This document shows positions 1-64,000 of a DNA stretch of 64,000 nt, piece after piece. The notes under the pieces were generated by a model that searched no databases, was not told where the DNA came from, and worked only from the letters and a program-made list of their open reading frames with translations. The position numbers and the translations under genes are program-made. Each line of letters begins with the position of its first letter. Position 1 is the first letter of the stretch. Source of the stretch: Chromobacterium sp. ATCC 53434 (GTDB lineage Bacteria > Pseudomonadota > Gammaproteobacteria > Burkholderiales > Chromobacteriaceae); NCBI RefSeq assembly GCF_002848345.1, contig NZ_CP025429.1:2914001-2978000 (forward strand), given 5' to 3'.

Positions 1-2478
1 GCGCTTCCACGCCGCGTGGATCTGGCGGAAGGCGTCTATCTCCTGGATCTGGCGGATGCGGTTGTCCTGGCCGCCTTTGTGCTTGCTGTTGAACAGCCAC
101 TGGTAGACTTCCTGGCGCTGGGCGGCGCTGGCGTTCACCATTTCGCTCCAGCCGGCCTGCGGATGCGCGTGCAGATAGGCCACCATCCACAATTCCAGCG
201 GGTGGATGCCGGCCAGATAGCCGCGGTCGGCCAGGTTGAAGCGGTCCGGCCCCAGTTCGTCGTACAGCTTGCCGATCGCGGCCGAATCGAGCTTGGTCGG
301 CGTCGTCAGGTATTTGGCGATGAAGGCCGCCATCTCGGTCTGGCCGGCTTGCGGATGGACGCTGCGGAAGATCACCGCCAGCCGCTTGGCGCTGCGGCGC
401 GCCTTCTCTACCAGGATGGCGTCGATCTCGCTCGAGCTCTTGCCGTGGTACTTGCGGTAGAAGCCGGCCATGAAGGTGCGCCCCTCGCGGTCGGCGAAGC
501 GCTGCAGATAGGCGCGCCGGCGCGGATCGTCCTTGTCGCCCATCACCTCGCGGTCATAGCCCACCGGATACATGTAGTAGCGGGAGATGTCGCGCATCAG
601 CCGGATGTACACCAGGTTGACCGAATGCTGGGTGGCGTCGCGCAGCGTCATGATGCGGCCGTTGTCGCTCTTCTCGAAGTTCTCGAAGGTATGGCGTCCG
701 CCGCCGGTGAAGAAGCTTTCGCCGGGGCTGGCGCTGTATTTTCGCTCCATCGCCGCCGCCAGCATCGTCGACAGGCTGCGGTCGTCGCTCTGGCGCAGAT
801 AGTCTATCGCCCAGCGCCGCAGCACCGGCTCGTGCTCGGTCGGCCGGATCTTGGCCAGCTCGTCGCGACCGACGGCGGCATATTGCCGGTGCAGGTCGGC
901 GATCACTTCCAGATAGGTCACCAGCGTGCGCAGCTTGGCGGTAGAGCCCAAATCCAGCTTGGTGCCCTCGTTGATGTCGAAGGGCTGGTCGAAGTTGTCG
1001 GCCTGCACTCTGACCTTGTTGCCGTTCGGCGTGCGCTCGATCAGCGTGAAGCTGTAGGTGACGCCGCCGGGCGAGCCCTGCTGCAACAGGAATTTGTCGC
1101 CCAGCCCGACCGACTTGGCGTAGTCCGGGTCGCGCAGCTTCAGCAGCTGGTCGGTGACGCTCTGCTGCAGCCCGGAGTCCAGCGTGCTGTTGACGGTCAG
1201 GTCGAGGTGGTCCAGATCATACATCCGGGACACGCCGAGCATGCCCGCGAGCTTGACCCGCACCGCGTTGGCGCCCTTGCGCTCGACCAGCGACTTGGGC
1301 GTCAGGCTGGCGCGCTCCCGCTGCTGACGCAGCGAAACCTGCAGCGCGGCGTCGCGCAGTTCCGGCGTGATCACCTTGTCGCGCGCCATCAGGCGCAGAT
1401 AGGAGTCGGTCAGTTCCTCCAGCACCTTCATGTCGCCGTTCAGATAGAACGACGGACTGCGCTGCGAAATCATCAGGCTGAACGCCTCCTTGAACACCGT
1501 GGCCTGTTCCTGCACCGACTGCGGACGCGTGCTGGCCAGCGTGTCGTTGACCTCCTTGAACGAGCGGCCGTACCACGCCCACATGCCGTCGCCGATGCCG
1601 GAAATCTCGCCGAAGCCGGCGCGCGCCGCCAGCGGCACGGTGTTCAGGTAGGCGACCACCAGTTGCCGCCGCGAACCGGTGGTGTCCTCGCCGTTCTGGT
1701 AGGCGCGCACCGAGGCCGACAGCATCTGGCGCAGCTTCTCCTTCGGCGAGCCGGTGCGGCCGCCCGGCGAATGGCGGAATTTCTCGATCTGCGTCGCCAG
1801 CGTGCTGGCGCCGGCGGAATGGTAGCCCGGCCGGAACAGGTGCAGGCCTTCGTCGACCAGCGCCTTGCCGAAACGCGACCATTCCACCGCCGGATTCAGC
1901 TGCGGATTGCTGTCGTCGAGCAGGGTGTGGTTTTCGATGTACAACAGGCCGGACACCAGCAGGCGCGGCAGCGAGTCGAAATCGGGATAGATGCGCTGTG
2001 GATACGGCGTCTGGTAGATCGCGCGGCCATAGCCGTCGTAAAGCCGCAGACCGCCCTGGTCCTTCTCCTTGTAGGGCAGGAACAGACCCAGCGGCAGCAG
2101 CGGACCGGTGACGCCGCTGTCGGCCAGCTTGATCAGCTCCGGCGACTGCCGCGCCTGCTCCGACACCGCGAAGCCGCGCTGCTGCAGCCGCGCCAGGTAG
2201 CCTGGCAGGCTGGAGTAACCCAGCCGCTGATCGTAGGGGCCGCCGGCAACGGGAAAGCGCATGTCCCGGCTCTTGCCCGGCTCCACCTTGAACGTCGCGT
2301 GGCGGCTGGCATGGCTGAAGAACAATGCTTGGAAGCGCGAAGTGTGGACTTCGTTGAGGAATAGCGATACGGCCAGCCCGCACAGCGCGAGGAACAAGCC
2401 GGCCAGCGCCCACCATGTGGCGGACGAGGACGGCTTGCCTTTGCCCAATCCGAGTTTGGCTTCCGGAGTATCTATCAT
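1..2478 (-). CDS. Divergent class A penicillin-binding protein / GT51 transglycosylase (3' end off window)
   Basis: The minus-strand frame is open from ATG at 2478 to the left edge (826 codons, no stop). It has a short cytoplasmic N-terminus, one membrane anchor (about residues 14-40), then a GT51-like region with AGASTLATQIEK and YLNTVPLAARAGFGE, resembling the GGSTITQQ and YLN motifs of peptidoglycan glycosyltransferases. Further on come S-T-A-K (in LGSTAKLRT) and S-V-N, which fit the SxxK and SxN motifs of a transpeptidase domain. The GT51 region lacks a clean E-D-x-x-F-x-x-H-x-G motif, so it is a divergent member. Expected role is cell-wall synthesis at the inner membrane. ATG at 2478 was chosen because the anchor follows directly; its ribosome binding site is weak. 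The 189 bases upstream of it hold nothing else recognised. Confidence 0.75.
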   Translation of the reverse strand, partial: MIDTPEAKLGLGKGKPSSSATWWALAGLFLALCGLAVSLFLNEVHTSRFQALFFSHASRHATFKVEPGKSRDMRFPVAGGPYDQRLGYSSLPGYLARLQQRGFAVSEQARQSPELIKLADSGVTGPLLPLGLFLPYKEKDQGGLRLYDGYGRAIYQTPYPQRIYPDFDSLPRLLVSGLLYIENHTLLDDSNPQLNPAVEWSRFGKALVDEGLHLFRPGYHSAGASTLATQIEKFRHSPGGRTGSPKEKLRQMLSASVRAYQNGEDTTGSRRQLVVAYLNTVPLAARAGFGEISGIGDGMWAWYGRSFKEVNDTLASTRPQSVQEQATVFKEAFSLMISQRSPSFYLNGDMKVLEELTDSYLRLMARDKVITPELRDAALQVSLRQQRERASLTPKSLVERKGANAVRVKLAGMLGVSRMYDLDHLDLTVNSTLDSGLQQSVTDQLLKLRDPDYAKSVGLGDKFLLQQGSPGGVTYSFTLIERTPNGNKVRVQADNFDQPFDINEGTKLDLGSTAKLRTLVTYLEVIADLHRQYAAVGRDELAKIRPTEHEPVLRRWAIDYLRQSDDRSLSTMLAAAMERKYSASPGESFFTGGGRHTFENFEKSDNGRIMTLRDATQHSVNLVYIRLMRDISRYYMYPVGYDREVMGDKDDPRRRAYLQRFADREGRTFMAGFYRKYHGKSSSEIDAILVEKARRSAKRLAVIFRSVHPQAGQTEMAAFIAKYLTTPTKLDSAAIGKLYDELGPDRFNLADRGYLAGIHPLELWMVAYLHAHPQAGWSEMVNASAAQRQEVYQWLFNSKHKGGQDNRIRQIQEIDAFRQIHAAWKR

Positions 2479-2667
2479 GATCTGTCGGCCCCGGAGGGGC
2501 GCCCCCCTGCTGCATGAACTGGAGAAAACCGCTTGCTGCACCGGATCGCACTGCCAGGCCGTCAGGATCGCCTGAGGCTCTCCTCAATATCGGACAGCCG
2601 GCACGCTTTAGAAAGGTGGGAAAAGCTTGTTAAAGAATGTTCGGTGTTTTCACCAGTCCCACCGCCG

Positions 2668-2994
2668 TCAAGCAAGCAAGGCGGCGGCCTGGCCGGAGGC
2701 CTGCGCGGCCAGTTTCAGCGCCTTGGCGACGAATTCTATCGAGTTCGCGGTCTGGGCCAGCCGCCGCTCGGCGTCGTCGGCGGCCGAGCAGGCGGACTGC
2801 AGCGTCGCCACCGCATCGGCATACTGGCTGGTGGTCTGGTCCAGGCTGCGGGCGATGGCGGCCATCGCCTGCCCGCTCAGCTCGCTCTGCAAGTCTTGGA
2901 AACGGCGGCTGTCGTCGCCGGTGGTCGCCACCATCAGATCGTTCATCCGCGAGGCCAGACCAGTCAGGCTTTCAGCCAGGTCGTGATTGTCCAT
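2668..2994 (-). CDS. Small helical protein of unknown function
   Basis: 108 residues, starting MDNHDLAES. I recognise no family. The sequence is Ala/Ser/Gln-rich and reads as continuous amphipathic helix, with no signal peptide, membrane segment or cysteine cluster (one Cys only). It begins 9 bases after the stop of the upstream lipoprotein gene on the same strand, so the two are probably co-transcribed. An upstream GGAGGA (complement of the bases near 2998-3003) gives a good ribosome binding site. The helical pattern is loosely like phasin or chemoreceptor-type coiled segments, but that is only a resemblance. Confidence 0.6.
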   Translation of the reverse strand: MDNHDLAESLTGLASRMNDLMVATTGDDSRRFQDLQSELSGQAMAAIARSLDQTTSQYADAVATLQSACSAADDAERRLAQTANSIEFVAKALKLAAQASGQAAALLA

Positions 2995-3003
2995 TCCGTC
3001 CTC

Positions 3004-3882
3004 CTATTGGCCGGGCAGCGCGCGGTAGAAGCCCCGCAGACGCCGGGCCTCGGCGATGAAGTCGCGCAGCCGCTCCAGCCGCTCGCCCGGATCGTCCAGG
3101 CTGCGGCGCAATTGGCGGTGCGTGTCGGGAAACGCCTGCAAGGCTCGGTCGGCGGAGCCCAGCGCCTGGTCCAGCCTGTCGTATTGCGCCAGCTGCCCGG
3201 CCGCCCCCTGGTCGAACTGGTAGCGCGCCCAGCTGCCGTATCGCGGCCGCACGCCGTCGGCGTCGACAAAGCCCAGATAGCGCAGCTTGATGTTCTGCAG
3301 ATACAGCCTCAATTCCGGCAGCGCCTGCCGCATCTCCTCGGCCAGCCTGTCCAGTCCCGGCTGGGCCCTATCCATGGTCCGGCGCAGGCCGTCCTTGCGC
3401 GCGCTGGCCAGCAGCGCCTGGCCATAGGCGTCGACGGCGGTGGACAGACCGTTGGCGGTGGCGGCGCTGATCCCGCTGCCCTGCAACGACCGCAGGCTGG
3501 CGGCCAGATCCTGCGCCGAATGGTCGACGTCGGCGGCGTTGCCGGCGCCGGCCAGCTTGGCCAGCGCATCGGCGTAGCGGCACAACATGTCGAGCGAGGC
3601 GCGCAGCCGGCCCAGCGGCGTCGCCAGATCGTACGACTCGCCCTGGGCGTTGAGCAGCGGGAAGCCTTCGCGGCCTATCTTGCGGTCCGGCGCCGTCAGC
3701 ACCGCGCTGTCGCGGGCGTCCCGCTCCAGCGCGTCGAAGCTGGCATCGGCGCCGGACTCCACCTGGCGCGCCGCTTCGCTCCACGCCGAAAACTTGCCGG
3801 CGTCGACGCTGCCGCAGCCGGCCGGCAGCAGGCAGGCGGCCAGCAGCGCGATGCGGACATAAATAGGTGACTGGCGATGCAT
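3004..3882 (-). CDS. Predicted lipoprotein of unknown function
   Basis: 292 residues. The N-terminus has a signal peptide ending in a lipobox, L-P-A-G-C-G (Cys near residue 23), so the mature protein should be lipid-anchored. The Asp after Gly-Ser-Val is too far from the Cys to act as an inner-membrane retention signal, so outer-membrane sorting is more likely. The rest is Ala/Leu/Arg/Gln-rich and mostly helical, without a motif I can name. It lies directly upstream of the 108-residue helical protein and probably forms an operon with it. The start at 3882 is the only one that keeps the signal peptide intact. Confidence 0.65.
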   Translation of the reverse strand: MHRQSPIYVRIALLAACLLPAGCGSVDAGKFSAWSEAARQVESGADASFDALERDARDSAVLTAPDRKIGREGFPLLNAQGESYDLATPLGRLRASLDMLCRYADALAKLAGAGNAADVDHSAQDLAASLRSLQGSGISAATANGLSTAVDAYGQALLASARKDGLRRTMDRAQPGLDRLAEEMRQALPELRLYLQNIKLRYLGFVDADGVRPRYGSWARYQFDQGAAGQLAQYDRLDQALGSADRALQAFPDTHRQLRRSLDDPGERLERLRDFIAEARRLRGFYRALPGQ

Positions 3883-4091
3883 ACGGCCTCCCCGGCTGCG
3901 CCTGCGCTCGAAATCGCTTCCTCATGCTTTACAGATATAGGCCGCCGTCATGACAATTCAACAGAATTGCAAACCGCGGCGTCGCGCCGCGGCGCCAAGC
4001 GCCCGCTCAATGGCGTGAACAGGCTCCTGGAATGGGACGCCGCCGATCCGGATCCGTGAATCGGCGGCGGACGCGGCCGGGGAGCGCCGCG

Positions 4092-5795
4092 TCAGCGTTT
4101 CGCTTCGCCGCCGCGCCGCCAGCGCTGGTGGCGCCGCGCCAACGCCCGTTCCAGTCCCAGCGCCAGCAGCCAGGCCGCGCCGGAGGTCAGCGCGATCAGC
4201 GTCGCCATCGCCGCCGCCGCCGCGGTGTCGCCGGCATCGTCCATCGTCACGATGGCCACCGCCGCCAGGCCCTTGCCCGGGCTGATGATGAAGATCAGCG
4301 CCGACAGCGTGGTCATCGCCGACACGAAGAGGAAGCGCGCGACGTCCAGCAGGGCCGGCAGGCAGACCGGCAGCGTCACCCGACGCAGCGTGGTCCAGAA
4401 CGGCACCTTCAGCGAGGCCGCCACCGCCTCGAACTCGCCGTCCAGCTGGCCCAGCGACGCGGCGACGGTCAGGTGCGCCGTGGTGTAGAAGTGGGCGATG
4501 GTGCAGGCCACCATCAGCGCCATGCCGCCATACAGCGCGTTCAGCGGATTGGCCGGATGATTGAAGAAAAACACATAGCCCAGGCCCAGCACCAGGCCCG
4601 GCACCGCCATCGGCAGCATCGCCAGGAAACGCAGCAACGCGCGGCCCAGCGGCGCCGCCTTCAGCTTGTCGCAGGCATAGGCGCCGAGAAAGACCAGCGC
4701 GCTGCCGATCACCGCGGTCGCAGCCGCCATGCCCAGGCTGTTGAAATAAGAACCCCAGCCGCCGCCGTCGACATCGTCGAAGCGGTAGTGCGCCAGCGTG
4801 AACGACAGATCGTACGGCCAGTACTGGATGAAGGAGGCGGCCACGCCCATGCCCAGCAGCGCCAACAGCGGCAGCGAGATCAGCGCCAGCAGCGCGGTGG
4901 CCGCCGCGTCGCGCCGCCAGTCCGGCGCCGGCACATACCACACCGCCCTGGCGGTCAGCGCCGCCTGCTGGCGCCGGGCCATCGCGCGCTCGATGAAGAA
5001 GGACAGCACCGCTGGCAGCAACAGCATCAGCCCTACCACCCCGCCGCGCGGGAAGTTCTGCTGCCCCACCACCTGCTTGTACGCCTCCACCGCCAGCACA
5101 TTGCAATCGCCGCCGACCACCTTGGGCACGCCGAAATCGGTGATCACCACGGTGAACACCACCAGCGCCGACGACACCAGGCCGTAACGCGCCCCCGGCA
5201 GCGTGACGGTCAGGAACTGGCGCAAGGGACCGGCGCCCAGCGTCCTGGCCGCCTCGTACAGGCGGGCGTCGGCGGCCGACAGCGCCACCGACAGTATCAT
5301 CAGCGCGTACGGGAAGGTGTAGAAGGCCTCGCCCAGCGCCACGCCCCAGAAGCCGTAGACGCTGCCGCCGTGCAGCCAGTCCTTCAGCAGGCCCTGATTG
5401 CCGAACAGATAGACCAGCGAGATCGCCGGCATCAGCGACGGCGCCAGCAGCGGCGCCAGCGCGATCTGGCGAAACAGGCCGCGCCCCCAGGCCCGGCTGC
5501 GGCGCAGCGCCCAGGCGAAGGCGAAGGCCAGCGGCACCACCAGCGCCGACACCGTCGTCGCCAGCAGCAGGCTGTTGCCTGCCGCGCGCATCAGACCGGG
5601 GGAATCCAGCACCGAGGCGAAGTTGGCGAGGCCGGCGAAGTCGCCGTCCGTCGTCAACACCGACTTGCCCAGGATGGACAGCAAGGGCAGGCCCAACGCC
5701 AGCGCCAACGCGGCCACCAGCGTCCACACCAGCGCCGTCGCCGCCGATGACTCCCGATTGGCGGATCGCGCCATTTTCCATGCCAGGCTCAGCAT
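4092..5795 (-). CDS. phnU: 2-aminoethylphosphonate-type ABC transporter permease, fused double-domain
   Basis: 567 residues with about 12 membrane segments in two halves. Each half carries a binding-protein-dependent permease (EAA-type) loop: EAARTLGAGPLRQFLTVTLP in the first and EAVAASLKVPFWTTLRRVTL in the second. This fused architecture is known for putative 2-aminoethylphosphonate permeases and for iron/phosphonate-type importers. The start at 5795 (MLSLAWKMARS) overlaps the stop of the ATPase gene by 7 bases. It is last in the operon phnS-phnT-phnU, so it forms the membrane channel for that importer. Substrate assignment rests on the C-P lyase neighbourhood and on the shared operator motif; a thiamine/iron type importer is the alternative. 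Confidence 0.7.
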   Translation of the reverse strand: MLSLAWKMARSANRESSAATALVWTLVAALALALGLPLLSILGKSVLTTDGDFAGLANFASVLDSPGLMRAAGNSLLLATTVSALVVPLAFAFAWALRRSRAWGRGLFRQIALAPLLAPSLMPAISLVYLFGNQGLLKDWLHGGSVYGFWGVALGEAFYTFPYALMILSVALSAADARLYEAARTLGAGPLRQFLTVTLPGARYGLVSSALVVFTVVITDFGVPKVVGGDCNVLAVEAYKQVVGQQNFPRGGVVGLMLLLPAVLSFFIERAMARRQQAALTARAVWYVPAPDWRRDAAATALLALISLPLLALLGMGVAASFIQYWPYDLSFTLAHYRFDDVDGGGWGSYFNSLGMAAATAVIGSALVFLGAYACDKLKAAPLGRALLRFLAMLPMAVPGLVLGLGYVFFFNHPANPLNALYGGMALMVACTIAHFYTTAHLTVAASLGQLDGEFEAVAASLKVPFWTTLRRVTLPVCLPALLDVARFLFVSAMTTLSALIFIISPGKGLAAVAIVTMDDAGDTAAAAAMATLIALTSGAAWLLALGLERALARRHQRWRRGGEAKR

Positions 5796-6889
5796 GCGGC
5801 CTCCCGCGGATAGGCGCGCAGCAAGGCTGCAGGCAGTTCCACCGGCACGATCTCTCCCGGCAGCAACGGCTGCCGGTTCAGCATCGACGGACACACTTCG
5901 GCGCGCAGCGTCACGCCGGGCATGCCCTCCGGCCGCAACCGGACATCGGTCATCGCGCCGCCGAAAGCCACGTCCTCGACCCGCGCCAGCAAGGTGTTCG
6001 GCGCCGGCTCCCAGCGCGGTTTGACGATGATGTCCTCCGGCCGCAGAAACAAGGTCAGCGCGCCACAATCCGGCAAATCCTGTTCCAGCCCCAGCACGCA
6101 GCCGCCTATCCCCGCCTCGCGCGCGCCGAGCCGGGTCGCCGGCAGCCAGTTGGCGTCGCCGACGAATTCGGCGACGAAGCGGCTGGCCGGACGGCGGTAG
6201 ATCTCGGACGGCGTGCCCACCTGCTCGATCCGGCCGGCGTTCATCACCACCACCCGGTCGGCGATGGCCAGCGCCTCTTCCTGATCGTGCGTCACCATCA
6301 GCGTCGTCACGCCGAGACGCCGCTGCAGGCCTTTCAACTCCTCGCGCAGCTTGTCGCGCACCCGCGCGTCCAGCGCCGACAGCGGCTCGTCCAGCAACAG
6401 CAGGCCCGGCGAGGTGGCCAGCGCGCGCGCCAGCGCCACCCGCTGCTGCTGGCCGCCGGACAGCTGCGACGGGTATCTGCCGTCGGCGCCGGCCAGGCCG
6501 ACGATGTCCAGCAGCTCGCGCACGCGCCTGGCGTGGCCTTCCCGGTCCCGCCGCGGCCGCAGGCCGTAGCTGATGTTGTCGGCCACCGTCAGATTGGGAA
6601 ACAGCGCGTAGCTCTGGAACACGATGCCGTAGTCGCGGCTGGCCGGCGCCGCGCGGGTGATGTCGCGCCCGGACAGATGGATGGCGCCGGCGTCCGGCAG
6701 ATCCAGTCCGGCGATCAGGCGCAGCAGCGTGGTCTTGCCGCAGCCGGACGGTCCGAGCAGGCAGACGAACTCGCCCTTGCGGATGGAAAGGGACACCGCG
6801 TCCAGCGCGGTGAAGGCGCCGAAGCGGCGGGTCAGCGCGTGCGCGGACAAATGTTCGGACAAGCCGGACAGGCTATCGACCGGTTTCAT
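5789..6889 (-). CDS. phnT: 2-aminoethylphosphonate-type ABC transporter ATP-binding protein
   Basis: 366 residues. Walker A GPSGCGKT is at about 46-53, the Q-loop in VFQSYALFP, the ABC signature LSGGQQQRVALARAL, Walker B LLLLDEPLSALD and the switch His in [11 protein letters not shown]-terminal TOBE-like regulatory domain follows (about 240-366). The ATG at 6889 is preceded by GGGAG and replaces a longer upstream reading. It sits between the binding-protein and permease genes of the same importer and overlaps the permease start. It energises uptake of a phosphonate, by inference 2-aminoethylphosphonate, from context. Confidence 0.8.
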   Translation of the reverse strand: MKPVDSLSGLSEHLSAHALTRRFGAFTALDAVSLSIRKGEFVCLLGPSGCGKTTLLRLIAGLDLPDAGAIHLSGRDITRAAPASRDYGIVFQSYALFPNLTVADNISYGLRPRRDREGHARRVRELLDIVGLAGADGRYPSQLSGGQQQRVALARALATSPGLLLLDEPLSALDARVRDKLREELKGLQRRLGVTTLMVTHDQEEALAIADRVVVMNAGRIEQVGTPSEIYRRPASRFVAEFVGDANWLPATRLGAREAGIGGCVLGLEQDLPDCGALTLFLRPEDIIVKPRWEPAPNTLLARVEDVAFGGAMTDVRLRPEGMPGVTLRAEVCPSMLNRQPLLPGEIVPVELPAALLRAYPREAAC

Positions 6890-6957
6890 CGGATACTCCC
6901 GTGCCTGGTGATGGAAACAAGCCGCCCCCGGACGGGGGCGGCCGGCGCGGCGGTCGC

Positions 6958-7980
6958 TCACTCCTTCGGCGCGGCCTTGCTTTCATAGCGGCGCGACCAT
7001 TCCTTCAGGATGGCTTCGCGGTTCTTCGCGGCCCAGTCGAAGTTGTTGCGGGACAGCCGCTGCGTGTAGTCGACCGGAATGAACGGGTTGCGCGTGGCCA
7101 CGCCCGGCATCGCCAGCACCGCGTAGTTCTGGTCGTACAGCTTCATCGCCGGCAGGCTGACCGAGAAGTCGGACAACCGCTTCGCGGCTTCGAGATTCTT
7201 GCTGCCCTTGATGATGGCGGTGGCCTCCAGCTCCCAGCCCAGGCCCTCCTTCGGATAGACCAGATCGATCGGCGCGCCCTTGCGCTTCAGTTCGGCGCCG
7301 CGGTACTCGAAGGAGATGCCGATCGGATACTCGCCGGCGGCGGCCATCTTGCAAGGCTTGGAGCCGGAGTGGACGTACTGCGCCATATTGGCGTGCAGCT
7401 TGTCCATATAGGCCCAGCCCTTCTGCTCGCCCATCATCTGCAGCCAGGCCGAGACGTCGAGATAGCCGGTGCCCGACGAGGCCGGGTGCGGCATCACGAT
7501 CTGGCCCTTGTACACGGGCTTGGTCAGATCGGCCCAGCTCTCCGGCTTCGGCAGATGTTTCTTCGCGGCCTCGACGGTGTTGAAACAGATGGTGGCGGCC
7601 CACACATTCATGCCGGTCCATTGCGGCGGCCTGGCCTTGTCGACGAACTGCGGGCTCAGCTTCTCCACGCCCTTGGGCGCGTACGGCTGCAACATGCCCT
7701 GCTGGTCCAGGATCATCAGGCTGGTGGCGGCCAGGCCCCATACCACGTCGGCCTGCGGGTGGTTCTTCTCCGACAGCAGCTTGGCCGTGATGATACCGGT
7801 GGAATCGCGCACCCAGCGGATTTCGATATCCGGATTGGCCTGCTCGAACGCGCGCTGGTAGTCCTTGACCTGGTCGGCCTCCAGCGCGGTGTACACCGTC
7901 AACGTGGTTTTGGCGTAAGCCAGCGGGGACAAGAGTCCGGACACGGCCAGACCGACTGTGACTGCCATCTGCTTCTTCAT
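6958..7980 (-). CDS. phnS: 2-aminoethylphosphonate-type periplasmic binding protein
   Basis: 340 residues with a classic signal peptide (about residues 1-23, ending ...LSPLAYA). The mature part begins KTTLTVYTALEADQ and has the layout of the extracellular solute-binding family 1 used by AEP and iron(III) importers. ATG at 7980 has a strong site, AGAGGAG, 8 bases upstream. It is the first gene of phnS-T-U. A motif shared with the phnG promoter lies 16-35 bases upstream of the start codon, which ties its control to PhnF. Substrate AEP is inferred; Fe(III) is the alternative for this fold. Confidence 0.78.
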   Translation of the reverse strand: MKKQMAVTVGLAVSGLLSPLAYAKTTLTVYTALEADQVKDYQRAFEQANPDIEIRWVRDSTGIITAKLLSEKNHPQADVVWGLAATSLMILDQQGMLQPYAPKGVEKLSPQFVDKARPPQWTGMNVWAATICFNTVEAAKKHLPKPESWADLTKPVYKGQIVMPHPASSGTGYLDVSAWLQMMGEQKGWAYMDKLHANMAQYVHSGSKPCKMAAAGEYPIGISFEYRGAELKRKGAPIDLVYPKEGLGWELEATAIIKGSKNLEAAKRLSDFSVSLPAMKLYDQNYAVLAMPGVATRNPFIPVDYTQRLSRNNFDWAAKNREAILKEWSRRYESKAAPKE

Positions 7981-7995
7981 CGACGATGCTCCTCT

Positions 7996-8015
7996 GTTTA
8001 GACGTATAGACAAAT
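7996..8015 (-). promoter_or_regulatory. Candidate PhnF operator upstream of phnS
   Basis: On the minus strand the bases read ATTTGTCTATACGTCTAAAC. The core GTCTATACGTCTA matches GTCTATACGTTTA upstream of phnG (11844-11856) in 12 of 13 positions. The core holds an imperfect inverted repeat around TATA (GTCTA/TAGAC-like). GntR regulators of the PhnF/HutC type bind such short AT-centred repeats. Assignment to PhnF is inferred from the two shared positions. Confidence 0.55.
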
Positions 8016-8168
8016 TTGCCTGCACGCCGCGCTGCTGAAAAATTTCAGCCGCCACGATAAAGGGACGCGATGACTGGCCGGTGAAAGCCCGATGAAGTTT
8101 GTCTTGCGGCGCTAGACGTCCCCGCCCGGCAAGCCGCCGATGCGCACAAAACAGGCGCATCAACTACG

Positions 8169-9806
8169 ATGACAGTGTGGACACCAATTGAAGAAAACAT
8201 GATCTTGCGCCGCGTCTTTGACAGCATAGTCACCCGCCTGCTGGTGTTGGCGCTGTTGATCGTCGCTGCCGGTTCCGTGTCCCGCTACTACGCGCTGACC
8301 AATTTCCTCCATGAAGACCTGAGCAAGGTGGTCGAGGCCCAGCAACTGGCGCTGGCCAACTATGTCGCGCGCGACATCAACGACAAGGTGGCGCAACGCG
8401 AGGATTTGCTGATCCATCTGGCCGCCGTGCTGCCTCCCAGCCTGCTGCGGCAGCCGTCGCGGCTGCAGGATTGGCTGCAGGAACACTATCAGTACCAGCC
8501 GCTGTTTTCCGTCGGTCTGTTCGTCGTCGGACCGGACGGCCGCGCCATCGCCGACTATCCGCCCAGAGCCCCGCGACAGCTGGTGCGGTACGGCGACCGC
8601 GACTACGTCCGCATGGCCTTTCAAGGCCATGCCTATATCGGCCGCGCCGCGATCGGCCGCGTCACCCGGGCCCCGGTGCTGCCGATCAGCGCGCCGGTGC
8701 GCGGCGCCGACGGCAAGATCGCCGCCGTGCTGGTCGGCGTCACCGCGCTGGCGGCGCCGAACTTCCTCGACCTGATGCAGCACACCCGTATCGGCGACTA
8801 TCGCGACAGCTTCCTGCTGATCTCGCCGCGCGACCGGCAGTTCGTCTCCTCGTCGCAGCCGGACATGATTCTGCAGCCGCTGCCGCCGCCGGGCGTCAAT
8901 CCGCTGCACGACAGGGCGATGGCCGGTTTCCGCGGCGCCGGCATCACCGTCAACGCCAAGGGCGTGGAAGAGGTCAGCGCCATCGCCTCGGTGCCGCGCG
9001 CCGGCTGGTTCGTCGTGGCGCGCCTGCCCAGCAGCGAAGCCTTCGCCACCGTCGAGCGCGTCAAGCGATTCACCGTGCGCAATACGCTGACCGCGCTGGC
9101 CGTGTTCACGCTGTTCTCCAGCCTGGGGCTCTACATCGTGCTGCGGCCGCTGTTCCAGGCCGCCTGTCACGCCGACAAGATGACGCGCGGCGAATTGCCG
9201 CTGGAGCCGATACCGATACGCCGCAACGACGAGGTCGGCCATCTGATCGCCGCCTTCAACCGCCTGCTGCACAAGTTGAACGACCAGCAGGAAGAGTTGG
9301 CGCGCATGGCCCATCACGACTCGTTGACCGGCCTACCCAACCGCTCGCTGCTGTCCGACCGCCTGCACATGGCGCTGGCGCAGGCGCAGCGCAAGCATGC
9401 CCGGCTGGCGCTGCTGTTCATGGACCTGGACGGCTTCAAGACCATCAACGACAACCTGGGCCACCGGGCCGGCGACAAGGTGCTGTGGCAGGTGGCCCAG
9501 CGGCTGGCCGGCATCGTCCGCCAAACCGACACGCTGGCGCGCATCGGCGGCGACGAGTTCGTGCTGCTGCTCAGCGATCTGGACGACAACGCCGCCGAAA
9601 TCGCGCAGACCGTCGCCGAAAAATGCCTGGAAGCCTTCGACACGCCGTTCCTGGTCGCCGGTAGCGCCTGTAAGCTGGGCATCTCGATCGGCATCGCGCT
9701 CGGCGACGGCCTGAGCACCTCGGACAGCCTGCTGCAGGCCGCCGACCAGGCGATGTACCGGGTCAAGAAAACCGGTCACAGCGGCAGCGAGATCATCAGT
9801 CTGTAA
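8169..9806 (+). CDS. Membrane diguanylate cyclase with periplasmic sensor domain
   Basis: 545 residues: membrane segment at about 16-36, a periplasmic Cache-like sensor (about 45-300, with a V-G-P-D-G-R-A-I-A-D-Y-P segment), a second membrane segment (about 305-325), a HAMP-like linker, and a GGDEF domain (about 375-545). The active-site motif is intact, R-I-G-G-D-E-F at about 458-464. An R-Q-T-D inhibitory I-site lies five residues before GGDEF, so product inhibition by c-di-GMP is expected. No EAL domain. It sits between the phosphonate importer and the phnN-phnF genes, and its last 11 bases overlap the end of phnN on the other strand. A start at the in-frame ATG (MILRRVF, 8199) is also possible. 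Confidence 0.9.
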   Translation: MTVWTPIEENMILRRVFDSIVTRLLVLALLIVAAGSVSRYYALTNFLHEDLSKVVEAQQLALANYVARDINDKVAQREDLLIHLAAVLPPSLLRQPSRLQDWLQEHYQYQPLFSVGLFVVGPDGRAIADYPPRAPRQLVRYGDRDYVRMAFQGHAYIGRAAIGRVTRAPVLPISAPVRGADGKIAAVLVGVTALAAPNFLDLMQHTRIGDYRDSFLLISPRDRQFVSSSQPDMILQPLPPPGVNPLHDRAMAGFRGAGITVNAKGVEEVSAIASVPRAGWFVVARLPSSEAFATVERVKRFTVRNTLTALAVFTLFSSLGLYIVLRPLFQAACHADKMTRGELPLEPIPIRRNDEVGHLIAAFNRLLHKLNDQQEELARMAHHDSLTGLPNRSLLSDRLHMALAQAQRKHARLALLFMDLDGFKTINDNLGHRAGDKVLWQVAQRLAGIVRQTDTLARIGGDEFVLLLSDLDDNAAEIAQTVAEKCLEAFDTPFLVAGSACKLGISIGIALGDGLSTSDSLLQAADQAMYRVKKTGHSGSEIISL

Positions 9807-10338
9807 GCAGGCTCAGCAGCCGCTCGCCGGCGTCGGCCAGCGCCCCGTCGTTCCACAGCACCTTGCAACCGTCCGGCGGCGCGAAGCTGCCCGCCTCGCG
9901 CAGGCGCCGCGCGATCTCGGCCGCCGGCTCGCGGCCGCGGCCGGCCAGCCGCGCCGCCAGCACCTCGGGGCTGGCGGTGATCCACAACGGACGCAGGCCG
10001 GGGAAACGCTCGGCCGCCAGCGGCAAGCTGGAACGCGAGCCGTTGGCCACCACGTCCATTCCCTGCTCCAGCCACAGGTCCACCTCCACGCCCAGCCCGT
10101 AGGCCAGGCCATGCCGGCGCCAGCTCAACGCGAAACAGCCGCCGGCCTCGCGCGCGTCGAACTCGGCCTGGCTCAGCGCCACATGGTTCTCCCCGCCGGC
10201 GTCGGCCGCCCGCGTGATGTAGCGGTGGGCGAACATCACGCCGCCGGGCAGCCGTTGCCGCGCGTAGGCCAGCAGGCTGTCCTTGCCGGCGCCGGACGGG
10301 CCGATCACATACCAGAGCACGCCGGGCCTAGTCGCCAT
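9796..10338 (-). CDS. phnN: Ribose 1,5-bisphosphate phosphokinase PhnN
   Basis: 180 residues with guanylate-kinase-like fold. The P-loop GPSGAGKDS starts at about residue 13, and HRYITRAADAGGENHVALS is the substrate-binding segment typical of PhnN. PhnN phosphorylates ribose 1,5-bisphosphate to PRPP, the last step of C-P lyase degradation. The ATG at 10338 overlaps the end of the DUF1045 gene by 11 bases, so phnF, DUF1045 and phnN form one minus-strand operon divergent from phnG-M. The 3' end overlaps the diguanylate cyclase gene on the opposite strand by 11 bases. Confidence 0.9.
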   Translation of the reverse strand: MATRPGVLWYVIGPSGAGKDSLLAYARQRLPGGVMFAHRYITRAADAGGENHVALSQAEFDAREAGGCFALSWRRHGLAYGLGVEVDLWLEQGMDVVANGSRSSLPLAAERFPGLRPLWITASPEVLAARLAGRGREPAAEIARRLREAGSFAPPDGCKVLWNDGALADAGERLLSLLTD

Positions 10339-11026
10339 GACGCCGCACCTCGCCGTCGAAGCCGCAATAAGCCAGACAGCGGAACGGCCCCCCCGCCTCC
10401 GGCTCGACGAACAGCGCGATGCCGTCGACGACGACATCGTCGAGCAGGCCGTCGAAATGGCGGCGCGCGCCCAGCTCCAGCGCCCGCGCCGTCGCGGAAT
10501 CCCGCTCCACATCGGCGGACAGCGTCAGATGGAAGCGGAACTGCTCGAACACATAGGGATAGCCCCAGCGCCGGTACAAGGCCCGCTGTCGCGCGTCCAG
10601 CCCGTCGCGCGCCTTGATCGGCTCGCCGCGGTCGGCCAGCGGCGCCAACGCCACCGTACAGGCGGCGGCCAGCTCGGCCAGCTCCGGCGGCGGCGCCGCC
10701 GGCCGCAACGCCAGGAAGCGGTCCAGCCAGTCCACCCGCAGCGGCAGCGCGAACCGCTCGAAACCGGCGGCCAGTTCCGCCGTCCGCCGCAGCAGCGCGT
10801 CCTCGCCGACGTCCGGCCCCGGCGCGAACGGCGCCTTCAGCGTCGCGTGCCAGCCGTAGCGGGCGGCCGCGCCGGTCAGCGCGGCGAACTCGACGGCGCC
10901 GACGCCGTCCACCTCAGGCCTAGGCGGCAAGCCGCCGCTTGCCGCGTCCCGTCCCAGCCAGCGACAACCGGCGGACCACAAGGCCGAATCGGGCCGCGGC
11001 GCGTAATACAGCGCGTAGCGCATCAT
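10328..11026 (-). CDS. Phosphonate-operon DUF1045 protein, 2H phosphoesterase-like
   Basis: 232 residues starting MMRYALYYAP. It matches the phosphonate-metabolism DUF1045 family. Two H-x-T motifs are visible, Y-G-W-H-A-T-L-K at about 59-66 and F-H-L-T-L in the second half, the signature of 2H phosphoesterases, which act on cyclic phosphates. No phnP is present in the window, so this may carry out the cyclic phosphodiester opening of 5-phosphoribosyl 1,2-cyclic phosphate; that is inference. The start at 11026 overlaps the phnF stop as ATGA, implying translational coupling. A longer upstream reading runs through phnF in another frame and was rejected. Confidence 0.8.
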   Translation of the reverse strand: MMRYALYYAPRPDSALWSAGCRWLGRDAASGGLPPRPEVDGVGAVEFAALTGAAARYGWHATLKAPFAPGPDVGEDALLRRTAELAAGFERFALPLRVDWLDRFLALRPAAPPPELAELAAACTVALAPLADRGEPIKARDGLDARQRALYRRWGYPYVFEQFRFHLTLSADVERDSATARALELGARRHFDGLLDDVVVDGIALFVEPEAGGPFRCLAYCGFDGEVRRHGD

Positions 11027-11745
11027 TCCTGCTCCATCACCAATTGCACCAGGTCGCCGTTGAAGCTGGTGACGCCGTACTGGACCGGCAGGCCGGCCGC
11101 GTCGACGTTCAGCGACTTCACCCGCAGCACCGGCCGGTTCTTCGGAATGCCCAGATAGTCCACCGTCTCGGCGTCCGGCAGCCGCGCGGTGACGCGGGTG
11201 AAGCGGCGGGTGTAGTCCGGCACGCCGCACTCCTGCAGTGCGCGCGTCACCGAGCGGTGGCGGCGGTAGGCGTCCGGCAGGCCGGGCAGTCTGGCCGCCG
11301 GAAAGAACATCGTCGCGTAGTCGACCACCCGGCCTTCGGCCTTGCTCAGCACCTGGATGCGGAACAGCGCGTCGCCGACCGCCACCCGCAGCAGCTCGGC
11401 CAGCTCGGCGTTGGCCGGCACCGTGTCGCTGTTCAGGATGTCGACGTCGGCGCTGAGATTCTGCCGCGCCATATTTTGCGAGAAACGGGTGCGCTTGCTG
11501 ATCGCGTAGTCGATCGCATTGTCCTGGACGAAGGTGCCGCGCCCCTGCTCCACCCGCAACAGGCCTCGCTCCACCAGCGTCGCCACCGCGCGCCGTATCG
11601 TGTGGCGGTTGACGGAGAATCGCGCCGCCAGCTGCAGTTCGGTCGGCAGTTGCTGTCCCGCCCGCAGCACGCCGCCGGCGATGTCGGCCGCCAAGCTGTC
11701 CTCTATCTGCCGCCACACGGCGACGCCGGAACCTCTCTCTATCAT
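11023..11745 (-). CDS. phnF: GntR/HutC-family phosphonate regulator PhnF
   Basis: 240 residues: N-terminal winged helix (about 10-75) with P-T-E-L-Q-L-A-A-R-F-S-V-N-R-H-T-I-R-R-A, then a UTRA-type effector domain (about 95-235). It is the first gene of phnF-DUF1045-phnN and is divergent from phnG; the 142-base gap contains the candidate operator at 11844-11856. PhnF proteins repress phosphonate uptake and degradation genes; here the same operator-like motif also precedes phnS, so control of both operons is expected. Confidence 0.9.
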   Translation of the reverse strand: MIERGSGVAVWRQIEDSLAADIAGGVLRAGQQLPTELQLAARFSVNRHTIRRAVATLVERGLLRVEQGRGTFVQDNAIDYAISKRTRFSQNMARQNLSADVDILNSDTVPANAELAELLRVAVGDALFRIQVLSKAEGRVVDYATMFFPAARLPGLPDAYRRHRSVTRALQECGVPDYTRRFTRVTARLPDAETVDYLGIPKNRPVLRVKSLNVDAAGLPVQYGVTSFNGDLVQLVMEQE

Positions 11746-11843
11746 CCCATTTCCCCCAAGGTCTGTGCCCGCCTTGAAAACGTCACAAAAACTTCATCGC
11801 CGCATGCTGTTTGTCGGTGCCTGGTCGCCATTATCATGGATAC

Positions 11844-11856
11844 GTCTATACGTTTA
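11844..11856 (+). promoter_or_regulatory. Candidate PhnF operator upstream of phnG
   Basis: GTCTATACGTTTA, within ATACGTCTATACGTTTATAT, 31 bases upstream of the phnG start and about 100 bases from the phnF start. It shares 12 of 13 positions with the motif upstream of phnS (minus strand 7999-8011). The position fits repression of phnG. Confidence 0.55.
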
Positions 11857-11887
11857 TATGAATTTTTCTTGAACCATGAGGCACACG

Positions 11888-12322
11888 ATGGACACCTCCA
11901 CCCGACAGCGCTGCTTATCGGTGCTGGCCAACAGCCCGATTGAACGGCTGCTGGAACTGCTGCCGCCGGCCCTGCCCCCGGCCCCGCGCTGGCTGCGCCG
12001 CGCCGAAACCGGCCTGATGATGCTGCAGGGCCGCAGCGGCGGAACCGGCGCCCGCTTCAACCTGGGAGAGATCAGCGTCAGCCGGGCCAGCTGCCAGATC
12101 GGCGATCACATCGGCCACGGTTGGGTTCGCGGCGGCGACGGCCGCCATGCCGAGCTGATCGCCCAGGCCGACGCGTTGCTGCAGGACCCTGCGCGCCGCG
12201 ACGTGCTGATCCGCGAATGGATCTCTCCGCTGGAAACCGAATTGGCCGAGCGCCGCGCGGCCCGTTCGCGGGAAGCCGCCGCCAGCAAGGTCGAGTTTTT
12301 CACCATGGTCCGGGGGGAATGA
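11888..12322 (+). CDS. phnG: C-P lyase core subunit PhnG
   Basis: 144 residues starting MDTSTRQRCLSVLANS, which lines up with the start of enteric PhnG (T-R-Q-x-W-M-S-V-L-A). PhnG is part of the PhnGHI-J core that attaches the phosphonate to the ribose of ATP. ATG at 11888 is preceded by GAGG at 7-base spacing; the ATG at 11876 has none and was not chosen. First gene of phnGHIJKLM-HD; its stop overlaps phnH as ATGA. Confidence 0.93.
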   Translation: MDTSTRQRCLSVLANSPIERLLELLPPALPPAPRWLRRAETGLMMLQGRSGGTGARFNLGEISVSRASCQIGDHIGHGWVRGGDGRHAELIAQADALLQDPARRDVLIREWISPLETELAERRAARSREAAASKVEFFTMVRGE

Positions 12323-12897
12323 ATATGCTGACAGGTCTCTCCCAACCGGTCGATGACGCCCAGCAAACGTTCCGCGCGGTCTTGGCCGCGATGGCGGAAC
12401 CGCTGCTGCCGCGCGCGCTGCCGACTCTGCCGCCTGCCCTGCCCGGCCTGAAGGCCGCCACCGCCGCGCTGCTGTACACCTTGGCCGACCAGGACGTGCG
12501 CGTCTGGCTGCCGCCCCTGCCCGACGACACCGTCGCCAGCCTGCGCTTCCACACCGGCATGCGGCTGGCCGATCTGCCCGAGCACGCCGACTTCATCGTC
12601 ATCGTCGCAGGCATGCCGCTGCCGAACCTGATCAGCCTGAAAGCCGGCAGCGCCGAATATCCGGATCGCTCGGCCACGCTGCTGATCGAGGCGGACGGCT
12701 TCGGCGCGGACCAGGTGGAAGGCCGCGGTCCCGGCTTCGCCGCGCCGCGCCGCTTCGGCGCCGCCGGCCTGCCGCAAGCTTTCTGGCGCGAATGGCAAGT
12801 CAACCACGCCCGCTTCCCGCTGGGCGTCGATGCCCTGCTGATTTCCGACACCCACATCGCCGGCCTGCCGCGCAGCGTCCGCATCCGGGAGGGTTGA
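12319..12897 (+). CDS. phnH: C-P lyase core subunit PhnH
   Basis: 192 residues starting MNMLTGLSQPVDDAQQTFRA; the F-R-x-x-L-x-A-M-A-x-P segment near residues 17-28 is typical of PhnH. It has the PLP-transferase-like fold of the family without a PLP lysine, and acts as a structural dimer in the PhnGHIJ complex. The start overlaps the phnG stop (ATGA, 12319-12322) and a GGGGGG run just upstream serves as ribosome binding site. Length is normal for PhnH. Confidence 0.93.
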   Translation: MNMLTGLSQPVDDAQQTFRAVLAAMAEPLLPRALPTLPPALPGLKAATAALLYTLADQDVRVWLPPLPDDTVASLRFHTGMRLADLPEHADFIVIVAGMPLPNLISLKAGSAEYPDRSATLLIEADGFGADQVEGRGPGFAAPRRFGAAGLPQAFWREWQVNHARFPLGVDALLISDTHIAGLPRSVRIREG

Positions 12898-12898
12898 G

Positions 12899-13981
12899 AT
12901 GTATGTAGCCGTCAAAGGCGGGGAAACCGCCATCGCCCGCTCCTGGGACCTGCTGGCCGCCGCGCGCCGCGGCGACGAGGCGGTGCCGGAGCTGACGCTT
13001 GATCAAATCCGCCAGCAGTTGCGCCTGGCCGTGGCCCGCGTGATGCAGGAAGGCTCGCTGTACGACGAGGAGCTGGCCGCGCTGGCGCTGAAGCAGGCCG
13101 GCGGCGACAGCATGGAGGCGGTGTTCCTGCTGCGCGCCTTCCGCACCACCTTGCCGCGCTTTGGCCAGACGCTGCCGCTGGACACCGCCGCGATGCGGGT
13201 GCGCCGCCGCGTGTCCGGCACCTTCAAGGACGTGCCGGGCGGCCAGATACTCGGCCCGACCGCCGACTATACCCAGCGCCTGCTGGACTTCGGCCTGATG
13301 GGCGCCGCGGAAAGAGTCGAGCTCGAACAGGCCGCCGCGCCGCTGCCGGACGCGCTGCCCGGCGTATTGCAGCTGCTGGACCGCGAGGGCCTGATCGAGG
13401 CCGATCTGCCGCCGGCGGGCGACCCGGAACCGACGGACCTGACGCGCGAGCCGCTGATGTTCCCGGCCTCCCGCCCGGCGCGGCTGCAAAACCTGGCCCG
13501 CGGCGACGAGGGCTGGCTGTTGGGCCTCGCCTATTCCACCCAGCGCGGCTATGCCGAGAGCCACCCGTTCGCCGGTGAGATCCGCATGGGCGAAGTCGGC
13601 GTGATGGTCTGCCCGGAGGAACTGGGCTTCGAGATCGACATCGGCGAGATCACGCTGACCGAATGCCAGATGATCAACCAGTTCGCCGGCAGCAAGACCG
13701 CGCCGCCGCAATTCACCCGCGGCTACGGCCTGAGCTTCGGCGAGGCCGAGCGCAAGGCGATGGCGATGGCGCTGGTGGACCGCAGCCTGCGCGCCGAGGA
13801 ATTGGGCGAAACCGCCCACGCGCCGGCGCAGCAGGCGGAATTCGTGCTCTACCACAGCGACAACGTCGAGGCCTCCGGCTTCGTCCAGCACCTGAAGCTG
13901 CCGCATTACGTGGACTTCCAGGCCGAGTTGGCGCTGATACGCCAGCTGCGCGCCGCCGACCAGGAGAAGGCCGATGACTGA
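12899..13981 (+). CDS. phnI: C-P lyase core subunit PhnI
   Basis: 360 residues, the usual length. It begins MYVAVKGGETAIARSWDLL, characteristic of PhnI, which supplies the nucleosidase-like activity that swaps adenine for phosphonate at ribose C1'. The start lies one base past the phnH stop. Its end overlaps phnJ by 8 bases. The C-terminal H-Y-V-D-F-Q-A-E-L-x-L-I-R segment is also family-typical. Confidence 0.93.
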   Translation: MYVAVKGGETAIARSWDLLAAARRGDEAVPELTLDQIRQQLRLAVARVMQEGSLYDEELAALALKQAGGDSMEAVFLLRAFRTTLPRFGQTLPLDTAAMRVRRRVSGTFKDVPGGQILGPTADYTQRLLDFGLMGAAERVELEQAAAPLPDALPGVLQLLDREGLIEADLPPAGDPEPTDLTREPLMFPASRPARLQNLARGDEGWLLGLAYSTQRGYAESHPFAGEIRMGEVGVMVCPEELGFEIDIGEITLTECQMINQFAGSKTAPPQFTRGYGLSFGEAERKAMAMALVDRSLRAEELGETAHAPAQQAEFVLYHSDNVEASGFVQHLKLPHYVDFQAELALIRQLRAADQEKADD

Positions 13982-14816
13982 TCCCCGCAACGACCGCTAC
14001 AACTTCGGCTTCCTCGACGAAAACACCAAACGCATGCTGCGCCGCGGCCTGCTGAAGGCGGTGGCGATTCCCGGCTACCAGGTGCCGTTCGGCAGCCGCG
14101 AAATGCCGCTGCCCTACGGCTGGGGCACCGGCGGCATCCAGGTAACGGCCAGCGTCATCGGCCGCGACGATGTGTTGAAGGTCATCGACCAGGGCGCCGA
14201 CGACACCACCAACGCGGTCAACATCCGCCGCTTCTTCGGCCGCGTGACCGGCGTCGCCACCACGACGGCCACCGGCGACGCCACGCTGATCCAGACCCGC
14301 CACCGCATTCCTGAAACACCGCTGAAACCCGGACAGATCATGATCTTCCAGGTGCCGGAACCGGAACCGCTGCGGACGCTGGAGGCCAGCGAGGTGGAGA
14401 CCCGCAAGCTGCACGCCCACCAGGAGTACGGCCTGATGCACGTCAAGCTATACGAGGACATCGCCCGCTTCGGCCACATCGCCACCAGCTACGACTACCC
14501 GGTGATGGTGAACGACAGGTATCTGACCTCGCCGTCGCCGATTCCAAAATTCGACAATCCCAAGCTGGACATGAACCCAGCGCTGCTATTGTTCGGCGCC
14601 GGCCGCGAAAAGCGGCTGTACGCGATCCCGCCGTACACCAGGGTGGAAAGCCTGGCCTTCGACGATCATCCGTTCGAGGCCCAGAGCTGGCAGCAAGGCT
14701 GCGCCATCTGCGGCTCGCATGACAGCTATCTGGACGAGATCGTCACCGACGACGCCGGCAGCCGGCTCTTCGTCTGCTCGGACACCGATTATTGCCAGCG
14801 GGAGAAACAAGCATGA
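13974..14816 (+). CDS. phnJ: Alpha-D-ribose 1-methylphosphonate 5-phosphate C-P lyase PhnJ
   Basis: 280 residues. PhnJ is the radical-SAM enzyme that cleaves the C-P bond. Four cysteines at 243, 246, 268 and 274 sit two residues beyond the E. coli positions 241, 244, 266 (4Fe-4S ligands) and 272 (thiyl radical), so all catalytic residues are kept. The Y-N-F-G-F-L-D-E-N-T-K-R-M-L-R-R N-terminus is typical. It overlaps phnI by 8 bases and phnK by 4. Confidence 0.95.
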   Translation: MTDPRNDRYNFGFLDENTKRMLRRGLLKAVAIPGYQVPFGSREMPLPYGWGTGGIQVTASVIGRDDVLKVIDQGADDTTNAVNIRRFFGRVTGVATTTATGDATLIQTRHRIPETPLKPGQIMIFQVPEPEPLRTLEASEVETRKLHAHQEYGLMHVKLYEDIARFGHIATSYDYPVMVNDRYLTSPSPIPKFDNPKLDMNPALLLFGAGREKRLYAIPPYTRVESLAFDDHPFEAQSWQQGCAICGSHDSYLDEIVTDDAGSRLFVCSDTDYCQREKQA

Positions 14817-15586
14817 TGGCGCCCATCCTTACCGTGAACGGGCTTTGCAAGGACTACGGCAACGGCCAGGGCTGCTTCGACGTCAATTTCGAGCTGTATC
14901 CGGGCGAAGTGCTGTGCATCGTCGGCGAATCCGGCTCCGGCAAATCGACGCTGCTGTCCACCTTGGCCGGCCGCCTGGCCGCCGACGCCGGCAGCGTGCG
15001 CTTCGCCGACCGCGACGGCGCGACGCACGAGCTGACCTGCCTGCCGGAGGCCGAGCGGCGCCGGCTGGCGCGCAGCGAATGGGGCTTCGTCACCCAGCAC
15101 GCCCGCGACGGCCTGCGCATGGGCGTGTCCGCCGGCGCCAACGTCAGCGAGCGGCTGATGGCGCTGGGCCAACACCACTACGGCCGGCTGCGGCAGACCG
15201 CCGGCGACTGGCTGGAAAAGGTCGAGATAGACCGCGAGCGGCTGGACGACAGGCCGACCGCCTTCTCCGGCGGCATGCAGCAGCGGCTGCAGATCGCCCG
15301 CAATCTGGTGACGCAGCCGCGGCTGGTCTTCATGGACGAGCCCACCGGCGGCCTGGACGTGTCGGTGCAGGCGCGCTTCCTCGACCTGACCCGCCGTCTG
15401 GTGCGCGACGCCGGCATCGCCGTCATCATGGTGACGCACGATCTGGGCGTCGCGCGGCTGCTGGCGCAGCGCACGCTGGTGATGCAGAAGGGCCGCGTGG
15501 TCGAAGCCGGCCTGACCGACCAGATACTCGACGACCCGCAACACCCGTACAGCCAGTTGCTGGTGTCCTCCATCCTGCAGGCCTGA
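14813..15586 (+). CDS. phnK: C-P lyase complex ABC-type ATPase PhnK
   Basis: 257 residues. Walker A GESGSGKST is followed by H-E-L-T-C-L-P-E-A-E-R-R-R-L in the PhnK-specific insert, then S-G-G-M-Q-Q-R-L-Q-I-A-R-N-L, L-V-F-M-D-E-P-T-G-G-L-D and V-T-H-D-L-G-V-A-R. It resembles dipeptide importer ATPases but belongs to the C-P lyase complex, binding PhnJ. The start at 14813 overlaps the phnJ stop as ATGA with GGGAG 8 bases before it. Confidence 0.92.
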   Translation: MMAPILTVNGLCKDYGNGQGCFDVNFELYPGEVLCIVGESGSGKSTLLSTLAGRLAADAGSVRFADRDGATHELTCLPEAERRRLARSEWGFVTQHARDGLRMGVSAGANVSERLMALGQHHYGRLRQTAGDWLEKVEIDRERLDDRPTAFSGGMQQRLQIARNLVTQPRLVFMDEPTGGLDVSVQARFLDLTRRLVRDAGIAVIMVTHDLGVARLLAQRTLVMQKGRVVEAGLTDQILDDPQHPYSQLLVSSILQA

Positions 15587-15590
15587 AATC

Positions 15591-16298
15591 ATGAATCTAC
15601 TGATCAACGCGGAAAACCTGAGCAAGACCTTCACCCTGCACCAGCAGGGCGGGCTGCGGCTGCCGGTGCTGACCGACGTCTCGCTGCAAGCGGCCGCCGG
15701 CGAATGCGTGGCGCTGGCCGGCCCGTCCGGCGCCGGCAAGAGCACGCTGCTGAAGGCGCTGTACGCCAACTATCTGGTGGAAAGCGGCCGCATCGGCGTG
15801 TTCCACCAGGGCGCATGGCTGGACATGGCCCGCGCGCTGCCGCACGAGATCGCCGCCGTGCGCCGCCACACGCTGGGCTATGTCAGCCAGTTCCTGCGGG
15901 TGATCCCGCGGGTGTCGGCGCTGGACATCGTCGCCGAGCCGCTGCGCGAATGGGGCTCGACCGACGCCGAGGCGCGGCTGGCCGCCGGCGAGTGGCTGGC
16001 GCGGCTGAACATCGCCGAGCGGCTGTGGAGCCTGCCGCCGGCCACCTTCTCCGGCGGCGAGCAGCAACGCGTCAACATCGCGCGCGGCATGATCGCGCCG
16101 CGGCCGATACTGCTGCTGGACGAGCCGACCGCGTCGCTGGACGCGGCCAACCGCGACGTGGTGGTCCAGCTGATGCGCGAGGCGCTGGCCCGCGGCGCGG
16201 CGCTGATCGGCATCTTCCACGACGCGCCCACCCGCGACGCCATCGCCACCCGCGTCTTCCAGGTCCCGCTGGCGCAACAAACGGAAATCGCAGCATGA
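15591..16298 (+). CDS. phnL: C-P lyase ABC-type ATPase PhnL
   Basis: 235 residues: Walker A GPSGAGKST, signature S-G-G-E-Q-Q-R-V-N-I-A-R-G, Walker B I-L-L-L-D-E-P-T-A-S-L-D. PhnL joins PhnK on the core complex. It starts 4 bases after phnK and its stop overlaps the phnM start as ATGA. Confidence 0.92.
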   Translation: MNLLINAENLSKTFTLHQQGGLRLPVLTDVSLQAAAGECVALAGPSGAGKSTLLKALYANYLVESGRIGVFHQGAWLDMARALPHEIAAVRRHTLGYVSQFLRVIPRVSALDIVAEPLREWGSTDAEARLAAGEWLARLNIAERLWSLPPATFSGGEQQRVNIARGMIAPRPILLLDEPTASLDAANRDVVVQLMREALARGAALIGIFHDAPTRDAIATRVFQVPLAQQTEIAA

Positions 16299-17431
16299 AA
16301 CAGATTCTGAACCACGCCCGCATCGTGCTGGCCGACCGCGTGATCGAAAACGGCGCGCTGGAAATCAACGATGGCCTGATCGCCGCGATACACCAGCAGC
16401 CGCTGCCCGAGGGCGAGGACCTGGCCGGCGCGCTCTTGCTGCCCGGCCTGGTAGAGATCCATACCGACAATCTGGAAAAACACCTGATGCCGCGCAACGG
16501 CGTGCTGTGGCCCGCGCTGCCGGCGGTGATCACCCACGACGCCCAATGCGTGGCCGCCGGCATCACCACGGTGCTGGACGCGCTGGCGGTCGGCGACCTG
16601 GAGGGCGACAGCGTGCGGCTGGACACGCTGCACAGCGCCTTCGACGCGATCAACCAGGGCATGCGCGAGGACGCGCTGCGCGCCGACCACTTCTTCCACC
16701 TGCGCTGCGAGCTGGCCTATCCGGGCCTGCTGGACGAATTGGCGCCGCTGATCTCCCACCCGGCTGTCAGGCTGCTGTCGGTGATGGATCATACGCCGGG
16801 CCAGCGCCAGTACCGCGATCTGGAGCAGTACAAGAAGTACTACGGCAAGAAGAAGGTGGGCTGGAACGAGGACACCTTCCTCGCCGCCGTCGAAGAACGC
16901 AAGGCCAGGCAGGCGGAGTTCGCCGGCCGCCACAAGCAGGCGGCGGTGGAAATGGCCCGGGCGCGCGGCATCGCGCTGGCCAGCCACGACGACACCGACG
17001 AGGCGCACATAGCGGAAGCGCTGCGCGACGGCGTGGCGATCTCGGAATTCCCGACGACGCGGGAGGCGGCGGCGGCGGCCAGGCGGCACGGCCTCGCCAC
17101 CGTGATGGGCGCGCCCAATGTGGTGCGCGGCGGCTCCCACTCCGGCAATGTGGCGGCGCTGGAGCTGGCGCGGCACGATCTGCTGGACATCCTGTCGTCC
17201 GACTACGTGCCGGCCAGCCTGCTGCACGGCGCCTGGCTGCTGCACACGCAAGGGGGCTGGGCATTGCCGCGCGCCGTCGCCGCCGTCAGCCTGAATCCGG
17301 CGCGCGCGGTGGGTCTGGCCGACCGCGGCGACATCGCCGTCGGCCAGCGCGCCGACCTGGTGGCGATGACGGCGCGCGGCGACGTGCCGCTGGTGCGAAA
17401 CGTATGGAACCAGGGCAGGAGGGTATTCTGA
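16295..17431 (+). CDS. phnM: RPnTP hydrolase PhnM
   Basis: 378 residues, amidohydrolase fold. L-P-G-L-V-E-I-H-T-D-N-L-E-K-H at about 49-63 carries the metal-binding histidine; F-x-L-R-C-E, S-V-M-D-H-T-P-G and S-H-D-D-T are the other family motifs. PhnM removes pyrophosphate from ribose-1-phosphonate 5-triphosphate. It overlaps phnL by 4 bases and the following HD gene by one base (TGATG). Confidence 0.93.
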   Translation: MKQILNHARIVLADRVIENGALEINDGLIAAIHQQPLPEGEDLAGALLLPGLVEIHTDNLEKHLMPRNGVLWPALPAVITHDAQCVAAGITTVLDALAVGDLEGDSVRLDTLHSAFDAINQGMREDALRADHFFHLRCELAYPGLLDELAPLISHPAVRLLSVMDHTPGQRQYRDLEQYKKYYGKKKVGWNEDTFLAAVEERKARQAEFAGRHKQAAVEMARARGIALASHDDTDEAHIAEALRDGVAISEFPTTREAAAAARRHGLATVMGAPNVVRGGSHSGNVAALELARHDLLDILSSDYVPASLLHGAWLLHTQGGWALPRAVAAVSLNPARAVGLADRGDIAVGQRADLVAMTARGDVPLVRNVWNQGRRVF

Positions 17432-17991
17432 TGTTCGACGCCATCGCCGCGCTGCGGCAGCTGTACCGCGAACACGGCGCGCGCCATTACGGCGAGGCGG
17501 TCAGCCAGTTCGACCACGCGATCCAGGCCGCCACGCTGGCGCGCGACGCCGGCTGCGACGACGAGCTGACGCTGGCGGCCTTCCTGCACGACGTCGGCCA
17601 CCTGCTGGAGCACGACGGCGCGGAAACGATGGGCGACTACGGCGTGATGGCCCACGACAAGCTGGCCCGCGACTATCTGCTGCAGCTGGGCTTCTCCTCC
17701 CGGCTCGCGCGGCTGGTCGGCATGCATGTCGAGGCCAAGCGTTATCTGTGCGCCGTCGATCCGGCCTACCTGGCGGCGCTGTCGCCGGCCAGCGCCGCCA
17801 CGCTGGCCTACCAGGGCGGACCGATGGGCGCCGGCGAGGCCGAGGCCTTCGCCAGCCTGCCGGAGCTGGCCGACATCCTGGCGCTCAGACGGCTGGACGA
17901 AGCGGCCAAGGACGGCGGCTGGAGCCCTGACGCGGCCGACTGGGTGTGGCCGCTGTTGGCCGCCCACCTGGCCGGCCAGACCGGCGGCTGA
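17431..17991 (+). CDS. Phosphonate-operon HD-domain protein (PhnZ-like family)
   Basis: 186 residues. H53-D54 (FLHDVGHLLE) is the HD pair, with further histidines at H29 (VSQFDHA), H57, H75 (VMAHDKLA) and in V-G-M-H-V-E. G-E-A-V-S-Q-F-D-H matches the G-E-x-V-S-Q-x-x-H segment of PhnZ, the mixed-valent di-iron oxygenase that splits 2-amino-1-hydroxyethylphosphonate. No PhnY-type hydroxylase is present in the window, so the substrate is unknown. It is the last gene of the C-P lyase operon, joined to phnM by TGATG. Confidence 0.8.
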   Translation: MFDAIAALRQLYREHGARHYGEAVSQFDHAIQAATLARDAGCDDELTLAAFLHDVGHLLEHDGAETMGDYGVMAHDKLARDYLLQLGFSSRLARLVGMHVEAKRYLCAVDPAYLAALSPASAATLAYQGGPMGAGEAEAFASLPELADILALRRLDEAAKDGGWSPDAADWVWPLLAAHLAGQTGG

Positions 17992-17996
17992 GCGCG

Positions 17997-18668
17997 TCAC
18001 CACGCCAGCGGCCCCTTCTCGCCGTTGGCGTGCTCGCCGTAATACAGCGAAGGCAGGAAGCGCGCCAGACTGCTGAACTCGTCGTAGCAGTGCTGCATCA
18101 GGCCCAGGCCCAATTCGTCCGGCACCGGCGACTCGCCGCCCAGCACGAAACGGCTGCGCAGCACCGCGCCTTGCGGCTTGTCGCGCGCCAGGTGAATCAT
18201 CTCGCCGTCCAGCGGATCGCCGTCGGCCGCCAGCCTGGGTTCGTCGCCGAAGGCGATGCGCGCGCACACCAGCCCGGACACCGCCAGCTCCCGCCTCGCC
18301 TGCGCCAGCGCGTCGGCCGAGAAGAAATCCGCCGGCTCGTGAAACTTCAGCACCGCCGCCACCGGCGGGAAATCGCCCAGCGACTCCTCGGCGCGCACGC
18401 AGGCGCCGACATAGCGCTCGCCCCGCCGCCAGTTCCGGTCCCAGCCGTGCATCCGGTGATGGTCGTGCGGGTGCCACCAGCGGATGTGCTGAGTGGTCTC
18501 GAAAAACTTGAACCACCACTCCAGCATCCGGCCGGCGCAGCCCGGCAACTCGGTCCTGACCGCCACCAGCAAGCGGCCGTCGTCCAGCCGGCGGATGCCG
18601 GTTTCCAGCGTCAAGGGACGCGGCGACAGCAGTTCGTCATGGTTCGATATCCGATTCTGAGCATTCAC
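17997..18668 (-). CDS. DAPG-hydrolase-family (PhlG-like) protein
   Basis: 223 residues from a GTG start at 18668 with AAGGAG 6 bases before it; longer readings lack a ribosome binding site. The H-P-H-D-H-H-R-M-H-G-W-D, K-F-H-E-P and L-M-Q-H-C-Y-D-E-F segments carry the His/Glu residues that bind zinc in PhlG, the hydrolase that cleaves 2,4-diacetylphloroglucinol to monoacetylphloroglucinol. A hydrolase of a C-acylated phenol is therefore likely, but the substrate is not known. It is divergent from a TetR gene, with a palindrome between. It ends 5 bases from the end of the HD gene on the other strand. Confidence 0.72.
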   Translation of the reverse strand: MNAQNRISNHDELLSPRPLTLETGIRRLDDGRLLVAVRTELPGCAGRMLEWWFKFFETTQHIRWWHPHDHHRMHGWDRNWRRGERYVGACVRAEESLGDFPPVAAVLKFHEPADFFSADALAQARRELAVSGLVCARIAFGDEPRLAADGDPLDGEMIHLARDKPQGAVLRSRFVLGGESPVPDELGLGLMQHCYDEFSSLARFLPSLYYGEHANGEKGPLAW

Positions 18669-18722
18669 AGTACACTCCTTGTCGTTTGGCCGTCCGGGCC
18701 TGCCCGATGCGCCAACATTTAA

Positions 18723-18739
18723 GAAACGGTTTACGTTTC
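18723..18739. promoter_or_regulatory. Perfect palindromic operator between hydrolase and TetR genes
   Basis: GAAACGGTTTACGTTTC: arms GAAACG and CGTTTC with a 5-base centre. It sits in the 95-base divergent gap, 55 bases from the hydrolase start and 25 from the tetR start. TetR regulators bind such sites and often repress both flanking genes; the assignment is inferred from position. Confidence 0.6.
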
Positions 18740-18763
18740 CATATTCAAACAAGTCGAGAAACC

Positions 18764-19423
18764 ATGTCAAGCGCAATGGATATTTCATCGTCCCCCGCTC
18801 CCCGGCCGCGAGGCCGCCCGGCCTCGCCGGAGGAGGCGCTGCGCAGCCAGGTGCTGCGGGCCGCGACCGAGCTGCTGCTTGGCGATGGCTACCGGGCCTT
18901 GAGCATAGAAGCGGTGGCCAAGCGCGCCGGCGTGGCCAAGAAGACGGTGTATCGTTTCGCCGACAACCGGGAACAGCTGCTGGCGGCCATCGTCGACGAC
19001 TGGACCGCCGGACTCGCCCGCGCGGTCGAAGCGCCGCTGGATCAGGAGAGCGATGTGGCGCAGGCGCTGGAGGCGCTGCTGCTGTCGCTCGCCGAACGGG
19101 TGCTGTCGGCGGAAGCCGTGGGAATGTTCAAGCTGCTGATCAACGATTTTCCCGGCCGCGAGCAGGCGCTGGCGGCGTATACCGGGCACGGCATCCGCCA
19201 CAGCGCGTCGCTGCTGGCGGACTGGCTGGCCGAACGCCGGCGCCGCGGTCTGCTGAGAATGGACGACCCGGCGAGCTGCGCCGAGCTGCTGCTGGCGATG
19301 GCCATCGCCGAACCGCTGCGGCGGATGGCGCTGGGCCTGGCCGCGCCCGGCGTCGACGCGGCGCTGCGCGAACGGGTGCGGGCCGCCGCGCGCCTGTGTT
19401 ACGAGGGAATGCGGCCAGGCTAG
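18764..19423 (+). CDS. TetR-family regulator
   Basis: 219 residues. The HTH lies at about residues 20-70 (A-T-E-L-L-L-G-D-G-Y-R-A-L-S-I-E-A-V-A-K-R-A-G-V with K-K-T-V-Y-R-F). The C-terminal part is a helical ligand-binding domain. ATG at 18764 was chosen over 18686 because the upstream codons cover the palindrome. It probably controls the divergent PhlG-like hydrolase and itself. Its stop overlaps the end of the kinase gene on the other strand by 4 bases. Confidence 0.85.
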   Translation: MSSAMDISSSPAPRPRGRPASPEEALRSQVLRAATELLLGDGYRALSIEAVAKRAGVAKKTVYRFADNREQLLAAIVDDWTAGLARAVEAPLDQESDVAQALEALLLSLAERVLSAEAVGMFKLLINDFPGREQALAAYTGHGIRHSASLLADWLAERRRRGLLRMDDPASCAELLLAMAIAEPLRRMALGLAAPGVDAALRERVRAAARLCYEGMRPG

Positions 19424-19917
19424 CCGGTGGCGATCACCGCCGAGCGGGCCAGCTCCTCGTCCGTGGCCGGCTCGAACTGCGTCTCCATCGCGTCGAACAT
19501 CGCCGGCGTCACTTCGAAGGAGAAGGTATCGCCGCGCGCGGCGTTCCGCTGCTGCACGCGCTGACGGCGCACATCGGGCGCCGCCGTCACGTAATGCAGC
19601 TTGGCGCTCAAACCGTGCTCATCCGCCAGCGCAAGAAAACGGCTGCGGCTGGCCGCCTTCATGAAGCCGAGGTCCAGCACCGCGCGGCCGCCGCCGCGGA
19701 CGATGGCCAGCGCCGTCAGCCAGATTCGCCGCTCGCAACGCGCCGCCCTTTCCATCACCCAGCCGAAATCCAGCGGCTGCGGCAGATCCGGACCGTACAG
19801 CTGCCCCATCCAGTCGTCTATCGCCAGGTGCACCGCCCGCTCCGCTTCGGCCAGCTTGCGCGCGTGGGTGGATTTGCCGGCCCCTTGCGGGCCGAACACC
19901 AGATGCAATTGAGTCAT
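19420..19917 (-). CDS. P-loop kinase / AAA-family small ATPase
   Basis: 165 residues. Walker A G-P-Q-G-A-G-K-S-T at about 9-17; A-I-D-D-W is a likely Walker-B-like/acceptor segment. The fold suggests a zeta-toxin-like or chloramphenicol-phosphotransferase-like kinase; no antitoxin is adjacent, so a toxin role is not supported. Substrate unknown. Starts at ATG 19917 (MTQLHLVFG); a longer reading runs into the GNAT gene and was rejected. Confidence 0.7.
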   Translation of the reverse strand: MTQLHLVFGPQGAGKSTHARKLAEAERAVHLAIDDWMGQLYGPDLPQPLDFGWVMERAARCERRIWLTALAIVRGGGRAVLDLGFMKAASRSRFLALADEHGLSAKLHYVTAAPDVRRQRVQQRNAARGDTFSFEVTPAMFDAMETQFEPATDEELARSAVIATG

Positions 19918-19961
19918 CGAAGCTGCCTTTGCAAAAACAATGCCGCCCGCAGGCGGCTGGA

Positions 19962-20939
19962 TCAGCGCTTGAACAGCGCCATGCCCACCGAGCGCGGCGC
20001 GGTCGGCTCGAAGCCGAACTGGGCGTACAGATGCCTGGCGTCGCCGTCGGCGATCAGGCTGATGTAGGCGCTGACCGGCAATTCGCGGTCGATATGGCCG
20101 CGTATCGCCGCCATGATGCGCTTGCCCAGCCCGCGTCCCTGGTGCGCCGGCAACACCGCGATGTCGACCACCTGGTAGAAGCCGCCGCCGTCGCCTATCA
20201 GCCGCCCCATGCCGACGGTTTCGCCGCCGTGGCGCAGCAGCACCGCGAACAGCGTGCCGGCCAGGCCGCGGCGGGCGGCCTCCTCGGTCTTCGGGCTGAG
20301 GCCGGATTCGGCGCGCAGGCGGCGATAGGTGTCGACATCCGGCGTCGCCTCGACCAAGGCGTAATCGTCGTCGCCCGGCACGCCGGCCGGCGCGGCGGCG
20401 GCTGATGAGAAGACCAGCGGACGCTGCATCTGCACCTCGTCCAGACAGCGGCCGTCCAACATCACCGCGCCGGGAATCAGGCCGACGCGACGAAAACCGA
20501 AAGCCTGGTAAAGCGCCTTGGCCGGCGCGTTTTCGGCATGGACGGCCAGCTCCAGCGACGCCAGCCCCGGCAGCTTGGCAGCCTCGTCCAGCACCGCCTG
20601 CATCAGGCCGCGCGCCACGCCCCTGCCGCGGCATTCCGGCCGGGTGAACACGCCCTGCACCGTCGCGCGATGGCGGGTTCTGGCCAGGACGTTGCGTCGC
20701 AGCGCGGCGACGCCGACCAGTTCACCGGCGATGAAGGCGCCCAATACCCGTTGCGCGTCGCCGGGTGAGATCTGCCGCTGGATGGCCTCGCTGTCCAGCG
20801 CGGCGATTTCGGCGGCGTCGGCGTGGATGGACGCCGGATCGTGGATGGCGGCCGCCACGCGGATCGCCTGGTAGGCGTCGGCGTCGGCGGCGTCCAGCAG
20901 GCGGATGGTCCATTCGCCGTTCGCGTCGAAAGTCGTCAT
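19962..20939 (-). CDS. Tandem GNAT-family acetyltransferase
   Basis: 325 residues with two GNAT folds. The first has R-P-E-C-R-G-R-G-V-A-R-G-L-M (about 100-114) and the second L-P-A-H-Q-G-R-G-L-G-K-R-I-M (about 263-276), both the acetyl-CoA-binding R-G-x-G-x-A/G motif. Both sites look intact. Acceptor unknown. It starts one base after the end of the small lipoprotein gene, so the two are likely co-transcribed. Confidence 0.85.
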   Translation of the reverse strand: MTTFDANGEWTIRLLDAADADAYQAIRVAAAIHDPASIHADAAEIAALDSEAIQRQISPGDAQRVLGAFIAGELVGVAALRRNVLARTRHRATVQGVFTRPECRGRGVARGLMQAVLDEAAKLPGLASLELAVHAENAPAKALYQAFGFRRVGLIPGAVMLDGRCLDEVQMQRPLVFSSAAAAPAGVPGDDDYALVEATPDVDTYRRLRAESGLSPKTEEAARRGLAGTLFAVLLRHGGETVGMGRLIGDGGGFYQVVDIAVLPAHQGRGLGKRIMAAIRGHIDRELPVSAYISLIADGDARHLYAQFGFEPTAPRSVGMALFKR

Positions 20940-20940
20940 G

Positions 20941-21141
20941 CTACTTCGCCGCCGTCGCGTCGGCGGTCGCGCAGGTAAAGCTGCCGTAGCTGACCGACTT
21001 GACCTTGCCCTGGCCGCAGGTCTTCACCGCCTGCTCGGTCATTCTCTGCAATTGCGCCGCGTCGCGGTAACCGTCGGTATTGCCGATCACGCAGGCGGAC
21101 AAGCCCCACGCGCACACCATTGCCAATGCCAGCTGTTTCAT
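20941..21141 (-). CDS. Tiny lipoprotein of unknown function
   Basis: 66 residues from MKQLALAMVCAWGLSACVIG, a lipoprotein signal with lipobox L-S-A-C (Cys17). The mature part is about 50 residues with two further cysteines (T-C-G and F-T-C) that could form a disulfide. ATG at 21141 is preceded by GAAGAGG. It precedes the tandem GNAT gene with a one-base gap. Confidence 0.7.
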   Translation of the reverse strand: MKQLALAMVCAWGLSACVIGNTDGYRDAAQLQRMTEQAVKTCGQGKVKSVSYGSFTCATADATAAK

Positions 21142-21192
21142 TTCGCCTCTTCCGGACATGCATTCGACCGCATGGTCAAAAATGCAAATATC

Positions 21193-22068
21193 CTAACAGG
21201 CGATTTTGGACAAATCCAGCTCGCGCGCCGCCCGCTGCCGCTTCAGTCGCTCCGACAACAGCGGCCCGGAACAGTGCTCGGCCCCCATTCGCAGCGCCAG
21301 CTCCAGCATGTTGTCGCAGACGATGTCCTCGACCGCCAGCGCGAAGCCCTGCTCCACCAATTGCGGCACCAGCGCCAGCAGTTGCTCGCGCACCGTCGGG
21401 TACATGATGGCGCGGCCCATGAAGCTGGGCGCCAGCGCCAGCCCGTCCGGCTCCAGCCGCCACAGCCGCAGCAGATCCTGATGGCCGGCGCCGAAATCGC
21501 CCAGCCCCACGCCATGCCCGTTCTGACGATAGCGTCGCAGCAGCGACAGGCCGAGCTCGCCGGTGCGCGAATCCAGCAACAGCAGCATCGGCGCCTGGGC
21601 GGCCGGAAATTCCAGCACGTCCAGCAGGCGGGCGGTGAAATCGACGATGCGGTCGCTGTAGGCGTGGCAGATGCGCGGATCGACGTCTATCCGCAACGGC
21701 AGGTGGCGGCCGTTGCGGCCCAGATGGTTCAGCACGTGCAGCACGCGGATCAGCTTCAGCAGCGCCACCGCCTTGGCCTCGCCGTAATTCATCGCGAACA
21801 GCCAGTTGGCCGGCAGCGTCTGGCCGAACTGGCCGAAAATGCGCAGCCGCGCCGCGTATTGCAATAGCTGGCACTGGCCGTCGCGCACGCGGGCCTGGGC
21901 GATGAAGCCGCTGCTCAGCCACCAGCCGTCGAAGCTGGCGAACACCTCCTGCTCGTTCCATTGCAGCCGCGCGGCCACGCCCTCCCGCTGCAGAAACTGC
22001 TGGCAGGCGGCCAGCATCGCGGGGGTGAAACCGGCGGGCAGCGCCTTGGCGGGCTTGAATCGTTTCAT
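21193..22068 (-). CDS. Degenerate EAL-domain protein
   Basis: 291 residues from MKRFKPAKALPAG. The C-terminal two thirds follow the EAL fold: L-R-I-D-V-D-P, L-G-D-F-G-A-G-H-Q-D-L-L-R-L (matching the D-D-F-G-T-G segment), a Q-G-F-A-L-A-V-E-D-I-V region and a final G-x-x-x-x-S-G-P-L. The E-A-L triplet and the paired D-D are lost or changed, so hydrolysis of c-di-GMP is unlikely; a binding or protein-interaction role is more likely. It is divergent from sbp, sharing a 202-base gap. Confidence 0.65.
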   Translation of the reverse strand: MKRFKPAKALPAGFTPAMLAACQQFLQREGVAARLQWNEQEVFASFDGWWLSSGFIAQARVRDGQCQLLQYAARLRIFGQFGQTLPANWLFAMNYGEAKAVALLKLIRVLHVLNHLGRNGRHLPLRIDVDPRICHAYSDRIVDFTARLLDVLEFPAAQAPMLLLLDSRTGELGLSLLRRYRQNGHGVGLGDFGAGHQDLLRLWRLEPDGLALAPSFMGRAIMYPTVREQLLALVPQLVEQGFALAVEDIVCDNMLELALRMGAEHCSGPLLSERLKRQRAARELDLSKIAC

Positions 22069-22170
22069 GACCGGGACCGGAAAAGTGGAATTGGCGCCAA
22101 TATAGTCCCGGACGTGACACTGGAATATATTATTTCCCGATAAGGCTAGCTGTTTTTCGGCAATGCCGTC

Positions 22171-22198
22171 TTTTGCACGATTTTGCATTTCTATTGCA
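22171..22198 (+). promoter_or_regulatory. Three helically phased TTTTGCA direct repeats upstream of sbp
   Basis: TTTTGCA at 22171-22177 and 22181-22187, then TATTGCA at 22192-22198, spaced 10 and 11 bases. They lie 73-100 bases upstream of the sbp start. Repeats on one helix face suggest cooperative binding by a LysR-type protein such as CysB; that is inference. TTTGCA also occurs upstream of cysT at 23662-23667. Confidence 0.4.
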
Positions 22199-22270
22199 GA
22201 TTTTCTTGCTTCCGGCGCCGAGGCCGGGCCGCCTACAGTGCTGAAATCATCCGAAAAGACAGGAAGCACC

Positions 22271-23266
22271 ATGCGCCCGCTGCACCGCCTCGCCATCGCC
22301 CTGCTGTTCGCCGGCAGCGCCTCGGCCTTCGCCGACGTCACGCTGCTGAACGTGTCCTACGACCCGACGCGCGAACTCTACCAGGACTACAACGCCGCCT
22401 TCGCCAAGTACTGGAAGGCCAAGACCGGCGAGGCCGTCACCGTCCGGCAGTCGCACGGCGGCTCCGGCAAGCAGGCGCGCTCGGTGATAGACGGCCTGGA
22501 CGCCGACGTGGTGACGCTGGCGCTGGCCTACGATATCGACGAAATCTCCAGCCAGGCCAAATCGATCGCGCCGAACTGGCAGCAACGGCTGCCGAACAAC
22601 GCCTCACCGTACTCGTCCACCATCGTCTTCCTGGTGCGCAAGGGCAATCCCAAGCACATCAAGGACTGGAACGATCTGGTCAAGTCCGGCGTCGAGGTGG
22701 TGACGCCGAATCCCAAGACCGGCGGCGGCGCGCGCTGGAACTATCTGGCAGCCTGGGGCTACGCCTTGAAGCAGCCCGGCGGCAACGACGCCAAGGCCAA
22801 GGATTTCGTCAAGAAGCTGTACGGCAACGTCAAGGTGCTGGACTCCGGCGCGCGCGGTTCCTTGATCACCTTCACCCAGCGCGGCATAGGCGACGTGCTG
22901 CTGTCGTGGGAAAACGAGGCCTTCCTCGCCACCAAGGAGCTGGGACCGGACAAGTTCGACATCGTCACGCCATCGATCTCCATCCTGGCCGAGCCGCCGG
23001 TCAGCGTCGTCGACAAAGTCGCCGACAAGCGCGGCACCCGCAAGGTCGCCGAGGCCTACCTGAAGTACCTGTACAGTCCCGAGGGCCAGGCGCTGGCCGC
23101 CAAGCACTACTACCGGCCGCGCGATCCGCAAGTGGCGGCCAAGTACGCCGGCCAGTTCAGCAAGGTGAAGCTGTTCACCATCGACCAGACCTTCGGCGGC
23201 TGGCAGAAGGCGCAGAAGACTCATTTCGCCGACGGCGGCGTGTTCGACCAGATCGTGGCGCGCTGA
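22271..23266 (+). CDS. sbp: Periplasmic sulfate-binding protein
   Basis: 331 residues with a signal peptide (about 1-21, ...SASAFA). [13 protein letters not shown] and [13 protein letters not shown] are hallmarks of Sbp/CysP. It delivers sulfate (or thiosulfate) to CysT-W-A. ATG at 22271 follows AGGAAG. Unlike most clusters it is separated from cysT by 491 bases holding structured DNA. Confidence 0.93.
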
Positions 23267-23480
23267 GATATGACGGTAACTTCTGGGCTTACGATAAGCA
23301 GCCACGTATTCGATGCGCCCGAGGCCCTTCCAGCCTGCCGACGGGTGGCAGGCCCGAGGTTTTAAGCGGCTGCTTGTTCGAGCCCCGCGACGTTAGCGCG
23401 GGGCGAGTTCAGCCGCGCCTCGGGCCTGACGGGGCCCGGCGGGAAGCCGAAGGCCAGGCTTGAGGGTGGCCTTTAGGGGT

Positions 23481-23514
23481 GGAGGGGATATTTGGCCAAG
23501 CAAATATCCCCTCC
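23481..23514. repeat. Perfect 14-bp stem-loop
   Basis: GGAGGGGATATTTG, loop GCCAAG, then CAAATATCCCCTCC. The stem is perfect but no T-tract follows, so it is not a standard intrinsic terminator. Confidence 0.75.
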
Positions 23515-23615
23515 CTGCCCGCCGGGCAGCCCCGGCAATCAAAATCATCATCCGCGCAGCGGATTCAAAACCAGCCAGATCGTGAACAAACATCTGGACG
23601 TCTAACACTCTCCAA

Positions 23616-23639
23616 CCGCCCGCCCCCTCTGCCGGGCGG
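23616..23639 (+). terminator. Candidate weak terminator upstream of cysT
   Basis: CCGCCCG (23616-23622), 10-base loop, CGGGCGG (23633-23639), then GTTTATTT. The stem is GC-rich and the following T-rich run is broken, so efficiency is uncertain. It would end transcripts from the sbp side before cysT. Confidence 0.45.
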
Positions 23640-23675
23640 GTTTATTTCGCCCACCGCCCGCTTTGCATAATATCG

Positions 23676-23700
23676 AATAAGCATTGAAGAAATACTTATT
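23676..23700. promoter_or_regulatory. AT-rich inverted repeat upstream of cysT
   Basis: AATAAG, 13 bases, CTTATT, 58-82 bases before the cysT start within an AT-rich island. Position and base composition fit a CysB-type activator site; the assignment is inferred. Confidence 0.35.
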
Positions 23701-23757
23701 TTCAGAATAACAATCGCACAGATATCGTTTATTCGGTTATATGAATTGGAATCCACG

Positions 23758-24618
23758 ATGTCAGCGACACTCGCCCCGCCACCCCGCCCTCCCCGCGTCC
23801 TGCCCGGCTTCGGCCTGTCGCTGGGCTTCACCATCAGCTATCTGTCGCTGTTGGTGCTGATTCCGCTGGCCTCGGTGGCGCTGCGCGCCGCCGGCCAGCC
23901 GCTGGAAAGCTTCTGGCAGGCCGCCGCCTCGCCGCGGGTGCTGGCGTCCTACCGGCTCAGCTTCGGCATGGCGCTGGCCGCCGCCGCCGTCAACACCGTC
24001 TTCGGCCTGCTGCTGGCCTGGTCGCTGGCGCGCTACCGCTTCCCCGGCAAGCGGCTGGTCGACGCGCTGGTGGACCTGCCGTTCGCGCTGCCGACGGCGG
24101 TGGCCGGCATCGCGCTGACGGCGCTGTACGCCGGCAACGGCTGGCTGGGACAGTACCTGGAGCCCTTGGGCCTCAAGGTGGCCTTCGGCCCGCTGGGCGT
24201 GCTGGTGGCGCTGATCTTCATCGGCCTGCCCTTCGTCGTGCGCACCGTGCAGCCGGTGCTGCAGGACCTGGAGACCGAGCTGGAGGAAGCCGCCGCCAGT
24301 CTCGGCGCCCGTCGCTGGCAGACCTTCCGCCACGTGATCCTGCCGGCGCTGCAGCCGGCGCTGCTGACCGGCTTCGCGCTGGCCTTCGCCCGCGCCGTCG
24401 GCGAATACGGCTCGGTGATCTTCATCGCCGGCAATGTGCCGATGGTGTCGGAAATCACGCCGCTGATGATCATCAGCAAGCTGGAACAGTTCGACTACGC
24501 CGGCGCCACCGCCATCGCCTCGGTGATGCTGGGCGCGTCCTTCCTACTGCTGTTGGCGATCAACGGCCTGCAATTCTGGAGCGCGCGCCGCCACGGCCGC
24601 GCCGGGAGCGCCCGATGA
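23758..24618 (+). CDS. cysT: Sulfate ABC transporter permease CysT (CysU)
   Basis: 286 residues, about six membrane segments. The [11 protein letters not shown] segment and the EAA loop [17 protein letters not shown] are typical of CysT. It pairs with CysW in the membrane. ATG at 23758 has a TTGGA site; a TTG start 12 bases upstream is possible but less likely. It overlaps cysW by ATGA. Confidence 0.93.
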
Positions 24619-25499
24619 GCGCCGCCGCCGTCCGCCTGCCCGTCTCCGGCGACAAGGCCGCGTTGCTGGAGGTCCGCGCCGCCACCCGCGAATCGCGCGC
24701 CGTCAAATGGACGATACTGGCGCTGGCGCTGGGTTTCTTCGCCGTCTTCCTGCTGCTGCCGCTAACCGTCGTGTTCGTCGAGGCCTTGGCCAAGGGCTGG
24801 GACACCTATCTGACGGCGCTGGCCGAACCGGACGCGCTGGCGGCGGTGAAGCTGACGCTGCTGGCCGCCGCGGTGTCGGTGCCGCTGAATCTGGCCTTCG
24901 GCGTCGCCGCCGCCTGGGCAGTCACCCGTTTCGATTTCCGCGGCAAGGGCCTGCTGGTCACGCTGATAGACCTGCCGTTCTCGGTATCGCCGGTCGTCGC
25001 CGGCCTGATCTTCGTGCTGGTCTTCGGCAGCCACGGCTGGTTCGGCCCCTGGCTGGCCGAACACGGCCTGAGAGTGATCTTCTCGGTGCCCGGCATCGTG
25101 CTGGCCACTTTGTTCGTCACCGTGCCCTTCGTCGCCCGCGAGCTGATTCCGCTGCTGGAGGCGCAGGGGCGCGAGGAGGAGGAAGCGGCGGTGGTGCTGG
25201 GCGCGCGCGGCTGGCAGGTGCTGTGGCATGTGACGCTGCCCAATGTGCGCTGGGCGCTGCTCTACGGCGTGATCCTCAGCAACGCGCGGGCGATGGGCGA
25301 ATTCGGCGCGGTGTCGGTGGTGTCCGGCCACATCCGCGGCGAGACCAATACCCTGCCTTTGCACGTGGAAATCCTCTACAACGAGTACAATTTCGCGGCG
25401 GCCTTCGCCGTGGCCTCGCTGCTGGCGATGCTGGCGCTGCTGACGCTGGCGCTGAAGAGCTGGGTGGAATGGCGCGGCATCAAGGAAAACCGATCATGA
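24615..25499 (+). CDS. cysW: Sulfate ABC transporter permease CysW
   Basis: 294 residues, about six membrane segments. [12 protein letters not shown] and [15 protein letters not shown] identify the family. Overlaps cysT and cysA by ATGA on each side, so translation is coupled along the operon. Confidence 0.93.
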
Positions 25500-26572
25500 G
25501 CATACAAGTAGCAAACATCCGCAAGGCCTTCGGCGGCTTCGTCGCGCTGGACGACGTCAGCCTCAACTTCCCCGGCGGCGAGCTGGTGGCGCTGCTGGGC
25601 CCGTCCGGCTGCGGCAAGACCACGCTGCTGCGCATCATCGCCGGCCTGGAGCAGGCCGACGCCGGCCGCGTGCTGCTGGACGGCGCCGACGCCTCCGCCA
25701 CCGATGTGCGCGAGCGTCAGGTGGGCTTCGTCTTCCAGCACTACGCCCTGTTCCGCCACATGAGCGTGTTCGACAACGTCGCCTTCGGCCTCAGAATGAA
25801 GCCGCGCCGCCAGCGGCCGTCGGAGGCCGAGATCGCCCGCAAGGTTCACGAATTGCTGGACCTGGTGCAGTTGGACTGGCTGGCCGACCGCTTCCCGGCC
25901 CAGCTGTCCGGTGGCCAGCGCCAGCGCATCGCGCTGGCCCGCGCGCTGGCGGTGGAGCCGCGCGTGCTGCTGCTGGACGAGCCGTTCGGCGCGCTGGACG
26001 CCAAGGTGCGCAAGGAATTGCGCCGCTGGCTGCGCAAGCTGCACGACGAACTGCACATCACCTCCATCTTCGTCACCCACGACCAGGAGGAAGCGCTGGA
26101 AGTGGCCGACCGGGTGGTGCTGATGAACCACGGCCGCGTCGAACAGATCGGCGCGCCGGACGAGGTCTACCGCTCGCCGGCCAGCGCCTTCGTCTACGGC
26201 TTCCTCGGCAGCGCCAACCGCATCCGCGGCCTCAGCGCGGCCGGCGCCGTCGCCGTCGGCGGCCAGACGCTGGCGGCCGATCACCCGCTGCCTGCCGGCC
26301 AGCCGGTCGAGGCCTTCGTCCGCCCGCACGAGCTGGCCATCGTGCCCGCCCACGGCGACGGCCTGCCGGCGCGGGTGCAACGGGTGCTGACGCTGGGCGG
26401 CCTGTCCCGCATCGAGCTGGAGGGCATGGACGAGCTGGCCGGCCAGCTGTTCGACGCCGAGTTGCCGGCCGGCGACCCGCTGCTGGCGGGGCTGGCGGCC
26501 GGTCAGCCGGTGCGGCTGCAAGCGCGCGCCGCGCGCGTGTTCGCGGCGGATGCCCAGGGAGGCGGCGCATGA
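25496..26572 (+). CDS. cysA: Sulfate/thiosulfate import ATPase CysA
   Basis: 358 residues: Walker [11 protein letters not shown]-loop [11 protein letters not shown] (typical of CysA), signature [15 protein letters not shown], Walker [12 protein letters not shown], switch V-T-H-D-Q-E-E-A. The C-terminal 100 residues form a TOBE-type regulatory domain. Starts within the cysW stop (ATGA); its own stop overlaps cysB. Confidence 0.93.
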
Positions 26573-27498
26573 ACTTCCAGCAACTGCGCATCATCCGCGA
26601 AACCGTCCGCCAGGGCTTCAACCTGACCGAGGTGGCCAATGCGCTGTTCACCTCGCAATCGGGCGTCAGCAAGCATATCAAGGACCTGGAGGACGAGCTG
26701 GGCGTCGAGCTCTTCGTCCGCAAGGGCAAGCGCTTCCTCGGCCTGACCGATCCGGGCAAGGAGTTGCTGACCATCGTCGAACGGATGCTGCTGGACGCCG
26801 GCAACATCAAACGGCTGGCCGAGCAGTTCAGCCTGCGCGACGAGGGCCAGCTGACCATCGCCACCACCCACACCCAGGCGCGCTACGCGCTGCCGCCGGT
26901 GGTGACGGCGTTCAAGCGCGCCTTTCCGCGCGTGCACCTGGTGCTGCACCAGGCCAGCCCCGACGAGCTGGCGCGGCTGCTGCTGGCCGGCGAGGCCGAC
27001 ATCGGCATCGCCACCGAGGCGGTGGCCGAGGTGCCGGAACTGGTGTCCTTCCCTTACTACAGCTGGCACCACTGCGTGATCGCGCCGCCCGAACACCCGC
27101 TGCACGATCAGCCGCTGTCGCTGGAGACGCTGGCCGAGCATCCCATCGTCACCTACCACCGCGGCTTCACCGGCCGGGCCAGGATAGACAACACCTTCGC
27201 CGAGGCCGGCCTGGCGCCCGACATCGTGATGGCGGCGCTGGACGCCGACGTGATCAAGACCTATGTCGAGCTGGAGCTGGGCGTCGGCATCGTCGCCTCG
27301 ATGGCGGTGGACCCGCAGCGCGACGCCGGCCTCAAGGTGGTGGCCGGACCGCCGCTGTTCGGCCAGCAGACCAGCCGCATCGCGATACGCCGCGGCCACT
27401 ACCTGCGCAGCTACGCCTACCGCTTCATCGAGTTGTGCGCGCCGGCGCTGGACGAGACCCGCGTGCGCCAGGCGCTGAGCCCGGCGACGCAGGAATAG
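26569..27498 (+). CDS. cysB: LysR-family cysteine-regulon activator CysB
   Basis: 309 residues, starting [23 protein letters not shown], the CysB-type N-terminus with H-T-H at about 19-38. [11 protein letters not shown] at about 100-110 is the sulfate/acetylserine-binding segment of the family. It activates sulfur assimilation genes under sulfur limitation. Coupled to cysA by ATGA, so expected to be made with the importer. Its last 74 bases overlap the FAD monooxygenase gene on the minus strand. Confidence 0.92.
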
Positions 27499-28657
27499 CG
27501 TCCGGCTGCCGCCGCAGCAGGCGTTCGGCGCCGGCCCGCGTCTGCGCCAGCGCCCGCTCGGCCCGGACGCGCATATCGGCCTCGTAGCGGGCCACCGCCC
27601 GGTCGATGTCGCCGTCGGCCAGGCAGACCGCCAGCATCGCCGCGTCGGCCAGCGCGGTGTTGGCGCCGACGCCGCCGGCCGGACTCATCGCGTGAATCGC
27701 GTCCCCCAGCAGCGTCAGCCGCCCGGACGGCCACGCCGGCACGCCGCCGGCCATCCTGACCGAACGTCCCTTGATCGCGTCCACGTCGGTTCCCGCCAGC
27801 AAGGCCGCCAGGCTGGCATGCAGGCCGCGCGACGCGTCGGCCACTCTCCGGCGCAAGCCATCGGCCGGCTCGTCGCCGGACAGCGGGCCGCCCAGGCAGG
27901 CCTCCCGGCCGAACAAGGCCCAGTAGACATAATCGTCGACCGGGCTCAGGCGGCCGCCCGGGGCGGGTCCGCCCCCCTGCACTGTCGTCGCCGCGGCAAA
28001 GCGCATAGGCTCGACCACCAGCGTGAAGCCGTCGGCGAACACCACGGTCGGTCCGTTCAATAGGGCCGGATCGACGCCCGCCAGCGCCGCCTTGCCGTAA
28101 AGATTCAGCGCGCCTATCGCTTCCGGCTCCGCCCGCGGCAGCCATTGCCGGCGCAACGGCGAATGCAGGCCGTCGGCAGCCACGAGCAGATCCGCCCGAT
28201 GTTCAGCGCCATCGGCGCAATGGACGACGATGCCATCGCCGTCGCGCTCGAAGCGCTGCGCCCGCCGCCCCCAGCGGATGCGCGGCCCCAGGCCGTGGCT
28301 CAGGATGTCCCGCAATACCTGCCGGTCGGCGCTCAGATCGCCGTCGGCCCGGCCCGCGCCGGCGTTCTCCCGCCAGTTTTCCGGTCGCCGCTCCGGCAGC
28401 GGATTCAGCCCCGGATCGACAAAGCGCGCCGGTCCGCTGAGCGCGCAACTGGCGCGGAAGCGCTCGAACAGCGCCGGCGGCAGGCACTGGCTCAGCGCCC
28501 GCTGTCCCATCGCGTCTATCCGCAGGCGATAGCCCTGGTTTCGGATCAGCGGACCGGCGTCCGCCTCCAGCACCTCGAATTCGATGCCGGCCCGCGCCAG
28601 CCCCTGCGCCAGACACAGGCCGCCGATGCCGGCGCCGACGATGATCACTCGACTCAT
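27425..28657 (-). CDS. FAD-dependent aromatic-type monooxygenase
   Basis: 410 residues. N-terminal G-A-G-I-G-G-L (FAD Rossmann motif, about 8-14), D-G-L-H-S-x-x-R (DG motif) and L-L-G-D-A-I-H-A-M-S-P-A-G-G-V-G-A-N (GD motif) place it in the class A flavin monooxygenases related to salicylate and PHBH-type hydroxylases. Substrate unknown. ATG at 28657 follows a GGAGAG site. The last ~24 residues (Pro/Ala/Arg-rich) are read from DNA that codes for CysB on the other strand and look non-conserved. Confidence 0.82.
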   Translation of the reverse strand: MSRVIIVGAGIGGLCLAQGLARAGIEFEVLEADAGPLIRNQGYRLRIDAMGQRALSQCLPPALFERFRASCALSGPARFVDPGLNPLPERRPENWRENAGAGRADGDLSADRQVLRDILSHGLGPRIRWGRRAQRFERDGDGIVVHCADGAEHRADLLVAADGLHSPLRRQWLPRAEPEAIGALNLYGKAALAGVDPALLNGPTVVFADGFTLVVEPMRFAAATTVQGGGPAPGGRLSPVDDYVYWALFGREACLGGPLSGDEPADGLRRRVADASRGLHASLAALLAGTDVDAIKGRSVRMAGGVPAWPSGRLTLLGDAIHAMSPAGGVGANTALADAAMLAVCLADGDIDRAVARYEADMRVRAERALAQTRAGAERLLRRQPDAIPASPGSAPGARGSRPAPARTTR

Positions 28658-28773
28658 GATGACTCTCCGTTTCAAATGAAGGCCGCGGCCGGCCACCGCT
28701 GACCGCGCGCAAACCATTGTCGGGCGACACGGCCTCGTCGCTATAACGCTGTTTGGACGGAAAATAGTGAATA

Positions 28774-29583
28774 ATGGCCATCATGGAATCGACACCCGCA
28801 CCCACCGACTTCAGCGAATGGCTGGCAGGCCCGGATCTGATCGCGCTCGGCGGCGGCGACGAGGCCGGCCGCGAGTACCGGTTGGGCACCCGCGAATACG
28901 ACTGGCACCGGCATGCGCGCGCCCAGCTGTTCTGCGTGAACAACGGGCTGATCCACGTCCAAACGCCGCACGGCGCCTGGCTGTTGCCGCCGCATCGCGC
29001 CGGCTACCTGCCGCCGGAGACGCCGCACCGGGTGCGCGTCAGCGGCGCGCTCGACGGCTGGAGCGTCTTTCTGCTGCCGACCCGCTGCGGCCTGCTGCCT
29101 GCCCGGCCCTGCGTGCTGGCCATCACGCCGCTGCTGCAGGCGCTGGTGCGACGGGCGGCCTCATGGCGGCCCGACGCGCCGCATCAGCCGGAGCAGCGGC
29201 GCGTCGTCGCCGTCATCATCGACGAAATCCGGCTGGCGCCGCGCGAGGCGCTGCACCTGCCGATGCCGGCCGATCCGCGGCTGCGACGCATCGCCGACGC
29301 GATGCTGGCCGACCCGGCGGCGGACCGCTCGGCCGACGAATGGGCCGCGCTGGGCGCGCTGTCCGGCCGCAATCTGCGCCGGCTGATCCAGGCGGACACC
29401 GGCATGAGCTTCTCGCGTTGGCGGCAGCAGGCGCAGCTGGTCTGGGCGATGGAGCGGCTGGCCTCCGGCCTGGCCGTCGCCCAGGTGTCCGACGCGCTGG
29501 GCTACGCGTCGCCCAGCAACTTCATCGCCATGTTCCGGCGCGCGCTGGGCGCGCCGCCGGCGCAATATCTGGCTTCCCGCTGA
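28774..29583 (+). CDS. AraC-family regulator with cupin-like sensor
   Basis: 269 residues. N-terminal half resembles an AraC cupin ligand domain (W-H-R-H-A-R-A-Q-L at about 44-52); the C-terminal half carries two HTH units, with S-G-R-N-L-R-R-L-I-Q-A-D-T-G-M-S-F-S-R-W and L-G-Y-A-S-P-S-N-F-I-A-M-F-R-R. It is divergent from the FAD monooxygenase gene, which it may control. Start at MAIM or at MESTP (28783) cannot be decided. Confidence 0.85.
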   Translation: MAIMESTPAPTDFSEWLAGPDLIALGGGDEAGREYRLGTREYDWHRHARAQLFCVNNGLIHVQTPHGAWLLPPHRAGYLPPETPHRVRVSGALDGWSVFLLPTRCGLLPARPCVLAITPLLQALVRRAASWRPDAPHQPEQRRVVAVIIDEIRLAPREALHLPMPADPRLRRIADAMLADPAADRSADEWAALGALSGRNLRRLIQADTGMSFSRWRQQAQLVWAMERLASGLAVAQVSDALGYASPSNFIAMFRRALGAPPAQYLASR

Positions 29584-29604
29584 AACGCGCGGCCCGGCAA
29601 GAAA

Positions 29605-29627
29605 AAAGCCCGGCATGGCCGGGCTTT
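29605..29627. terminator. Bidirectional intrinsic terminator
   Basis: AAAGCCCGGC, loop ATG, GCCGGGCTTT. The plus strand serves the AraC gene; on the minus strand the run extends to TTTTTT and serves the desulfidase gene, whose stop is 22 bases away. Confidence 0.85.
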
Positions 29628-29649
29628 CCGTATCGTCGACGGACCGCGC

Positions 29650-30942
29650 TCAGCGCTTGTCCATCATGATCTGCAGGATCTGGGTGTCGGTCTGCGCCAT
29701 GCCCTGGGTGGCCAGCTTGCCCAGATTGGCGATGGACACGTCGACATCATGGGCGACGATGCCCTCGTTGCCGGTGACGCGGGTGCCGTCCAGCGCCATC
29801 AGCACCGCCTTGTAGCCGGAGCCGGCCGATGTCGACACCTTCATCGCGCAGCTGTTGGACGCGCCGTCGCAGATCATGCCGGCCAGGTCGCCTATCATGC
29901 TGGAGATCGCCATGCTGACCGCCGGGTAGCCGCCGTTCAACAGCTGCGCCATGCCGGCCGCCGCGCCCATCGACGCGGTGGTGACGGCGCACAGCGCCGA
30001 CAGCTTCGGCAAACGGGTATGGATGTATACGGCGATCAGGTGCGACAGCGCCAGCGCGCGGATCAGCGTTTCCCGGTCCGCCTTGACGTGCTCGGCCACC
30101 GCCACCACCGGCATCGTCGCGGCGATGCCCTGGTTGCCGGAGCCGGAATTGCTCATCGCCGGCAGCGTGGCGCCGCCCATCCGCGCGTCGGACGCCGCGG
30201 TGGTGCGGGTCAGGATATTGGACAGCAGGCCTTCGGACAGCAGGCCGGCCTCGATCTGCCGCTGCAGCGTCGCGCCGATGTGCAGGCCGTACTTGCCGCT
30301 CATGCCCTCGTCGGCCAGCGCGCTGTTCAGCACCGCCGCCTCGTGGATGAAGGCGATGCTGTCCAGCGGCGCGCGCATCGCGAACTCGTAGACGTCGCGC
30401 GCGGTGGCGTCGCCCAGCTCATAGCTTTCCAGCGGCTTGGCGTCGGCGGCCTCGCGCTTCAGCTTCACCTCGCCGTTGCGCTCTATCCTGATCACATTGG
30501 TGTGGGCATCGGCGATGGCGACGCGCGCGCACTCGTCGCCATGCCAGACACAGGCCTCGGCGTACAGGATGTTGGGCACGGCGGCCACGCCCAGCTTGAC
30601 CTTGCCGTCGGCCAGCATCTGCTTGCCGGCGGCGACCTGCTCGACGGTCAGATTCTTCAGCACTTCCAGCCGGGCGTCCGGGTCGCCGCCCAGCGCGCCG
30701 ACGGCGGCCGCGATCGGCAGGCCGACGGTGCCGGTGCCCGGCACGGTCACGCCCATGCCGTTCTTCATCAGGTTGGCCGACACCAGCGCGTCGATGCGCT
30801 CCGGCGTCTTGCCCAGCTCGCGCGTCGCCAGCGCCGCCGCCAACGCCAGCGAGATCGGCTCGGTACAGCCCAGCGCCGGCACCACTTCCTGTTTCAGAGC
30901 CTTGACGAACTCCGGCCACAAGCTAACTTCACGTTCAGACAT
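29650..30942 (-). CDS. cyuA: L-cysteine desulfidase / serine-dehydratase-like (CyuA, YhaM family)
   Basis: 430 residues, the usual length. [13 protein letters not shown] at about 22-34 and [11 protein letters not shown] near the end give the Fe-S cluster cysteines. N-S-G-S-G-N-Q-G is the family signature. The enzyme breaks L-cysteine to pyruvate, sulfide and ammonia. ATG at 30942 follows GGAG. Bounded downstream by a strong terminator; the upstream 120 bases are AT-rich promoter DNA. Confidence 0.85.
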
Positions 30943-31062
30943 GCTCACTCCGCCCACACATAACAAATGAATATAAGCAAATAACTTTTATACACTTTAC
31001 CACCATCCGACCGCCGCGCGCTTAAAAAACAGGCAACCGAGTCGCGATAAGGACAGTATCGA

Positions 31063-32274
31063 TCACAAACGACTCTTCCACCGCAGGCGCGCGCTCAACA
31101 GCAGCGCCGCCGCCGCGAACAGCGCGCCGCCATGGAAGGTGGCGGCCGCCCCCCAGCGCTGCCACAAGGCGCCGGCGGCCACGCTGGCCAGCAAGGCGGC
31201 CGCGCCGCAGATCAAATTGAACAGGCCGAAGGCCGAACCGCTCAGTCCCGGCGGCGCGCGCTCGGCCACCCAGGCCGAAAGCAAGCCCTGGCTGCATCCC
31301 AGATGCAGGCCCCACAACAGCGCCCCGACCAGCAACAGCGGCGCGCCGCGCGCCCAGCCCAGCGCCAGATCGGCCGCGATCAACAAGAGCAGCGAGCACT
31401 GCAGCAGGCTCGCTCGGCTGACGCGGTCGGACAGGCGGCCGAGCGGATAGGCGCTCAGCGCGTAGCTGGCCGACATCGCCGCCATCGTCAGCGGCGCCCA
31501 GGCCGGCGACGGCCCGAGCTGCGCGCCGCGCAGCACCAGGAAGGCCTCGCTGAAGCGCGCCAGCGTGAACAGCCCGCCCAGCGCGGCCACAGCCCAGAAG
31601 CCGGCGGAGAATCGGCAAAGAATGGCCCGGTTGAACAAGGACGGGCGCGGCGCCTCCCGCGCCGGCGCGGCCGGCTCCCGCACCCACAGCCAGATCGCCG
31701 CCACCGCCAGCAGCGCCGGCGGCACCGACCACCACAACGCGCCGCGGATGTCGTCGCGGTAGACCAGCATCAGTCCCATGGCCAGCAGCGGCCCGAGCAC
31801 CGCGCCGACCGTGTCCATGCTCTGGCGCAGGCCGAAGGCGGCGCCGCGGATCTCGGCCGGCGTAATGTCGGCGATCAGGGCGTCGCGCGGCGCGCCGCGC
31901 ACGCCCTTGCCGACGCGATCGACAAAGCGCGCCAGCAAGACGGTGGAGACGGAATGCGCGAGCGGAAACAGCGGCTTGGACGCGGCGGCCAGGCCATAGC
32001 CCAGCAACAGCAGCGGCTTGCGCCGGCCCAGCCAGTCGCTGAGCGGGCCGGAAAACACCTTGCAGATCAGCGCGGTGGCCTCGGCAACGCCTTCGATCAG
32101 GCCGATCACCAGCGCCGGCGCGCCCAGCGTGCCGGCGAGAAACAGCGGCAACAGGCTGTGGGCCAGTTCGGACGAGACGTCCATCAGCAGGCTGACGACG
32201 CCGAGCGCCCAGACGCCGCGCGGCATCGCCGGGCGGCCGGGGGAAGAGGACGGCGGTGCGGACGGTGGCGGCAT
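31063..32274 (-). CDS. MFS transporter
   Basis: 403 residues with about 12 membrane segments. G-P-L-S-D-W-L-G-R-R-K-P is the MFS motif A, and L-A-R-F-V-D-R-V-G-K-G-V-R-G-A-P-R-D-A-L is shared with transporters annotated as multidrug or sugar-phosphate-like exporters. Substrate not evident. ATG at 32274 follows GGGAG at 6-base spacing. Confidence 0.85.
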   Translation of the reverse strand: MPPPSAPPSSSPGRPAMPRGVWALGVVSLLMDVSSELAHSLLPLFLAGTLGAPALVIGLIEGVAEATALICKVFSGPLSDWLGRRKPLLLLGYGLAAASKPLFPLAHSVSTVLLARFVDRVGKGVRGAPRDALIADITPAEIRGAAFGLRQSMDTVGAVLGPLLAMGLMLVYRDDIRGALWWSVPPALLAVAAIWLWVREPAAPAREAPRPSLFNRAILCRFSAGFWAVAALGGLFTLARFSEAFLVLRGAQLGPSPAWAPLTMAAMSASYALSAYPLGRLSDRVSRASLLQCSLLLLIAADLALGWARGAPLLLVGALLWGLHLGCSQGLLSAWVAERAPPGLSGSAFGLFNLICGAAALLASVAAGALWQRWGAAATFHGGALFAAAALLLSARLRWKSRL

Positions 32275-32318
32275 CAGGACTCCCGGCAAGGCGAGACGCC
32301 GGCCGGGAGCCCGAAAGC

Positions 32319-32921
32319 TCAGTGCCTGATCAGCCCGGCGGCGATGGGTTTGGCCAGCAGGCGGCGGTACAGCGATTCCAGGCCGGCGGTCAACGCCGTC
32401 CCCTGCCGCGCCCACAACGGCGACAGGCTAGCGTACCAGAAGACGGACACCAGCAAGGCGCCCAGCATGTCCAGCGGGAAATGCACGCCGAGAAACACCC
32501 GGGACCAGGCGACGGCCAGGCCGGCGATCGCCAGCAGCCAGCCCCAGCCGCGCGCCGGGCTGAAACACCAGCACAGCGCCATCACCGCGAAGATGGTGCC
32601 ATGGTTGCTGGGGAAGGACGGCGTCGCGTCGTGCAGCAGGAAGGTATGGCCCAGCGGCATCGCGAACGGGCGCGGATGCGGCCAGGCGAGACCGATCAGC
32701 CAGTTGCCCAGCAAGGCGACGCCGGTCAGCAGCGCCGACTTCAGCACGGTATCGCGCAGGGCCGGCCGGCCCCACAGCCATAGCGAGGCCAGCAGCAGCG
32801 GCAACAGCATCAGCACATCCTTGGCGATGAAGGTGGCCAGCTTGATGGAGAACGGGGAGGTTTCGGGCGTGGCATTGATCAGCAGGAACAGCGTTTGATT
32901 CAGGGATTCGAGTGCGTGCAT
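32319..32921 (-). CDS. PAP2-family phosphatase (BcrC/undecaprenyl-diphosphatase type)
   Basis: 200 residues with several membrane segments. The three phosphatase motifs are visible: P-H-P-R-P-F near residue 76, P-S-F-P-S-N-H-G-T near 100 and S-R-V-F-L-G-V-H-F-P-L-D near 147. The family dephosphorylates undecaprenyl diphosphate or lipid phosphates. It lies 44 bases upstream of the MFS gene on the same strand. The start at 32921 has no strong ribosome binding site. Confidence 0.82.
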   Translation of the reverse strand: MHALESLNQTLFLLINATPETSPFSIKLATFIAKDVLMLLPLLLASLWLWGRPALRDTVLKSALLTGVALLGNWLIGLAWPHPRPFAMPLGHTFLLHDATPSFPSNHGTIFAVMALCWCFSPARGWGWLLAIAGLAVAWSRVFLGVHFPLDMLGALLVSVFWYASLSPLWARQGTALTAGLESLYRRLLAKPIAAGLIRH

Positions 32922-33107
32922 CGTCGTGGCGTCTGGCGCCGGCCGCGGCCGGCAAAATCCGGAAGTCGAAACTGGCAATCTTAGGACGATTTGCCCTCCG
33001 CTGGCTGCCCTTTCGCAAAAAAATACCGTAGGCATGCCCGGCCGGGCGGCGGCGCTTACAAGCGCCAGGCCCTTATTACACCTGATATAAAGGACAGCCA
33101 TAGAGAT

Positions 33108-33137
33108 TTGCCTGTCATTAATCGCCCTTCCTATGCT
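33108..33137 (+). promoter_or_regulatory. Candidate sigma-70 promoter for the VioB-like/ebo operon
   Basis: TTGCCT (33108-33113), 18-base spacer, TATGCT (33132-33137), 51 bases upstream of the first start codon. It lies in the 267-base gap divergent from the PAP2 gene. No stronger promoter was seen. Confidence 0.4.
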
Positions 33138-33188
33138 GGCTAAGGCCCCTCCCGCAATGAATGCCACACGCCCTCCGGAGAGACAGGC

Positions 33189-35231
33189 ATGAGCTATCTC
33201 GACACGCCCCGCATCAACTTCACCGGCGTCTTCCAGGCCGACCCCTCCACCGTCAACAACGACGTCCGCTATTACGACAACGCCGCCTTCCGCCCCGAAT
33301 ACCAACGCCAGCGCTACCCCGGCAACGGCCCCGAGGGCGCCGAAGGCTACTGGAATCCGGAAGGCACCGGCATCTTCCGCTTCATCGAATGCAAGATCAC
33401 CGGCGGCCAACTCGGCGACCAGATACTGGACTCGCCGAAACAAGACCCGGTCATAGGCCTGAGGCTGGAAAACGCCGACCGGCGCCCGCCGGGCAAGATC
33501 GTCGACCTCGATCCGCAGATGCAGTACGTGTCGCAGCTGTGGGGCGTGCAGCTGCGGCTGGCCGCCCCTGGCCATAGCGCGCTGTTCTGCGGCGACTTGC
33601 TGCCGGTGGCGCTGATGAATCTGTGGCAGCGACAAATCAATGCGCAGACTGCGGAGCAGCCGATGGCCGCCAACTATCAGTCGATACTGCACAACGTCGA
33701 CTGGCACGGCGGCATAGACTCGCCGCTGCTCGACGCCTTGCGCCAGGCTACCGCCGAGGGCCTGCTGGCCGTCAATTTCAATCTGTACGGCTACACCCGC
33801 AACAACCAGAGCAACCGCTTCACGATGGGCCTGGTCAGCGGCAGCATAGCTCCCTACCACGTCCGCGAGCCCAAGCACTTCGTCATGGGCCGCCACCTGA
33901 CGACGCCGCTGCAGCCGACAGGCCCCAACGGCGCGCCCTTCCCCACCCAGCCGCTCGGCGGCGTCTACGGCTTCCAGTGCCTGAACCGGCCGAAGCAGCA
34001 GACGCTGTACGCCGACTTCGGCCTGGCGCTGCCCATCGTCGACTCCACCGGCGAACTGCACAATATCGGCACGCTGACGCTGGCCCTACTGAAGGACAGC
34101 ACCGATCTGATACCGACCAGCGTCGATGTCGAGCAGTTCGCCGCACTGGGTACCGTCGACTATCAGCAGCGCGGCTGGTACGCCAGCACGGCCGGCATCC
34201 AGGGCTTTAACTACGCCGTCGGCGACGCCGAGCTGCCGGCCGCCGGCGACAGCCCGGAACAACTGCAACGCAAGCTGAAGACGCGCGAGCACAAGGACTT
34301 CGTCGCCACCCATCTGGAACAGCGGCCGCTGCTGCTGCTGGGACCGCAGAAGATAGACGGCAGCTACCCGGTGCTGAGCTACGAGGCCGCCGACGGCCGC
34401 TACGTCCGCGCCGACGGCCATGTGTTCCGGCTGAACCCGGACAAGCCGCAGCCGGTGGACTTCTACGCCAGCCACTTCGGCCTGCCGCTGTCGACCCGGC
34501 TCTACGCCTGGCAGCTGCCGCCCGGCAATCCCAACAGCAATCCGATGGGCGGCACCGGCATGGGCGACAATGCGCTGACGCCGCCGGTGCCGACGCCCGA
34601 GGTCGGCTTCCCAGAAACCAGCCTGGGCCTGCCGCCCTGTCTGGACACCAACGCCGACGGCAAGGGAACGCTGGCCGTCGCCGCCCATCCGCCGCTGGGC
34701 GACGCGCCGCGCGGCTATATCGACGGCCAGCTGTACGCGCTGAGCTATGGCTTCCAGCCGCCACCGGACACCCGCGCCGGCCGAATGGCCACCGCGCCCG
34801 GCGGCCCCTACTGCGAATACTGGAACTTCGTCAGCCTGCTGGCCTTCAACCGGGTCGCCGTTCCGCTGCAACCGACCTGGGAACGCGACATCCAGCCGAT
34901 CCTGAAGCAGTACGGCAATCTGTATCCGATCATGAGCCGCCACCTGGTCGATCTGGGCGACTACGCCTCGGTCAGCGCGCACCGCCGCGCGCTGCGACTG
35001 GCCTTTTCCTTGCCGCCCAGCGATCCGAACTACATGCCGGTATCGCGCGACCTGTCCGACGCCAAGCGCGAAATGCTGCTGGAGTGGCTGGACGCGCTGC
35101 CGCCGGACAATCAGCCGCAGGCCCAGCCGGCGGAACCGGAAATCATCGAGATCGAACTCAGCCCGGACGAGGCGCTGCGCAAGAAGCCCGCCCGCGTCGC
35201 CAAACCGTCGCGCCAGCAAACGATCAAGTAA
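33189..35231 (+). CDS. VioB N-terminal-domain homologue, stand-alone
   Basis: 680 residues. It begins MSYLDTPRINFTGVFQADPS, like VioB's M-S-I-L-D-F-P-R-I-H-F-R-G. Near residues 613-640, N-Y-M-P-V-S-R-D-L-S-D-A-K-R-E-M-L-L-E-W-L matches VioB's Y-Y-M-P-S-T-R-E-L-S-A-P-K-A-R-L-F-L-K-Y-L, which in VioB lies just before the ferritin-like half. The protein ends with a basic, Pro-rich tail about 45 residues later. VioB dimerises indole-3-pyruvate imine; here the substrate is unknown. GGAGAGA precedes the ATG at 33189. It and the next gene together equal one VioB. No tryptophan oxidase (VioA) is nearby. Confidence 0.75.
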   Translation: MSYLDTPRINFTGVFQADPSTVNNDVRYYDNAAFRPEYQRQRYPGNGPEGAEGYWNPEGTGIFRFIECKITGGQLGDQILDSPKQDPVIGLRLENADRRPPGKIVDLDPQMQYVSQLWGVQLRLAAPGHSALFCGDLLPVALMNLWQRQINAQTAEQPMAANYQSILHNVDWHGGIDSPLLDALRQATAEGLLAVNFNLYGYTRNNQSNRFTMGLVSGSIAPYHVREPKHFVMGRHLTTPLQPTGPNGAPFPTQPLGGVYGFQCLNRPKQQTLYADFGLALPIVDSTGELHNIGTLTLALLKDSTDLIPTSVDVEQFAALGTVDYQQRGWYASTAGIQGFNYAVGDAELPAAGDSPEQLQRKLKTREHKDFVATHLEQRPLLLLGPQKIDGSYPVLSYEAADGRYVRADGHVFRLNPDKPQPVDFYASHFGLPLSTRLYAWQLPPGNPNSNPMGGTGMGDNALTPPVPTPEVGFPETSLGLPPCLDTNADGKGTLAVAAHPPLGDAPRGYIDGQLYALSYGFQPPPDTRAGRMATAPGGPYCEYWNFVSLLAFNRVAVPLQPTWERDIQPILKQYGNLYPIMSRHLVDLGDYASVSAHRRALRLAFSLPPSDPNYMPVSRDLSDAKREMLLEWLDALPPDNQPQAQPAEPEIIEIELSPDEALRKKPARVAKPSRQQTIK

Positions 35232-35240
35232 GGAGCCGCC

Positions 35241-36338
35241 ATGCTCAAGATCGATCCGAAATTCGTCCGCGAGCTGCTCGCGGCCACCACGCCGGAACAG
35301 CTGCATTTCTTCCTGCAGAAGGCGGTGGAACTGGAGCACAGCACCATCCCGCCGTATCTGACGGCACAACTGTCGCTGAAGCCGGGCCAGAACCGCGAAA
35401 TCGGCGCGCTGATACACGGCATCGTGATGGAGGAGATGCTGCACATGACCATCGCCGCCAACATCCTGATCGCCATCGGCGGCCATCCGCGCATCAACAC
35501 CCCGGACTTCATTCCGCGCTATCCCGGGCCGCTGCCGATGGGCATAGGCGGCGATCTGATCGTCGGCATAGAAGCGTTCAGCCTGGAGTTGACGCGCGAC
35601 GTCTTCATGGAGATAGAGGAGCCGGCCGATCCGGTGCCGATACACCAGCTCAAGCAGCTGTACGCCGCCAATCAGCCGGCGCCGACCTTCCACACCATCG
35701 GCGAGTTCTACGACAGCATCAAGCTTAAGCTGACCGAGCTGTCCGGCCAGATCCGCTTCGGCCACCGCGACAAGCAGGTGCTGCACTATTTCCCCGAGGC
35801 GGTGCTATTTCCCATCGTCGACCTGGACAGCGCCCTCGCCGCCATCGACGTCATCATCACCCAGGGCGAGGGCGTTCGCGGTTCGCCATACCAGGATCCC
35901 GACGCGCCGGAAAAGCTGCAGGACCTCGCCCACTACTACAAATTCGACTCCATCTACCACCAGCGCGAGATCACCCCCTGTCCGGACGGCGACGGCTTTT
36001 GTTTCGATGGCCGTCCGATACCGTTCGACCCCCAGGGGGTCTGGCCGATGCCGCCGACGCCCAAACCCGAGGACTATCCGCAAAACACCCAGGAGCGGAC
36101 GCTGATCGAGCGCTTCGCCTACAGCTACAGCAGCCTGCTGAACGCGCTGCACCGCGCCTTCAACGGCGAGCCGGCCCAGATGGACACCGCCATCGGCCTG
36201 ATGTTCGACCTGAAGGTGCTGGCCGCCAGCCTGATGGACCCGGCCATGCTGCTCGGCTACAAGGAGAGTCCGGCCAGGCGGCCGATAGGCCTGAGCTTCG
36301 TCTACCGCGATGTGCAGAACGGCATGAGCTACGACTGA
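35241..36338 (+). CDS. Ferritin-like protein, VioB C-terminal-half homologue
   Basis: 365 residues. V-E-L-E-H-S-T-I-P-P-Y-L (about 31-42) and I-V-M-E-E-M-L-H-M-T-I-A-A-N-I-L-I-A-I-G-G (about 62-82) supply the Glu/His metal ligands and align with VioB's V-D-L-E-L-S-V-M-L-Q-Y-L and I-A-H-E-E-M-I-H-Y-L-V-V-N-N-L-L-M-A-L-G. A second shared patch is Q-G-E-G followed by S-P-Y. This suggests a metal-dependent oxidative enzyme. It starts 9 bases after the preceding stop with AAGGAG overlapping it, so both are probably made in similar amounts and may form one complex. Function inferred from VioB. Confidence 0.78.
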   Translation: MLKIDPKFVRELLAATTPEQLHFFLQKAVELEHSTIPPYLTAQLSLKPGQNREIGALIHGIVMEEMLHMTIAANILIAIGGHPRINTPDFIPRYPGPLPMGIGGDLIVGIEAFSLELTRDVFMEIEEPADPVPIHQLKQLYAANQPAPTFHTIGEFYDSIKLKLTELSGQIRFGHRDKQVLHYFPEAVLFPIVDLDSALAAIDVIITQGEGVRGSPYQDPDAPEKLQDLAHYYKFDSIYHQREITPCPDGDGFCFDGRPIPFDPQGVWPMPPTPKPEDYPQNTQERTLIERFAYSYSSLLNALHRAFNGEPAQMDTAIGLMFDLKVLAASLMDPAMLLGYKESPARRPIGLSFVYRDVQNGMSYD

Positions 36339-36359
36339 CGCGCCCCCATGGAGACAGCG

Positions 36360-37559
36360 ATGTCCGAATCCGATCCGATGCCGCCTTTCGAAACCGTCAT
36401 GCAGCGCTTCAGCGTGTCTTTCGCGTATCCGGTGCTGTTCACCCGGGCGCTGCTGCAGGCGGACAACGCGACGCTGCGCCACGCCATCGCCCGCGACGAC
36501 GCCGGCGTCCGCCACCGCTTCGTCGCCGTGATAGACCAGGGCGTGGCCCAGCACAGGCCGGGCCTGGCCGCCCAGCTGGAACGCTACGCCGAACACCACG
36601 CCAACGCCCTGCTGCTGGCCGCCGCGCCGCGGCTGCTGCCGGGCGGCGAGGCGGTGAAGAACGATCCGGCGATGCTGGAGGCGCTGCAGCAATGGCTGCA
36701 CGAACAGCACATAGACCGGCATAGCGCCGTCGTCGTCATCGGCGGCGGCGCGCTGCTGGACATGGCCGGCTTCGCCGCCGCCACCGTCCATCGCGGCGTC
36801 CGCGTCGTCCGCGTGCCGACGACGGTGCTGGCGCAAAACGACTCCGGCGTCGGCGTCAAAACCGCCGTCAACGCCTTCGGCAGCAAGAACTTGCTCGGCA
36901 GCTTCGCCCCGCCGTACGCGGTGGTCAACGACTACGACTTCATCGCCACGCTGCCGACCCGCGCCCGCATCGCCGGCATGGCCGAAGCGGTCAAGGTGGC
37001 CGCGATACGCGACCTCGATTTCTTCTGCTGGCTGGAAGAACACGCCTCGCGGCTGGGCCGCGGCGACGACGAGGCCTGCCGCTACCTGATCCGGCGCTGC
37101 GCCGAACTGCATCTGCGCCACATCGGCACCGCCGGCGACCCGTTCGAGTTCGGCAGCGCCCGCCCGCTGGACTTCGGCCACTGGGCGGCGCACAAGCTGG
37201 AGGCGATGAGCGGCTACCAGCTCAGCCACGGCGAGGCGGTGGCGATAGGCATGGCGCTGGACACCTGCTACGCGGTGCTCAGCGGCCTCTTGCACGTCGA
37301 CGCCGCCAGCCGGCTGTGCCGGCTGCTGGAAAAACTGGGCTTCACGCTGTGGACCCCGCTGCTGGAATGGCGCGACGGCAGCGGCCGGCATCAGGTGCTG
37401 GCCGGCCTGGACGAATTCCGCGAACACCTGGGCGGCGAGCTGACCGTCACGCTGCTGCAGGCGCTGGGGCAAGGCGTCGAAGTCCACAAAATGGACCGGG
37501 CCATGCTGGAGGACAGCATAGGCTGGCTGCGCCACGGCATCCCCGAGGCCTGCTCGTGA
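36360..37559 (+). CDS. eboD: Sugar-phosphate-cyclase-like protein EboD (3-dehydroquinate synthase family)
   Basis: 399 residues. G-G-G-A-L-L-D-M-A-G-F-A-A is the NAD-binding loop; V-P-T-T-V-L-A-Q-N-D-S-G-V-G-V-K-T and G-M-A-E-A-V-K-V carry the catalytic Lys and metal-binding Glu of the family; D-F-G-H-W-A-A-H and S-H-G-E-A-V-A-I-G-M give the metal-binding His. Length and context fit EboD rather than AroB. The ATG at 36360 was chosen because GGAG sits 6 bases before it; 36348 has no site. First of six ebo genes; the stop overlaps eboE. Confidence 0.82.
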   Translation: MSESDPMPPFETVMQRFSVSFAYPVLFTRALLQADNATLRHAIARDDAGVRHRFVAVIDQGVAQHRPGLAAQLERYAEHHANALLLAAAPRLLPGGEAVKNDPAMLEALQQWLHEQHIDRHSAVVVIGGGALLDMAGFAAATVHRGVRVVRVPTTVLAQNDSGVGVKTAVNAFGSKNLLGSFAPPYAVVNDYDFIATLPTRARIAGMAEAVKVAAIRDLDFFCWLEEHASRLGRGDDEACRYLIRRCAELHLRHIGTAGDPFEFGSARPLDFGHWAAHKLEAMSGYQLSHGEAVAIGMALDTCYAVLSGLLHVDAASRLCRLLEKLGFTLWTPLLEWRDGSGRHQVLAGLDEFREHLGGELTVTLLQALGQGVEVHKMDRAMLEDSIGWLRHGIPEACS

Positions 37560-38764
37560 GGCTGGACGGCGGCGATGCCGCCCTCGGCCATCTATGCTAT
37601 TGCAGCAACATCCATCCGGGCGAAAGCTGGGACCAGACCCGGTCGGCGCTCGGGCGCTATCTGCCGGCGGTCAAGGCCAGGGTGTCGCCGGACGCGCCGT
37701 TCGGCGTCGGCCTGCGGCTGTCGGCGCTGGCCGCCCAGCAGCTGGAGCGGCAGGCCGATCTGCTGGCCGAGTTCCGCCAGTTCCTGACCCGCCATGGCCT
37801 GTATGTCTTCACCATCAACGGTTTTCCCTACGGCCGCTTCCACGGCGCCGGCGTCAAGCAGCAGGTCTATCAGCCGGACTGGCGCCGGACCGAGCGGCTG
37901 GAATACAGCAACCGGCTAGCCGTCCTGCTGGCCGGGCTGATGCCGCCCGAGCTGTCCTGGGGCAGCGTCAGCACCGTGCCCGGCGCCTTCGCCGCCGACG
38001 CCCGCGCCGACGCCGACTCGGCCCGGGCGATACTCGACAATCTGCTGCACCACGTCGCCTTTCTACAGCGGCTGCACCTGGAAAGCGGGCGCTGCATCCG
38101 CCTGGCGCTGGAGCCGGAACCGGCCTGCCTGCTGGAAACCAGCGCCGACGCCGTCGCCTTCTTCGAAGACCGGTTGCTGTCGCCGGTGGCGATGGAGCAG
38201 CTGGGACGGCTGTGCCGTTGCCCGCCGCGCCACGCCGAGACGCTGCTGCGCCGCCATCTGGGCCTGTGCCTGGACTGTTGCCACGCCGCGGTGGAATTCG
38301 AAGACCCCGACGACAGCCTGAACCGGCTGGAGGCCGCCGGCATAGACATCGTCAAACTGCAACTGAGCGCCGGCCTCAGGCTGCCGGCCGTCGGCCCGGA
38401 GCACCGCGCGCTGCTGCGGGACTTCGCCGAGGACAGCTATCTGCACCAGGTGGTGCAGCGCGGCGCCGGCGGCCTGCGCCGTTTCGACGATCTGCCGGCG
38501 GCGCTCGACTGCCTGGACGAGGCGGCCGGCGCCGAATGGCGCATCCATTTCCATGTGCCGCTGTGGGCCGGGCAACTGGGCGCGATGGCCGGCACCGGCG
38601 ATTTCGTCGCCGCCGTGCTGGCGCGGCATCGCAGCCGGCCGATCAGCGATCACCTGGAGGTGGAAACCTATAGCTGGAGCGTGCTGCCGGCGGCCTACCG
38701 CGAGGCCGAGCTCGCCGACGCCATCGCCCGCGAACTGGACTGGGTCAAGGAGCGACTACGATGA
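37556..38764 (+). CDS. eboE: EboE, TIM-barrel metabolite-traffic protein
   Basis: 402 residues from a GTG start overlapping the eboD stop (GTGA). It reads L-C-Y-C-S-N-I-H-P-G-E-S-W near residues 13-25, the hallmark start of EboE, and L-A-L-E-P-E-P, L-C-L-D-C-C-H-A and D-I-V-K-L-Q-L-S in a xylose-isomerase/endonuclease-IV-type TIM barrel with likely metal-binding Glu, Asp and His. The reaction is unknown. Longer upstream readings lie inside eboD in another frame. The stop overlaps eboC by 4 bases. Confidence 0.82.
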   Translation: MRLDGGDAALGHLCYCSNIHPGESWDQTRSALGRYLPAVKARVSPDAPFGVGLRLSALAAQQLERQADLLAEFRQFLTRHGLYVFTINGFPYGRFHGAGVKQQVYQPDWRRTERLEYSNRLAVLLAGLMPPELSWGSVSTVPGAFAADARADADSARAILDNLLHHVAFLQRLHLESGRCIRLALEPEPACLLETSADAVAFFEDRLLSPVAMEQLGRLCRCPPRHAETLLRRHLGLCLDCCHAAVEFEDPDDSLNRLEAAGIDIVKLQLSAGLRLPAVGPEHRALLRDFAEDSYLHQVVQRGAGGLRRFDDLPAALDCLDEAAGAEWRIHFHVPLWAGQLGAMAGTGDFVAAVLARHRSRPISDHLEVETYSWSVLPAAYREAELADAIARELDWVKERLR

Positions 38765-39609
38765 TGAACTGGCGCGCCGCGCTACAACTGGGACGGGTGT
38801 CCAATCTGCCGACGGTATGGAGCAATGTGGCCGCCGGCGCCGCGCTGTCCGGCCTGCCGCCCGGCCTGCCGGTGCTGGCCCGGCTGCTGCTGGCGCTGTC
38901 GCTGATCTATATCGCCGGCATGTTCCTCAACGACGCCCACGACCGCCGCGTCGACGCCATCGAACGGCCGGAGCGCCCCATCCCGTCCGGCCGCGCCGGC
39001 GTCGCCGAGGTCTTCGTCTGCGGCTACGCGATGCTGGCCGGCGGCGTGCTGCTGCTGGCCGGCCTCGGCGTCCCCGCGCTGCTGGCCGGCCTGCTGCTAG
39101 CCGGCTGCGTTGTCGGCTACGACCTGCACCACAAGCAGAACCGCTTCAGTCCGCTGATCATGGGCCTGTGCCGCGCCCTGGTCTACGTCACCTCGGCGCT
39201 GGCGGTCACCGGCGGCCGGCTGCCGCCGCCGGTCTGGCTGGGCGCGATGCTGCTGCTGGCCTATCTGGTCGGCCTCAGCTACGCCGCCAAGCACGAGAAC
39301 CAGGGCCGCATAGGCAAGCTGCTGCCGTTGTGCGGGCTGGCCGCGCCGCTGCTCTACCTGTTCACCCAGCCGCCGGGCTGGATCGCCCTGCTGTGCCTGG
39401 CGCTGTTCGCGCTATGGGTGGTCCGCTGCGTCTGGCTGGCCTTCCGCCGCCAGCCGGACATCCGCGCCGCCGTCGGCGGGCTGATCGCCGGCATCTCGCT
39501 GAACGACGCCTTCCTGATGGCGATGCACGGCCTCCCGCTGTGGGCGCTGGGCGGCGCGCTGGCCTTCGTGCTGACCCACCGCTTCCAGCAACGCGTCGCG
39601 GGGACCTGA
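38761..39609 (+). CDS. eboC: UbiA-family prenyltransferase EboC
   Basis: 282 residues, about nine membrane segments. N-D-A-H-D-R-R-V-D-A-I-E-R-P-E-R-P-I-P (about 60-78) is the first N-D-x-x-D-x-x-x-D prenyl-diphosphate/Mg motif; Y-D-L-H-H-K-Q-N-R near residue 120 is a conserved polar loop in UbiA proteins. It would transfer a prenyl or similar group at the membrane. AAGGAG lies 8 bases before ATG at 38761, and the start overlaps the eboE stop. Confidence 0.85.
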   Translation: MMNWRAALQLGRVSNLPTVWSNVAAGAALSGLPPGLPVLARLLLALSLIYIAGMFLNDAHDRRVDAIERPERPIPSGRAGVAEVFVCGYAMLAGGVLLLAGLGVPALLAGLLLAGCVVGYDLHHKQNRFSPLIMGLCRALVYVTSALAVTGGRLPPPVWLGAMLLLAYLVGLSYAAKHENQGRIGKLLPLCGLAAPLLYLFTQPPGWIALLCLALFALWVVRCVWLAFRRQPDIRAAVGGLIAGISLNDAFLMAMHGLPLWALGGALAFVLTHRFQQRVAGT

Positions 39610-39611
39610 AC

Positions 39612-40295
39612 ATGCTGGCCACCCTGTTGCAGGCCGAGCTCGACCAGGCCGCCCAAACCCACCCCGACGCCCAGGCCTGGCTGCGACAGCTGCCGGCCGC
39701 CGTCGCCCGGCCCGACGCCGAAGCGCTGCAGCGGCTCTACGCCGCCGCCGCCCGCAAGCTGAGACCGCTGCCGCCGCCGACGCCGGCGCTGCGGGACGCC
39801 CTTCGCGAAGCCGGCGCCGTCGCGCCGGCCGACTGGTCGCCCGGCGACATCGGCCGCCTGCTGCTCCTGCTGCTGGCGCGGCCGCCCGAAGGCGGCCCCC
39901 AGACGGAAACCCTGCCGTGGCGGCTGTTCCGCGGCGGCGACGCCGGCGAGCAGCAAAGCCTGCTGCGCGCCTTGCCGCTGTTGCCGCGGCCGGAGGCCTG
40001 GCTGGAATTGGCCGTCGACGCCTGCCGCAGCCACATCCAGGGCAATTTCGAGGCTATCGCCTGCGAAAACAGCTACCCGGCGCGCTTCTTTCCGGAGGCC
40101 AACTTCAACCAGCTGGTGCTGAAGGCGCTGTTCACCGGCGCCTCGCTGCTGCGCGTCGACGGCCTGCGGCGGCGGCTGACGCCCGAATTGCTTCGCATGG
40201 TCGCCGATATGGCCAGCGAACGGCGCGCCGCCGACCGCGCCGTTCCCGCCGACATCCAACTCGTCCTGAAAGGAAGCCGCTATGAAAATGTTTGA
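39612..40295 (+). CDS. eboA: EboA-family metabolite-traffic protein
   Basis: 227 residues, soluble and helical, with no signal peptide. H-I-Q-G-N-F-E-A-I-A-C-E-N-S-Y-P-A-R-F-F and F-N-Q-L-V-L-K-A-L-F-T-G-A are conserved in EboA as I recall the family. Biochemical role unknown. Starts 2 bases after eboC and overlaps eboB by 14 bases. Confidence 0.78.
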   Translation: MLATLLQAELDQAAQTHPDAQAWLRQLPAAVARPDAEALQRLYAAAARKLRPLPPPTPALRDALREAGAVAPADWSPGDIGRLLLLLLARPPEGGPQTETLPWRLFRGGDAGEQQSLLRALPLLPRPEAWLELAVDACRSHIQGNFEAIACENSYPARFFPEANFNQLVLKALFTGASLLRVDGLRRRLTPELLRMVADMASERRAADRAVPADIQLVLKGSRYENV

Positions 40296-41175
40296 CCCCC
40301 ATATCCACATGAGCTCGCGCACCACCGACGACTACCAGGCGATGCACCGCGAAGGGATTCGAGCCATCGTCGAGCCGGCCTTCTGGATGGGCCAGCCGCG
40401 CACCCACGTCGGCACCTTCGAGGACTACTTCCTGTCGCTGCTGGGCTGGGAGCGCTTTCGCGCCGGCCAGTTCGGCATCCGCCATTTCTGCACGCTGGGC
40501 CTTAACCCCAAGGAAACCAACAATCCGGTCGTCGCCGACGGCGTGATCGCGCTGCTGGACCGCTACCTGGACAAGGACGGCGTGGTGGCCGTCGGCGAAA
40601 TAGGCTTCGACGACGAGACCGCCGCCGAGGAGCGCTATTTCCAGCTGCAACTGGAGCTGGCGATCAAGCACGAGCTGCCGGTGCTGGTGCACACCCCGCA
40701 CCGCGACAAGAAGGCCGGCACGATACGCAGCCTGGCCCTGGTCCGCGACAGCGGCATAGACGAATGCATGGTGCTGATAGACCACAACACCGAGGAGACG
40801 CTGCCGCTGGTGCTGGACAGCGGCTGCTGGGCCGGCCATTCCATCTATCCGGACACCAAGATGAGCGAACCGAGGATGGTGGCGCTGGTGCAGCAGTACG
40901 GCAGCGAGCGCATCATCGTCAACAGCGCCGCCGACTGGGGCATCAGCGATCCGTTGAAAGTGCCCAAGACCGCCCGGGCCTTCCGCGAAGCCGGCATCGA
41001 CGAGCAGCAGATCGAGACCATAGTCTGGATCAACCCGATACGCTTCTTCGCCCAGAGCGGCAAGCTGGACATCGCCGAGGCCGAAACCGCGGTCGGCGTC
41101 GACCAGCGCCGGCAATGGCAGGGCAACTCGGTGCTGCGGGGCCAGCAGCCGCAAGTCGACGCGCTGGACGGCTGA
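40282..41175 (+). CDS. eboB: TatD-family metallohydrolase EboB
   Basis: 297 residues. F-D-P-H-I-H-M (about 4-10), V-G-E-I-G-F-D-D (Glu), V-L-V-H-T-P-H-R-D, L-I-D-H-N and S-A-A-D-W-G are the His/Glu/Asp metal ligands of a TatD-type TIM barrel, all present. Expected to be a metal-dependent hydrolase or phosphoesterase within the Ebo pathway. Overlaps the eboA 3' end and precedes eboF by 2 bases; AAAGGAAG lies upstream of the ATG. Confidence 0.83.
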   Translation: MKMFDPHIHMSSRTTDDYQAMHREGIRAIVEPAFWMGQPRTHVGTFEDYFLSLLGWERFRAGQFGIRHFCTLGLNPKETNNPVVADGVIALLDRYLDKDGVVAVGEIGFDDETAAEERYFQLQLELAIKHELPVLVHTPHRDKKAGTIRSLALVRDSGIDECMVLIDHNTEETLPLVLDSGCWAGHSIYPDTKMSEPRMVALVQQYGSERIIVNSAADWGISDPLKVPKTARAFREAGIDEQQIETIVWINPIRFFAQSGKLDIAEAETAVGVDQRRQWQGNSVLRGQQPQVDALDG

Positions 41176-41177
41176 GC

Positions 41178-42596
41178 ATGCCGCGCCTGCTGGTTCTGAA
41201 CGTCGTCGGCCTGACGCCCAGGCTGCTAAGGCACGCGCCGGCGCTGCGGCGACTGGCCGAACAAGGCTGCGCGCGGCCGCTGGCCGCGGTGACCCCGGCC
41301 CTGACCTGCCCGGCCCAGGCCACCTATCTGACCGGCCAGCCGCCGTCGCGCCACGGCTGCGTCGGCAACGGCTGGTATTCGCGCGAGCTGGCCGAGCCAT
41401 TGTTCTGGAAACAGAACAACGGCCTGATCGACGGCGAGAAGCTGTGGCACGAGGCGCGGCGCCGACACGCCGACTTCAGCTGCGCCCAGCTGTTCTGGTG
41501 GTACAACATGTACGCCGACGTCGAATGGAGCGTGACGCCGCGCCCGATCTACAAGGCCGACGGCCGCAAGATACCGGACTTCTACAGCGCGCCGGCCGAG
41601 CTGCACGCCGAACTGCGGCAAAAGCTCGGTGATTTTCCGCTGTTCCAGTTCTGGGGCCCGGCCAGCGGCATCGCCTCCAGCCGCTGGATAGCCGATTGCG
41701 CGCTGCACCTGTACCGCAGCCGCCAGCCTATGCTAAGCCTGGTCTATCTGCCCCACCTCGATTACTGCCTGCAAAAGTTCGGGCCCGACCATCCGTCCAT
41801 CGCCGCCGAAGTCGCGGCGGTCGACGCCCTGTGCGAGGAATTGATCGCCGAGGTCCGCGCCGACGGCGGCCGCGTGCTGGCGCTGTCCGAATACGGCGTC
41901 ACCGCCGTCAGCGGCGACGTGGCGATCAACCGGGCGCTGCGGCGCGCCGGGTTGTTGCGGGTGCGGCAGGAGCAGGGGGAGGACAAGCTGGACTGCGGCG
42001 CCTCGGACGCCTTCGCGCTGGCCGACCACCAAGTGGCCCACGTCTACGTCAGGCGGCCGGAGCGGGTGGCCGAGGTGAAGGCGCTGCTGGAGCGGCTGGA
42101 CGGCGTCGAGCTGGTGCTGGACCGGGACGGCAAGCGGCTGTACAGCCTCGACCATCCGCGCGCCGGCGAGCTGGTGGCGATCAGCCGGCCGGACCGCTGG
42201 TTCAGCTACTACTACTGGCTGGACGACGCGCAAGCGCCGGACTTCGCCCGCACCGTCGACATCCACCGCAAGCCGGGCTACGACCCGGTCGAGCTCTTTC
42301 TCGATCCGCGGCTGCCGCTGCCCAGGCTCAAGATCGCCTGGACGCTGCTTAAGCGCAAGCTCGGCCAACGCAGCCTGCTGGATGTGATACCGCTGGACGC
42401 CTCGCTGGTGAAAGGCTCGCACGGCCGGCCCACCGACGACGCGGACGCCGGGCCGCTGCTGATCAGTTCGGAGCCGGACAGCCTGATCGGCGACAGCGTG
42501 CCGGCCACCGCGGTGCGCGACGTCATTCTGGCCCACCTGCAAGCCAATCCGCTGTCCATGCGGCACGACAGCGTCACGGCCACCGTGGCCCGGTGA
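41178..42596 (+). CDS. eboF: EboF, nucleotide-pyrophosphatase/alkaline-phosphatase-superfamily protein
   Basis: 472 residues. P-A-L-T-C-P-A-Q-A-T-Y-L-T-G near residues 42-55 holds the nucleophile-type Thr, and S-R-H-G-C-V-G-N-G is typical of phosphodiesterase-type members. L-P-H-L-D-Y-C-L-Q-K-F-G-P-D-H resembles the D...H metal-binding patch. The usual S-D-H-G is S-E-Y-G here and the first metal Asp appears as N-V-V-G, so metal binding may differ. Last gene of the unit; a strong terminator follows 13 bases after the stop. Confidence 0.8.
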   Translation: MPRLLVLNVVGLTPRLLRHAPALRRLAEQGCARPLAAVTPALTCPAQATYLTGQPPSRHGCVGNGWYSRELAEPLFWKQNNGLIDGEKLWHEARRRHADFSCAQLFWWYNMYADVEWSVTPRPIYKADGRKIPDFYSAPAELHAELRQKLGDFPLFQFWGPASGIASSRWIADCALHLYRSRQPMLSLVYLPHLDYCLQKFGPDHPSIAAEVAAVDALCEELIAEVRADGGRVLALSEYGVTAVSGDVAINRALRRAGLLRVRQEQGEDKLDCGASDAFALADHQVAHVYVRRPERVAEVKALLERLDGVELVLDRDGKRLYSLDHPRAGELVAISRPDRWFSYYYWLDDAQAPDFARTVDIHRKPGYDPVELFLDPRLPLPRLKIAWTLLKRKLGQRSLLDVIPLDASLVKGSHGRPTDDADAGPLLISSEPDSLIGDSVPATAVRDVILAHLQANPLSMRHDSVTATVAR

Positions 42597-42609
42597 TCGG
42601 CTAAATGAA

Positions 42610-42639
42610 AAAAGCCCGCACATTTCTGTGCGGGCTTTT
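42610..42639. terminator. Bidirectional intrinsic terminator
   Basis: AAAAGCCCGCACA, loop TTTC, TGTGCGGGCTTTT. It ends the ebo transcript on the plus strand and, with a TTTTTT run on the minus strand, ends tRNA-Asn. Confidence 0.9.
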
Positions 42640-42646
42640 CGAATGC

Positions 42647-42722
42647 TGGCTCCCCGAGCAGGGCTCGAACCTGCGACCTGCGGATTAACAGTCCGTCGCT
42701 CTACCAACTGAGCTATCAGGGA
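42647..42722 (-). tRNA. tRNA-Asn (anticodon GTT)
   Basis: 76 bases on the minus strand beginning TCCCTGATAGCTCAG and ending GGGGAGCCA. The acceptor stem TCCCTGA/TCGGGGA, the D arm, the anticodon loop CTGTTAA and the T arm GTTCGAGCC are all regular, and CCA is encoded. Confidence 0.96.
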
Positions 42723-42783
42723 ACGTATAGAGAAAGCGATTTTAAGCTAGCTACAACCTTCTGTCAACACCTCCGGCAACGGA

Positions 42784-42800
42784 GAAGGCCGCCGGCCTTC
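42784..42800 (-). terminator. Hairpin just after rne, weak terminator candidate
   Basis: GAAGGCC, loop, GGCCTTC, 17 bases beyond the rne stop. There is no T-run, so it may be a stabilising 3' hairpin rather than a terminator; the tRNA gene follows on the same strand. Confidence 0.4.
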
Positions 42801-42816
42801 CCCGTTCCGAGCGCGA

Positions 42817-45795
42817 TCAGTTGTTGCGGGTCTCCACCTGGACCAGCGGCGCCGACTGCTGCGCGTCGGCGTCGGTCGCGCCGGCCACGTCGCGGCGGCG
42901 CGGACCTTGCGGCAGATCCGGCTCGGCCAAGGCCTCGGCTTGCGCCGGCTTGGTCGACACCATCACCAGACCGCCCAGATCCATCGGCTTGGCCTCGACC
43001 TGCGGGGCCGCGACCGGCTGCGCCGCCTTCGGCGCCACGACGGCTTCCGCCACCGGCAGCGCTTCGGCTTCGACTTGGGTCTCGGCTACCGGCTCGGCCT
43101 GCTCGACGACGACCGGAGCGACTTCCGCCACCTGGATCGTCGGCTCGGCTTCGACCGCTGCCTCTTGCTGCGGAGCCTCGGACTTCAACGCCTGCTCATC
43201 GGCCACCTCGACCGCCACCGGGGTCACCACCACCACCTCGGGTTCGGACTCCAGCACGACTACCGGGGCAACGGCCACCGGGGCTTCGACGACGGCTTCC
43301 ACCGGCGCGGCAAGCTCGGCTTCGACAACCGCTTCGGCAGTCGCCACCACCGGGGCCGGCGCGGCTTGCGCCTGCTCGGCGACCGGCGTTTCGGCCGGTT
43401 TGGCTTCGGCGGCGTCGGCCACCGCTTCGGCGGCCACGGCCGTCACGGCGATGGCGATGCCTGCGGTTTCGGCCAAGGAGGCGTCGCCAGTCTCGGCGGC
43501 GGCGCCGTCAAGCTGGGCTTCCGGCGTGTCGCGGCGACGGTCGCGGCGACGACGACGACGACGTTCGCTGCGCTCCTGCTCGGTCTGCTCGCCTTCGGCA
43601 TCCAGGTGCAGCTCTTCCTGCACCGGCTTCTCGACGGCCTCCGCCGGGGCGGCGGCCGGCGCCTGACGGCGACGCGGCTCCTGCTGCGGCTTGTCCTGCT
43701 TCTCGGCCTTCTCGCTCACGCGCTCCTCGCGCGGCGCCTGCTCGCGGACTTCCTTGGCTTCGCGCGGCTCGCGGCTCTCGCGTTCGCGGCGACGGTTGCC
43801 GCGCGGCTCGCGCGGCTGCTCGTTGCGCTCTTCGCGCTCGCGGCTCGGCGCCTCTTTGCGTTCGGTTCGCTCGCTTCGTTCGGCGCGTTCGCCGTCCTTG
43901 CGCTCGGCGCGGTCTTCAGCCTGGCGGCGCGGCGGCTTGCCGTCGTCCTGGCCCTGGCGGCGCTGTTCGTGCTCGCGGCGGGCCTGGCCGCCGGTGCGAC
44001 GCTCCTGCTGACGCCCGCGGTTACCGCGCTGCTCGTTGTTGCGGGCGGCCGCCGGCTTCTTGCGGGCTTCCGGCTCCGGCGCCTTCTCGGGCTCGGCGAA
44101 CAAGCCCTTGAACCAGGCCGTGATGCCTGCCAGCAGGCCAACGGACTCAACCGGCTTGGCGGCGGCTGCGGCCGGCGCGACGGTCGGCGCCGGCTGCTGC
44201 GGCGTGATGCCCTTGACGGCGGCTTCCTGGCGCTCGACCTTCGGCTTTTCCTGGCCGAAGTTGGTGATCACATCTTCTTCCTGCACTTCCACGCGGCTGT
44301 AGCTCGGCGCCTCGCCCAATTCGGCCAGGTCGTCGTGACGCACGCGCACGATCTTGTAATGCGGGGTTTCCAGATGGATGTTCGGGATCAGCACCACGTC
44401 GACGTCGAGGCGTTCCTCGATCGAATGGATCTCGGCGCGCTTCTCGTTCAACAGGAAGGTGGCCACGTCCACCGGCACCTGCGCGTGCACCGCGCCGGTG
44501 TTTTCCTTCATCGCCTCTTCCTGGATGATGCGCAGGATGTGCAGCGCCGACGATTCGGTGCCGCGGATGAAGCCGATGCCGTGGCAACGCGGACATGGCT
44601 CGTGGCTGGTCTCGCCCAAGGACGGCTGCAGACGCTGACGGGACAGCTCCAGCAGGCCGAAGCGGGACAGCTTGCCCATTTGCACGCGGGCGCGGTCATG
44701 CTTCAGAACGTCGCGCAGGCGGTTTTCCACGTCGCGCTGGTTCTTCGGGTTTTCCATGTCGATGAAGTCGATCACCACCAGGCCGCCCAGGTCGCGCAGG
44801 CGCAGCTGGCGGGCGATCTCTTCCGCCGCTTCCAGGTTGGTCTTGACCGCGGTTTCCTCGATGTCGGCGCCCTTGGTGGCGCGAGCCGAGTTCACGTCGA
44901 TGGAGACCAGCGCTTCGGTATGGTCGATCACGATGGCGCCGCCGGACGGCAGCTGCACGCTGCGCGAGAAGGCGGTTTCGATCTGGTGTTCGATCTGGAA
45001 GCGGGAGAACAGCGGCACATGATCCTTGTACACCTTCACACGCGACAGCATGTTCGGCATCACATGGCTCATGAACTGGCGGGCCTGATCGTGAATTTCA
45101 TCGGTATCGATCAGCACTTCGCCGATGTCCGGATGGAAATAGTCACGGATCGCGCGGATCACCAGGCTGCCTTCCTGCAGAATCAGGAACGGCGCGGACT
45201 GGGCACCGGCGGCGCCCTCGATGGCGCGCCACAGCTGCATCAGATAGCCAAGGTCCCACTGCAGCTCTTCCAGATTGCGGCCGATGCCGGCGGTGCGCGC
45301 GATCAGGCTCATGCCATGCGACACTTCCAGCTGCGACAGCAGATCCTTCAGCTCCTGTCGCTCTTCGCCCTCGATGCGGCGAGACACGCCGCCGCCGCGC
45401 GGATTGTTCGGCATCAGCACCAGATAACGGCCGGCCAGGCTGATGTAGGTGGTCAAGGCCGCGCCCTTGTTGCCGCGCTCGTCCTTCTCCACCTGCACCA
45501 CGACTTCCATGCCTTCGCGCAGCACGTCCTGAATACGCGGACGACCGCCCTCATAGCCCTGGAAATAGGAGCGGGACACTTCCTTGAACGGCAGGAAGCC
45601 GTGACGCTCGGTGCCGTAATCGACGAAGCAGGCTTCCAGCGAAGGCTCGATCCGGGTGATGATACCCTTGTAGATATTGCCTTTGCGCTGTTCCTTGCCT
45701 ACGGTCTCGATATCGAGATCGACGAGCTTCTGCCCGTCGACAATCGCGACGCGAAGCTCTTCGGCTTGCGTCGCATTGAACAACATACGTTTCAT
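42817..45795 (-). CDS. rne: Ribonuclease E
   Basis: 992 residues. [10 protein letters not shown], the S1 domain (about 37-120), the RNase H-like and DNase I-like catalytic region with V-S-I-D-V-N-S (metal Asp) and V-V-I-D-F-I-D-M (metal Asp), and the zinc link C-P-R-C-H-G (near 404) are all present. After about residue 510 the protein is disordered: an amphipathic stretch near 545-560 ([10 protein letters not shown]) likely binds the membrane, then an Arg/Glu-rich RNA-binding part (about 590-720) and a long Ala/Val/Glu/Pro-rich tail ending in Q-V-E-T-R-N-N. It is the core of the RNA degradosome. The plus-strand open frame across it is a shadow. Confidence 0.95.
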
Positions 45796-45975
45796 TTACA
45801 TTCCTTGCGCAGCACTCACGCAAGGATGCAGCCAGTATTTGACGGCCCAGTGACTATCGATGGGCGCTTTCCGAAAGAAGTGTCGATGTAAAGATCGAGA
45901 AAAACAGGTTTGATAACAAGCCGACTTCCTGATTTGGGTCACATGCGGTCCCGCAATTCTGTGCGCAAGCGGCGC

Positions 45976-46010
45976 ATCGGCGGTATCGCCGATCCTGCCC
46001 TCAGGGCAGG
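45976..46010 (-). promoter_or_regulatory. Two adjacent stem-loops in the rne leader
   Basis: The 527 bases between rne and rluC hold no credible gene. Within them, ATCGGCG/CGCCGAT with a GTAT loop (45976-45993) is followed with no gap by CCTGCCC/GGGCAGG with a 3-base loop (45994-46010). They lie 181-215 bases upstream of the rne start. In enterics rne is autoregulated through hairpins in a long leader; a similar role here is inferred. A stretch resembling an AT-rich promoter lies near 46105-46130. Confidence 0.45.
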
Positions 46011-46322
46011 ACAAACATTGACGGAACGACGGCATGCCGGGTCAAACTTCGCTGCAAAATCTCCTGACTGGCTTTGCATCAGGAAATGGAATACTCGTGA
46101 GTGCGTTATGCGTATAAATGCATTACCATCGCTACTTTTCGGTGAGCGAGTTAACCTTGGCTGCGGCTATGTCAGACGGCGTCGGGTCAGGGTCTCACCC
46201 TGCCGGCCACCTCGGATTTCCGCAGCAGCGTCACGCGATACGAGCCGTGACCTTGGCTTTCCGTTCAGAGCTGCCCGCGCAGGCGCTTGGCACCAGCAGA
46301 CAGCGCCATAAGTATAAGCAAT

Positions 46323-47261
46323 ATGACAGACATTCGCAAAGATTCCGTAACCTTCCTTGAAGTGACCGCAGAAGATGCCGGACAACGACTGGACAACTAC
46401 CTGCAGCGCCTGCTGAAGGGGGTGCCCAAGAGCCACGTCTACCGCATCCTGCGCTCCGGCGAGGTCCGGGTGAACAAGGGCCGCAGCGACGCCAGCTACC
46501 GCGTCGCCGCCGGCGACGTGCTGCGCATCCCGCCCATCCGCATCGCCGAGCGCGCCGAAAAAACGGTGCCGGCCGCCACCTTCCCGGTGGTGTACGAAGA
46601 CGACGCGCTGCTGGTGATAGACAAACCCGCCGGCGTCGCGGTGCACGGCGGCAGCGGCGTGTCCTTCGGCGTCATCGAGCAATTGCGCCGCGCCCACCCC
46701 GACTGGCGCTACCTGGAGCTGGTGCACCGGCTGGACCGCGAGACCTCCGGCCTGTTGATGCTGGCCAAGAAACGCTCCGCGCTGGTCAAGCTGCACGACA
46801 TGATGCGCGACAACGTGCCGGACAAGCGCTATCTGGCGCTGGGCGGCGGCCAGTGGCCGGAGAACGTCCGCCAGGTGAAGCTGCCGCTGTACAAGTTCCA
46901 CACGCCGGACGGCGAACGCCGCGTCAAGGTGGCCGACGGCGACGACGGCCAGTACGCCCACACCAACTTCGCCGTCCAGCAGCGCTACACTGAATTCACG
47001 CTGGTGGAAGCCCACCTGCGCACAGGCCGCACCCACCAGATCCGCGTCCACATGCAGGCCAATGGCTGCGCGATCGCCGGCGACGAGAAATACGGCGACT
47101 TCGCGCTGAACAAGGAACTGGCCCGGCGCGGCCTGAAACGGATGTTCCTGCACGCCAGGAGCTTGTCCCTGCCGCATCCGCTGACCGGCGCGCCGCTGAA
47201 GCTGGAGGCGCCGCTGCCGCCGGAGCTGCAGAAATTCCTGAAAACACTGGAGCCGCGCTGA
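46323..47261 (+). CDS. rluC: 23S rRNA pseudouridine synthase RluC
   Basis: 312 residues. N-terminal S4 RNA-binding domain (about 18-80), then the RluA-family catalytic domain with H-R-L-D-R-E-T-S-G (catalytic Asp about 138), R-Y-L-A-L and T-G-R-T-H-Q-I-R-V-H. RluC modifies 23S rRNA positions 955, 2504 and 2580 in E. coli. It is divergent from rne, the classic arrangement. ATG at 46323 chosen from homology; the upstream in-frame codon at 46287 lacks a site. Confidence 0.92.
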   Translation: MTDIRKDSVTFLEVTAEDAGQRLDNYLQRLLKGVPKSHVYRILRSGEVRVNKGRSDASYRVAAGDVLRIPPIRIAERAEKTVPAATFPVVYEDDALLVIDKPAGVAVHGGSGVSFGVIEQLRRAHPDWRYLELVHRLDRETSGLLMLAKKRSALVKLHDMMRDNVPDKRYLALGGGQWPENVRQVKLPLYKFHTPDGERRVKVADGDDGQYAHTNFAVQQRYTEFTLVEAHLRTGRTHQIRVHMQANGCAIAGDEKYGDFALNKELARRGLKRMFLHARSLSLPHPLTGAPLKLEAPLPPELQKFLKTLEPR

Positions 47262-47917
47262 TGCGAGAATTCGATCTGGTAGTGTTCGACTGGGACGGCA
47301 CGCTGATGGACTCCACCGGCCACATCGTCCACGCGATACAACAGGCCTGCCGCGAGCTGGCGCTGCCGGTTCCGTCGCGCGAGGCCGCCAGCCACGTGAT
47401 CGGCCTCCGGCTGGCCGAGGCGATGCAGCAGTTCTGCCCGCCGGACCGGGCGGCGCAGATGCCGGAACTGGTCGACGCCTTCCGTCGCCACTACCAGACC
47501 AATCTCGATCGGGTCACGCTGTTCGACGCCGCCCGCGAAACGCTGCAGGCGATACGCGACACCGACGCCTTCGTCGCCATCGCCACCGGCAGCAGCCGCG
47601 CCGGCCTCGATCGGGCGCTGGCCGCCTCCGATATCGCCGCGCTGTTCGACGCCACCCGCACCGTCGACGAATGCCACTCGAAACCGCATCCGGACATGCT
47701 GCTGCAGCTGGCCGGCCATTTCGGCGTGACGCTCGACCGCACCGTCATGATCGGCGACACCAGCCATGACCTGCTGATGGCGAATAACGCCGGCGGCCAC
47801 GGCGTCGGCATCAGCCACGGCGCCCACGACGACGCCGAGCTGGAACGCTGCGAGCCGCGCGTCATCGTCCATTCGCTGCCCGAACTGTCGACATGGTTGC
47901 TGCCGCGCCTGCGCTGA
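47261..47917 (+). CDS. HAD-family hydrolase (phosphoglycolate-phosphatase-like)
   Basis: 218 residues. D-W-D-G-T-L-M-D-S-T (Asp nucleophile about 10), T-G-S-S-R (motif 2), K-P-H-P-D and V-M-I-G-D-T-S-H-D (motif 4) are complete. In many betaproteobacteria this gene follows rluC. Joined to rluC by TGATG. Substrate is probably a small phosphorylated metabolite. Confidence 0.88.
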   Translation: MREFDLVVFDWDGTLMDSTGHIVHAIQQACRELALPVPSREAASHVIGLRLAEAMQQFCPPDRAAQMPELVDAFRRHYQTNLDRVTLFDAARETLQAIRDTDAFVAIATGSSRAGLDRALAASDIAALFDATRTVDECHSKPHPDMLLQLAGHFGVTLDRTVMIGDTSHDLLMANNAGGHGVGISHGAHDDAELERCEPRVIVHSLPELSTWLLPRLR

Positions 47918-48261
47918 TCTGCGCCTCGGCCGAACTGGAGAACGGCGGCGACGCCCGCCGCTTCGAGATCGAGCGCGCCGACGGCCGCCGCCAGGCCGCC
48001 TTCGTCGTCCGCTACCAGGGCCGGATACACGGCTACCTGAACCGCTGCTGCCACATACCGGTCGAGCTCGACCTGCAGGACGGCAAGCTGTTCGACCTCA
48101 CCGGCCACTATCTGATCTGCAGCATGCACGGCGCGCGCTATCGGCCGGACACCGGCTACTGCACCTGGGGCCCGTGCCGCGGACAGTCGCTGACGGCGCT
48201 GGACGTCGGCGAAAAAGACGACAAGGTCTGGCTGAATGTCATGCCCGATGAATTTTGTTAG
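47893..48261 (+). CDS. Small Rieske [2Fe-2S] protein
   Basis: 122 residues. C-C-H-I-P and L-I-C-S-M-H-G-A-R-Y-R-P provide the C-x-H...C-x-x-H ligands. It resembles ferredoxin components or subunits of the rluC/S49 neighbourhood found in betaproteobacteria. The start overlaps the HAD gene 3' end by 25 bases. Redox partner unknown. Confidence 0.85.
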   Translation: MVAAAPALICASAELENGGDARRFEIERADGRRQAAFVVRYQGRIHGYLNRCCHIPVELDLQDGKLFDLTGHYLICSMHGARYRPDTGYCTWGPCRGQSLTALDVGEKDDKVWLNVMPDEFC

Positions 48262-48292
48262 ACTCTGAGCACCATCCTGGAGCGAACCCGCC

Positions 48293-49231
48293 ATGAACAA
48301 CGACCCGAACTGGGAACGGCAGCTGCTGGAAAGACTGGCCAGCGCCGCACTGATAGAACAGCGCCGCAGCCGGCAATGGAAAATCTTCTTCCGCCTCGCC
48401 TGGCTGGCCGTCATCGGCTTCATCGCCGTCAGCCTGTTCATGCGCGGCGAGGACAAGACCGGCGCCAGCCTGACCGGCGGCGGCCACAGCGCGGTGATCG
48501 AGCTGGACGGCGCGATCAGCAGCGAGAACGACAGCGGCAAGAAGATGGTGGAGGCGCTGGAGTCGGCCTTCCGCGACAAGGGCACCAAGGGCGTGATCAT
48601 AGACGCCAACAGCCCCGGCGGCAGCCCGGTGCTGTCCGGCATGGTCTACGATGAAATCCGGCGCCAGAAGCAGCGCCACGCCGACATTCCGGTCTACGTG
48701 GTGGTCAGCGAGGTCTGCGCGTCCGGCTGCTATTACATCGCCTCCGCCGCCGACAAGATCTTCGTCGACAAGGCCAGCATCGTCGGCTCGATAGGCGTGC
48801 TGTCCGACGGATTCGGCTTCACCGGCGCGATGGAGAAGCTCGGCATCGAACGCCGGCTGAAAACCGCCGGCGAAAACAAGGCGATGGGCGATCCGTTCTC
48901 GCCGCAGAACCCTAAGCACGAGGCGATACGCCAGCAGTTGCTGGACGACATCCACCAGCAATTCATAGCGGCGGTGCGCGCCGGCCGCGGCAAGCGGCTG
49001 AAGGATGATCCGCAGATGTTCAGCGGCATGGTTTGGCTCGGCGAGAAGGCCATCCCGCTGGGGCTGGCCGACGGCTACGGCACCGTCGCCTCGGTGGCCC
49101 GCGACGTGGTCAAGGCCGACAAGACCGTGGACTTCACCCGCCAGGACGACTTCTCCAGCCGCGTCGCGCGCCGCATCGGCGTCGAATTCGCCGGCGGCGT
49201 CAAATCGCTGTTCAACACCGAATTGTTCTGA
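48293..49231 (+). CDS. S49-family (SppA-like) membrane serine peptidase
   Basis: 312 residues with one N-terminal membrane segment (about 31-49). G-G-x-x-V-x-S and C-A-S-G-C-Y-Y-I-A (catalytic Ser) with a downstream Lys (R-L-K-T-A-G-E-N-K) give the Ser-Lys dyad. It is the short, half-length SppA/SohB type. It lies 31 bases after the Rieske gene; GGAG-like site precedes the ATG. Confidence 0.88.
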   Translation: MNNDPNWERQLLERLASAALIEQRRSRQWKIFFRLAWLAVIGFIAVSLFMRGEDKTGASLTGGGHSAVIELDGAISSENDSGKKMVEALESAFRDKGTKGVIIDANSPGGSPVLSGMVYDEIRRQKQRHADIPVYVVVSEVCASGCYYIASAADKIFVDKASIVGSIGVLSDGFGFTGAMEKLGIERRLKTAGENKAMGDPFSPQNPKHEAIRQQLLDDIHQQFIAAVRAGRGKRLKDDPQMFSGMVWLGEKAIPLGLADGYGTVASVARDVVKADKTVDFTRQDDFSSRVARRIGVEFAGGVKSLFNTELF

Positions 49232-49250
49232 CCCGACGACGGAGGCTGAC

Positions 49251-50048
49251 ATGGCGTCGCGACGCAAACGGCACGAGGAAGAGCACGAGAACCACGAGCG
49301 CTGGCTGGTTTCCTACGCCGACTTCATCACGCTGCTGTTCGCCTTCTTCGTGGTGATGTACGCGATCTCGTCGCTGAACGAGGGCAAGTACCGGGTGATG
49401 TCTTCGGCCATCATGGACGCCTTCCGCAGCGGCTCGCTGGTCACCGTGCAGACCACGCCGCCGACCGGCGGCGCCAACACCATGATAGAGATCCCGCAGA
49501 CCAAGCCGATCTCCAAGGCGGTCAAGTCCGACCACCACATCGAGGAAACGGCCAAGCTCGGCGAGTTGACGCAGAACCTCGCCAAGGTGCTGAGCCCGCT
49601 GGTGCAGAGCGGCGAAGTCACCATCACCCAGAGCGACCAGGGCATCAATATCGACATCCGCGACAGCGCGCTGTTTCCGATCGGCCAGGCCGAGCCGAAT
49701 CAGCAATCGATGCCGCTGATGTCCAATATGGCCAAGCTGCTGGCCGGCGTCGACAACCCGATCAAGGTGGAAGGCTTCACCGACGACGCGCCGATACGCA
49801 CGCCGGCCTTCCCGTCCAACTGGGAACTGTCGGCGGCCCGCGCCGGCGGCGTGGTCAGACTGTTCCAGGAAAACGGCATCGCGGCGCAGCGGATGATGGC
49901 GGTCGGCCACGGCGCCAACCTGCCGGTCGCCGACAACGCCACCAGCGAAGGCCGGGCCCGCAACCGCCGCGTCACCATTTCGGTGCAGGCCGACGACGCC
50001 GTCGCCGCGCCGGCAACACCCCCCACCCCAATCGAGGTAAAACCATGA
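49251..50048 (+). CDS. motD: MotB/MotD-like stator protein
   Basis: 265 residues. [24 protein letters not shown] (about 18-41) is the plug/TM helix with the proton-carrying Asp, and the C-terminal half is an OmpA-type peptidoglycan-binding domain (G-F-T-D-D-A-P...R-x-x-x-A-x-x-V...R-N-R-R-V). No motA/motC lies beside it in the window, so its partner is elsewhere. GGAGG precedes the ATG at 49251. Its stop overlaps the nitroreductase start. Confidence 0.85.
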
Positions 50049-50635
50049 GCACCCCCGTTTCTCATGCCACGCTGGAACAGCTGTTCCTCAATGCCCGAAC
50101 CCACAGCCACTGGCAGCCGCGTCCGGTCGGCGACGAGGTGCTGCACCAGCTGTACGAGCTGCTGAAGCAGGCGCCGACCAGCGCCAACTGCTCGCCGGCC
50201 CGTTTCGTCTTCGTCAAGAGCGACGAGGCCAAGGCCAAGCTGAAGCCCTGCCTGGCCGCCGGCAACGTCGACAAGACCGTGGCGGCGCCGGTGTGCGTGA
50301 TCGTCGCCCACGACACCCGCTTCTACGAACACCTGCCCCAGCTGTTCCCGCACGCAGACGCCAAGAGCTGGTTCGAGGGCAATCAGCCGCTGATCGACAT
50401 CTCCGCCTTCCGCAACGGCACGCTGCAGGGCGCCTACCTGATCCTGGCCGCCCGCTCGTTGGGCCTGGATTGCGGCCCGATGTCCGGCTTCGACAACGCC
50501 GCCGTCGACGCCGCCTTCTTCCCGGACGGCCGCTTCAAGTCCAACTTCCTGATCAATCTGGGCTACGGCGAGGCGGATAAACTGTTCCCGCGCTCGCCGC
50601 GCTTCGATTTCGCCGAGGCCTGCAGCATCCTGTAA
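50045..50635 (+). CDS. Nitroreductase-family protein (RutE-like)
   Basis: 196 residues, matching the length of E. coli RutE (malonic semialdehyde reductase). P-T-S-A-N-C-S-P and the [21 protein letters not shown] segment are FMN/NADPH-site features of the family. No other rut genes are in view, so the substrate may differ. Coupled to the motD-like gene by ATGA. Confidence 0.8.
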
Positions 50636-50642
50636 GCCAAAC

Positions 50643-50688
50643 GCCGGGAAAAAGCGCGCGAACCGGATCCGGTTTCGCGCGCCCCGGC
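50643..50688. repeat. Long two-part stem-loop after the nitroreductase gene
   Basis: Outer stem GCCGGG/CCCGGC, AAAAA bulge, inner near-perfect stem of about 13 pairs (GCGCGCGAA-CCGG with one unpaired T). No T-tract follows, so it may be a transcript end-stabiliser or an inefficient terminator. The remaining gap to 50898 is promoter DNA. Confidence 0.55.
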
Positions 50689-50853
50689 AAGACCGTCCCC
50701 GACGCATCCGTCAAACCCGCACGCTCCTCGCCAATACACAGCCAGTCCGAATACCGGGCGCGGCGCAATTCCATGCCCAGTAAGCGCAGAAACTAGCCAT
50801 AAAAATCCATTTTGTTCGATGGAATACTATCGTCATGCAAACGTATTCTCATC

Positions 50854-50859
50854 TATAAT
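50854..50859 (+). promoter_or_regulatory. TATAAT -10 element of the Lrp-like gene
   Basis: A perfect -10 box 40 bases upstream of the start codon in AT-rich DNA. No clear -35 hexamer is seen at 17 bases, so activation or an UP-type element may help. Confidence 0.5.
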
Positions 50860-50898
50860 CACGCCTGCCTTAAAAGTAGAGCAGATTACCCCTACCTT

Positions 50899-51393
50899 AT
50901 GAATGATTTCTCTTTCGCGCTCGACAAACACGATATTAAATTGCTGGCTATTTTACAGCGCGACGCACGACAAACCCAATATGACCTGGCCAAAACCGTA
51001 GCGCTCTCGCCGTCGTCCTGCTACAGAAGAGTCCAACGATTGCGGGAAATCGGCGCGATCCAGGCTGAAGTCGCCCTGGTCAATCCAGCGGCATTTGGCC
51101 AGAGCCTGAAAATGATCATTCACGTGACGCTGGAGAAGGAACAACAACATTTGAAGGACGCATTTCGCAACCGAATCTGCGAAGCGGACGAAGTTCTGGA
51201 GTGCTACAACATCACCGGCGACAGCGATTTTCTGATGATAGTTTCCGTCGGAAGCATGAGCGCATTCAATGCCTTTACCAAACAATATCTGCTATCCGAT
51301 GCCAATCTGAAGGAATTCAAGACCATGGTGGTGCTGGACACTTTCAAGCACACCACCGCCCTGCCCATCCCGCAAACCGCGCAAGACAATTAA
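50899..51393 (+). CDS. Lrp/AsnC-family regulator
   Basis: 164 residues from MNDFSFALDKHDIKLLAIL, the Lrp-type start. HTH at about 10-60 (R-D-A-R-Q-T-Q-Y-D-L-A-K-T-V-A-L-S-P-S-S-C-Y-R-R-V-Q-R-L) and an amino-acid-binding RAM domain (about 70-155) follow. The ATG at 50899 fits; upstream codons lack homology. It is convergent with the ATP-grasp end of the dioxygenase cluster, which it may regulate through the inverted repeat at 59398-59421 (inference). Base composition is lower in GC than most neighbours. Confidence 0.88.
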   Translation: MNDFSFALDKHDIKLLAILQRDARQTQYDLAKTVALSPSSCYRRVQRLREIGAIQAEVALVNPAAFGQSLKMIIHVTLEKEQQHLKDAFRNRICEADEVLECYNITGDSDFLMIVSVGSMSAFNAFTKQYLLSDANLKEFKTMVVLDTFKHTTALPIPQTAQDN

Positions 51394-51564
51394 GCAAAGC
51401 GGACCCGGCCCGCAGCGCCGAATCCCACAGCGCGGCCGGACGCCAGGTCTGCCGCTTGAACCCTCGCCAAACGACGGAGCCGGCCGGCATCGGCATCATG
51501 CAGCCCCTCCCGCTCGCCGGGGCCGCGGCATGGCCGGAGCCGACCGCCCCCGGCACGCGCAAGC

Positions 51565-52818
51565 TCACTCGAAGCAGTCGCCCATCTCCCTGACGGTTTC
51601 AATGTCGCGCCACAGCTGATCGCGCGACTCCGCCTGCAGCTCGAGAACGAAGCAGGAGTAAAAGCCCTCTCTGGCCGGCCCGATGGCCTCGCCACCCCTC
51701 ACCCGGAACTGATGCGTCTTGTAACTGGACAAGCTCTTCAACGCCTGAAGGTTTTTCAGGCCTGAAAATGTCTTCTTCGTCCTGGGGAATGGCGTCAGAA
51801 TGGCGAAATGCCGATCCGCCCGCATCGCGCAGTCGATAGCCTGTCGTTTCTGCAGATTGTAGTACTGGACGTTCAGAGAGATCCCATGCGTGATTTCAAG
51901 CAAATGGTTGCGATGCGCGCCGGGCCTGGCTGCGATTTCCAGCAGCTTCGGCCCCTTCTCCGTATAGATGAACTCGACGTGGGCCACGCAAGATGTCAGC
52001 CTTAGCGCCGTCACGCCGGCCTTGGCCAGCGCATTCGCCTGCTCGCTCTCCTCCTTGCCCAGCCGGGAAGGACAGCCGCGGTAGAAATGATGGAAGTCGT
52101 TTAACCCCAGGTCCTTACCCGTTATCACATCGACAATCGGCGTCGAGTAAATCCCACCCTCTTCGTCGACGATCAGGTCCTGGGAGTGCAGCGAGCCGCT
52201 CAGGAACTCTTCCAGCTGAATTTCCGGAGCCGCGGCGTCATCCTTACCCAGCTTCCCGTAATGCTTCCTCAATGAATCCAGCATCGCGGGAAAGCCGGCA
52301 TTCAGCTGATCCCAATCGTCGCACTTCTGGACAAACAGACTGGCGGCCAGATTGGTCGGCTTCAGTATCAAGGGGAAGCCGATCTTCTCGACAATCGCCG
52401 GCACTTCCTGCAGCGATTTGGCGCGGGCGAACATCGCCGTCGAATGTTCGCCTATGCAATCGACGAAGGCTTTGTGCATTGCCGTTTTATTGGTGACGAA
52501 CTGCAAGGCCTCATCGCCGATGCTTGGCAGGCCGAGCATTTTTGTCACGGCCTGGTGATGAGCGACATAGGCCTCTCGCGTGTTCAATACCGCCTCGATG
52601 CTCCAGCTGCCGGCGATCTTCTCAATCAAGGCAAGCAAATCGGACGGCGATTGATGGAAGTCGAACGCTTCCACCAGCGCGAACGGGTAATGTTCCGGAA
52701 GCGCTCCCGCCGAGTTCGAATCGGCAATCAGGCCTATCGTCACACCCTGCGAAAAAAGCGTTTCAAACTCGCCGCCGCGCGCCCCGCCCAACACCAGGCA
52801 TATTTTATCTTGATGCAT
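51565..52818 (-). CDS. ATP-grasp enzyme (carboxylate-amine ligase type)
   Basis: 417 residues. The central ATP-grasp core reads F-P-L-I-L-K-P-T-N-L-A-A-S-L-F-V near 145-160 and ends H-V-E-F-I-Y-T-E-K-G-P-K-L-L-E-I-A-A-R-P-G-A, the Glu/Asn-type Mg-ATP motif (E-I-A-A-R-P-G). The N-terminal lobe resembles PurK/BacD-type preATP folds. Likely joins a carboxylate to an amine; substrate unknown. Start at ATG 52818 (MHQDKI). It is the last gene of the dioxygenase cluster; the second ATP-grasp gene lies 100 bases upstream. Confidence 0.8.
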   Translation of the reverse strand: MHQDKICLVLGGARGGEFETLFSQGVTIGLIADSNSAGALPEHYPFALVEAFDFHQSPSDLLALIEKIAGSWSIEAVLNTREAYVAHHQAVTKMLGLPSIGDEALQFVTNKTAMHKAFVDCIGEHSTAMFARAKSLQEVPAIVEKIGFPLILKPTNLAASLFVQKCDDWDQLNAGFPAMLDSLRKHYGKLGKDDAAAPEIQLEEFLSGSLHSQDLIVDEEGGIYSTPIVDVITGKDLGLNDFHHFYRGCPSRLGKEESEQANALAKAGVTALRLTSCVAHVEFIYTEKGPKLLEIAARPGAHRNHLLEITHGISLNVQYYNLQKRQAIDCAMRADRHFAILTPFPRTKKTFSGLKNLQALKSLSSYKTHQFRVRGGEAIGPAREGFYSCFVLELQAESRDQLWRDIETVREMGDCFE

Positions 52819-52918
52819 ACATCCCACCGTTGAAACCAATAGAAAGAGAAAGTCCGCCGCTTGAAAAGCGGCACGGCAAGCCGCCGCCGCCATTCACCAC
52901 GATGGCCGGTCCCGTCAA

Positions 52919-54151
52919 TCACACAATAGAAGGCTTGAGCAAACCGACCGCATGCTCGACCCGGGCCAGGGTTTCATCAGCCCGCTCGCCCTGCGCGATC
53001 ACCGCGGCCAGGCGGAACTCGCCGTATTTCTTCGGCGGCAGGGTGACGGACGCGCCCTCGCCTCGCTCGATGAACAGCTCCCGAACCCCGGGCGCCGCCA
53101 AGGCTTCCTCGCGGCCGGACCACGTCTCCAGCACGCCCTCGGTTTCGGCGATCAGGAATTTGACGGAAGCATGCTTGTCGAACCGCTTGCTCAGGTCGAC
53201 CTGCTCGCCGATAGCGGCCCGGAAAGCGAAAGCGCTGATATCGATGCCCAGCCCCAGCGGCACCAGATGGGTGGTGATGAAGTCGCCGCCCAGACGGCCG
53301 TTGATCTCGACGATCTTCGGTCCCTCCGCGGTATTCATCAGCTCGACATGAAAAGCGCCCTGCCTGAATCCGATGGCCTCCAGGGCCCGAGTGGACACAT
53401 CCAGCATCGCCGCGCGCGACGCATCGCTCAGGCGAGCGGGGAACAAATGCTGCGTCTCGGTAAAGTTGTCCGTCGTCGTCCACTTCTCGGTAATGCCCGC
53501 GATATGCAGCTGGCCAAAGCTGGCCACGCCCTCCACGCTGAACTCATGGCCCTGCATATACTCCTCGGCCAAGAATTCTCCGGCATAGAACTGGAACATC
53601 TTGTCATTGGGATCGCTACTGACCGCCACCATCTGCTGATAGACCGAGGGCAGATCCTGCTTGCGCTCGACCTTGAAGATGCCCCTGCTGGAGCACGCGC
53701 CCACCGGCTTGAATATGAACGGATAGCCGACATGCTCTGCCGCCTGGATCAGGTCGGCCAGGGTTTTGACCATCCGAAAGCGCGGCTGCGGCACCTGCTT
53801 TTCATCCAGCGCCAGGCGCGTCAAGAACTTGCTGCGAGTCTTGGCCGCGGTGGCAGGCGTATTTCCCGGCAGATCGAGGCGCTCCGCGATCAAGGCGCAA
53901 GGCTCCACATACCGGTCCCACAGCGTGATGACGCCATCGAACTTCTGCCGCCGATGCTCCCGCTCCAGCACCGCCAGCAAGGCATCGGTATCCTCGGGAT
54001 CCACTTCGATGAAACGGTCGACATAATCGGCGATCTCATCCGACAGCGATTTGGCGGCCAGGGCGATGGACAGGCCCATTTCCTTTGCCGTCAGCAGCGT
54101 GTTCTTTCTTTTCGGCGTGACAAAATCAATAACCAGGATCTGCTTCTTCAC
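52919..54151 (-). CDS. ATP-grasp enzyme, L-amino-acid-ligase-like
   Basis: 410 residues. F-I-F-K-P-V-G-A-C-S-S-R-G-I-F-K-V is the nucleotide lysine region and F-H-V-E-L-M-N-T-A-E-G-P-K-I-V-E-I-N-G-R-L-G-G-D the Mg-binding E-x-N motif. It is similar in type to the dipeptide ligases of the BacD class. The two ATP-grasp genes are not near-duplicates by eye, so they may act in sequence. The start at 54151 follows an AGAGG-like site. Confidence 0.82.
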   Translation of the reverse strand: MKKQILVIDFVTPKRKNTLLTAKEMGLSIALAAKSLSDEIADYVDRFIEVDPEDTDALLAVLEREHRRQKFDGVITLWDRYVEPCALIAERLDLPGNTPATAAKTRSKFLTRLALDEKQVPQPRFRMVKTLADLIQAAEHVGYPFIFKPVGACSSRGIFKVERKQDLPSVYQQMVAVSSDPNDKMFQFYAGEFLAEEYMQGHEFSVEGVASFGQLHIAGITEKWTTTDNFTETQHLFPARLSDASRAAMLDVSTRALEAIGFRQGAFHVELMNTAEGPKIVEINGRLGGDFITTHLVPLGLGIDISAFAFRAAIGEQVDLSKRFDKHASVKFLIAETEGVLETWSGREEALAAPGVRELFIERGEGASVTLPPKKYGEFRLAAVIAQGERADETLARVEHAVGLLKPSIV

Positions 54152-54193
54152 AACATTGACCTCTTTGAATGCAAACAGCTTGATAACGGGAAT

Positions 54194-55150
54194 TCAGCGA
54201 TTGACAATAAAGTCCGGCCGCAAGCCATCCAGCACGCGCTTGGCATTCAGCGCCGCCGCCTGCCTCATTTCCACAGCGGATTCGCTGGAGAAATAGGACT
54301 TATGGGGGTTTATCAAAATCCGCCCTTTCAGCCAATCCGGCGGCATGCGCCAGATGTCGATGAAGTCGCATGGGCGCGGAGGCTCCTCGGGCAGGACATC
54401 GAGCATCAAATGATTCAAGTGATTGCTTTGGAGGAATTCCAGAAAAACGTCGGGATGCACCATCGTCGACCCACGCGAGGTGTTGACGAGCGAGGCGCCC
54501 GGCTTCATCTTCTTCAAGAAGTTCGCGTCGACCAGCTCCATCGTCTCGGGCGTCGCGGGAACATGCAGGCTGATGATGTCCGCGCCGCGAACCAGCTCGT
54601 CCAGGCTATCGCGCCGGCGGGCTCCGATCTGCTCCAGCCTGGCCACTTGCTCGGCGCTCAGGAACGGATCGTAATACTCGACCCGGTAGCCTAGCGCGCT
54701 CGCGTATCCGCATACTCGGGAACCGATGCGGCCAGCGCCGATGATGCCGACCGTCGTGCACGAAACGCGCTTTGCCGGCGGTGTAACCGCTTGCTGCCAT
54801 TTTTCGATATTGCTCTTGGCAAAGAAATCCAAGTACGTGATGCGCCTGGAGCAGTTCAGAATGAAAGCGATAGCCGTCTGTGCCACTTCCTCCGTGCAAT
54901 ATGCAGGATTATTCGACACATCGATTCCCTTTGCTTTCGCATATGCCAGATCCAGACGATCATAGCCGACACCATAGCGCTGAACGGCTTTCAGATTTGG
55001 AAATTGATCAATAAAGTCCTGATCCACCAACTGACGCCACACCATCAATACTTCAGCATTCCTGTCGAATTCCAAACTCACATCATCGCCAAGAATGCTG
55101 CGTTCGATGTCAGGATTGGTGATTCTATCCGTTATATATACTCTTGCCAT
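54194..55150 (-). CDS. D-isomer-specific 2-hydroxyacid dehydrogenase
   Basis: 318 residues. G-I-I-G-A-G-R-I-G-S-R-V (NAD-binding), followed by R-G-A-D-I-I-S-L-H-V-P-A-T-P-E-T and V-N-T-S-R-G-S, and L-D-V-L-P-E-E-P. The usual catalytic Arg lies in N-T-S-R-G; the Glu (D-V-L-P-E-E-P) is present, and a His appears in N-P-H-K. It would interconvert a 2-keto acid and a D-2-hydroxy acid using NAD(P)H. Lies 42 bases from the ATP-grasp gene and 4 bases from the MFS gene on the same strand. Confidence 0.85.
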   Translation of the reverse strand: MARVYITDRITNPDIERSILGDDVSLEFDRNAEVLMVWRQLVDQDFIDQFPNLKAVQRYGVGYDRLDLAYAKAKGIDVSNNPAYCTEEVAQTAIAFILNCSRRITYLDFFAKSNIEKWQQAVTPPAKRVSCTTVGIIGAGRIGSRVCGYASALGYRVEYYDPFLSAEQVARLEQIGARRRDSLDELVRGADIISLHVPATPETMELVDANFLKKMKPGASLVNTSRGSTMVHPDVFLEFLQSNHLNHLMLDVLPEEPPRPCDFIDIWRMPPDWLKGRILINPHKSYFSSESAVEMRQAAALNAKRVLDGLRPDFIVNR

Positions 55151-55154
55151 GGTA

Positions 55155-56387
55155 TTAGATACTTTGTTGAATGGTGGTGGAAGCAGCAAGCTGCTCGCCA
55201 TATAGAGCCACGATCGCCGAAGCAATAGCAGTCATCGAAATGAAAACAAAGAGAGGAATCGGACCGTAATGCGTCAGAACATATCCACCGACAACAGGTC
55301 CGATTGCCAAGCCGAGATTACGAAATGTGGAGGCGCCGAAGTACGAGCCGCGCAATGAATCCGGCGCCAAACGCTCAATCAACTCCGTGGCAACCGGAAA
55401 TACGAATGCCTCGCCTATGCTTATCAGGAATATGGCCGCAAAGAGGAAAAAAACAGACCATGTCTGCAAAGTCATCAGCATCATGCCCAAGGCAAAAATC
55501 ACGCTGCCGGCAAGCAAGCTCATATTGAGCCCGACTCTGCGCCCGATCGCGTAAACCGGCGCATGGAACACGATGACGGTCAGCCCATTCGCGGTCAACA
55601 TATAGGAAAAGTACTTGACGCCATCGGCAAACTGGCTGACCAGCACTTGCGAGATCGTGCTTTCCAGCTGGCTATAGCAAAGATTGAACAGGAGGCCGCT
55701 CAGTATCAGGTATTGCAAACGCCTATCCCCGGCCAGGACACGACAAGACGCCTTAAAGCTGCTTCTTTTCACTGCGGTCGCCGGCTCCATCCGGCTCTTA
55801 CGGATGAAAATGGCAGTCAAGATCAATGCATAGCAAAGATAAAAATAGCTGGTATGCAGAAAATTCGTCCGGGAGGCATTGGCGCCCAGCCACCCCCCGA
55901 TCACCGGCCCCAGCGCGGCGCCCACATTGATGGAGAAATATCTCAATTGATATATCTTCCCTTTCAGCCTTGCAGGACTCAAATCCCCCATCAATGCCGC
56001 GCTGACCGGATGAAACAAGCTGGAAAACAAGCCACAGCATGCATTCAGCAAAGAAAAAAGCATCAGCTTCATACCGATGTCCGTCTGCCCTGCCGCCAGA
56101 TAGAATCCAAAAAAGATCAATGACAGCATGAAAAGGGAAGAGAACAACATCACCTTCCGGCCGATGATGTCCGATAGCTGCCCCCCAAAAAAACCGCCCA
56201 ATAAGGAGGCCAATGGGGACAAGGCGACTATCATGCCGACCTGCAATGAGTTCAGCTGACTGTTCTTTATCAGAAATACGGCGATGAAAGGAATGGTCAT
56301 GAAATTGGCGGCCTTGATTGCGGCAGCGCCAAATAACAGCACCCAAATCTCTTTCCTGATTTTCTCGACGGGACCCGTTACAATCAT
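55155..56387 (-). CDS. MFS transporter of the dioxygenase cluster
   Basis: 410 residues, about 12 membrane segments; G-Q-L-S-D-I-I-G-R-K-V is the MFS motif A. Clearly lower GC than neighbouring genes. ATG at 56387 was chosen; a start at 56423 (MILGATHYAS) is the alternative. Between them, a five-codon frame ATG...TGA (56401-56384) with GGGAG 9 bases upstream ends on the ATG at 56387 as ATGA. Probable exporter of the cluster's product; direction is inferred. Confidence 0.82.
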   Translation of the reverse strand: MIVTGPVEKIRKEIWVLLFGAAAIKAANFMTIPFIAVFLIKNSQLNSLQVGMIVALSPLASLLGGFFGGQLSDIIGRKVMLFSSLFMLSLIFFGFYLAAGQTDIGMKLMLFSLLNACCGLFSSLFHPVSAALMGDLSPARLKGKIYQLRYFSINVGAALGPVIGGWLGANASRTNFLHTSYFYLCYALILTAIFIRKSRMEPATAVKRSSFKASCRVLAGDRRLQYLILSGLLFNLCYSQLESTISQVLVSQFADGVKYFSYMLTANGLTVIVFHAPVYAIGRRVGLNMSLLAGSVIFALGMMLMTLQTWSVFFLFAAIFLISIGEAFVFPVATELIERLAPDSLRGSYFGASTFRNLGLAIGPVVGGYVLTHYGPIPLFVFISMTAIASAIVALYGEQLAASTTIQQSI

Positions 56388-56440
56388 AAATTTACTCGCA
56401 TAATGTGTGGCTCCCAAAATCATCGATCAAGGTTCATCGA

Positions 56441-57895
56441 TCAGAACGCCTCGTCACCATCGGTATCAAATGGCCGTTGCCCGACAATTTTCCCCGGATT
56501 GAACAAGCCTTCCGGATCCAGGCTGCTTTTGATGACGGACATCAGATTCAGCTCAACGGCGGAACGATAACGCGCCAAGTCGTCCACCTTGGTCTGCCCA
56601 ATGCCATGCTCCGCGCTGAAACTGCCTTGTCTCTCGGCCACATGGTCATATATCAGCCGCTCGATTTCCGGCTGCCAGGCTTGCAATGTGTCGGCAGCGA
56701 CGCCCGGGGCCGCATTCAAGTTGTAATGCAGGTTCCCATCGCCCATATGACCGAAATTCACGATTCGCAGCCCGGGGAATCGCGAGCGCAGCGTCGCATC
56801 CATCTGTTCGACGAATTCAGGGATATCGGCAATCGGCAGCGAAATATCATGCTTGAGATGCGGTCCCGCCCTCAGCTGCGCCTCGGTGATGGACTCGCGC
56901 CAGAACCACAGCGCGGCGGCCTGCGCATCCGACTTGGCGACCACCGCGTCCACCACCCCGCACGCCCCCCAGACCCGTTCCAGGCATTGCTCGAACGCGT
57001 CCGCGCGACAAGGCCCGGTCCAGCCGGCCTCAACAAGCACATAGGCCGGATGGCCGGGCTCCAGCGGAAAGGACTTGTCGGGAAATTGCTCGCCAACCAG
57101 CCGGACGCTCTCCGCGCTGATCAGCTCGAACGCCGTCAGCGGCACATCCTCCCGCGTCTGCAAGGCCTTCAGCAGGCTCAAAGCCGCCTCGCAGGAAGGC
57201 AGGGCCAGCAATGCCGTATCCACCTGGCGCAACGGCGGAAACAGCTTCAGCGCCGCGGCGGTGATGATGCCCAGCGTGCCCTCGGAGCCGATGAACAGCT
57301 GCTTCAGGTCATAGCCGGCGTTGTCCTTGCGCAGCGAGCGCAGGCCATGCCAGATCTCTCCGGACGGCAGCACGACCTCCAGGCCGAGCACCAGATCGCG
57401 CATATTGCCGTAGCGCAGCACCGCGTTTCCGCCGGCATTCGTCGCGATGTTCCCGCCTATGGTGCACGACCCCTCCGCCCCCAGGCTGAGCGGAAACAGT
57501 CTGTCCGCGCCATCGGCCGCCTGCTGGACTTCCTGAAGCAAAACGCCGGCCTCGACGATCAGCGAGTCCGTCAACGGGTCTATCCGGCGAATCCGGTTCA
57601 TGCGGCGCAATGAAAGAATCAGCTGCCTGTCGCGGCCATCGCCTGTCGGCACCGCGCCCCCGCACAAACCGGTGTTGCCGCCCTGGGCGACGATGGCGAT
57701 GCGATGCCGGCCGCAATATCCGACCAGGCGGCTGACTTCCTCCACCGTCGCCGGCAGCGCCACGCCCAGGGCCCGGCCGAAACGGCGGCCTCGCCAGTCA
57801 AGCTCATAGCCCTGCCTGTCGTCGGCCTGGTCCAGGCAGTGGCAAATGGCCCGCACGCCCTCGAGCAGCGCGGCGTCGCTTTGAGGCCGCGCCAT
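56441..57895 (-). CDS. FAD-linked oxidase, GlcD / D-2-hydroxyacid dehydrogenase family
   Basis: 484 residues. N-terminal FAD_binding_4 domain with G-G-N-T-G-L-C-G-G-A (about 76-85) and G-S-C-T-I-G-G-N-I-A-T-N-A-G-G; C-terminal domain with N-F-G-H-M-G-D-G-N-L-H-Y-N and E-H-G-I-G-Q-T-K, the metal/substrate motif of D-lactate and D-2-hydroxyglutarate dehydrogenases. It would oxidise a D-2-hydroxy acid, possibly the product of, or in opposition to, the D-2-hydroxyacid dehydrogenase nearby. ATG at 57895 shares one base with the FAA-family stop (TGATG). Confidence 0.88.
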   Translation of the reverse strand: MARPQSDAALLEGVRAICHCLDQADDRQGYELDWRGRRFGRALGVALPATVEEVSRLVGYCGRHRIAIVAQGGNTGLCGGAVPTGDGRDRQLILSLRRMNRIRRIDPLTDSLIVEAGVLLQEVQQAADGADRLFPLSLGAEGSCTIGGNIATNAGGNAVLRYGNMRDLVLGLEVVLPSGEIWHGLRSLRKDNAGYDLKQLFIGSEGTLGIITAAALKLFPPLRQVDTALLALPSCEAALSLLKALQTREDVPLTAFELISAESVRLVGEQFPDKSFPLEPGHPAYVLVEAGWTGPCRADAFEQCLERVWGACGVVDAVVAKSDAQAAALWFWRESITEAQLRAGPHLKHDISLPIADIPEFVEQMDATLRSRFPGLRIVNFGHMGDGNLHYNLNAAPGVAADTLQAWQPEIERLIYDHVAERQGSFSAEHGIGQTKVDDLARYRSAVELNLMSVIKSSLDPEGLFNPGKIVGQRPFDTDGDEAF

Positions 57896-58569
57896 CAAGC
57901 GCCGCTCCCCGCTTCGCCGCCCACCTCGAACTCTGCCTGCAGCCTGTCCTCCAGCCGAAGCGACAGGCGGTCGCCCGGATACAGCTTGCCCACGCCTTCC
58001 GGCGTGCCGGTGAAAATCAGATCGCCGGGACTCAAGGTAAACCTCTCGCTCAGATAGACGATCAACTCGGCCAGATCGAACAGCATCAATTCGGTCCGGC
58101 CCGACTGGCGCAGCTGCCCATTGACGCTCAGGCTGAAGCGGCAACGATTCGGCTCGGGCAACGCCTCCGCGGCGATGAAGCGGGACAGGCAGGCCGCCTG
58201 ATCGAAACCCTTGCTCAGCGTCCAGGGCAGTCCGCGCGCCTTGGCCTCGCTCTGGCGGTCCCTGGCGGTCAGATCTAGTCCCAGACCGTAGCCCGTCACA
58301 TGGCTCAGCGCGTCCTCCCTGGCAATGCGCTTCCCGCCCCGGCCGATCAACACCACCAGCTCGGTCTCGTAATGCACATCGTCCGTCCATTCCGGCAGAT
58401 GGATCGGCCGGCCTTCCAGACTCAGCGCGGAACCGGGCTTCAGAAACACGACGGGCTCGAGCTCCTCCCGGTTGCCAAGCTCCTTGACATGGGCGGCGTA
58501 GTTTCGCCCTATGCAGAAAATATTGGCCACGCTTATCGCCGTGCCGTCCAACATGTGAATCTTATTCAT
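57895..58569 (-). CDS. Fumarylacetoacetate-hydrolase-family protein
   Basis: 224 residues. I-G-R-N-Y-A-A-H-V-K-E-L, H-Y-E-T-E-L-V-V-L-I-G (Glu pair for metal) and L-D-L-T-A-R-D match the acylpyruvase (YcgM-type) branch. It would cleave or tautomerise an acyl-pyruvate-type or related diketo acid. The ATG at 58569 follows GGAAG. Linked to the FAD-linked oxidase by TGATG; 45 bases separate it from the dioxygenase gene. Confidence 0.85.
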   Translation of the reverse strand: MNKIHMLDGTAISVANIFCIGRNYAAHVKELGNREELEPVVFLKPGSALSLEGRPIHLPEWTDDVHYETELVVLIGRGGKRIAREDALSHVTGYGLGLDLTARDRQSEAKARGLPWTLSKGFDQAACLSRFIAAEALPEPNRCRFSLSVNGQLRQSGRTELMLFDLAELIVYLSERFTLSPGDLIFTGTPEGVGKLYPGDRLSLRLEDRLQAEFEVGGEAGSGA

Positions 58570-58614
58570 CCCGCTTCCTTGCAGCACAGGCCATTCATTC
58601 GAGCGATTCGCGAA

Positions 58615-59361
58615 TCAATCGTTGAGGAAGTTGTAATCGATCACCAGCAGGTCCCGATAAGCGGGCTTGCCCGGATCGATGGCGTGGATCGGCGTCACGC
58701 CGTGCTTCAGCAGGTAGTCGGCGACGAACAGGCTGTCCAGCGGCTGCTCCAGCGTCAGTTCCGCCAGCTTCTCGCCGTCGTCGGCGTAGACGCTGGACAC
58801 GCCGCCGCCGATGTTTTCCCGGCCGACGAGGTGCATGCTGATGAATTGGTGGCCGTCCCGATGTATGCCCTCCGGTGTCGGCAGGCCCACGGCGTCGCCA
58901 CTGGCGCTGATGCGGAACTGATGCAGGGTGATGTCCCAGCAATCGTTGCGCACGCCGAAAGCGGCGCAGAAATGCTCGAGCGAATTGGCGATGATGTAGT
59001 GCAGCAGCTTGTTGTGATAGGTCAGGTCGTGCAGCGGCGCGAAATTGCGCTCAAAACCGCCCGCATAGCCGTTGATGCTCTTGCTTTGAAAGAACTGCGT
59101 GCTGCTCGTCGGATCGATATGGCCGTTGATGTCCCGATAGATGAAGCGGCCGATGCGCCGCTGGCGGAAGGTCGCGCCATCCTTCAGATACGGATCGTGG
59201 GGCAGATCGCTCCAGCTGCGCGCGAACGCTCCCCAGCACCGGGCGATCGACGCCGGCACCGGCCAGTCGCTTCCCGGCAGAAACTGGTAACCCTTTTCCC
59301 CGAGCTCTTGGACATCCAGCCCTAAGTTGAATATTTTTGACTTTAATGTGGAGTGGCTCAT
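58615..59361 (-). CDS. Fe(II)/2-oxoglutarate dioxygenase (isoleucine-dioxygenase / BsmA type)
   Basis: 248 residues. G-I-H-R-D-G-H-Q-F-I-S-M-H-L-V (about 164-178) gives H-x-D, with the distal His/Arg pair in I-H-A-I-D-P-G-K-P-A-Y-R-D near the C-terminus. This is the 2OG-Fe dioxygenase family that includes the L-isoleucine 4-hydroxylases. A free-amino-acid hydroxylation is the best guess. It is the first gene of the minus-strand cluster; a 24-base inverted repeat lies 37-60 bases upstream. The GTGATGAG context gives only a weak ribosome site. Confidence 0.82.
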   Translation of the reverse strand: MSHSTLKSKIFNLGLDVQELGEKGYQFLPGSDWPVPASIARCWGAFARSWSDLPHDPYLKDGATFRQRRIGRFIYRDINGHIDPTSSTQFFQSKSINGYAGGFERNFAPLHDLTYHNKLLHYIIANSLEHFCAAFGVRNDCWDITLHQFRISASGDAVGLPTPEGIHRDGHQFISMHLVGRENIGGGVSSVYADDGEKLAELTLEQPLDSLFVADYLLKHGVTPIHAIDPGKPAYRDLLVIDYNFLND

Positions 59362-59397
59362 CACTAGGTTTCTATGAGTTCGGACTATCAAGGACAG

Positions 59398-59421
59398 GCT
59401 ATGCTAGTACATCGGCATAGC
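59398..59421. promoter_or_regulatory. Inverted repeat in the dioxygenase-cluster promoter region
   Basis: GCTATGC, 10 bases, GCATAGC: perfect 7-base arms. On the minus strand the TTGCTT (-35 like) and TATGCC (-10 like), 16 bases apart, overlap its upstream arm, so a bound regulator would control the operon. Lrp-type or another dimeric regulator is possible. Confidence 0.5.
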
Positions 59422-59603
59422 TTTTTCATGCAACAAAGCAAGACCGTTTGCATATTTAATGCAGATGGCACCAGAATCGCGCAATTCGGATGAACTCGCC
59501 CCCACGATGCGGGCAAAAGCGCCGCCCGGCATCGAAGCCGCGCCGACACAGGCGACGATCCCCCGGCTATAATCGCGGACGGTCTGTCGTATGGAGTTTG
59601 CCC

Positions 59604-60638
59604 ATGTTCTACCCCTTGTTGCGCCCACTGCTGTTCAAGTTCAACGCGGAAACCGCCCACGAACACACATTGAAAATGCTGGATCGCGCGCACCGGCTGC
59701 ATCTGACTCCGCTGGCCGCCGGCCCCGCCGTCCGCCACCCGCTGCAGGTGATGGGCCTGAGCTTCCCCAATCCGGTCGGCCTGGCCGCCGGCCTGGACAA
59801 GAACGGCGCCCACATCGACGCGCTGGCGGCGCTGGGCTTCGGCTTCATCGAGATCGGCACCGTCACGCCGCTGCCGCAGGACGGCAATCCGAAGCCGCGG
59901 CTGTTCCGCCTGCCCGAGCACGAGGCCATCATCAACCGGATGGGCTTCAACAACCGAGGCGTGAAGACGCTGCTGGAAAACGTGGCCCGCAGCCGCTTCG
60001 ACGGCGTGCTGGGCATCAATATCGGCAAGAACGCGATCACCCCGCTTGACCGGGCCGTCGACGACTACCTGGCCTGCCTGAACCAGGTCTACGCCGCCGC
60101 CAGCTACGTCGCCGTCAACATCTCCTCGCCCAACACCAAGAATCTGCGCCAGCTTCAGCAGGGCGACGAGCTGGGCCGGCTGCTGGCCGCGCTGAAACAG
60201 CGCCAGCAGGCGCTGGCCGACCTGCACGGCCGCTATGTGCCGCTGACGGTGAAGATCGCGCCCGACCTGGACGACGAGCAGATCGCCGAAATCGCCAGGC
60301 TGCTGACCGAACACGCCATCGACGGCGTCATCGCCACCAACACCACGCTGTCGCGCCACGAAATCGCCGGCCACCCGCTGGCCGACGAGGCCGGCGGCCT
60401 GTCCGGCGCCCCGGTCCGCAGCCGCTCCACCGCGCTGATAGGCAAGCTGGCCAAGGAACTTGACGGGGCGCTGCCTGTCATAGGGGTTGGCGGCATCCTT
60501 TCCGGTCACGACGCCATCGAAAAACTGAATGCCGGTGCCAGCCTGGTGCAGCTGTACAGCGGCCTGATCTATCGCGGGCCGGAGCTGGTCGGCGAATGCG
60601 CCCGGGCTGTGGCACAACACTTAAAAGCTCGCAACTAA
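59604..60638 (+). CDS. pyrD: Dihydroorotate dehydrogenase (quinone)
   Basis: 344 residues, class 2. N-terminal membrane-association helix, then [24 protein letters not shown] and V-N-I-S-S-P-N-T (catalytic Ser) and V-G-G-I-L-S-G. Oxidises dihydroorotate to orotate, passing electrons to quinone. GGAG lies 7 bases before the ATG at 59604. Divergent from the dioxygenase cluster. Confidence 0.95.
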
Positions 60639-60659
60639 GTCAAGAATGGAGCAGGAAAA

Positions 60660-61121
60660 ATGATTTCTTCCACCATCCGCATCGCCGCAATCGGCCTGCT
60701 GAGCGTCGGCGTGCTCGCCGGTTGCTCGACCTCGGATTCCGCCGCCGTCTACTCCAAGGGACAGATGCGCCAGGCGCAGACCGTCAAGCTCGGCACCGTG
60801 CTGTCGGTGCAGAACGTCAAGATGGAAGGCCAGAACAATGAACTGCTGACGCTGGGCGGCGCCGCGCTGGGCGGACTGGCCGGCAGCAATATCGGCGGCG
60901 GCAAGGGCCAGATCGCCGGTGGCATCGTCGGCGCGCTGGCCGGCGGCTTCGGCACCCAGGCCGCGCAACGCGCGATGAGCAAGAACGCGCTGGAAATCAC
61001 CGTCAAGCTCGATGGCGGCCGCACGGTCTCCATCGTGCAGGAAGCCGACATTCCCTTCGTCGTCAACCAGCGCGTCAAGGTGCTGAGCGGCGGCGGCAAC
61101 GACCGCGTCGTACCGTACTAA
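60660..61121 (+). CDS. slyB: SlyB-like glycine-zipper lipoprotein
   Basis: 153 residues. Lipoprotein signal with lipobox L-A-G-C (Cys22). The middle is a glycine zipper (L-G-G-A-A-L-G-G-L-A-G-S-N-I-G-G-G-K-G) flanked by a C-terminal beta domain ending N-D-R-V-V-P-Y, as in SlyB/PcP outer-membrane lipoproteins. GCAGGAAAA precedes the ATG. Confidence 0.85.
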   Translation: MISSTIRIAAIGLLSVGVLAGCSTSDSAAVYSKGQMRQAQTVKLGTVLSVQNVKMEGQNNELLTLGGAALGGLAGSNIGGGKGQIAGGIVGALAGGFGTQAAQRAMSKNALEITVKLDGGRTVSIVQEADIPFVVNQRVKVLSGGGNDRVVPY

Positions 61122-61244
61122 AAGAAAGCGCCGATGATCTTTCGCCGACCATTGTCGACTTCCGAAAGATCGTGAATCGGCCCTGAATCCCTTCCGGGCG
61201 CGCCGCCTTGTCGCGGCGCCGCCACCGCCGAACGGGAGAAAGCC

Positions 61245-61697
61245 TTGTCAAGCCACCCGCTTTCCGTCTCCACCGACAGTTTCTGCCTGCGATTGCAGCG
61301 CGCCGCCCGCCTATGGCGCCAGGTGGCCGACGAGGAATTGAAGAAATACGGCCTGTCCGAAGCCACTACCACGCCGTTGTGGCTGATCGGCCGCCTGGGA
61401 GAAGGATTGCGCCAGTGCGCGCTGGCGGAACACCTCGGCATCGAGGGCCAGTCGCTGGTCAGGCTGATAGATCACCTGGAGCAGTCCGGGCTGGTGGTCC
61501 GCCGCGACGACCCGAGCGACCGGCGCGCCAAGATGCTGATGCTGACCGAGGCCGGCAAGACGATGGCGACCCGGGTCGACCAGGTGGTGCGCGACATACG
61601 CGACCAGCTGCTGCGCGATGTCGGCGCCGAGGAGCTGCGCGCCGCCGACACGGCGCTGGACGCGATCATCCGCGCCGCCGACAAGATCAGGGAATGA
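61245..61697 (+). CDS. MarR-family regulator
   Basis: 150 residues. Winged-helix region with L-A-E-H-L-G-I-E-G-Q-S-L-V-R-L-I-D-H-L-E-Q-S-G-L-V and R-R-D-D-P-S-D-R-R-A-K. TTG start at 61245 after GGGAGAA; no ATG fits as well. Target unknown; it lies alone, convergent with bpt. Confidence 0.85.
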   Translation: MSSHPLSVSTDSFCLRLQRAARLWRQVADEELKKYGLSEATTTPLWLIGRLGEGLRQCALAEHLGIEGQSLVRLIDHLEQSGLVVRRDDPSDRRAKMLMLTEAGKTMATRVDQVVRDIRDQLLRDVGAEELRAADTALDAIIRAADKIRE

Positions 61698-61727
61698 AAC
61701 GCCCGCTGGACGCGGGACGGAACGCGG

Positions 61728-62474
61728 TCAGTCCGACTGCGGCGCCGGACCGTCGGGCAGGGTCTGCCATCGGCCGCCGTGCAGCATCTGCAGCGGCCGG
61801 TAGCCGGACTTGTAGGCCATCTTGCGGCAGTCCGCTATCCAGTAGCCCAGATAGACGTAGCCCAGGCCCATGCGCCGCGCCTGCTCCACCTGCCACAGCA
61901 CGTTGTAGACCCCCAGGCTCATCTGCGCGTCCGCCGGATCGTAGAAGGTGTAGACCGCCGACAGGCCGTCGGCCAGCCTGTCCACCAGACTGACCATCTT
62001 CAATTCGCCGTCGAGGCGGAATTCGGCCAGATGGCTGTCCACGCCGCTTTTCAGGATGAACTCGGAATACTGCTGCGCGTCGTCGTCGGACATGCCGCCG
62101 CCGGCGTGCCGCGTCTGCTGGTACAAGCGGTACAGCGCGTAATGCTCGGCATCGAAGGCCAGCGGCAGCCAGCGCGCCTCCAGCGCCGCGCCGCGCCGCC
62201 ACACCTTGCGCTGCGTGCGGCTGGGCTGGAACTGCTCCACCGGCAGGCGCACCGGAATGCAGGCCTGACAGGCGTCGCAATACGGACGATAGGTATAAAG
62301 GCCGCTGCGGCGGAAACCCAGCCTCACCAGCTGGCTGTATACGCCGCTGTCTATCGCCTCGGCAGGGATGGCCACCTGGGAGCGCGCCTGCCGCCCCGTC
62401 AGATAACTGCACGGATACGGCGCCGTGGCGTAGAAATGGATGGCGGCCGTCTGGCCGGCTTCACGGTGACTCAT
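61728..62474 (-). CDS. bpt: Aspartate/glutamate leucyltransferase (Bpt)
   Basis: 248 residues. The N-terminal C-S-Y-L, Y-C-D-A-C-Q-A-C-I-P cysteine cluster and G-Y-W-I-x-D-C-x-K-M-A-Y-K near 205-218 identify the arginyl/leucyl transferase family. It adds leucine to N-terminal Asp/Glu for ClpS-ClpAP degradation. The start overlaps the aat 3' end by 14 bases, so the two are coupled. Confidence 0.92.
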   Translation of the reverse strand: MSHREAGQTAAIHFYATAPYPCSYLTGRQARSQVAIPAEAIDSGVYSQLVRLGFRRSGLYTYRPYCDACQACIPVRLPVEQFQPSRTQRKVWRRGAALEARWLPLAFDAEHYALYRLYQQTRHAGGGMSDDDAQQYSEFILKSGVDSHLAEFRLDGELKMVSLVDRLADGLSAVYTFYDPADAQMSLGVYNVLWQVEQARRMGLGYVYLGYWIADCRKMAYKSGYRPLQMLHGGRWQTLPDGPAPQSD

Positions 62475-63162
62475 GGCGGTAATGATAATCCCACATCTGG
62501 CTGGGCTGAGGTTGCCGGATATTTTTCTTCAGAGTAGCAAGAAAAAGCTCGCGCGGCACCAGCCTGGCGCCAAGACTGGCCAGATGCGAGGTGTGCATCT
62601 GGCAATCGATCATCTCGACGCCCTGCTCCGCCAGATGGCGCACCATGTGGACGAAGGCCAGCTTGGAGGCGTCGCGGCGCAGCGAAAACATCGATTCGCC
62701 GTAGAACATCCGGCCAATGGCCACGCCGTACAAGCCGCCGACCAGCTCGCCGTCGACCCAGGTCTCGAAACTGTGCGCGTGGCCCTGCGCGTGCAGCCGG
62801 CAATAAGCGGCCACCATCTCCGGCACGATCCAGGTGCCCTCCTGGTCCGGCCGCGGCTCGGAGCAGGCGCGCATCACCTCGGCGAAGGCGCTGTCGACGC
62901 GGATCTGATAGTCGAAATTGCGCAGCGTCTTGGTCAGCGAGCGGCTGACCTTCAGCTCCGCGGGGTACAGCACCATCCGCGGTGCCGGCGACCACCACAA
63001 TATCGGCTCGCCGGCGGAAAACCAGGGGAAGATGCCTTCCGAATAGGCGGCCAGGATGCGCCGCGGCGACAAATCGCCGCCGGCGGCCAGCAGGCCGTTG
63101 GGATGACTCAACGCCTGCGCCACCGGGGGGAAGACAGGCTCGGAACCGAGCCAGGGAATCAT
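62461..63162 (-). CDS. aat: Leucyl/phenylalanyl-tRNA-protein transferase
   Basis: 233 residues. [22 protein letters not shown]-x-P-R, S-F-E-T-W and G-E-S-M-F are Aat motifs. It adds Leu/Phe to N-terminal Arg/Lys substrates. The start at 63162 overlaps the fur stop by ATGA; the longer reading runs into fur and was rejected. Confidence 0.93.
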
Positions 63163-63590
63163 CCGCGTCGGCCGCTCTTGCCCAGGCAGTCCGAACACTC
63201 GCCGTACATGTACAAGGCGTGTTCGGTGATGCGGAAGCCGTGCTGCTCGGCGATGCGGTCCTGCAACGCCTCGATCTCGGCGTCGAAGAACTCCACCACC
63301 TTGCCGCAGCTGACGCACACCATGTGGTCGTGGTGGCCGCCCTGGTTCAGCTCGTACACCGCCTTGCCGGTCTCGAAATGGTGGCGCACCAGAATGCCGG
63401 CCTGTTCGAACTGGGTCAGCACGCGATAGATGGTGGCGAGCCCGATATCGATGTTCTCGGCAAGCAGCTTGCGGTAAACGTCCTCCGCCGACATGTGGCC
63501 GGAGTCGGCCTCCTCGAAAAGATCGAGGATTTTCAGGCGGGGACCGGTGGCTTTCAGGCCGATATCTTTGAGGTGACTGGCTTTGCTCAT
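63159..63590 (-). CDS. fur: Ferric uptake regulator
   Basis: 143 residues. [15 protein letters not shown] and A-E-D-V-Y-R-K-L form the DNA-binding lobe; [10 protein letters not shown] and the C-terminal C-S-D-C bind metal. Fur represses iron-uptake genes. It heads fur-aat-bpt and is divergent from bamE. The 96-base gap has GGCTTTATCATGATTC, a weak Fur-box-like stretch; autoregulation is possible. Confidence 0.95.
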
Positions 63591-63686
63591 CGTGATATAA
63601 AGTGTGTCGATTTTCGAATCATGATAAAGCCTTTTGACGGCTTTGCCTAATTACAGCCTCATAAACACTGAGTCAATCGGAGTATC

Positions 63687-64000
63687 ATGCGCGCCCTGAT
63701 TTTCGCCGCCGTCATCGCCGTCTCCGGCTGCAGTTCCTACAACCCGCTGGACTGGAGCCACAAGGTGGAAGTCCAACAGGGTAATTACGTCACCCAGGAC
63801 ACCGTCGCCAAGCTGAAACCGGGCATGACCCGCGCCCAGGTACGCTTCCTGCTGGGCACCCCGCTGTTGACCGACGCCTTCCATGCCGACCGCTGGGACT
63901 ACAAGTATAGCGATATCAAGCAAGGAAAGTCCGATCCTGCCAGCAACAAGCTGCTGACCGTCTACTTCAGCGGCGACACGCTGGACCGCGTCGAAGGCAA
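63687..64000 (+). CDS. bamE: Outer-membrane assembly lipoprotein BamE (3' end off window)
   Basis: 104 residues visible of about 110-170. Lipoprotein signal with V-S-G-C-S-S (Cys15). V-A-K-L-K-P-G-M-T-R-A-Q-V-R-F-L-L-G-T-P-L-L is the SmpA/OmlA signature. Part of the Bam complex. CGGAG lies 6 bases before the ATG; the usual fur-bamE divergent layout. Confidence 0.93.
   Translation, partial: MRALIFAAVIAVSGCSSYNPLDWSHKVEVQQGNYVTQDTVAKLKPGMTRAQVRFLLGTPLLTDAFHADRWDYKYSDIKQGKSDPASNKLLTVYFSGDTLDRVEG

Follow-up and report, generated by a model that had tools for sequence, protein, structure and literature searches.

Our analysis revealed that a split relative of VioB is joined to a complete ebo cluster in Chromobacterium sp. 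ATCC 53434, and that this linkage is kept within the genus and recurs outside it. On balance, we lean towards a two-subunit VioB-type oxidase, co-transcribed with the ebo genes in a unit of eight, that makes or finishes a molecule handled by Ebo at the membrane.

Results

Positions 33189–42596 of the window (the whole 64,000-nucleotide stretch of DNA that was analyzed) are filled by eight same-strand genes in the order vbN-vbF-eboD-E-C-A-B-F, from the ATG of vbN at 33189 to the final base of eboF at 42596, with a hairpin behind them. The features are as follows.

33082..33097, no strand given: candidate CviR-type operator, CTG-N10-CAG, 8/10 fixed consensus bases
33189..35231, + strand: vbN, 680 aa, homologous to the N-terminal part of VioB (1–581)
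35241..36338, + strand: vbF, 365 aa, PF12902 ferritin-like, homologous to VioB 596–932
36348..37559, + strand: eboD, sugar-phosphate cyclase of the DHQ-synthase superfamily (Pfam 3.3e-36; PRK06203.1)
37556..38764, + strand: eboE, TIM-barrel “metabolite traffic protein EboE”, GTG start (NF035939)
38761..39609, + strand: eboC, UbiA-family membrane prenyltransferase (PF01040, 3.7e-19)
39612..40295, + strand: eboA, EboA domain (NF035938)
40282..41175, + strand: eboB, TatD-family metal-dependent hydrolase (PF01026, 3.5e-14)
41178..42596, + strand: eboF (PF01663, 2.3e-56)
About 42613..42639, no strand given: terminator-like hairpin, with an A run before it and a T run after it

The intergenic gaps from vbN to eboF are 9, 9, -4, -4, +2, -14, and +2 bases. 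An alternative eboD start at 36360, preceded by GGAG (by eye), widens the vbF-eboD gap from 9 to 21 bases, so the “gaps of 2–21 bases or overlaps” of the initial annotation were right; its coordinates and gene order also agreed with the starts and ends read on the sequence. We infer from the spacing that the eight genes form one transcript. The RNA fold of 42597–42650 (54 bases) has an energy of -26.4 kcal/mol (z -5.7), and a tRNA-Asn gene (42647–42722) lies downstream of the hairpin. Upstream of vbN, a simple consensus scan listed no sigma-70 site; the hairpin at 42613–42639 was likewise missing from its list.

No Pfam or NCBIfam family matched vbN; otherwise, all genes of the eight-gene unit were assigned by Pfam/NCBIfam, and the six genes eboA-F were all found, adjacent to one another, which bears out the earlier description of a complete ebo cluster. 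EboE (NF035939, 439.1 bits, cut-off 250), the EboA domain (NF035938, 142.5 bits, cut-off 50), and EboD (PRK06203.1, DHQ-synthase class, 559.5 bits vs cut-off 333) exceeded their thresholds; the whole-EboA model NF035937 (113.3 bits, cut-off 320) and the EboC model NF035940 (115.7 bits, cut-off 250) scored below theirs.

The two leading genes matched VioB collinearly: vbN aligned with residues 1–581 (hhalign probability 97.3, E 2e-11, 21% identity over 502 columns) and vbF with residues 596–932 (probability 97.8, E 9e-13), while vbN and vbF showed no similarity to each other. VbF belongs to PF12902 (7.4e-62), and its predicted structure matches 3hl1. Its six-residue E/E/H/E/E/H site (E32, E65, H68, E126, E210, H231) is kept in 41/41 alignment rows, VioB included. 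VbN consists mostly of strands and has no signal peptide (by eye). Its AF2 model reached a pLDDT of 81.4, and Foldseek against the PDB found no like fold, with query-normalised TM values of 0.09–0.14 among the 50 matches listed; no fold is therefore claimed for vbN. Chromobacterium VioB itself matched leukaemia inhibitory factor in the PDB, which was taken as chance. At the sequence level, both genes bear the mark of purifying selection (dN/dS vs C. subtsugae about 0.27 for vbN and 0.28 for vbF).

The pair was not accepted as true VioB, since the VioB model TIGR04492 gave 18.9 bits for vbF and none for vbN (cut-off 1250), and since a search of the whole genome turned up neither VioA (top hit 20.2 bits over 90 residues) nor VioB. 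The two genes are separate ORFs with a 9-base gap, unlike the single fused VioB chain of about 1000 residues. Thus, the “split VioB” of the initial annotation holds as an architecture, given the collinear matches, but not as an identity. The “aromatic” product that it predicted is unsupported, as neither VioA nor VioB was found in the genome and the pair is too distant from VioB; for the latter reason, the VioB substrate is not carried over to vbN-vbF.

Of the 61 Chromobacteriaceae genomes compared, 12 had both full-length vbN and EboE, and neither occurred alone in any genome (Fisher 5.7e-13, which is not a true probability because the genomes are related). The pair adjoins ebo in all 12 ebo-bearing Chromobacterium genomes, and these units sit on two ebo lineages in the EboE tree. 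Linkage as a one-species accident was therefore rejected, on the 12 loci, the two lineages, and the recurrence outside the genus; the proposed unit of a VioB-like pair with ebo stood up in this neighborhood comparison, and the pair is not confined to ebo-less positions in its relatives. A second vbN-vbF copy without adjoining ebo is present in the window's own genome (L034), and seven other Chromobacterium genomes carry extra vbN copies elsewhere. Within Chromobacterium, true VioB was about equally frequent with ebo (6/12) and without it (3/7).

Outside the family, Undibacterium sp. TS12 has a fused 892-aa vbN-vbF homologue beside ebo; among the ebo-linked loci examined, L118 alone had a fused form. 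Beyond the two Chromobacterium ebo lineages, the linkage is kept in L048, L084, L110, L118, and L132, and VioB-like genes adjoin ebo in some alphaproteobacteria. The quick EboE tree needs eight changes of the VioB-like label, at least five of them forced by well-supported branches. A vbF-type gene was present in the stretch of 5/78 named non-Chromobacterium ebo loci, vs 0.016 expected if PF12902 genes were spread uniformly at their observed prevalence, a rough model; Pfam confirmed PF12902 in L118 and L120, and L120 was added to the counts by hand for this reason. In one further genus (G572), all 12 ebo loci carry vbN-family genes, of the vbN type only and with no vbF nearby. This genus is probably Pseudomonas, to which 16S primer sequences point in 9 of its 12 genomes.

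The association is not general. A VioB-like gene was absent from the examined stretch, in some cases a short one, in 89 of the 120 ebo loci of the tree. Gene neighbors of ebo vary, and ebo itself is constant. A vbN-vbF pair without adjoining ebo lies in genome G595 (L139), which is not among the 3/398 genomes with EboE, the same genome draw being assumed. In a Burkholderiales sample, PF12902 occurred in 2/20 ebo genomes vs 16/379 others, a difference that is not significant (p 0.23). VbF has 1762 relatives at E <= 0.001, and no vbN was seen in 17 of 19 PF12902 stretches without ebo (the second copy in the window's genome plus one place each in 18 of 32 ebo-less PF12902 genomes). The vbF tree, in which ebo-linked vbF appears in several places, is a hint only because long branches were flagged.

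Several profiles were built from counted members, namely the stand-alone vbN and P2 profiles from L090, L132, and L135, and the P1 profile from L023, L024, L027, L110, and L135; these rows therefore match by construction. An independent vbN profile gave 28.4 bits for L090 (first 25 residues), 35.5 bits for the extra gene of L132, and 37.0 and 39.6 bits for two genes of L135. The recurrence of pairings between VioB-like genes and ebo in distant bacteria hints at a shared exported compound.

A CviR-like site lies 99–107 bases before vbN in all four vaccinii/subtsugae-type loci. At that distance, five haemolyticum-type loci showed none before P1 (two carry one at -177) and three violaceum-type loci none before vbN, and the 64-kb window contains four sites this good. 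The site at 33082..33097 is thus a weak candidate for a quorum-sensing (CviR-type) operator, as two of the three Chromobacterium types lack it there. The main-text quorum-sensing tables for C. subtsugae name no ebo-type product (PMC12114271).

Discussion

In the explanation towards which we lean, vbN and vbF would be subunits of one VioB-superfamily oxidative enzyme, with vbF carrying the ferritin-like metal site and vbN serving as its strand-rich partner. In the cytoplasm, the pair would make a small molecule or couple it oxidatively; EboA-F would use cyclitol-type and prenyl chemistry, with EboC in the membrane, to build a carrier or modification. With its help, the pair's product would cross the inner membrane, in the way that Nostoc ebo serves the scytonemin monomer. 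More tentatively, the product may be cell-surface-associated and deter grazers, as the EDB product does, a suggestion that we make because the ebo loci of the probable Pseudomonas genus also carry vbN-family genes. An aromatic imine substrate, as for VioB, is possible but would depend on an oxidase encoded at another place in the genome.

It is also conceivable, if somewhat unlikely, that the ebo genes form a pathway with a product of its own, a prenylated cyclitol-type metabolite, on which vbN-vbF acts as a tailoring oxidase, nothing being exported for the pair. The sugar-phosphate cyclase EboD, the UbiA prenyltransferase EboC, and the constancy of ebo among varying neighbors are consistent with such a pathway, and Yurchenko et al. 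(2016) argue for an isoprenoid-cyclitol ebo product (PMC5133447). However, every ebo deletion tested in Nostoc is reported to accumulate scytonemin monomer that is retained in the cytoplasm (PMC6282210), and transport therefore fits better than a separate product.

The wide occurrence of PF12902-type proteins without ebo, mostly also without vbN, would suit a pair that handles iron and oxygen under stress, or that oxygenates an unrelated substrate, and that came to lie beside ebo by an accident of gene transfer. We consider this improbable, as both Chromobacterium ebo lineages and five loci beyond them preserve the linkage, a fused form exists beside ebo, and full-length vbN occurs in none of the ebo-less genomes among the 61. 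The architecture and the six site residues common with VioB could likewise suggest a second, diverged VioB of the violacein/indolocarbazole type working with a host VioA; with a score of 18.9 bits against 1250, a genome in which neither VioA nor VioB was found, and true VioB about as frequent with ebo as without, we give this reading very little credence.

Returning to an oxidase whose product Ebo handles, we tentatively extend it to a possible, though not probable, general scheme. Ebo would be a general membrane-delivery module with cargo made by VioB-N-type proteins in several proteobacterial lineages, a single class of ebo-delivered compounds, unrecognised so far, would include both the Chromobacterium product and the nematode repellent of Pseudomonas EDB, and VTT (DedA)-EboD fusions would mark a missing lipid-flipping step. 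The ebo genes are spread over many phyla, and a recurrent VioB-type partner is a candidate core enzyme, so that the question of ebo cargo could be approached with two mutants in Chromobacterium and Pseudomonas, which can be cultured. In the literature consulted, the one ebo function worked out is that for scytonemin (PMC6282210), and genes inserted into ebo operons lie outside the analysis presented by Yurchenko et al. (PMC5133447). A limited literature search found the ebo cluster and VioB together in none of the matches listed.

Comparison with known systems

VioB (iminophenyl-pyruvate dimer synthase, TIGR04492), of which RebD and StaD are presumably kin, has the same collinear two-part architecture as vbN-vbF and the same six E/E/H/E/E/H positions as vbF. 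In contrast, vbN-vbF consists of two chains far under the VioB cut-off and is linked to ebo, with no VioA, C, D, or E in the unit. Caulobacter CC_0557 (3hl1, PF12902) has the same fold and ferritin-like residues as vbF; unlike the window, the Caulobacter control genome has no EboE.

All six genes of the Nostoc punctiforme scytonemin ebo cluster, described as a translocation system (PMC6282210), are also in the window. Unlike the cyanobacterial cluster, the window's unit has a VioB-like pair in place of ScyA-C and the order D-E-C-A-B-F. A relative of EboC is reported to farnesylate an aromatic acid in vitro (PMC9235831).

The EDB cluster of Pseudomonas fluorescens NZI7 likewise contains a full ebo cluster (via PMC6282210 and PMC5736907). 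The G572 ebo loci encode proteins of a secreted type, which agrees with the signal peptides that EDB is reported to have (PMC6282210). They differ from the window in showing no vbF, in that most encode EboD and a VTT domain in a single frame, and in carrying the secreted proteins P1 and P2, which a profile search did not find at 28001–48000 of the window; P1 is present in the five haemolyticum-type Chromobacterium loci, and PDB sequence-profile searches with P1 and P2 gave nothing. The vbN-family genes of these probable Pseudomonas loci lend some weight to the proposed EDB link, which is suggestive.

Results

The genome (5.14 Mb, one contig, Chromobacterium) carries an eight-gene unit on the + strand at 33189-42596, in which the VioB-like pair vbN and vbF is followed by eboD-E-C-A-B-F. 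The genes are separated by gaps of 9, 9, 2, and 2 bases or overlap by 4, 4, and 14, and all eight reading frames are intact. A PAP2 gene on the - strand lies 5' of the unit and points away; at the 3' side are a hairpin (z -5.7; 54-base stretch folded) and a tRNA-Asn gene behind the unit on the opposite strand. Compared with C. subtsugae, dN/dS values were 0.17/0.63 for vbN and 0.17/0.59 for vbF, and the ebo genes gave dN 0.05-0.30 and dS 0.40-0.68; by these estimates, purifying selection acts on the pair as it does on the ebo genes.

A CviR-like palindrome conserved across four related species was observed 5' of vbN (33082-33097), and, given this candidate site, the unit might be under quorum sensing. 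Elsewhere in the window, a stretch of lower G+C was observed that might represent a small biosynthetic cluster of the peptide type:

50812-59391: AsnC regulator, two ATP-grasp proteins (one with an L-amino acid ligase C-terminal domain), 2-hydroxyacid dehydrogenase, MFS transporter, and 2OG-Fe dioxygenase

Profile comparison aligned vbN with VioB 1-581 (prob 97.3, E 2e-11, strongest at both ends) and vbF with VioB 596-932 (prob 97.8, E 9e-13), and gave no alignment between vbN and vbF. Together, therefore, they have a split VioB layout, as the initial annotation had proposed. vbF belongs to PF12902, and vbN is covered by no Pfam or NCBIfam family. Among named relatives, the closest to vbF comes from C. 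vaccinii (97% identity) and the closest to vbN from Chromobacterium sp. CV08 (94%). The predicted vbF model (pLDDT 88.4) matched the ferritin-like protein 3hl1; that of vbN (pLDDT 81.4) is strand-rich and had no good match among solved folds. E32, E65, H68, E126, E210, and H231 of vbF were invariant in 41/41 alignment rows, VioB among them, of which 38 are distinct, since three entries (the window and two genomes) appeared twice. From the ferritin-like fold, we infer that these six residues would bind two metals.

EboE was present in 12/61 Chromobacteriaceae genomes, and full-length vbN (at least 553 bits) in the identical 12. Both vbN and vbF directly adjoin ebo in all 12 loci, namely the window and L023-L033, bearing out the earlier claim that the pair is joined to the cluster. 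The loci fall into two sets distant from one another. One comprises the window and eight others, whose EboB is 82-93% identical to that of the window; the other consists of L031-L033 (52-54%), which cluster with Undibacterium, apart from the other nine, in a quick EboE tree. Extra vbN copies (one or more) occur elsewhere in 8/12 genomes. Violacein VioB exceeded its cut-off in 6/12, and neither VioB nor VioA was found in the window's genome, which has a second pair with no ebo nearby:

L034:7997-11232 (C1 near 70 kb), - strand: second vbN-vbF pair, 31-37% identical

This vbF groups with the violaceum-type ebo-linked pair in the vbF tree. By eye, neighboring genes appeared patatin-like and SDR-like.

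In the Burkholderiales sample, EboE was found in 20/399 genomes and PF12902 in 18/399; two genomes (G000 and G260) had both, as adjacent genes in each, and genome co-occurrence was not significant (2/20 vs 16/379, p 0.23). In the Pseudomonadota sample (PF12902 17/398, EboE 3/398), G000 alone was common to both lists. A scan of named genomes gave at least 582 EboE relatives. The 80 most similar were retained, a choice biased toward query-like loci, and many contigs were short. Among these best 80, vbN-family genes occurred in 7 loci and vbF-family genes in 7, or 5/78 each without the two Chromobacterium loci; the expectation was 0.016 of 78 under a rough uniform model with PF12902 prevalence taken from two partly overlapping samples.

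Loci outside Chromobacterium with VioB-like genes beside ebo
L084: Sulfitobacter, vbN- and vbF-family
L110: alphaproteobacterial MAG, vbN- and vbF-family
L118: Undibacterium, vbN- and vbF-family
L132: Nitrospirillum, vbN- and vbF-family
L090: Telmatospirillum, vbN-type only, weak
L120: Roseobacter, vbF-type only (counted by hand, on its Pfam match)

In Undibacterium, a single 892-residue gene comprises both parts of the pair. The EboE tree held 120 of 124 gathered ebo loci, four duplicates having been dropped; 31/120 have a VioB-like gene and 89/120 show none in the stretch covered. Eight label changes are needed, at least 5 of them forced by well-supported branches, and one clade of 13 rows, made up mostly of cyanobacteria and Bacteroidota, is entirely without VioB-like genes.

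EboE also occurred in 12/119 genomes of the genus of G572. Two Pseudomonas 16S primer sites were both present in 9 of these 12 and neither in G572, G889, and G839; in other genera, both were present in 0/6 genomes and the reverse site alone in three, including G000. The genus is probably Pseudomonas. Its ebo loci have vbN-family genes in 12/12 (two such genes in 9/12), and vbF was found in 0/12 of the stretches around them; G572 is also absent from the PF12902 genomes of the Pseudomonadota sample, assuming the same draw as the EboE scan. Four stand-alone vbN-like proteins (two of L135, one each of L132 and L090) matched vbN as a set (hhalign 99.8, E 3e-28), and at the profile level this set is clearly related to vbN.

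Secreted-type proteins and EboD fusions
P1: L027:4198-5259; L110:4396-5448 (-); L135:3766-4689 (-); L139:6217-7515
P2: L132:2124-3338 (-); L090:2116-3363; L135:2454-3746 (-)
N-terminal VTT (DedA-type) membrane domain fused to EboD (Pfam, both tested): L084:8129-10000; L135:13498-15387 (-)

P1 is conserved, secreted-type, and without a Pfam family. It lies 5' of vbN in 5/5 haemolyticum-type Chromobacterium loci, is present in 9 of the 12 G572-genus ebo loci, and in G595 (L139) adjoins vbN-vbF without ebo. P2, secreted-type and of about 400 residues, has CxxCH close to the C terminus in members read; it was found in all 12 G572-genus ebo loci and in three loci of named genomes, and all 15 have a vbN-type gene. 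EboD was in frame with a VTT-query match in 11 of the 12 G572-genus ebo loci. VTT-like genes separate from EboD were seen close to ebo in L085, L088, L092, L095, L101, and L120. The L084 fusion scored 31.2 bits with the undecaprenyl-phosphate transporter model UptA, far under the cut-off of 250.

Discussion

Fusion of VTT to EboD is consistent with a step on membrane lipids, and the VTT domain may represent the lipid-flipping step of ebo. In Nostoc, strains deleted for ebo genes retain the scytonemin monomer in the cytoplasm, and the authors of that study proposed a lipid carrier (PMC6282210). Yurchenko et al. proposed an isoprenoid-cyclitol product for ebo (PMC5133447), and an EboC relative farnesylated 8-hydroxyquinoline-2-carboxylic acid (PMC9235831). 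Considering the Nostoc deletions, the isoprenoid-cyclitol proposal, the farnesylation, and the fusions together, we favor a model in which vbN-vbF would make or finish a cargo that Ebo would handle at the membrane. The label "aromatic", initially attached to the product, is not earned.

VioB and ebo are each already known. The literature searched, which did not include EDB's own paper, contained neither the repeated VioB-ebo union, with its fused form, nor vbN-type genes beside ebo in the probable Pseudomonas genus. EDB of P. fluorescens, known here by description, comprises a full ebo cluster and more genes with signal peptides, according to Klicki et al. (PMC6282210). The ebo loci of the G572 genus likewise combine ebo with secreted-type proteins, and at the level of that description their match to EDB is suggestive.
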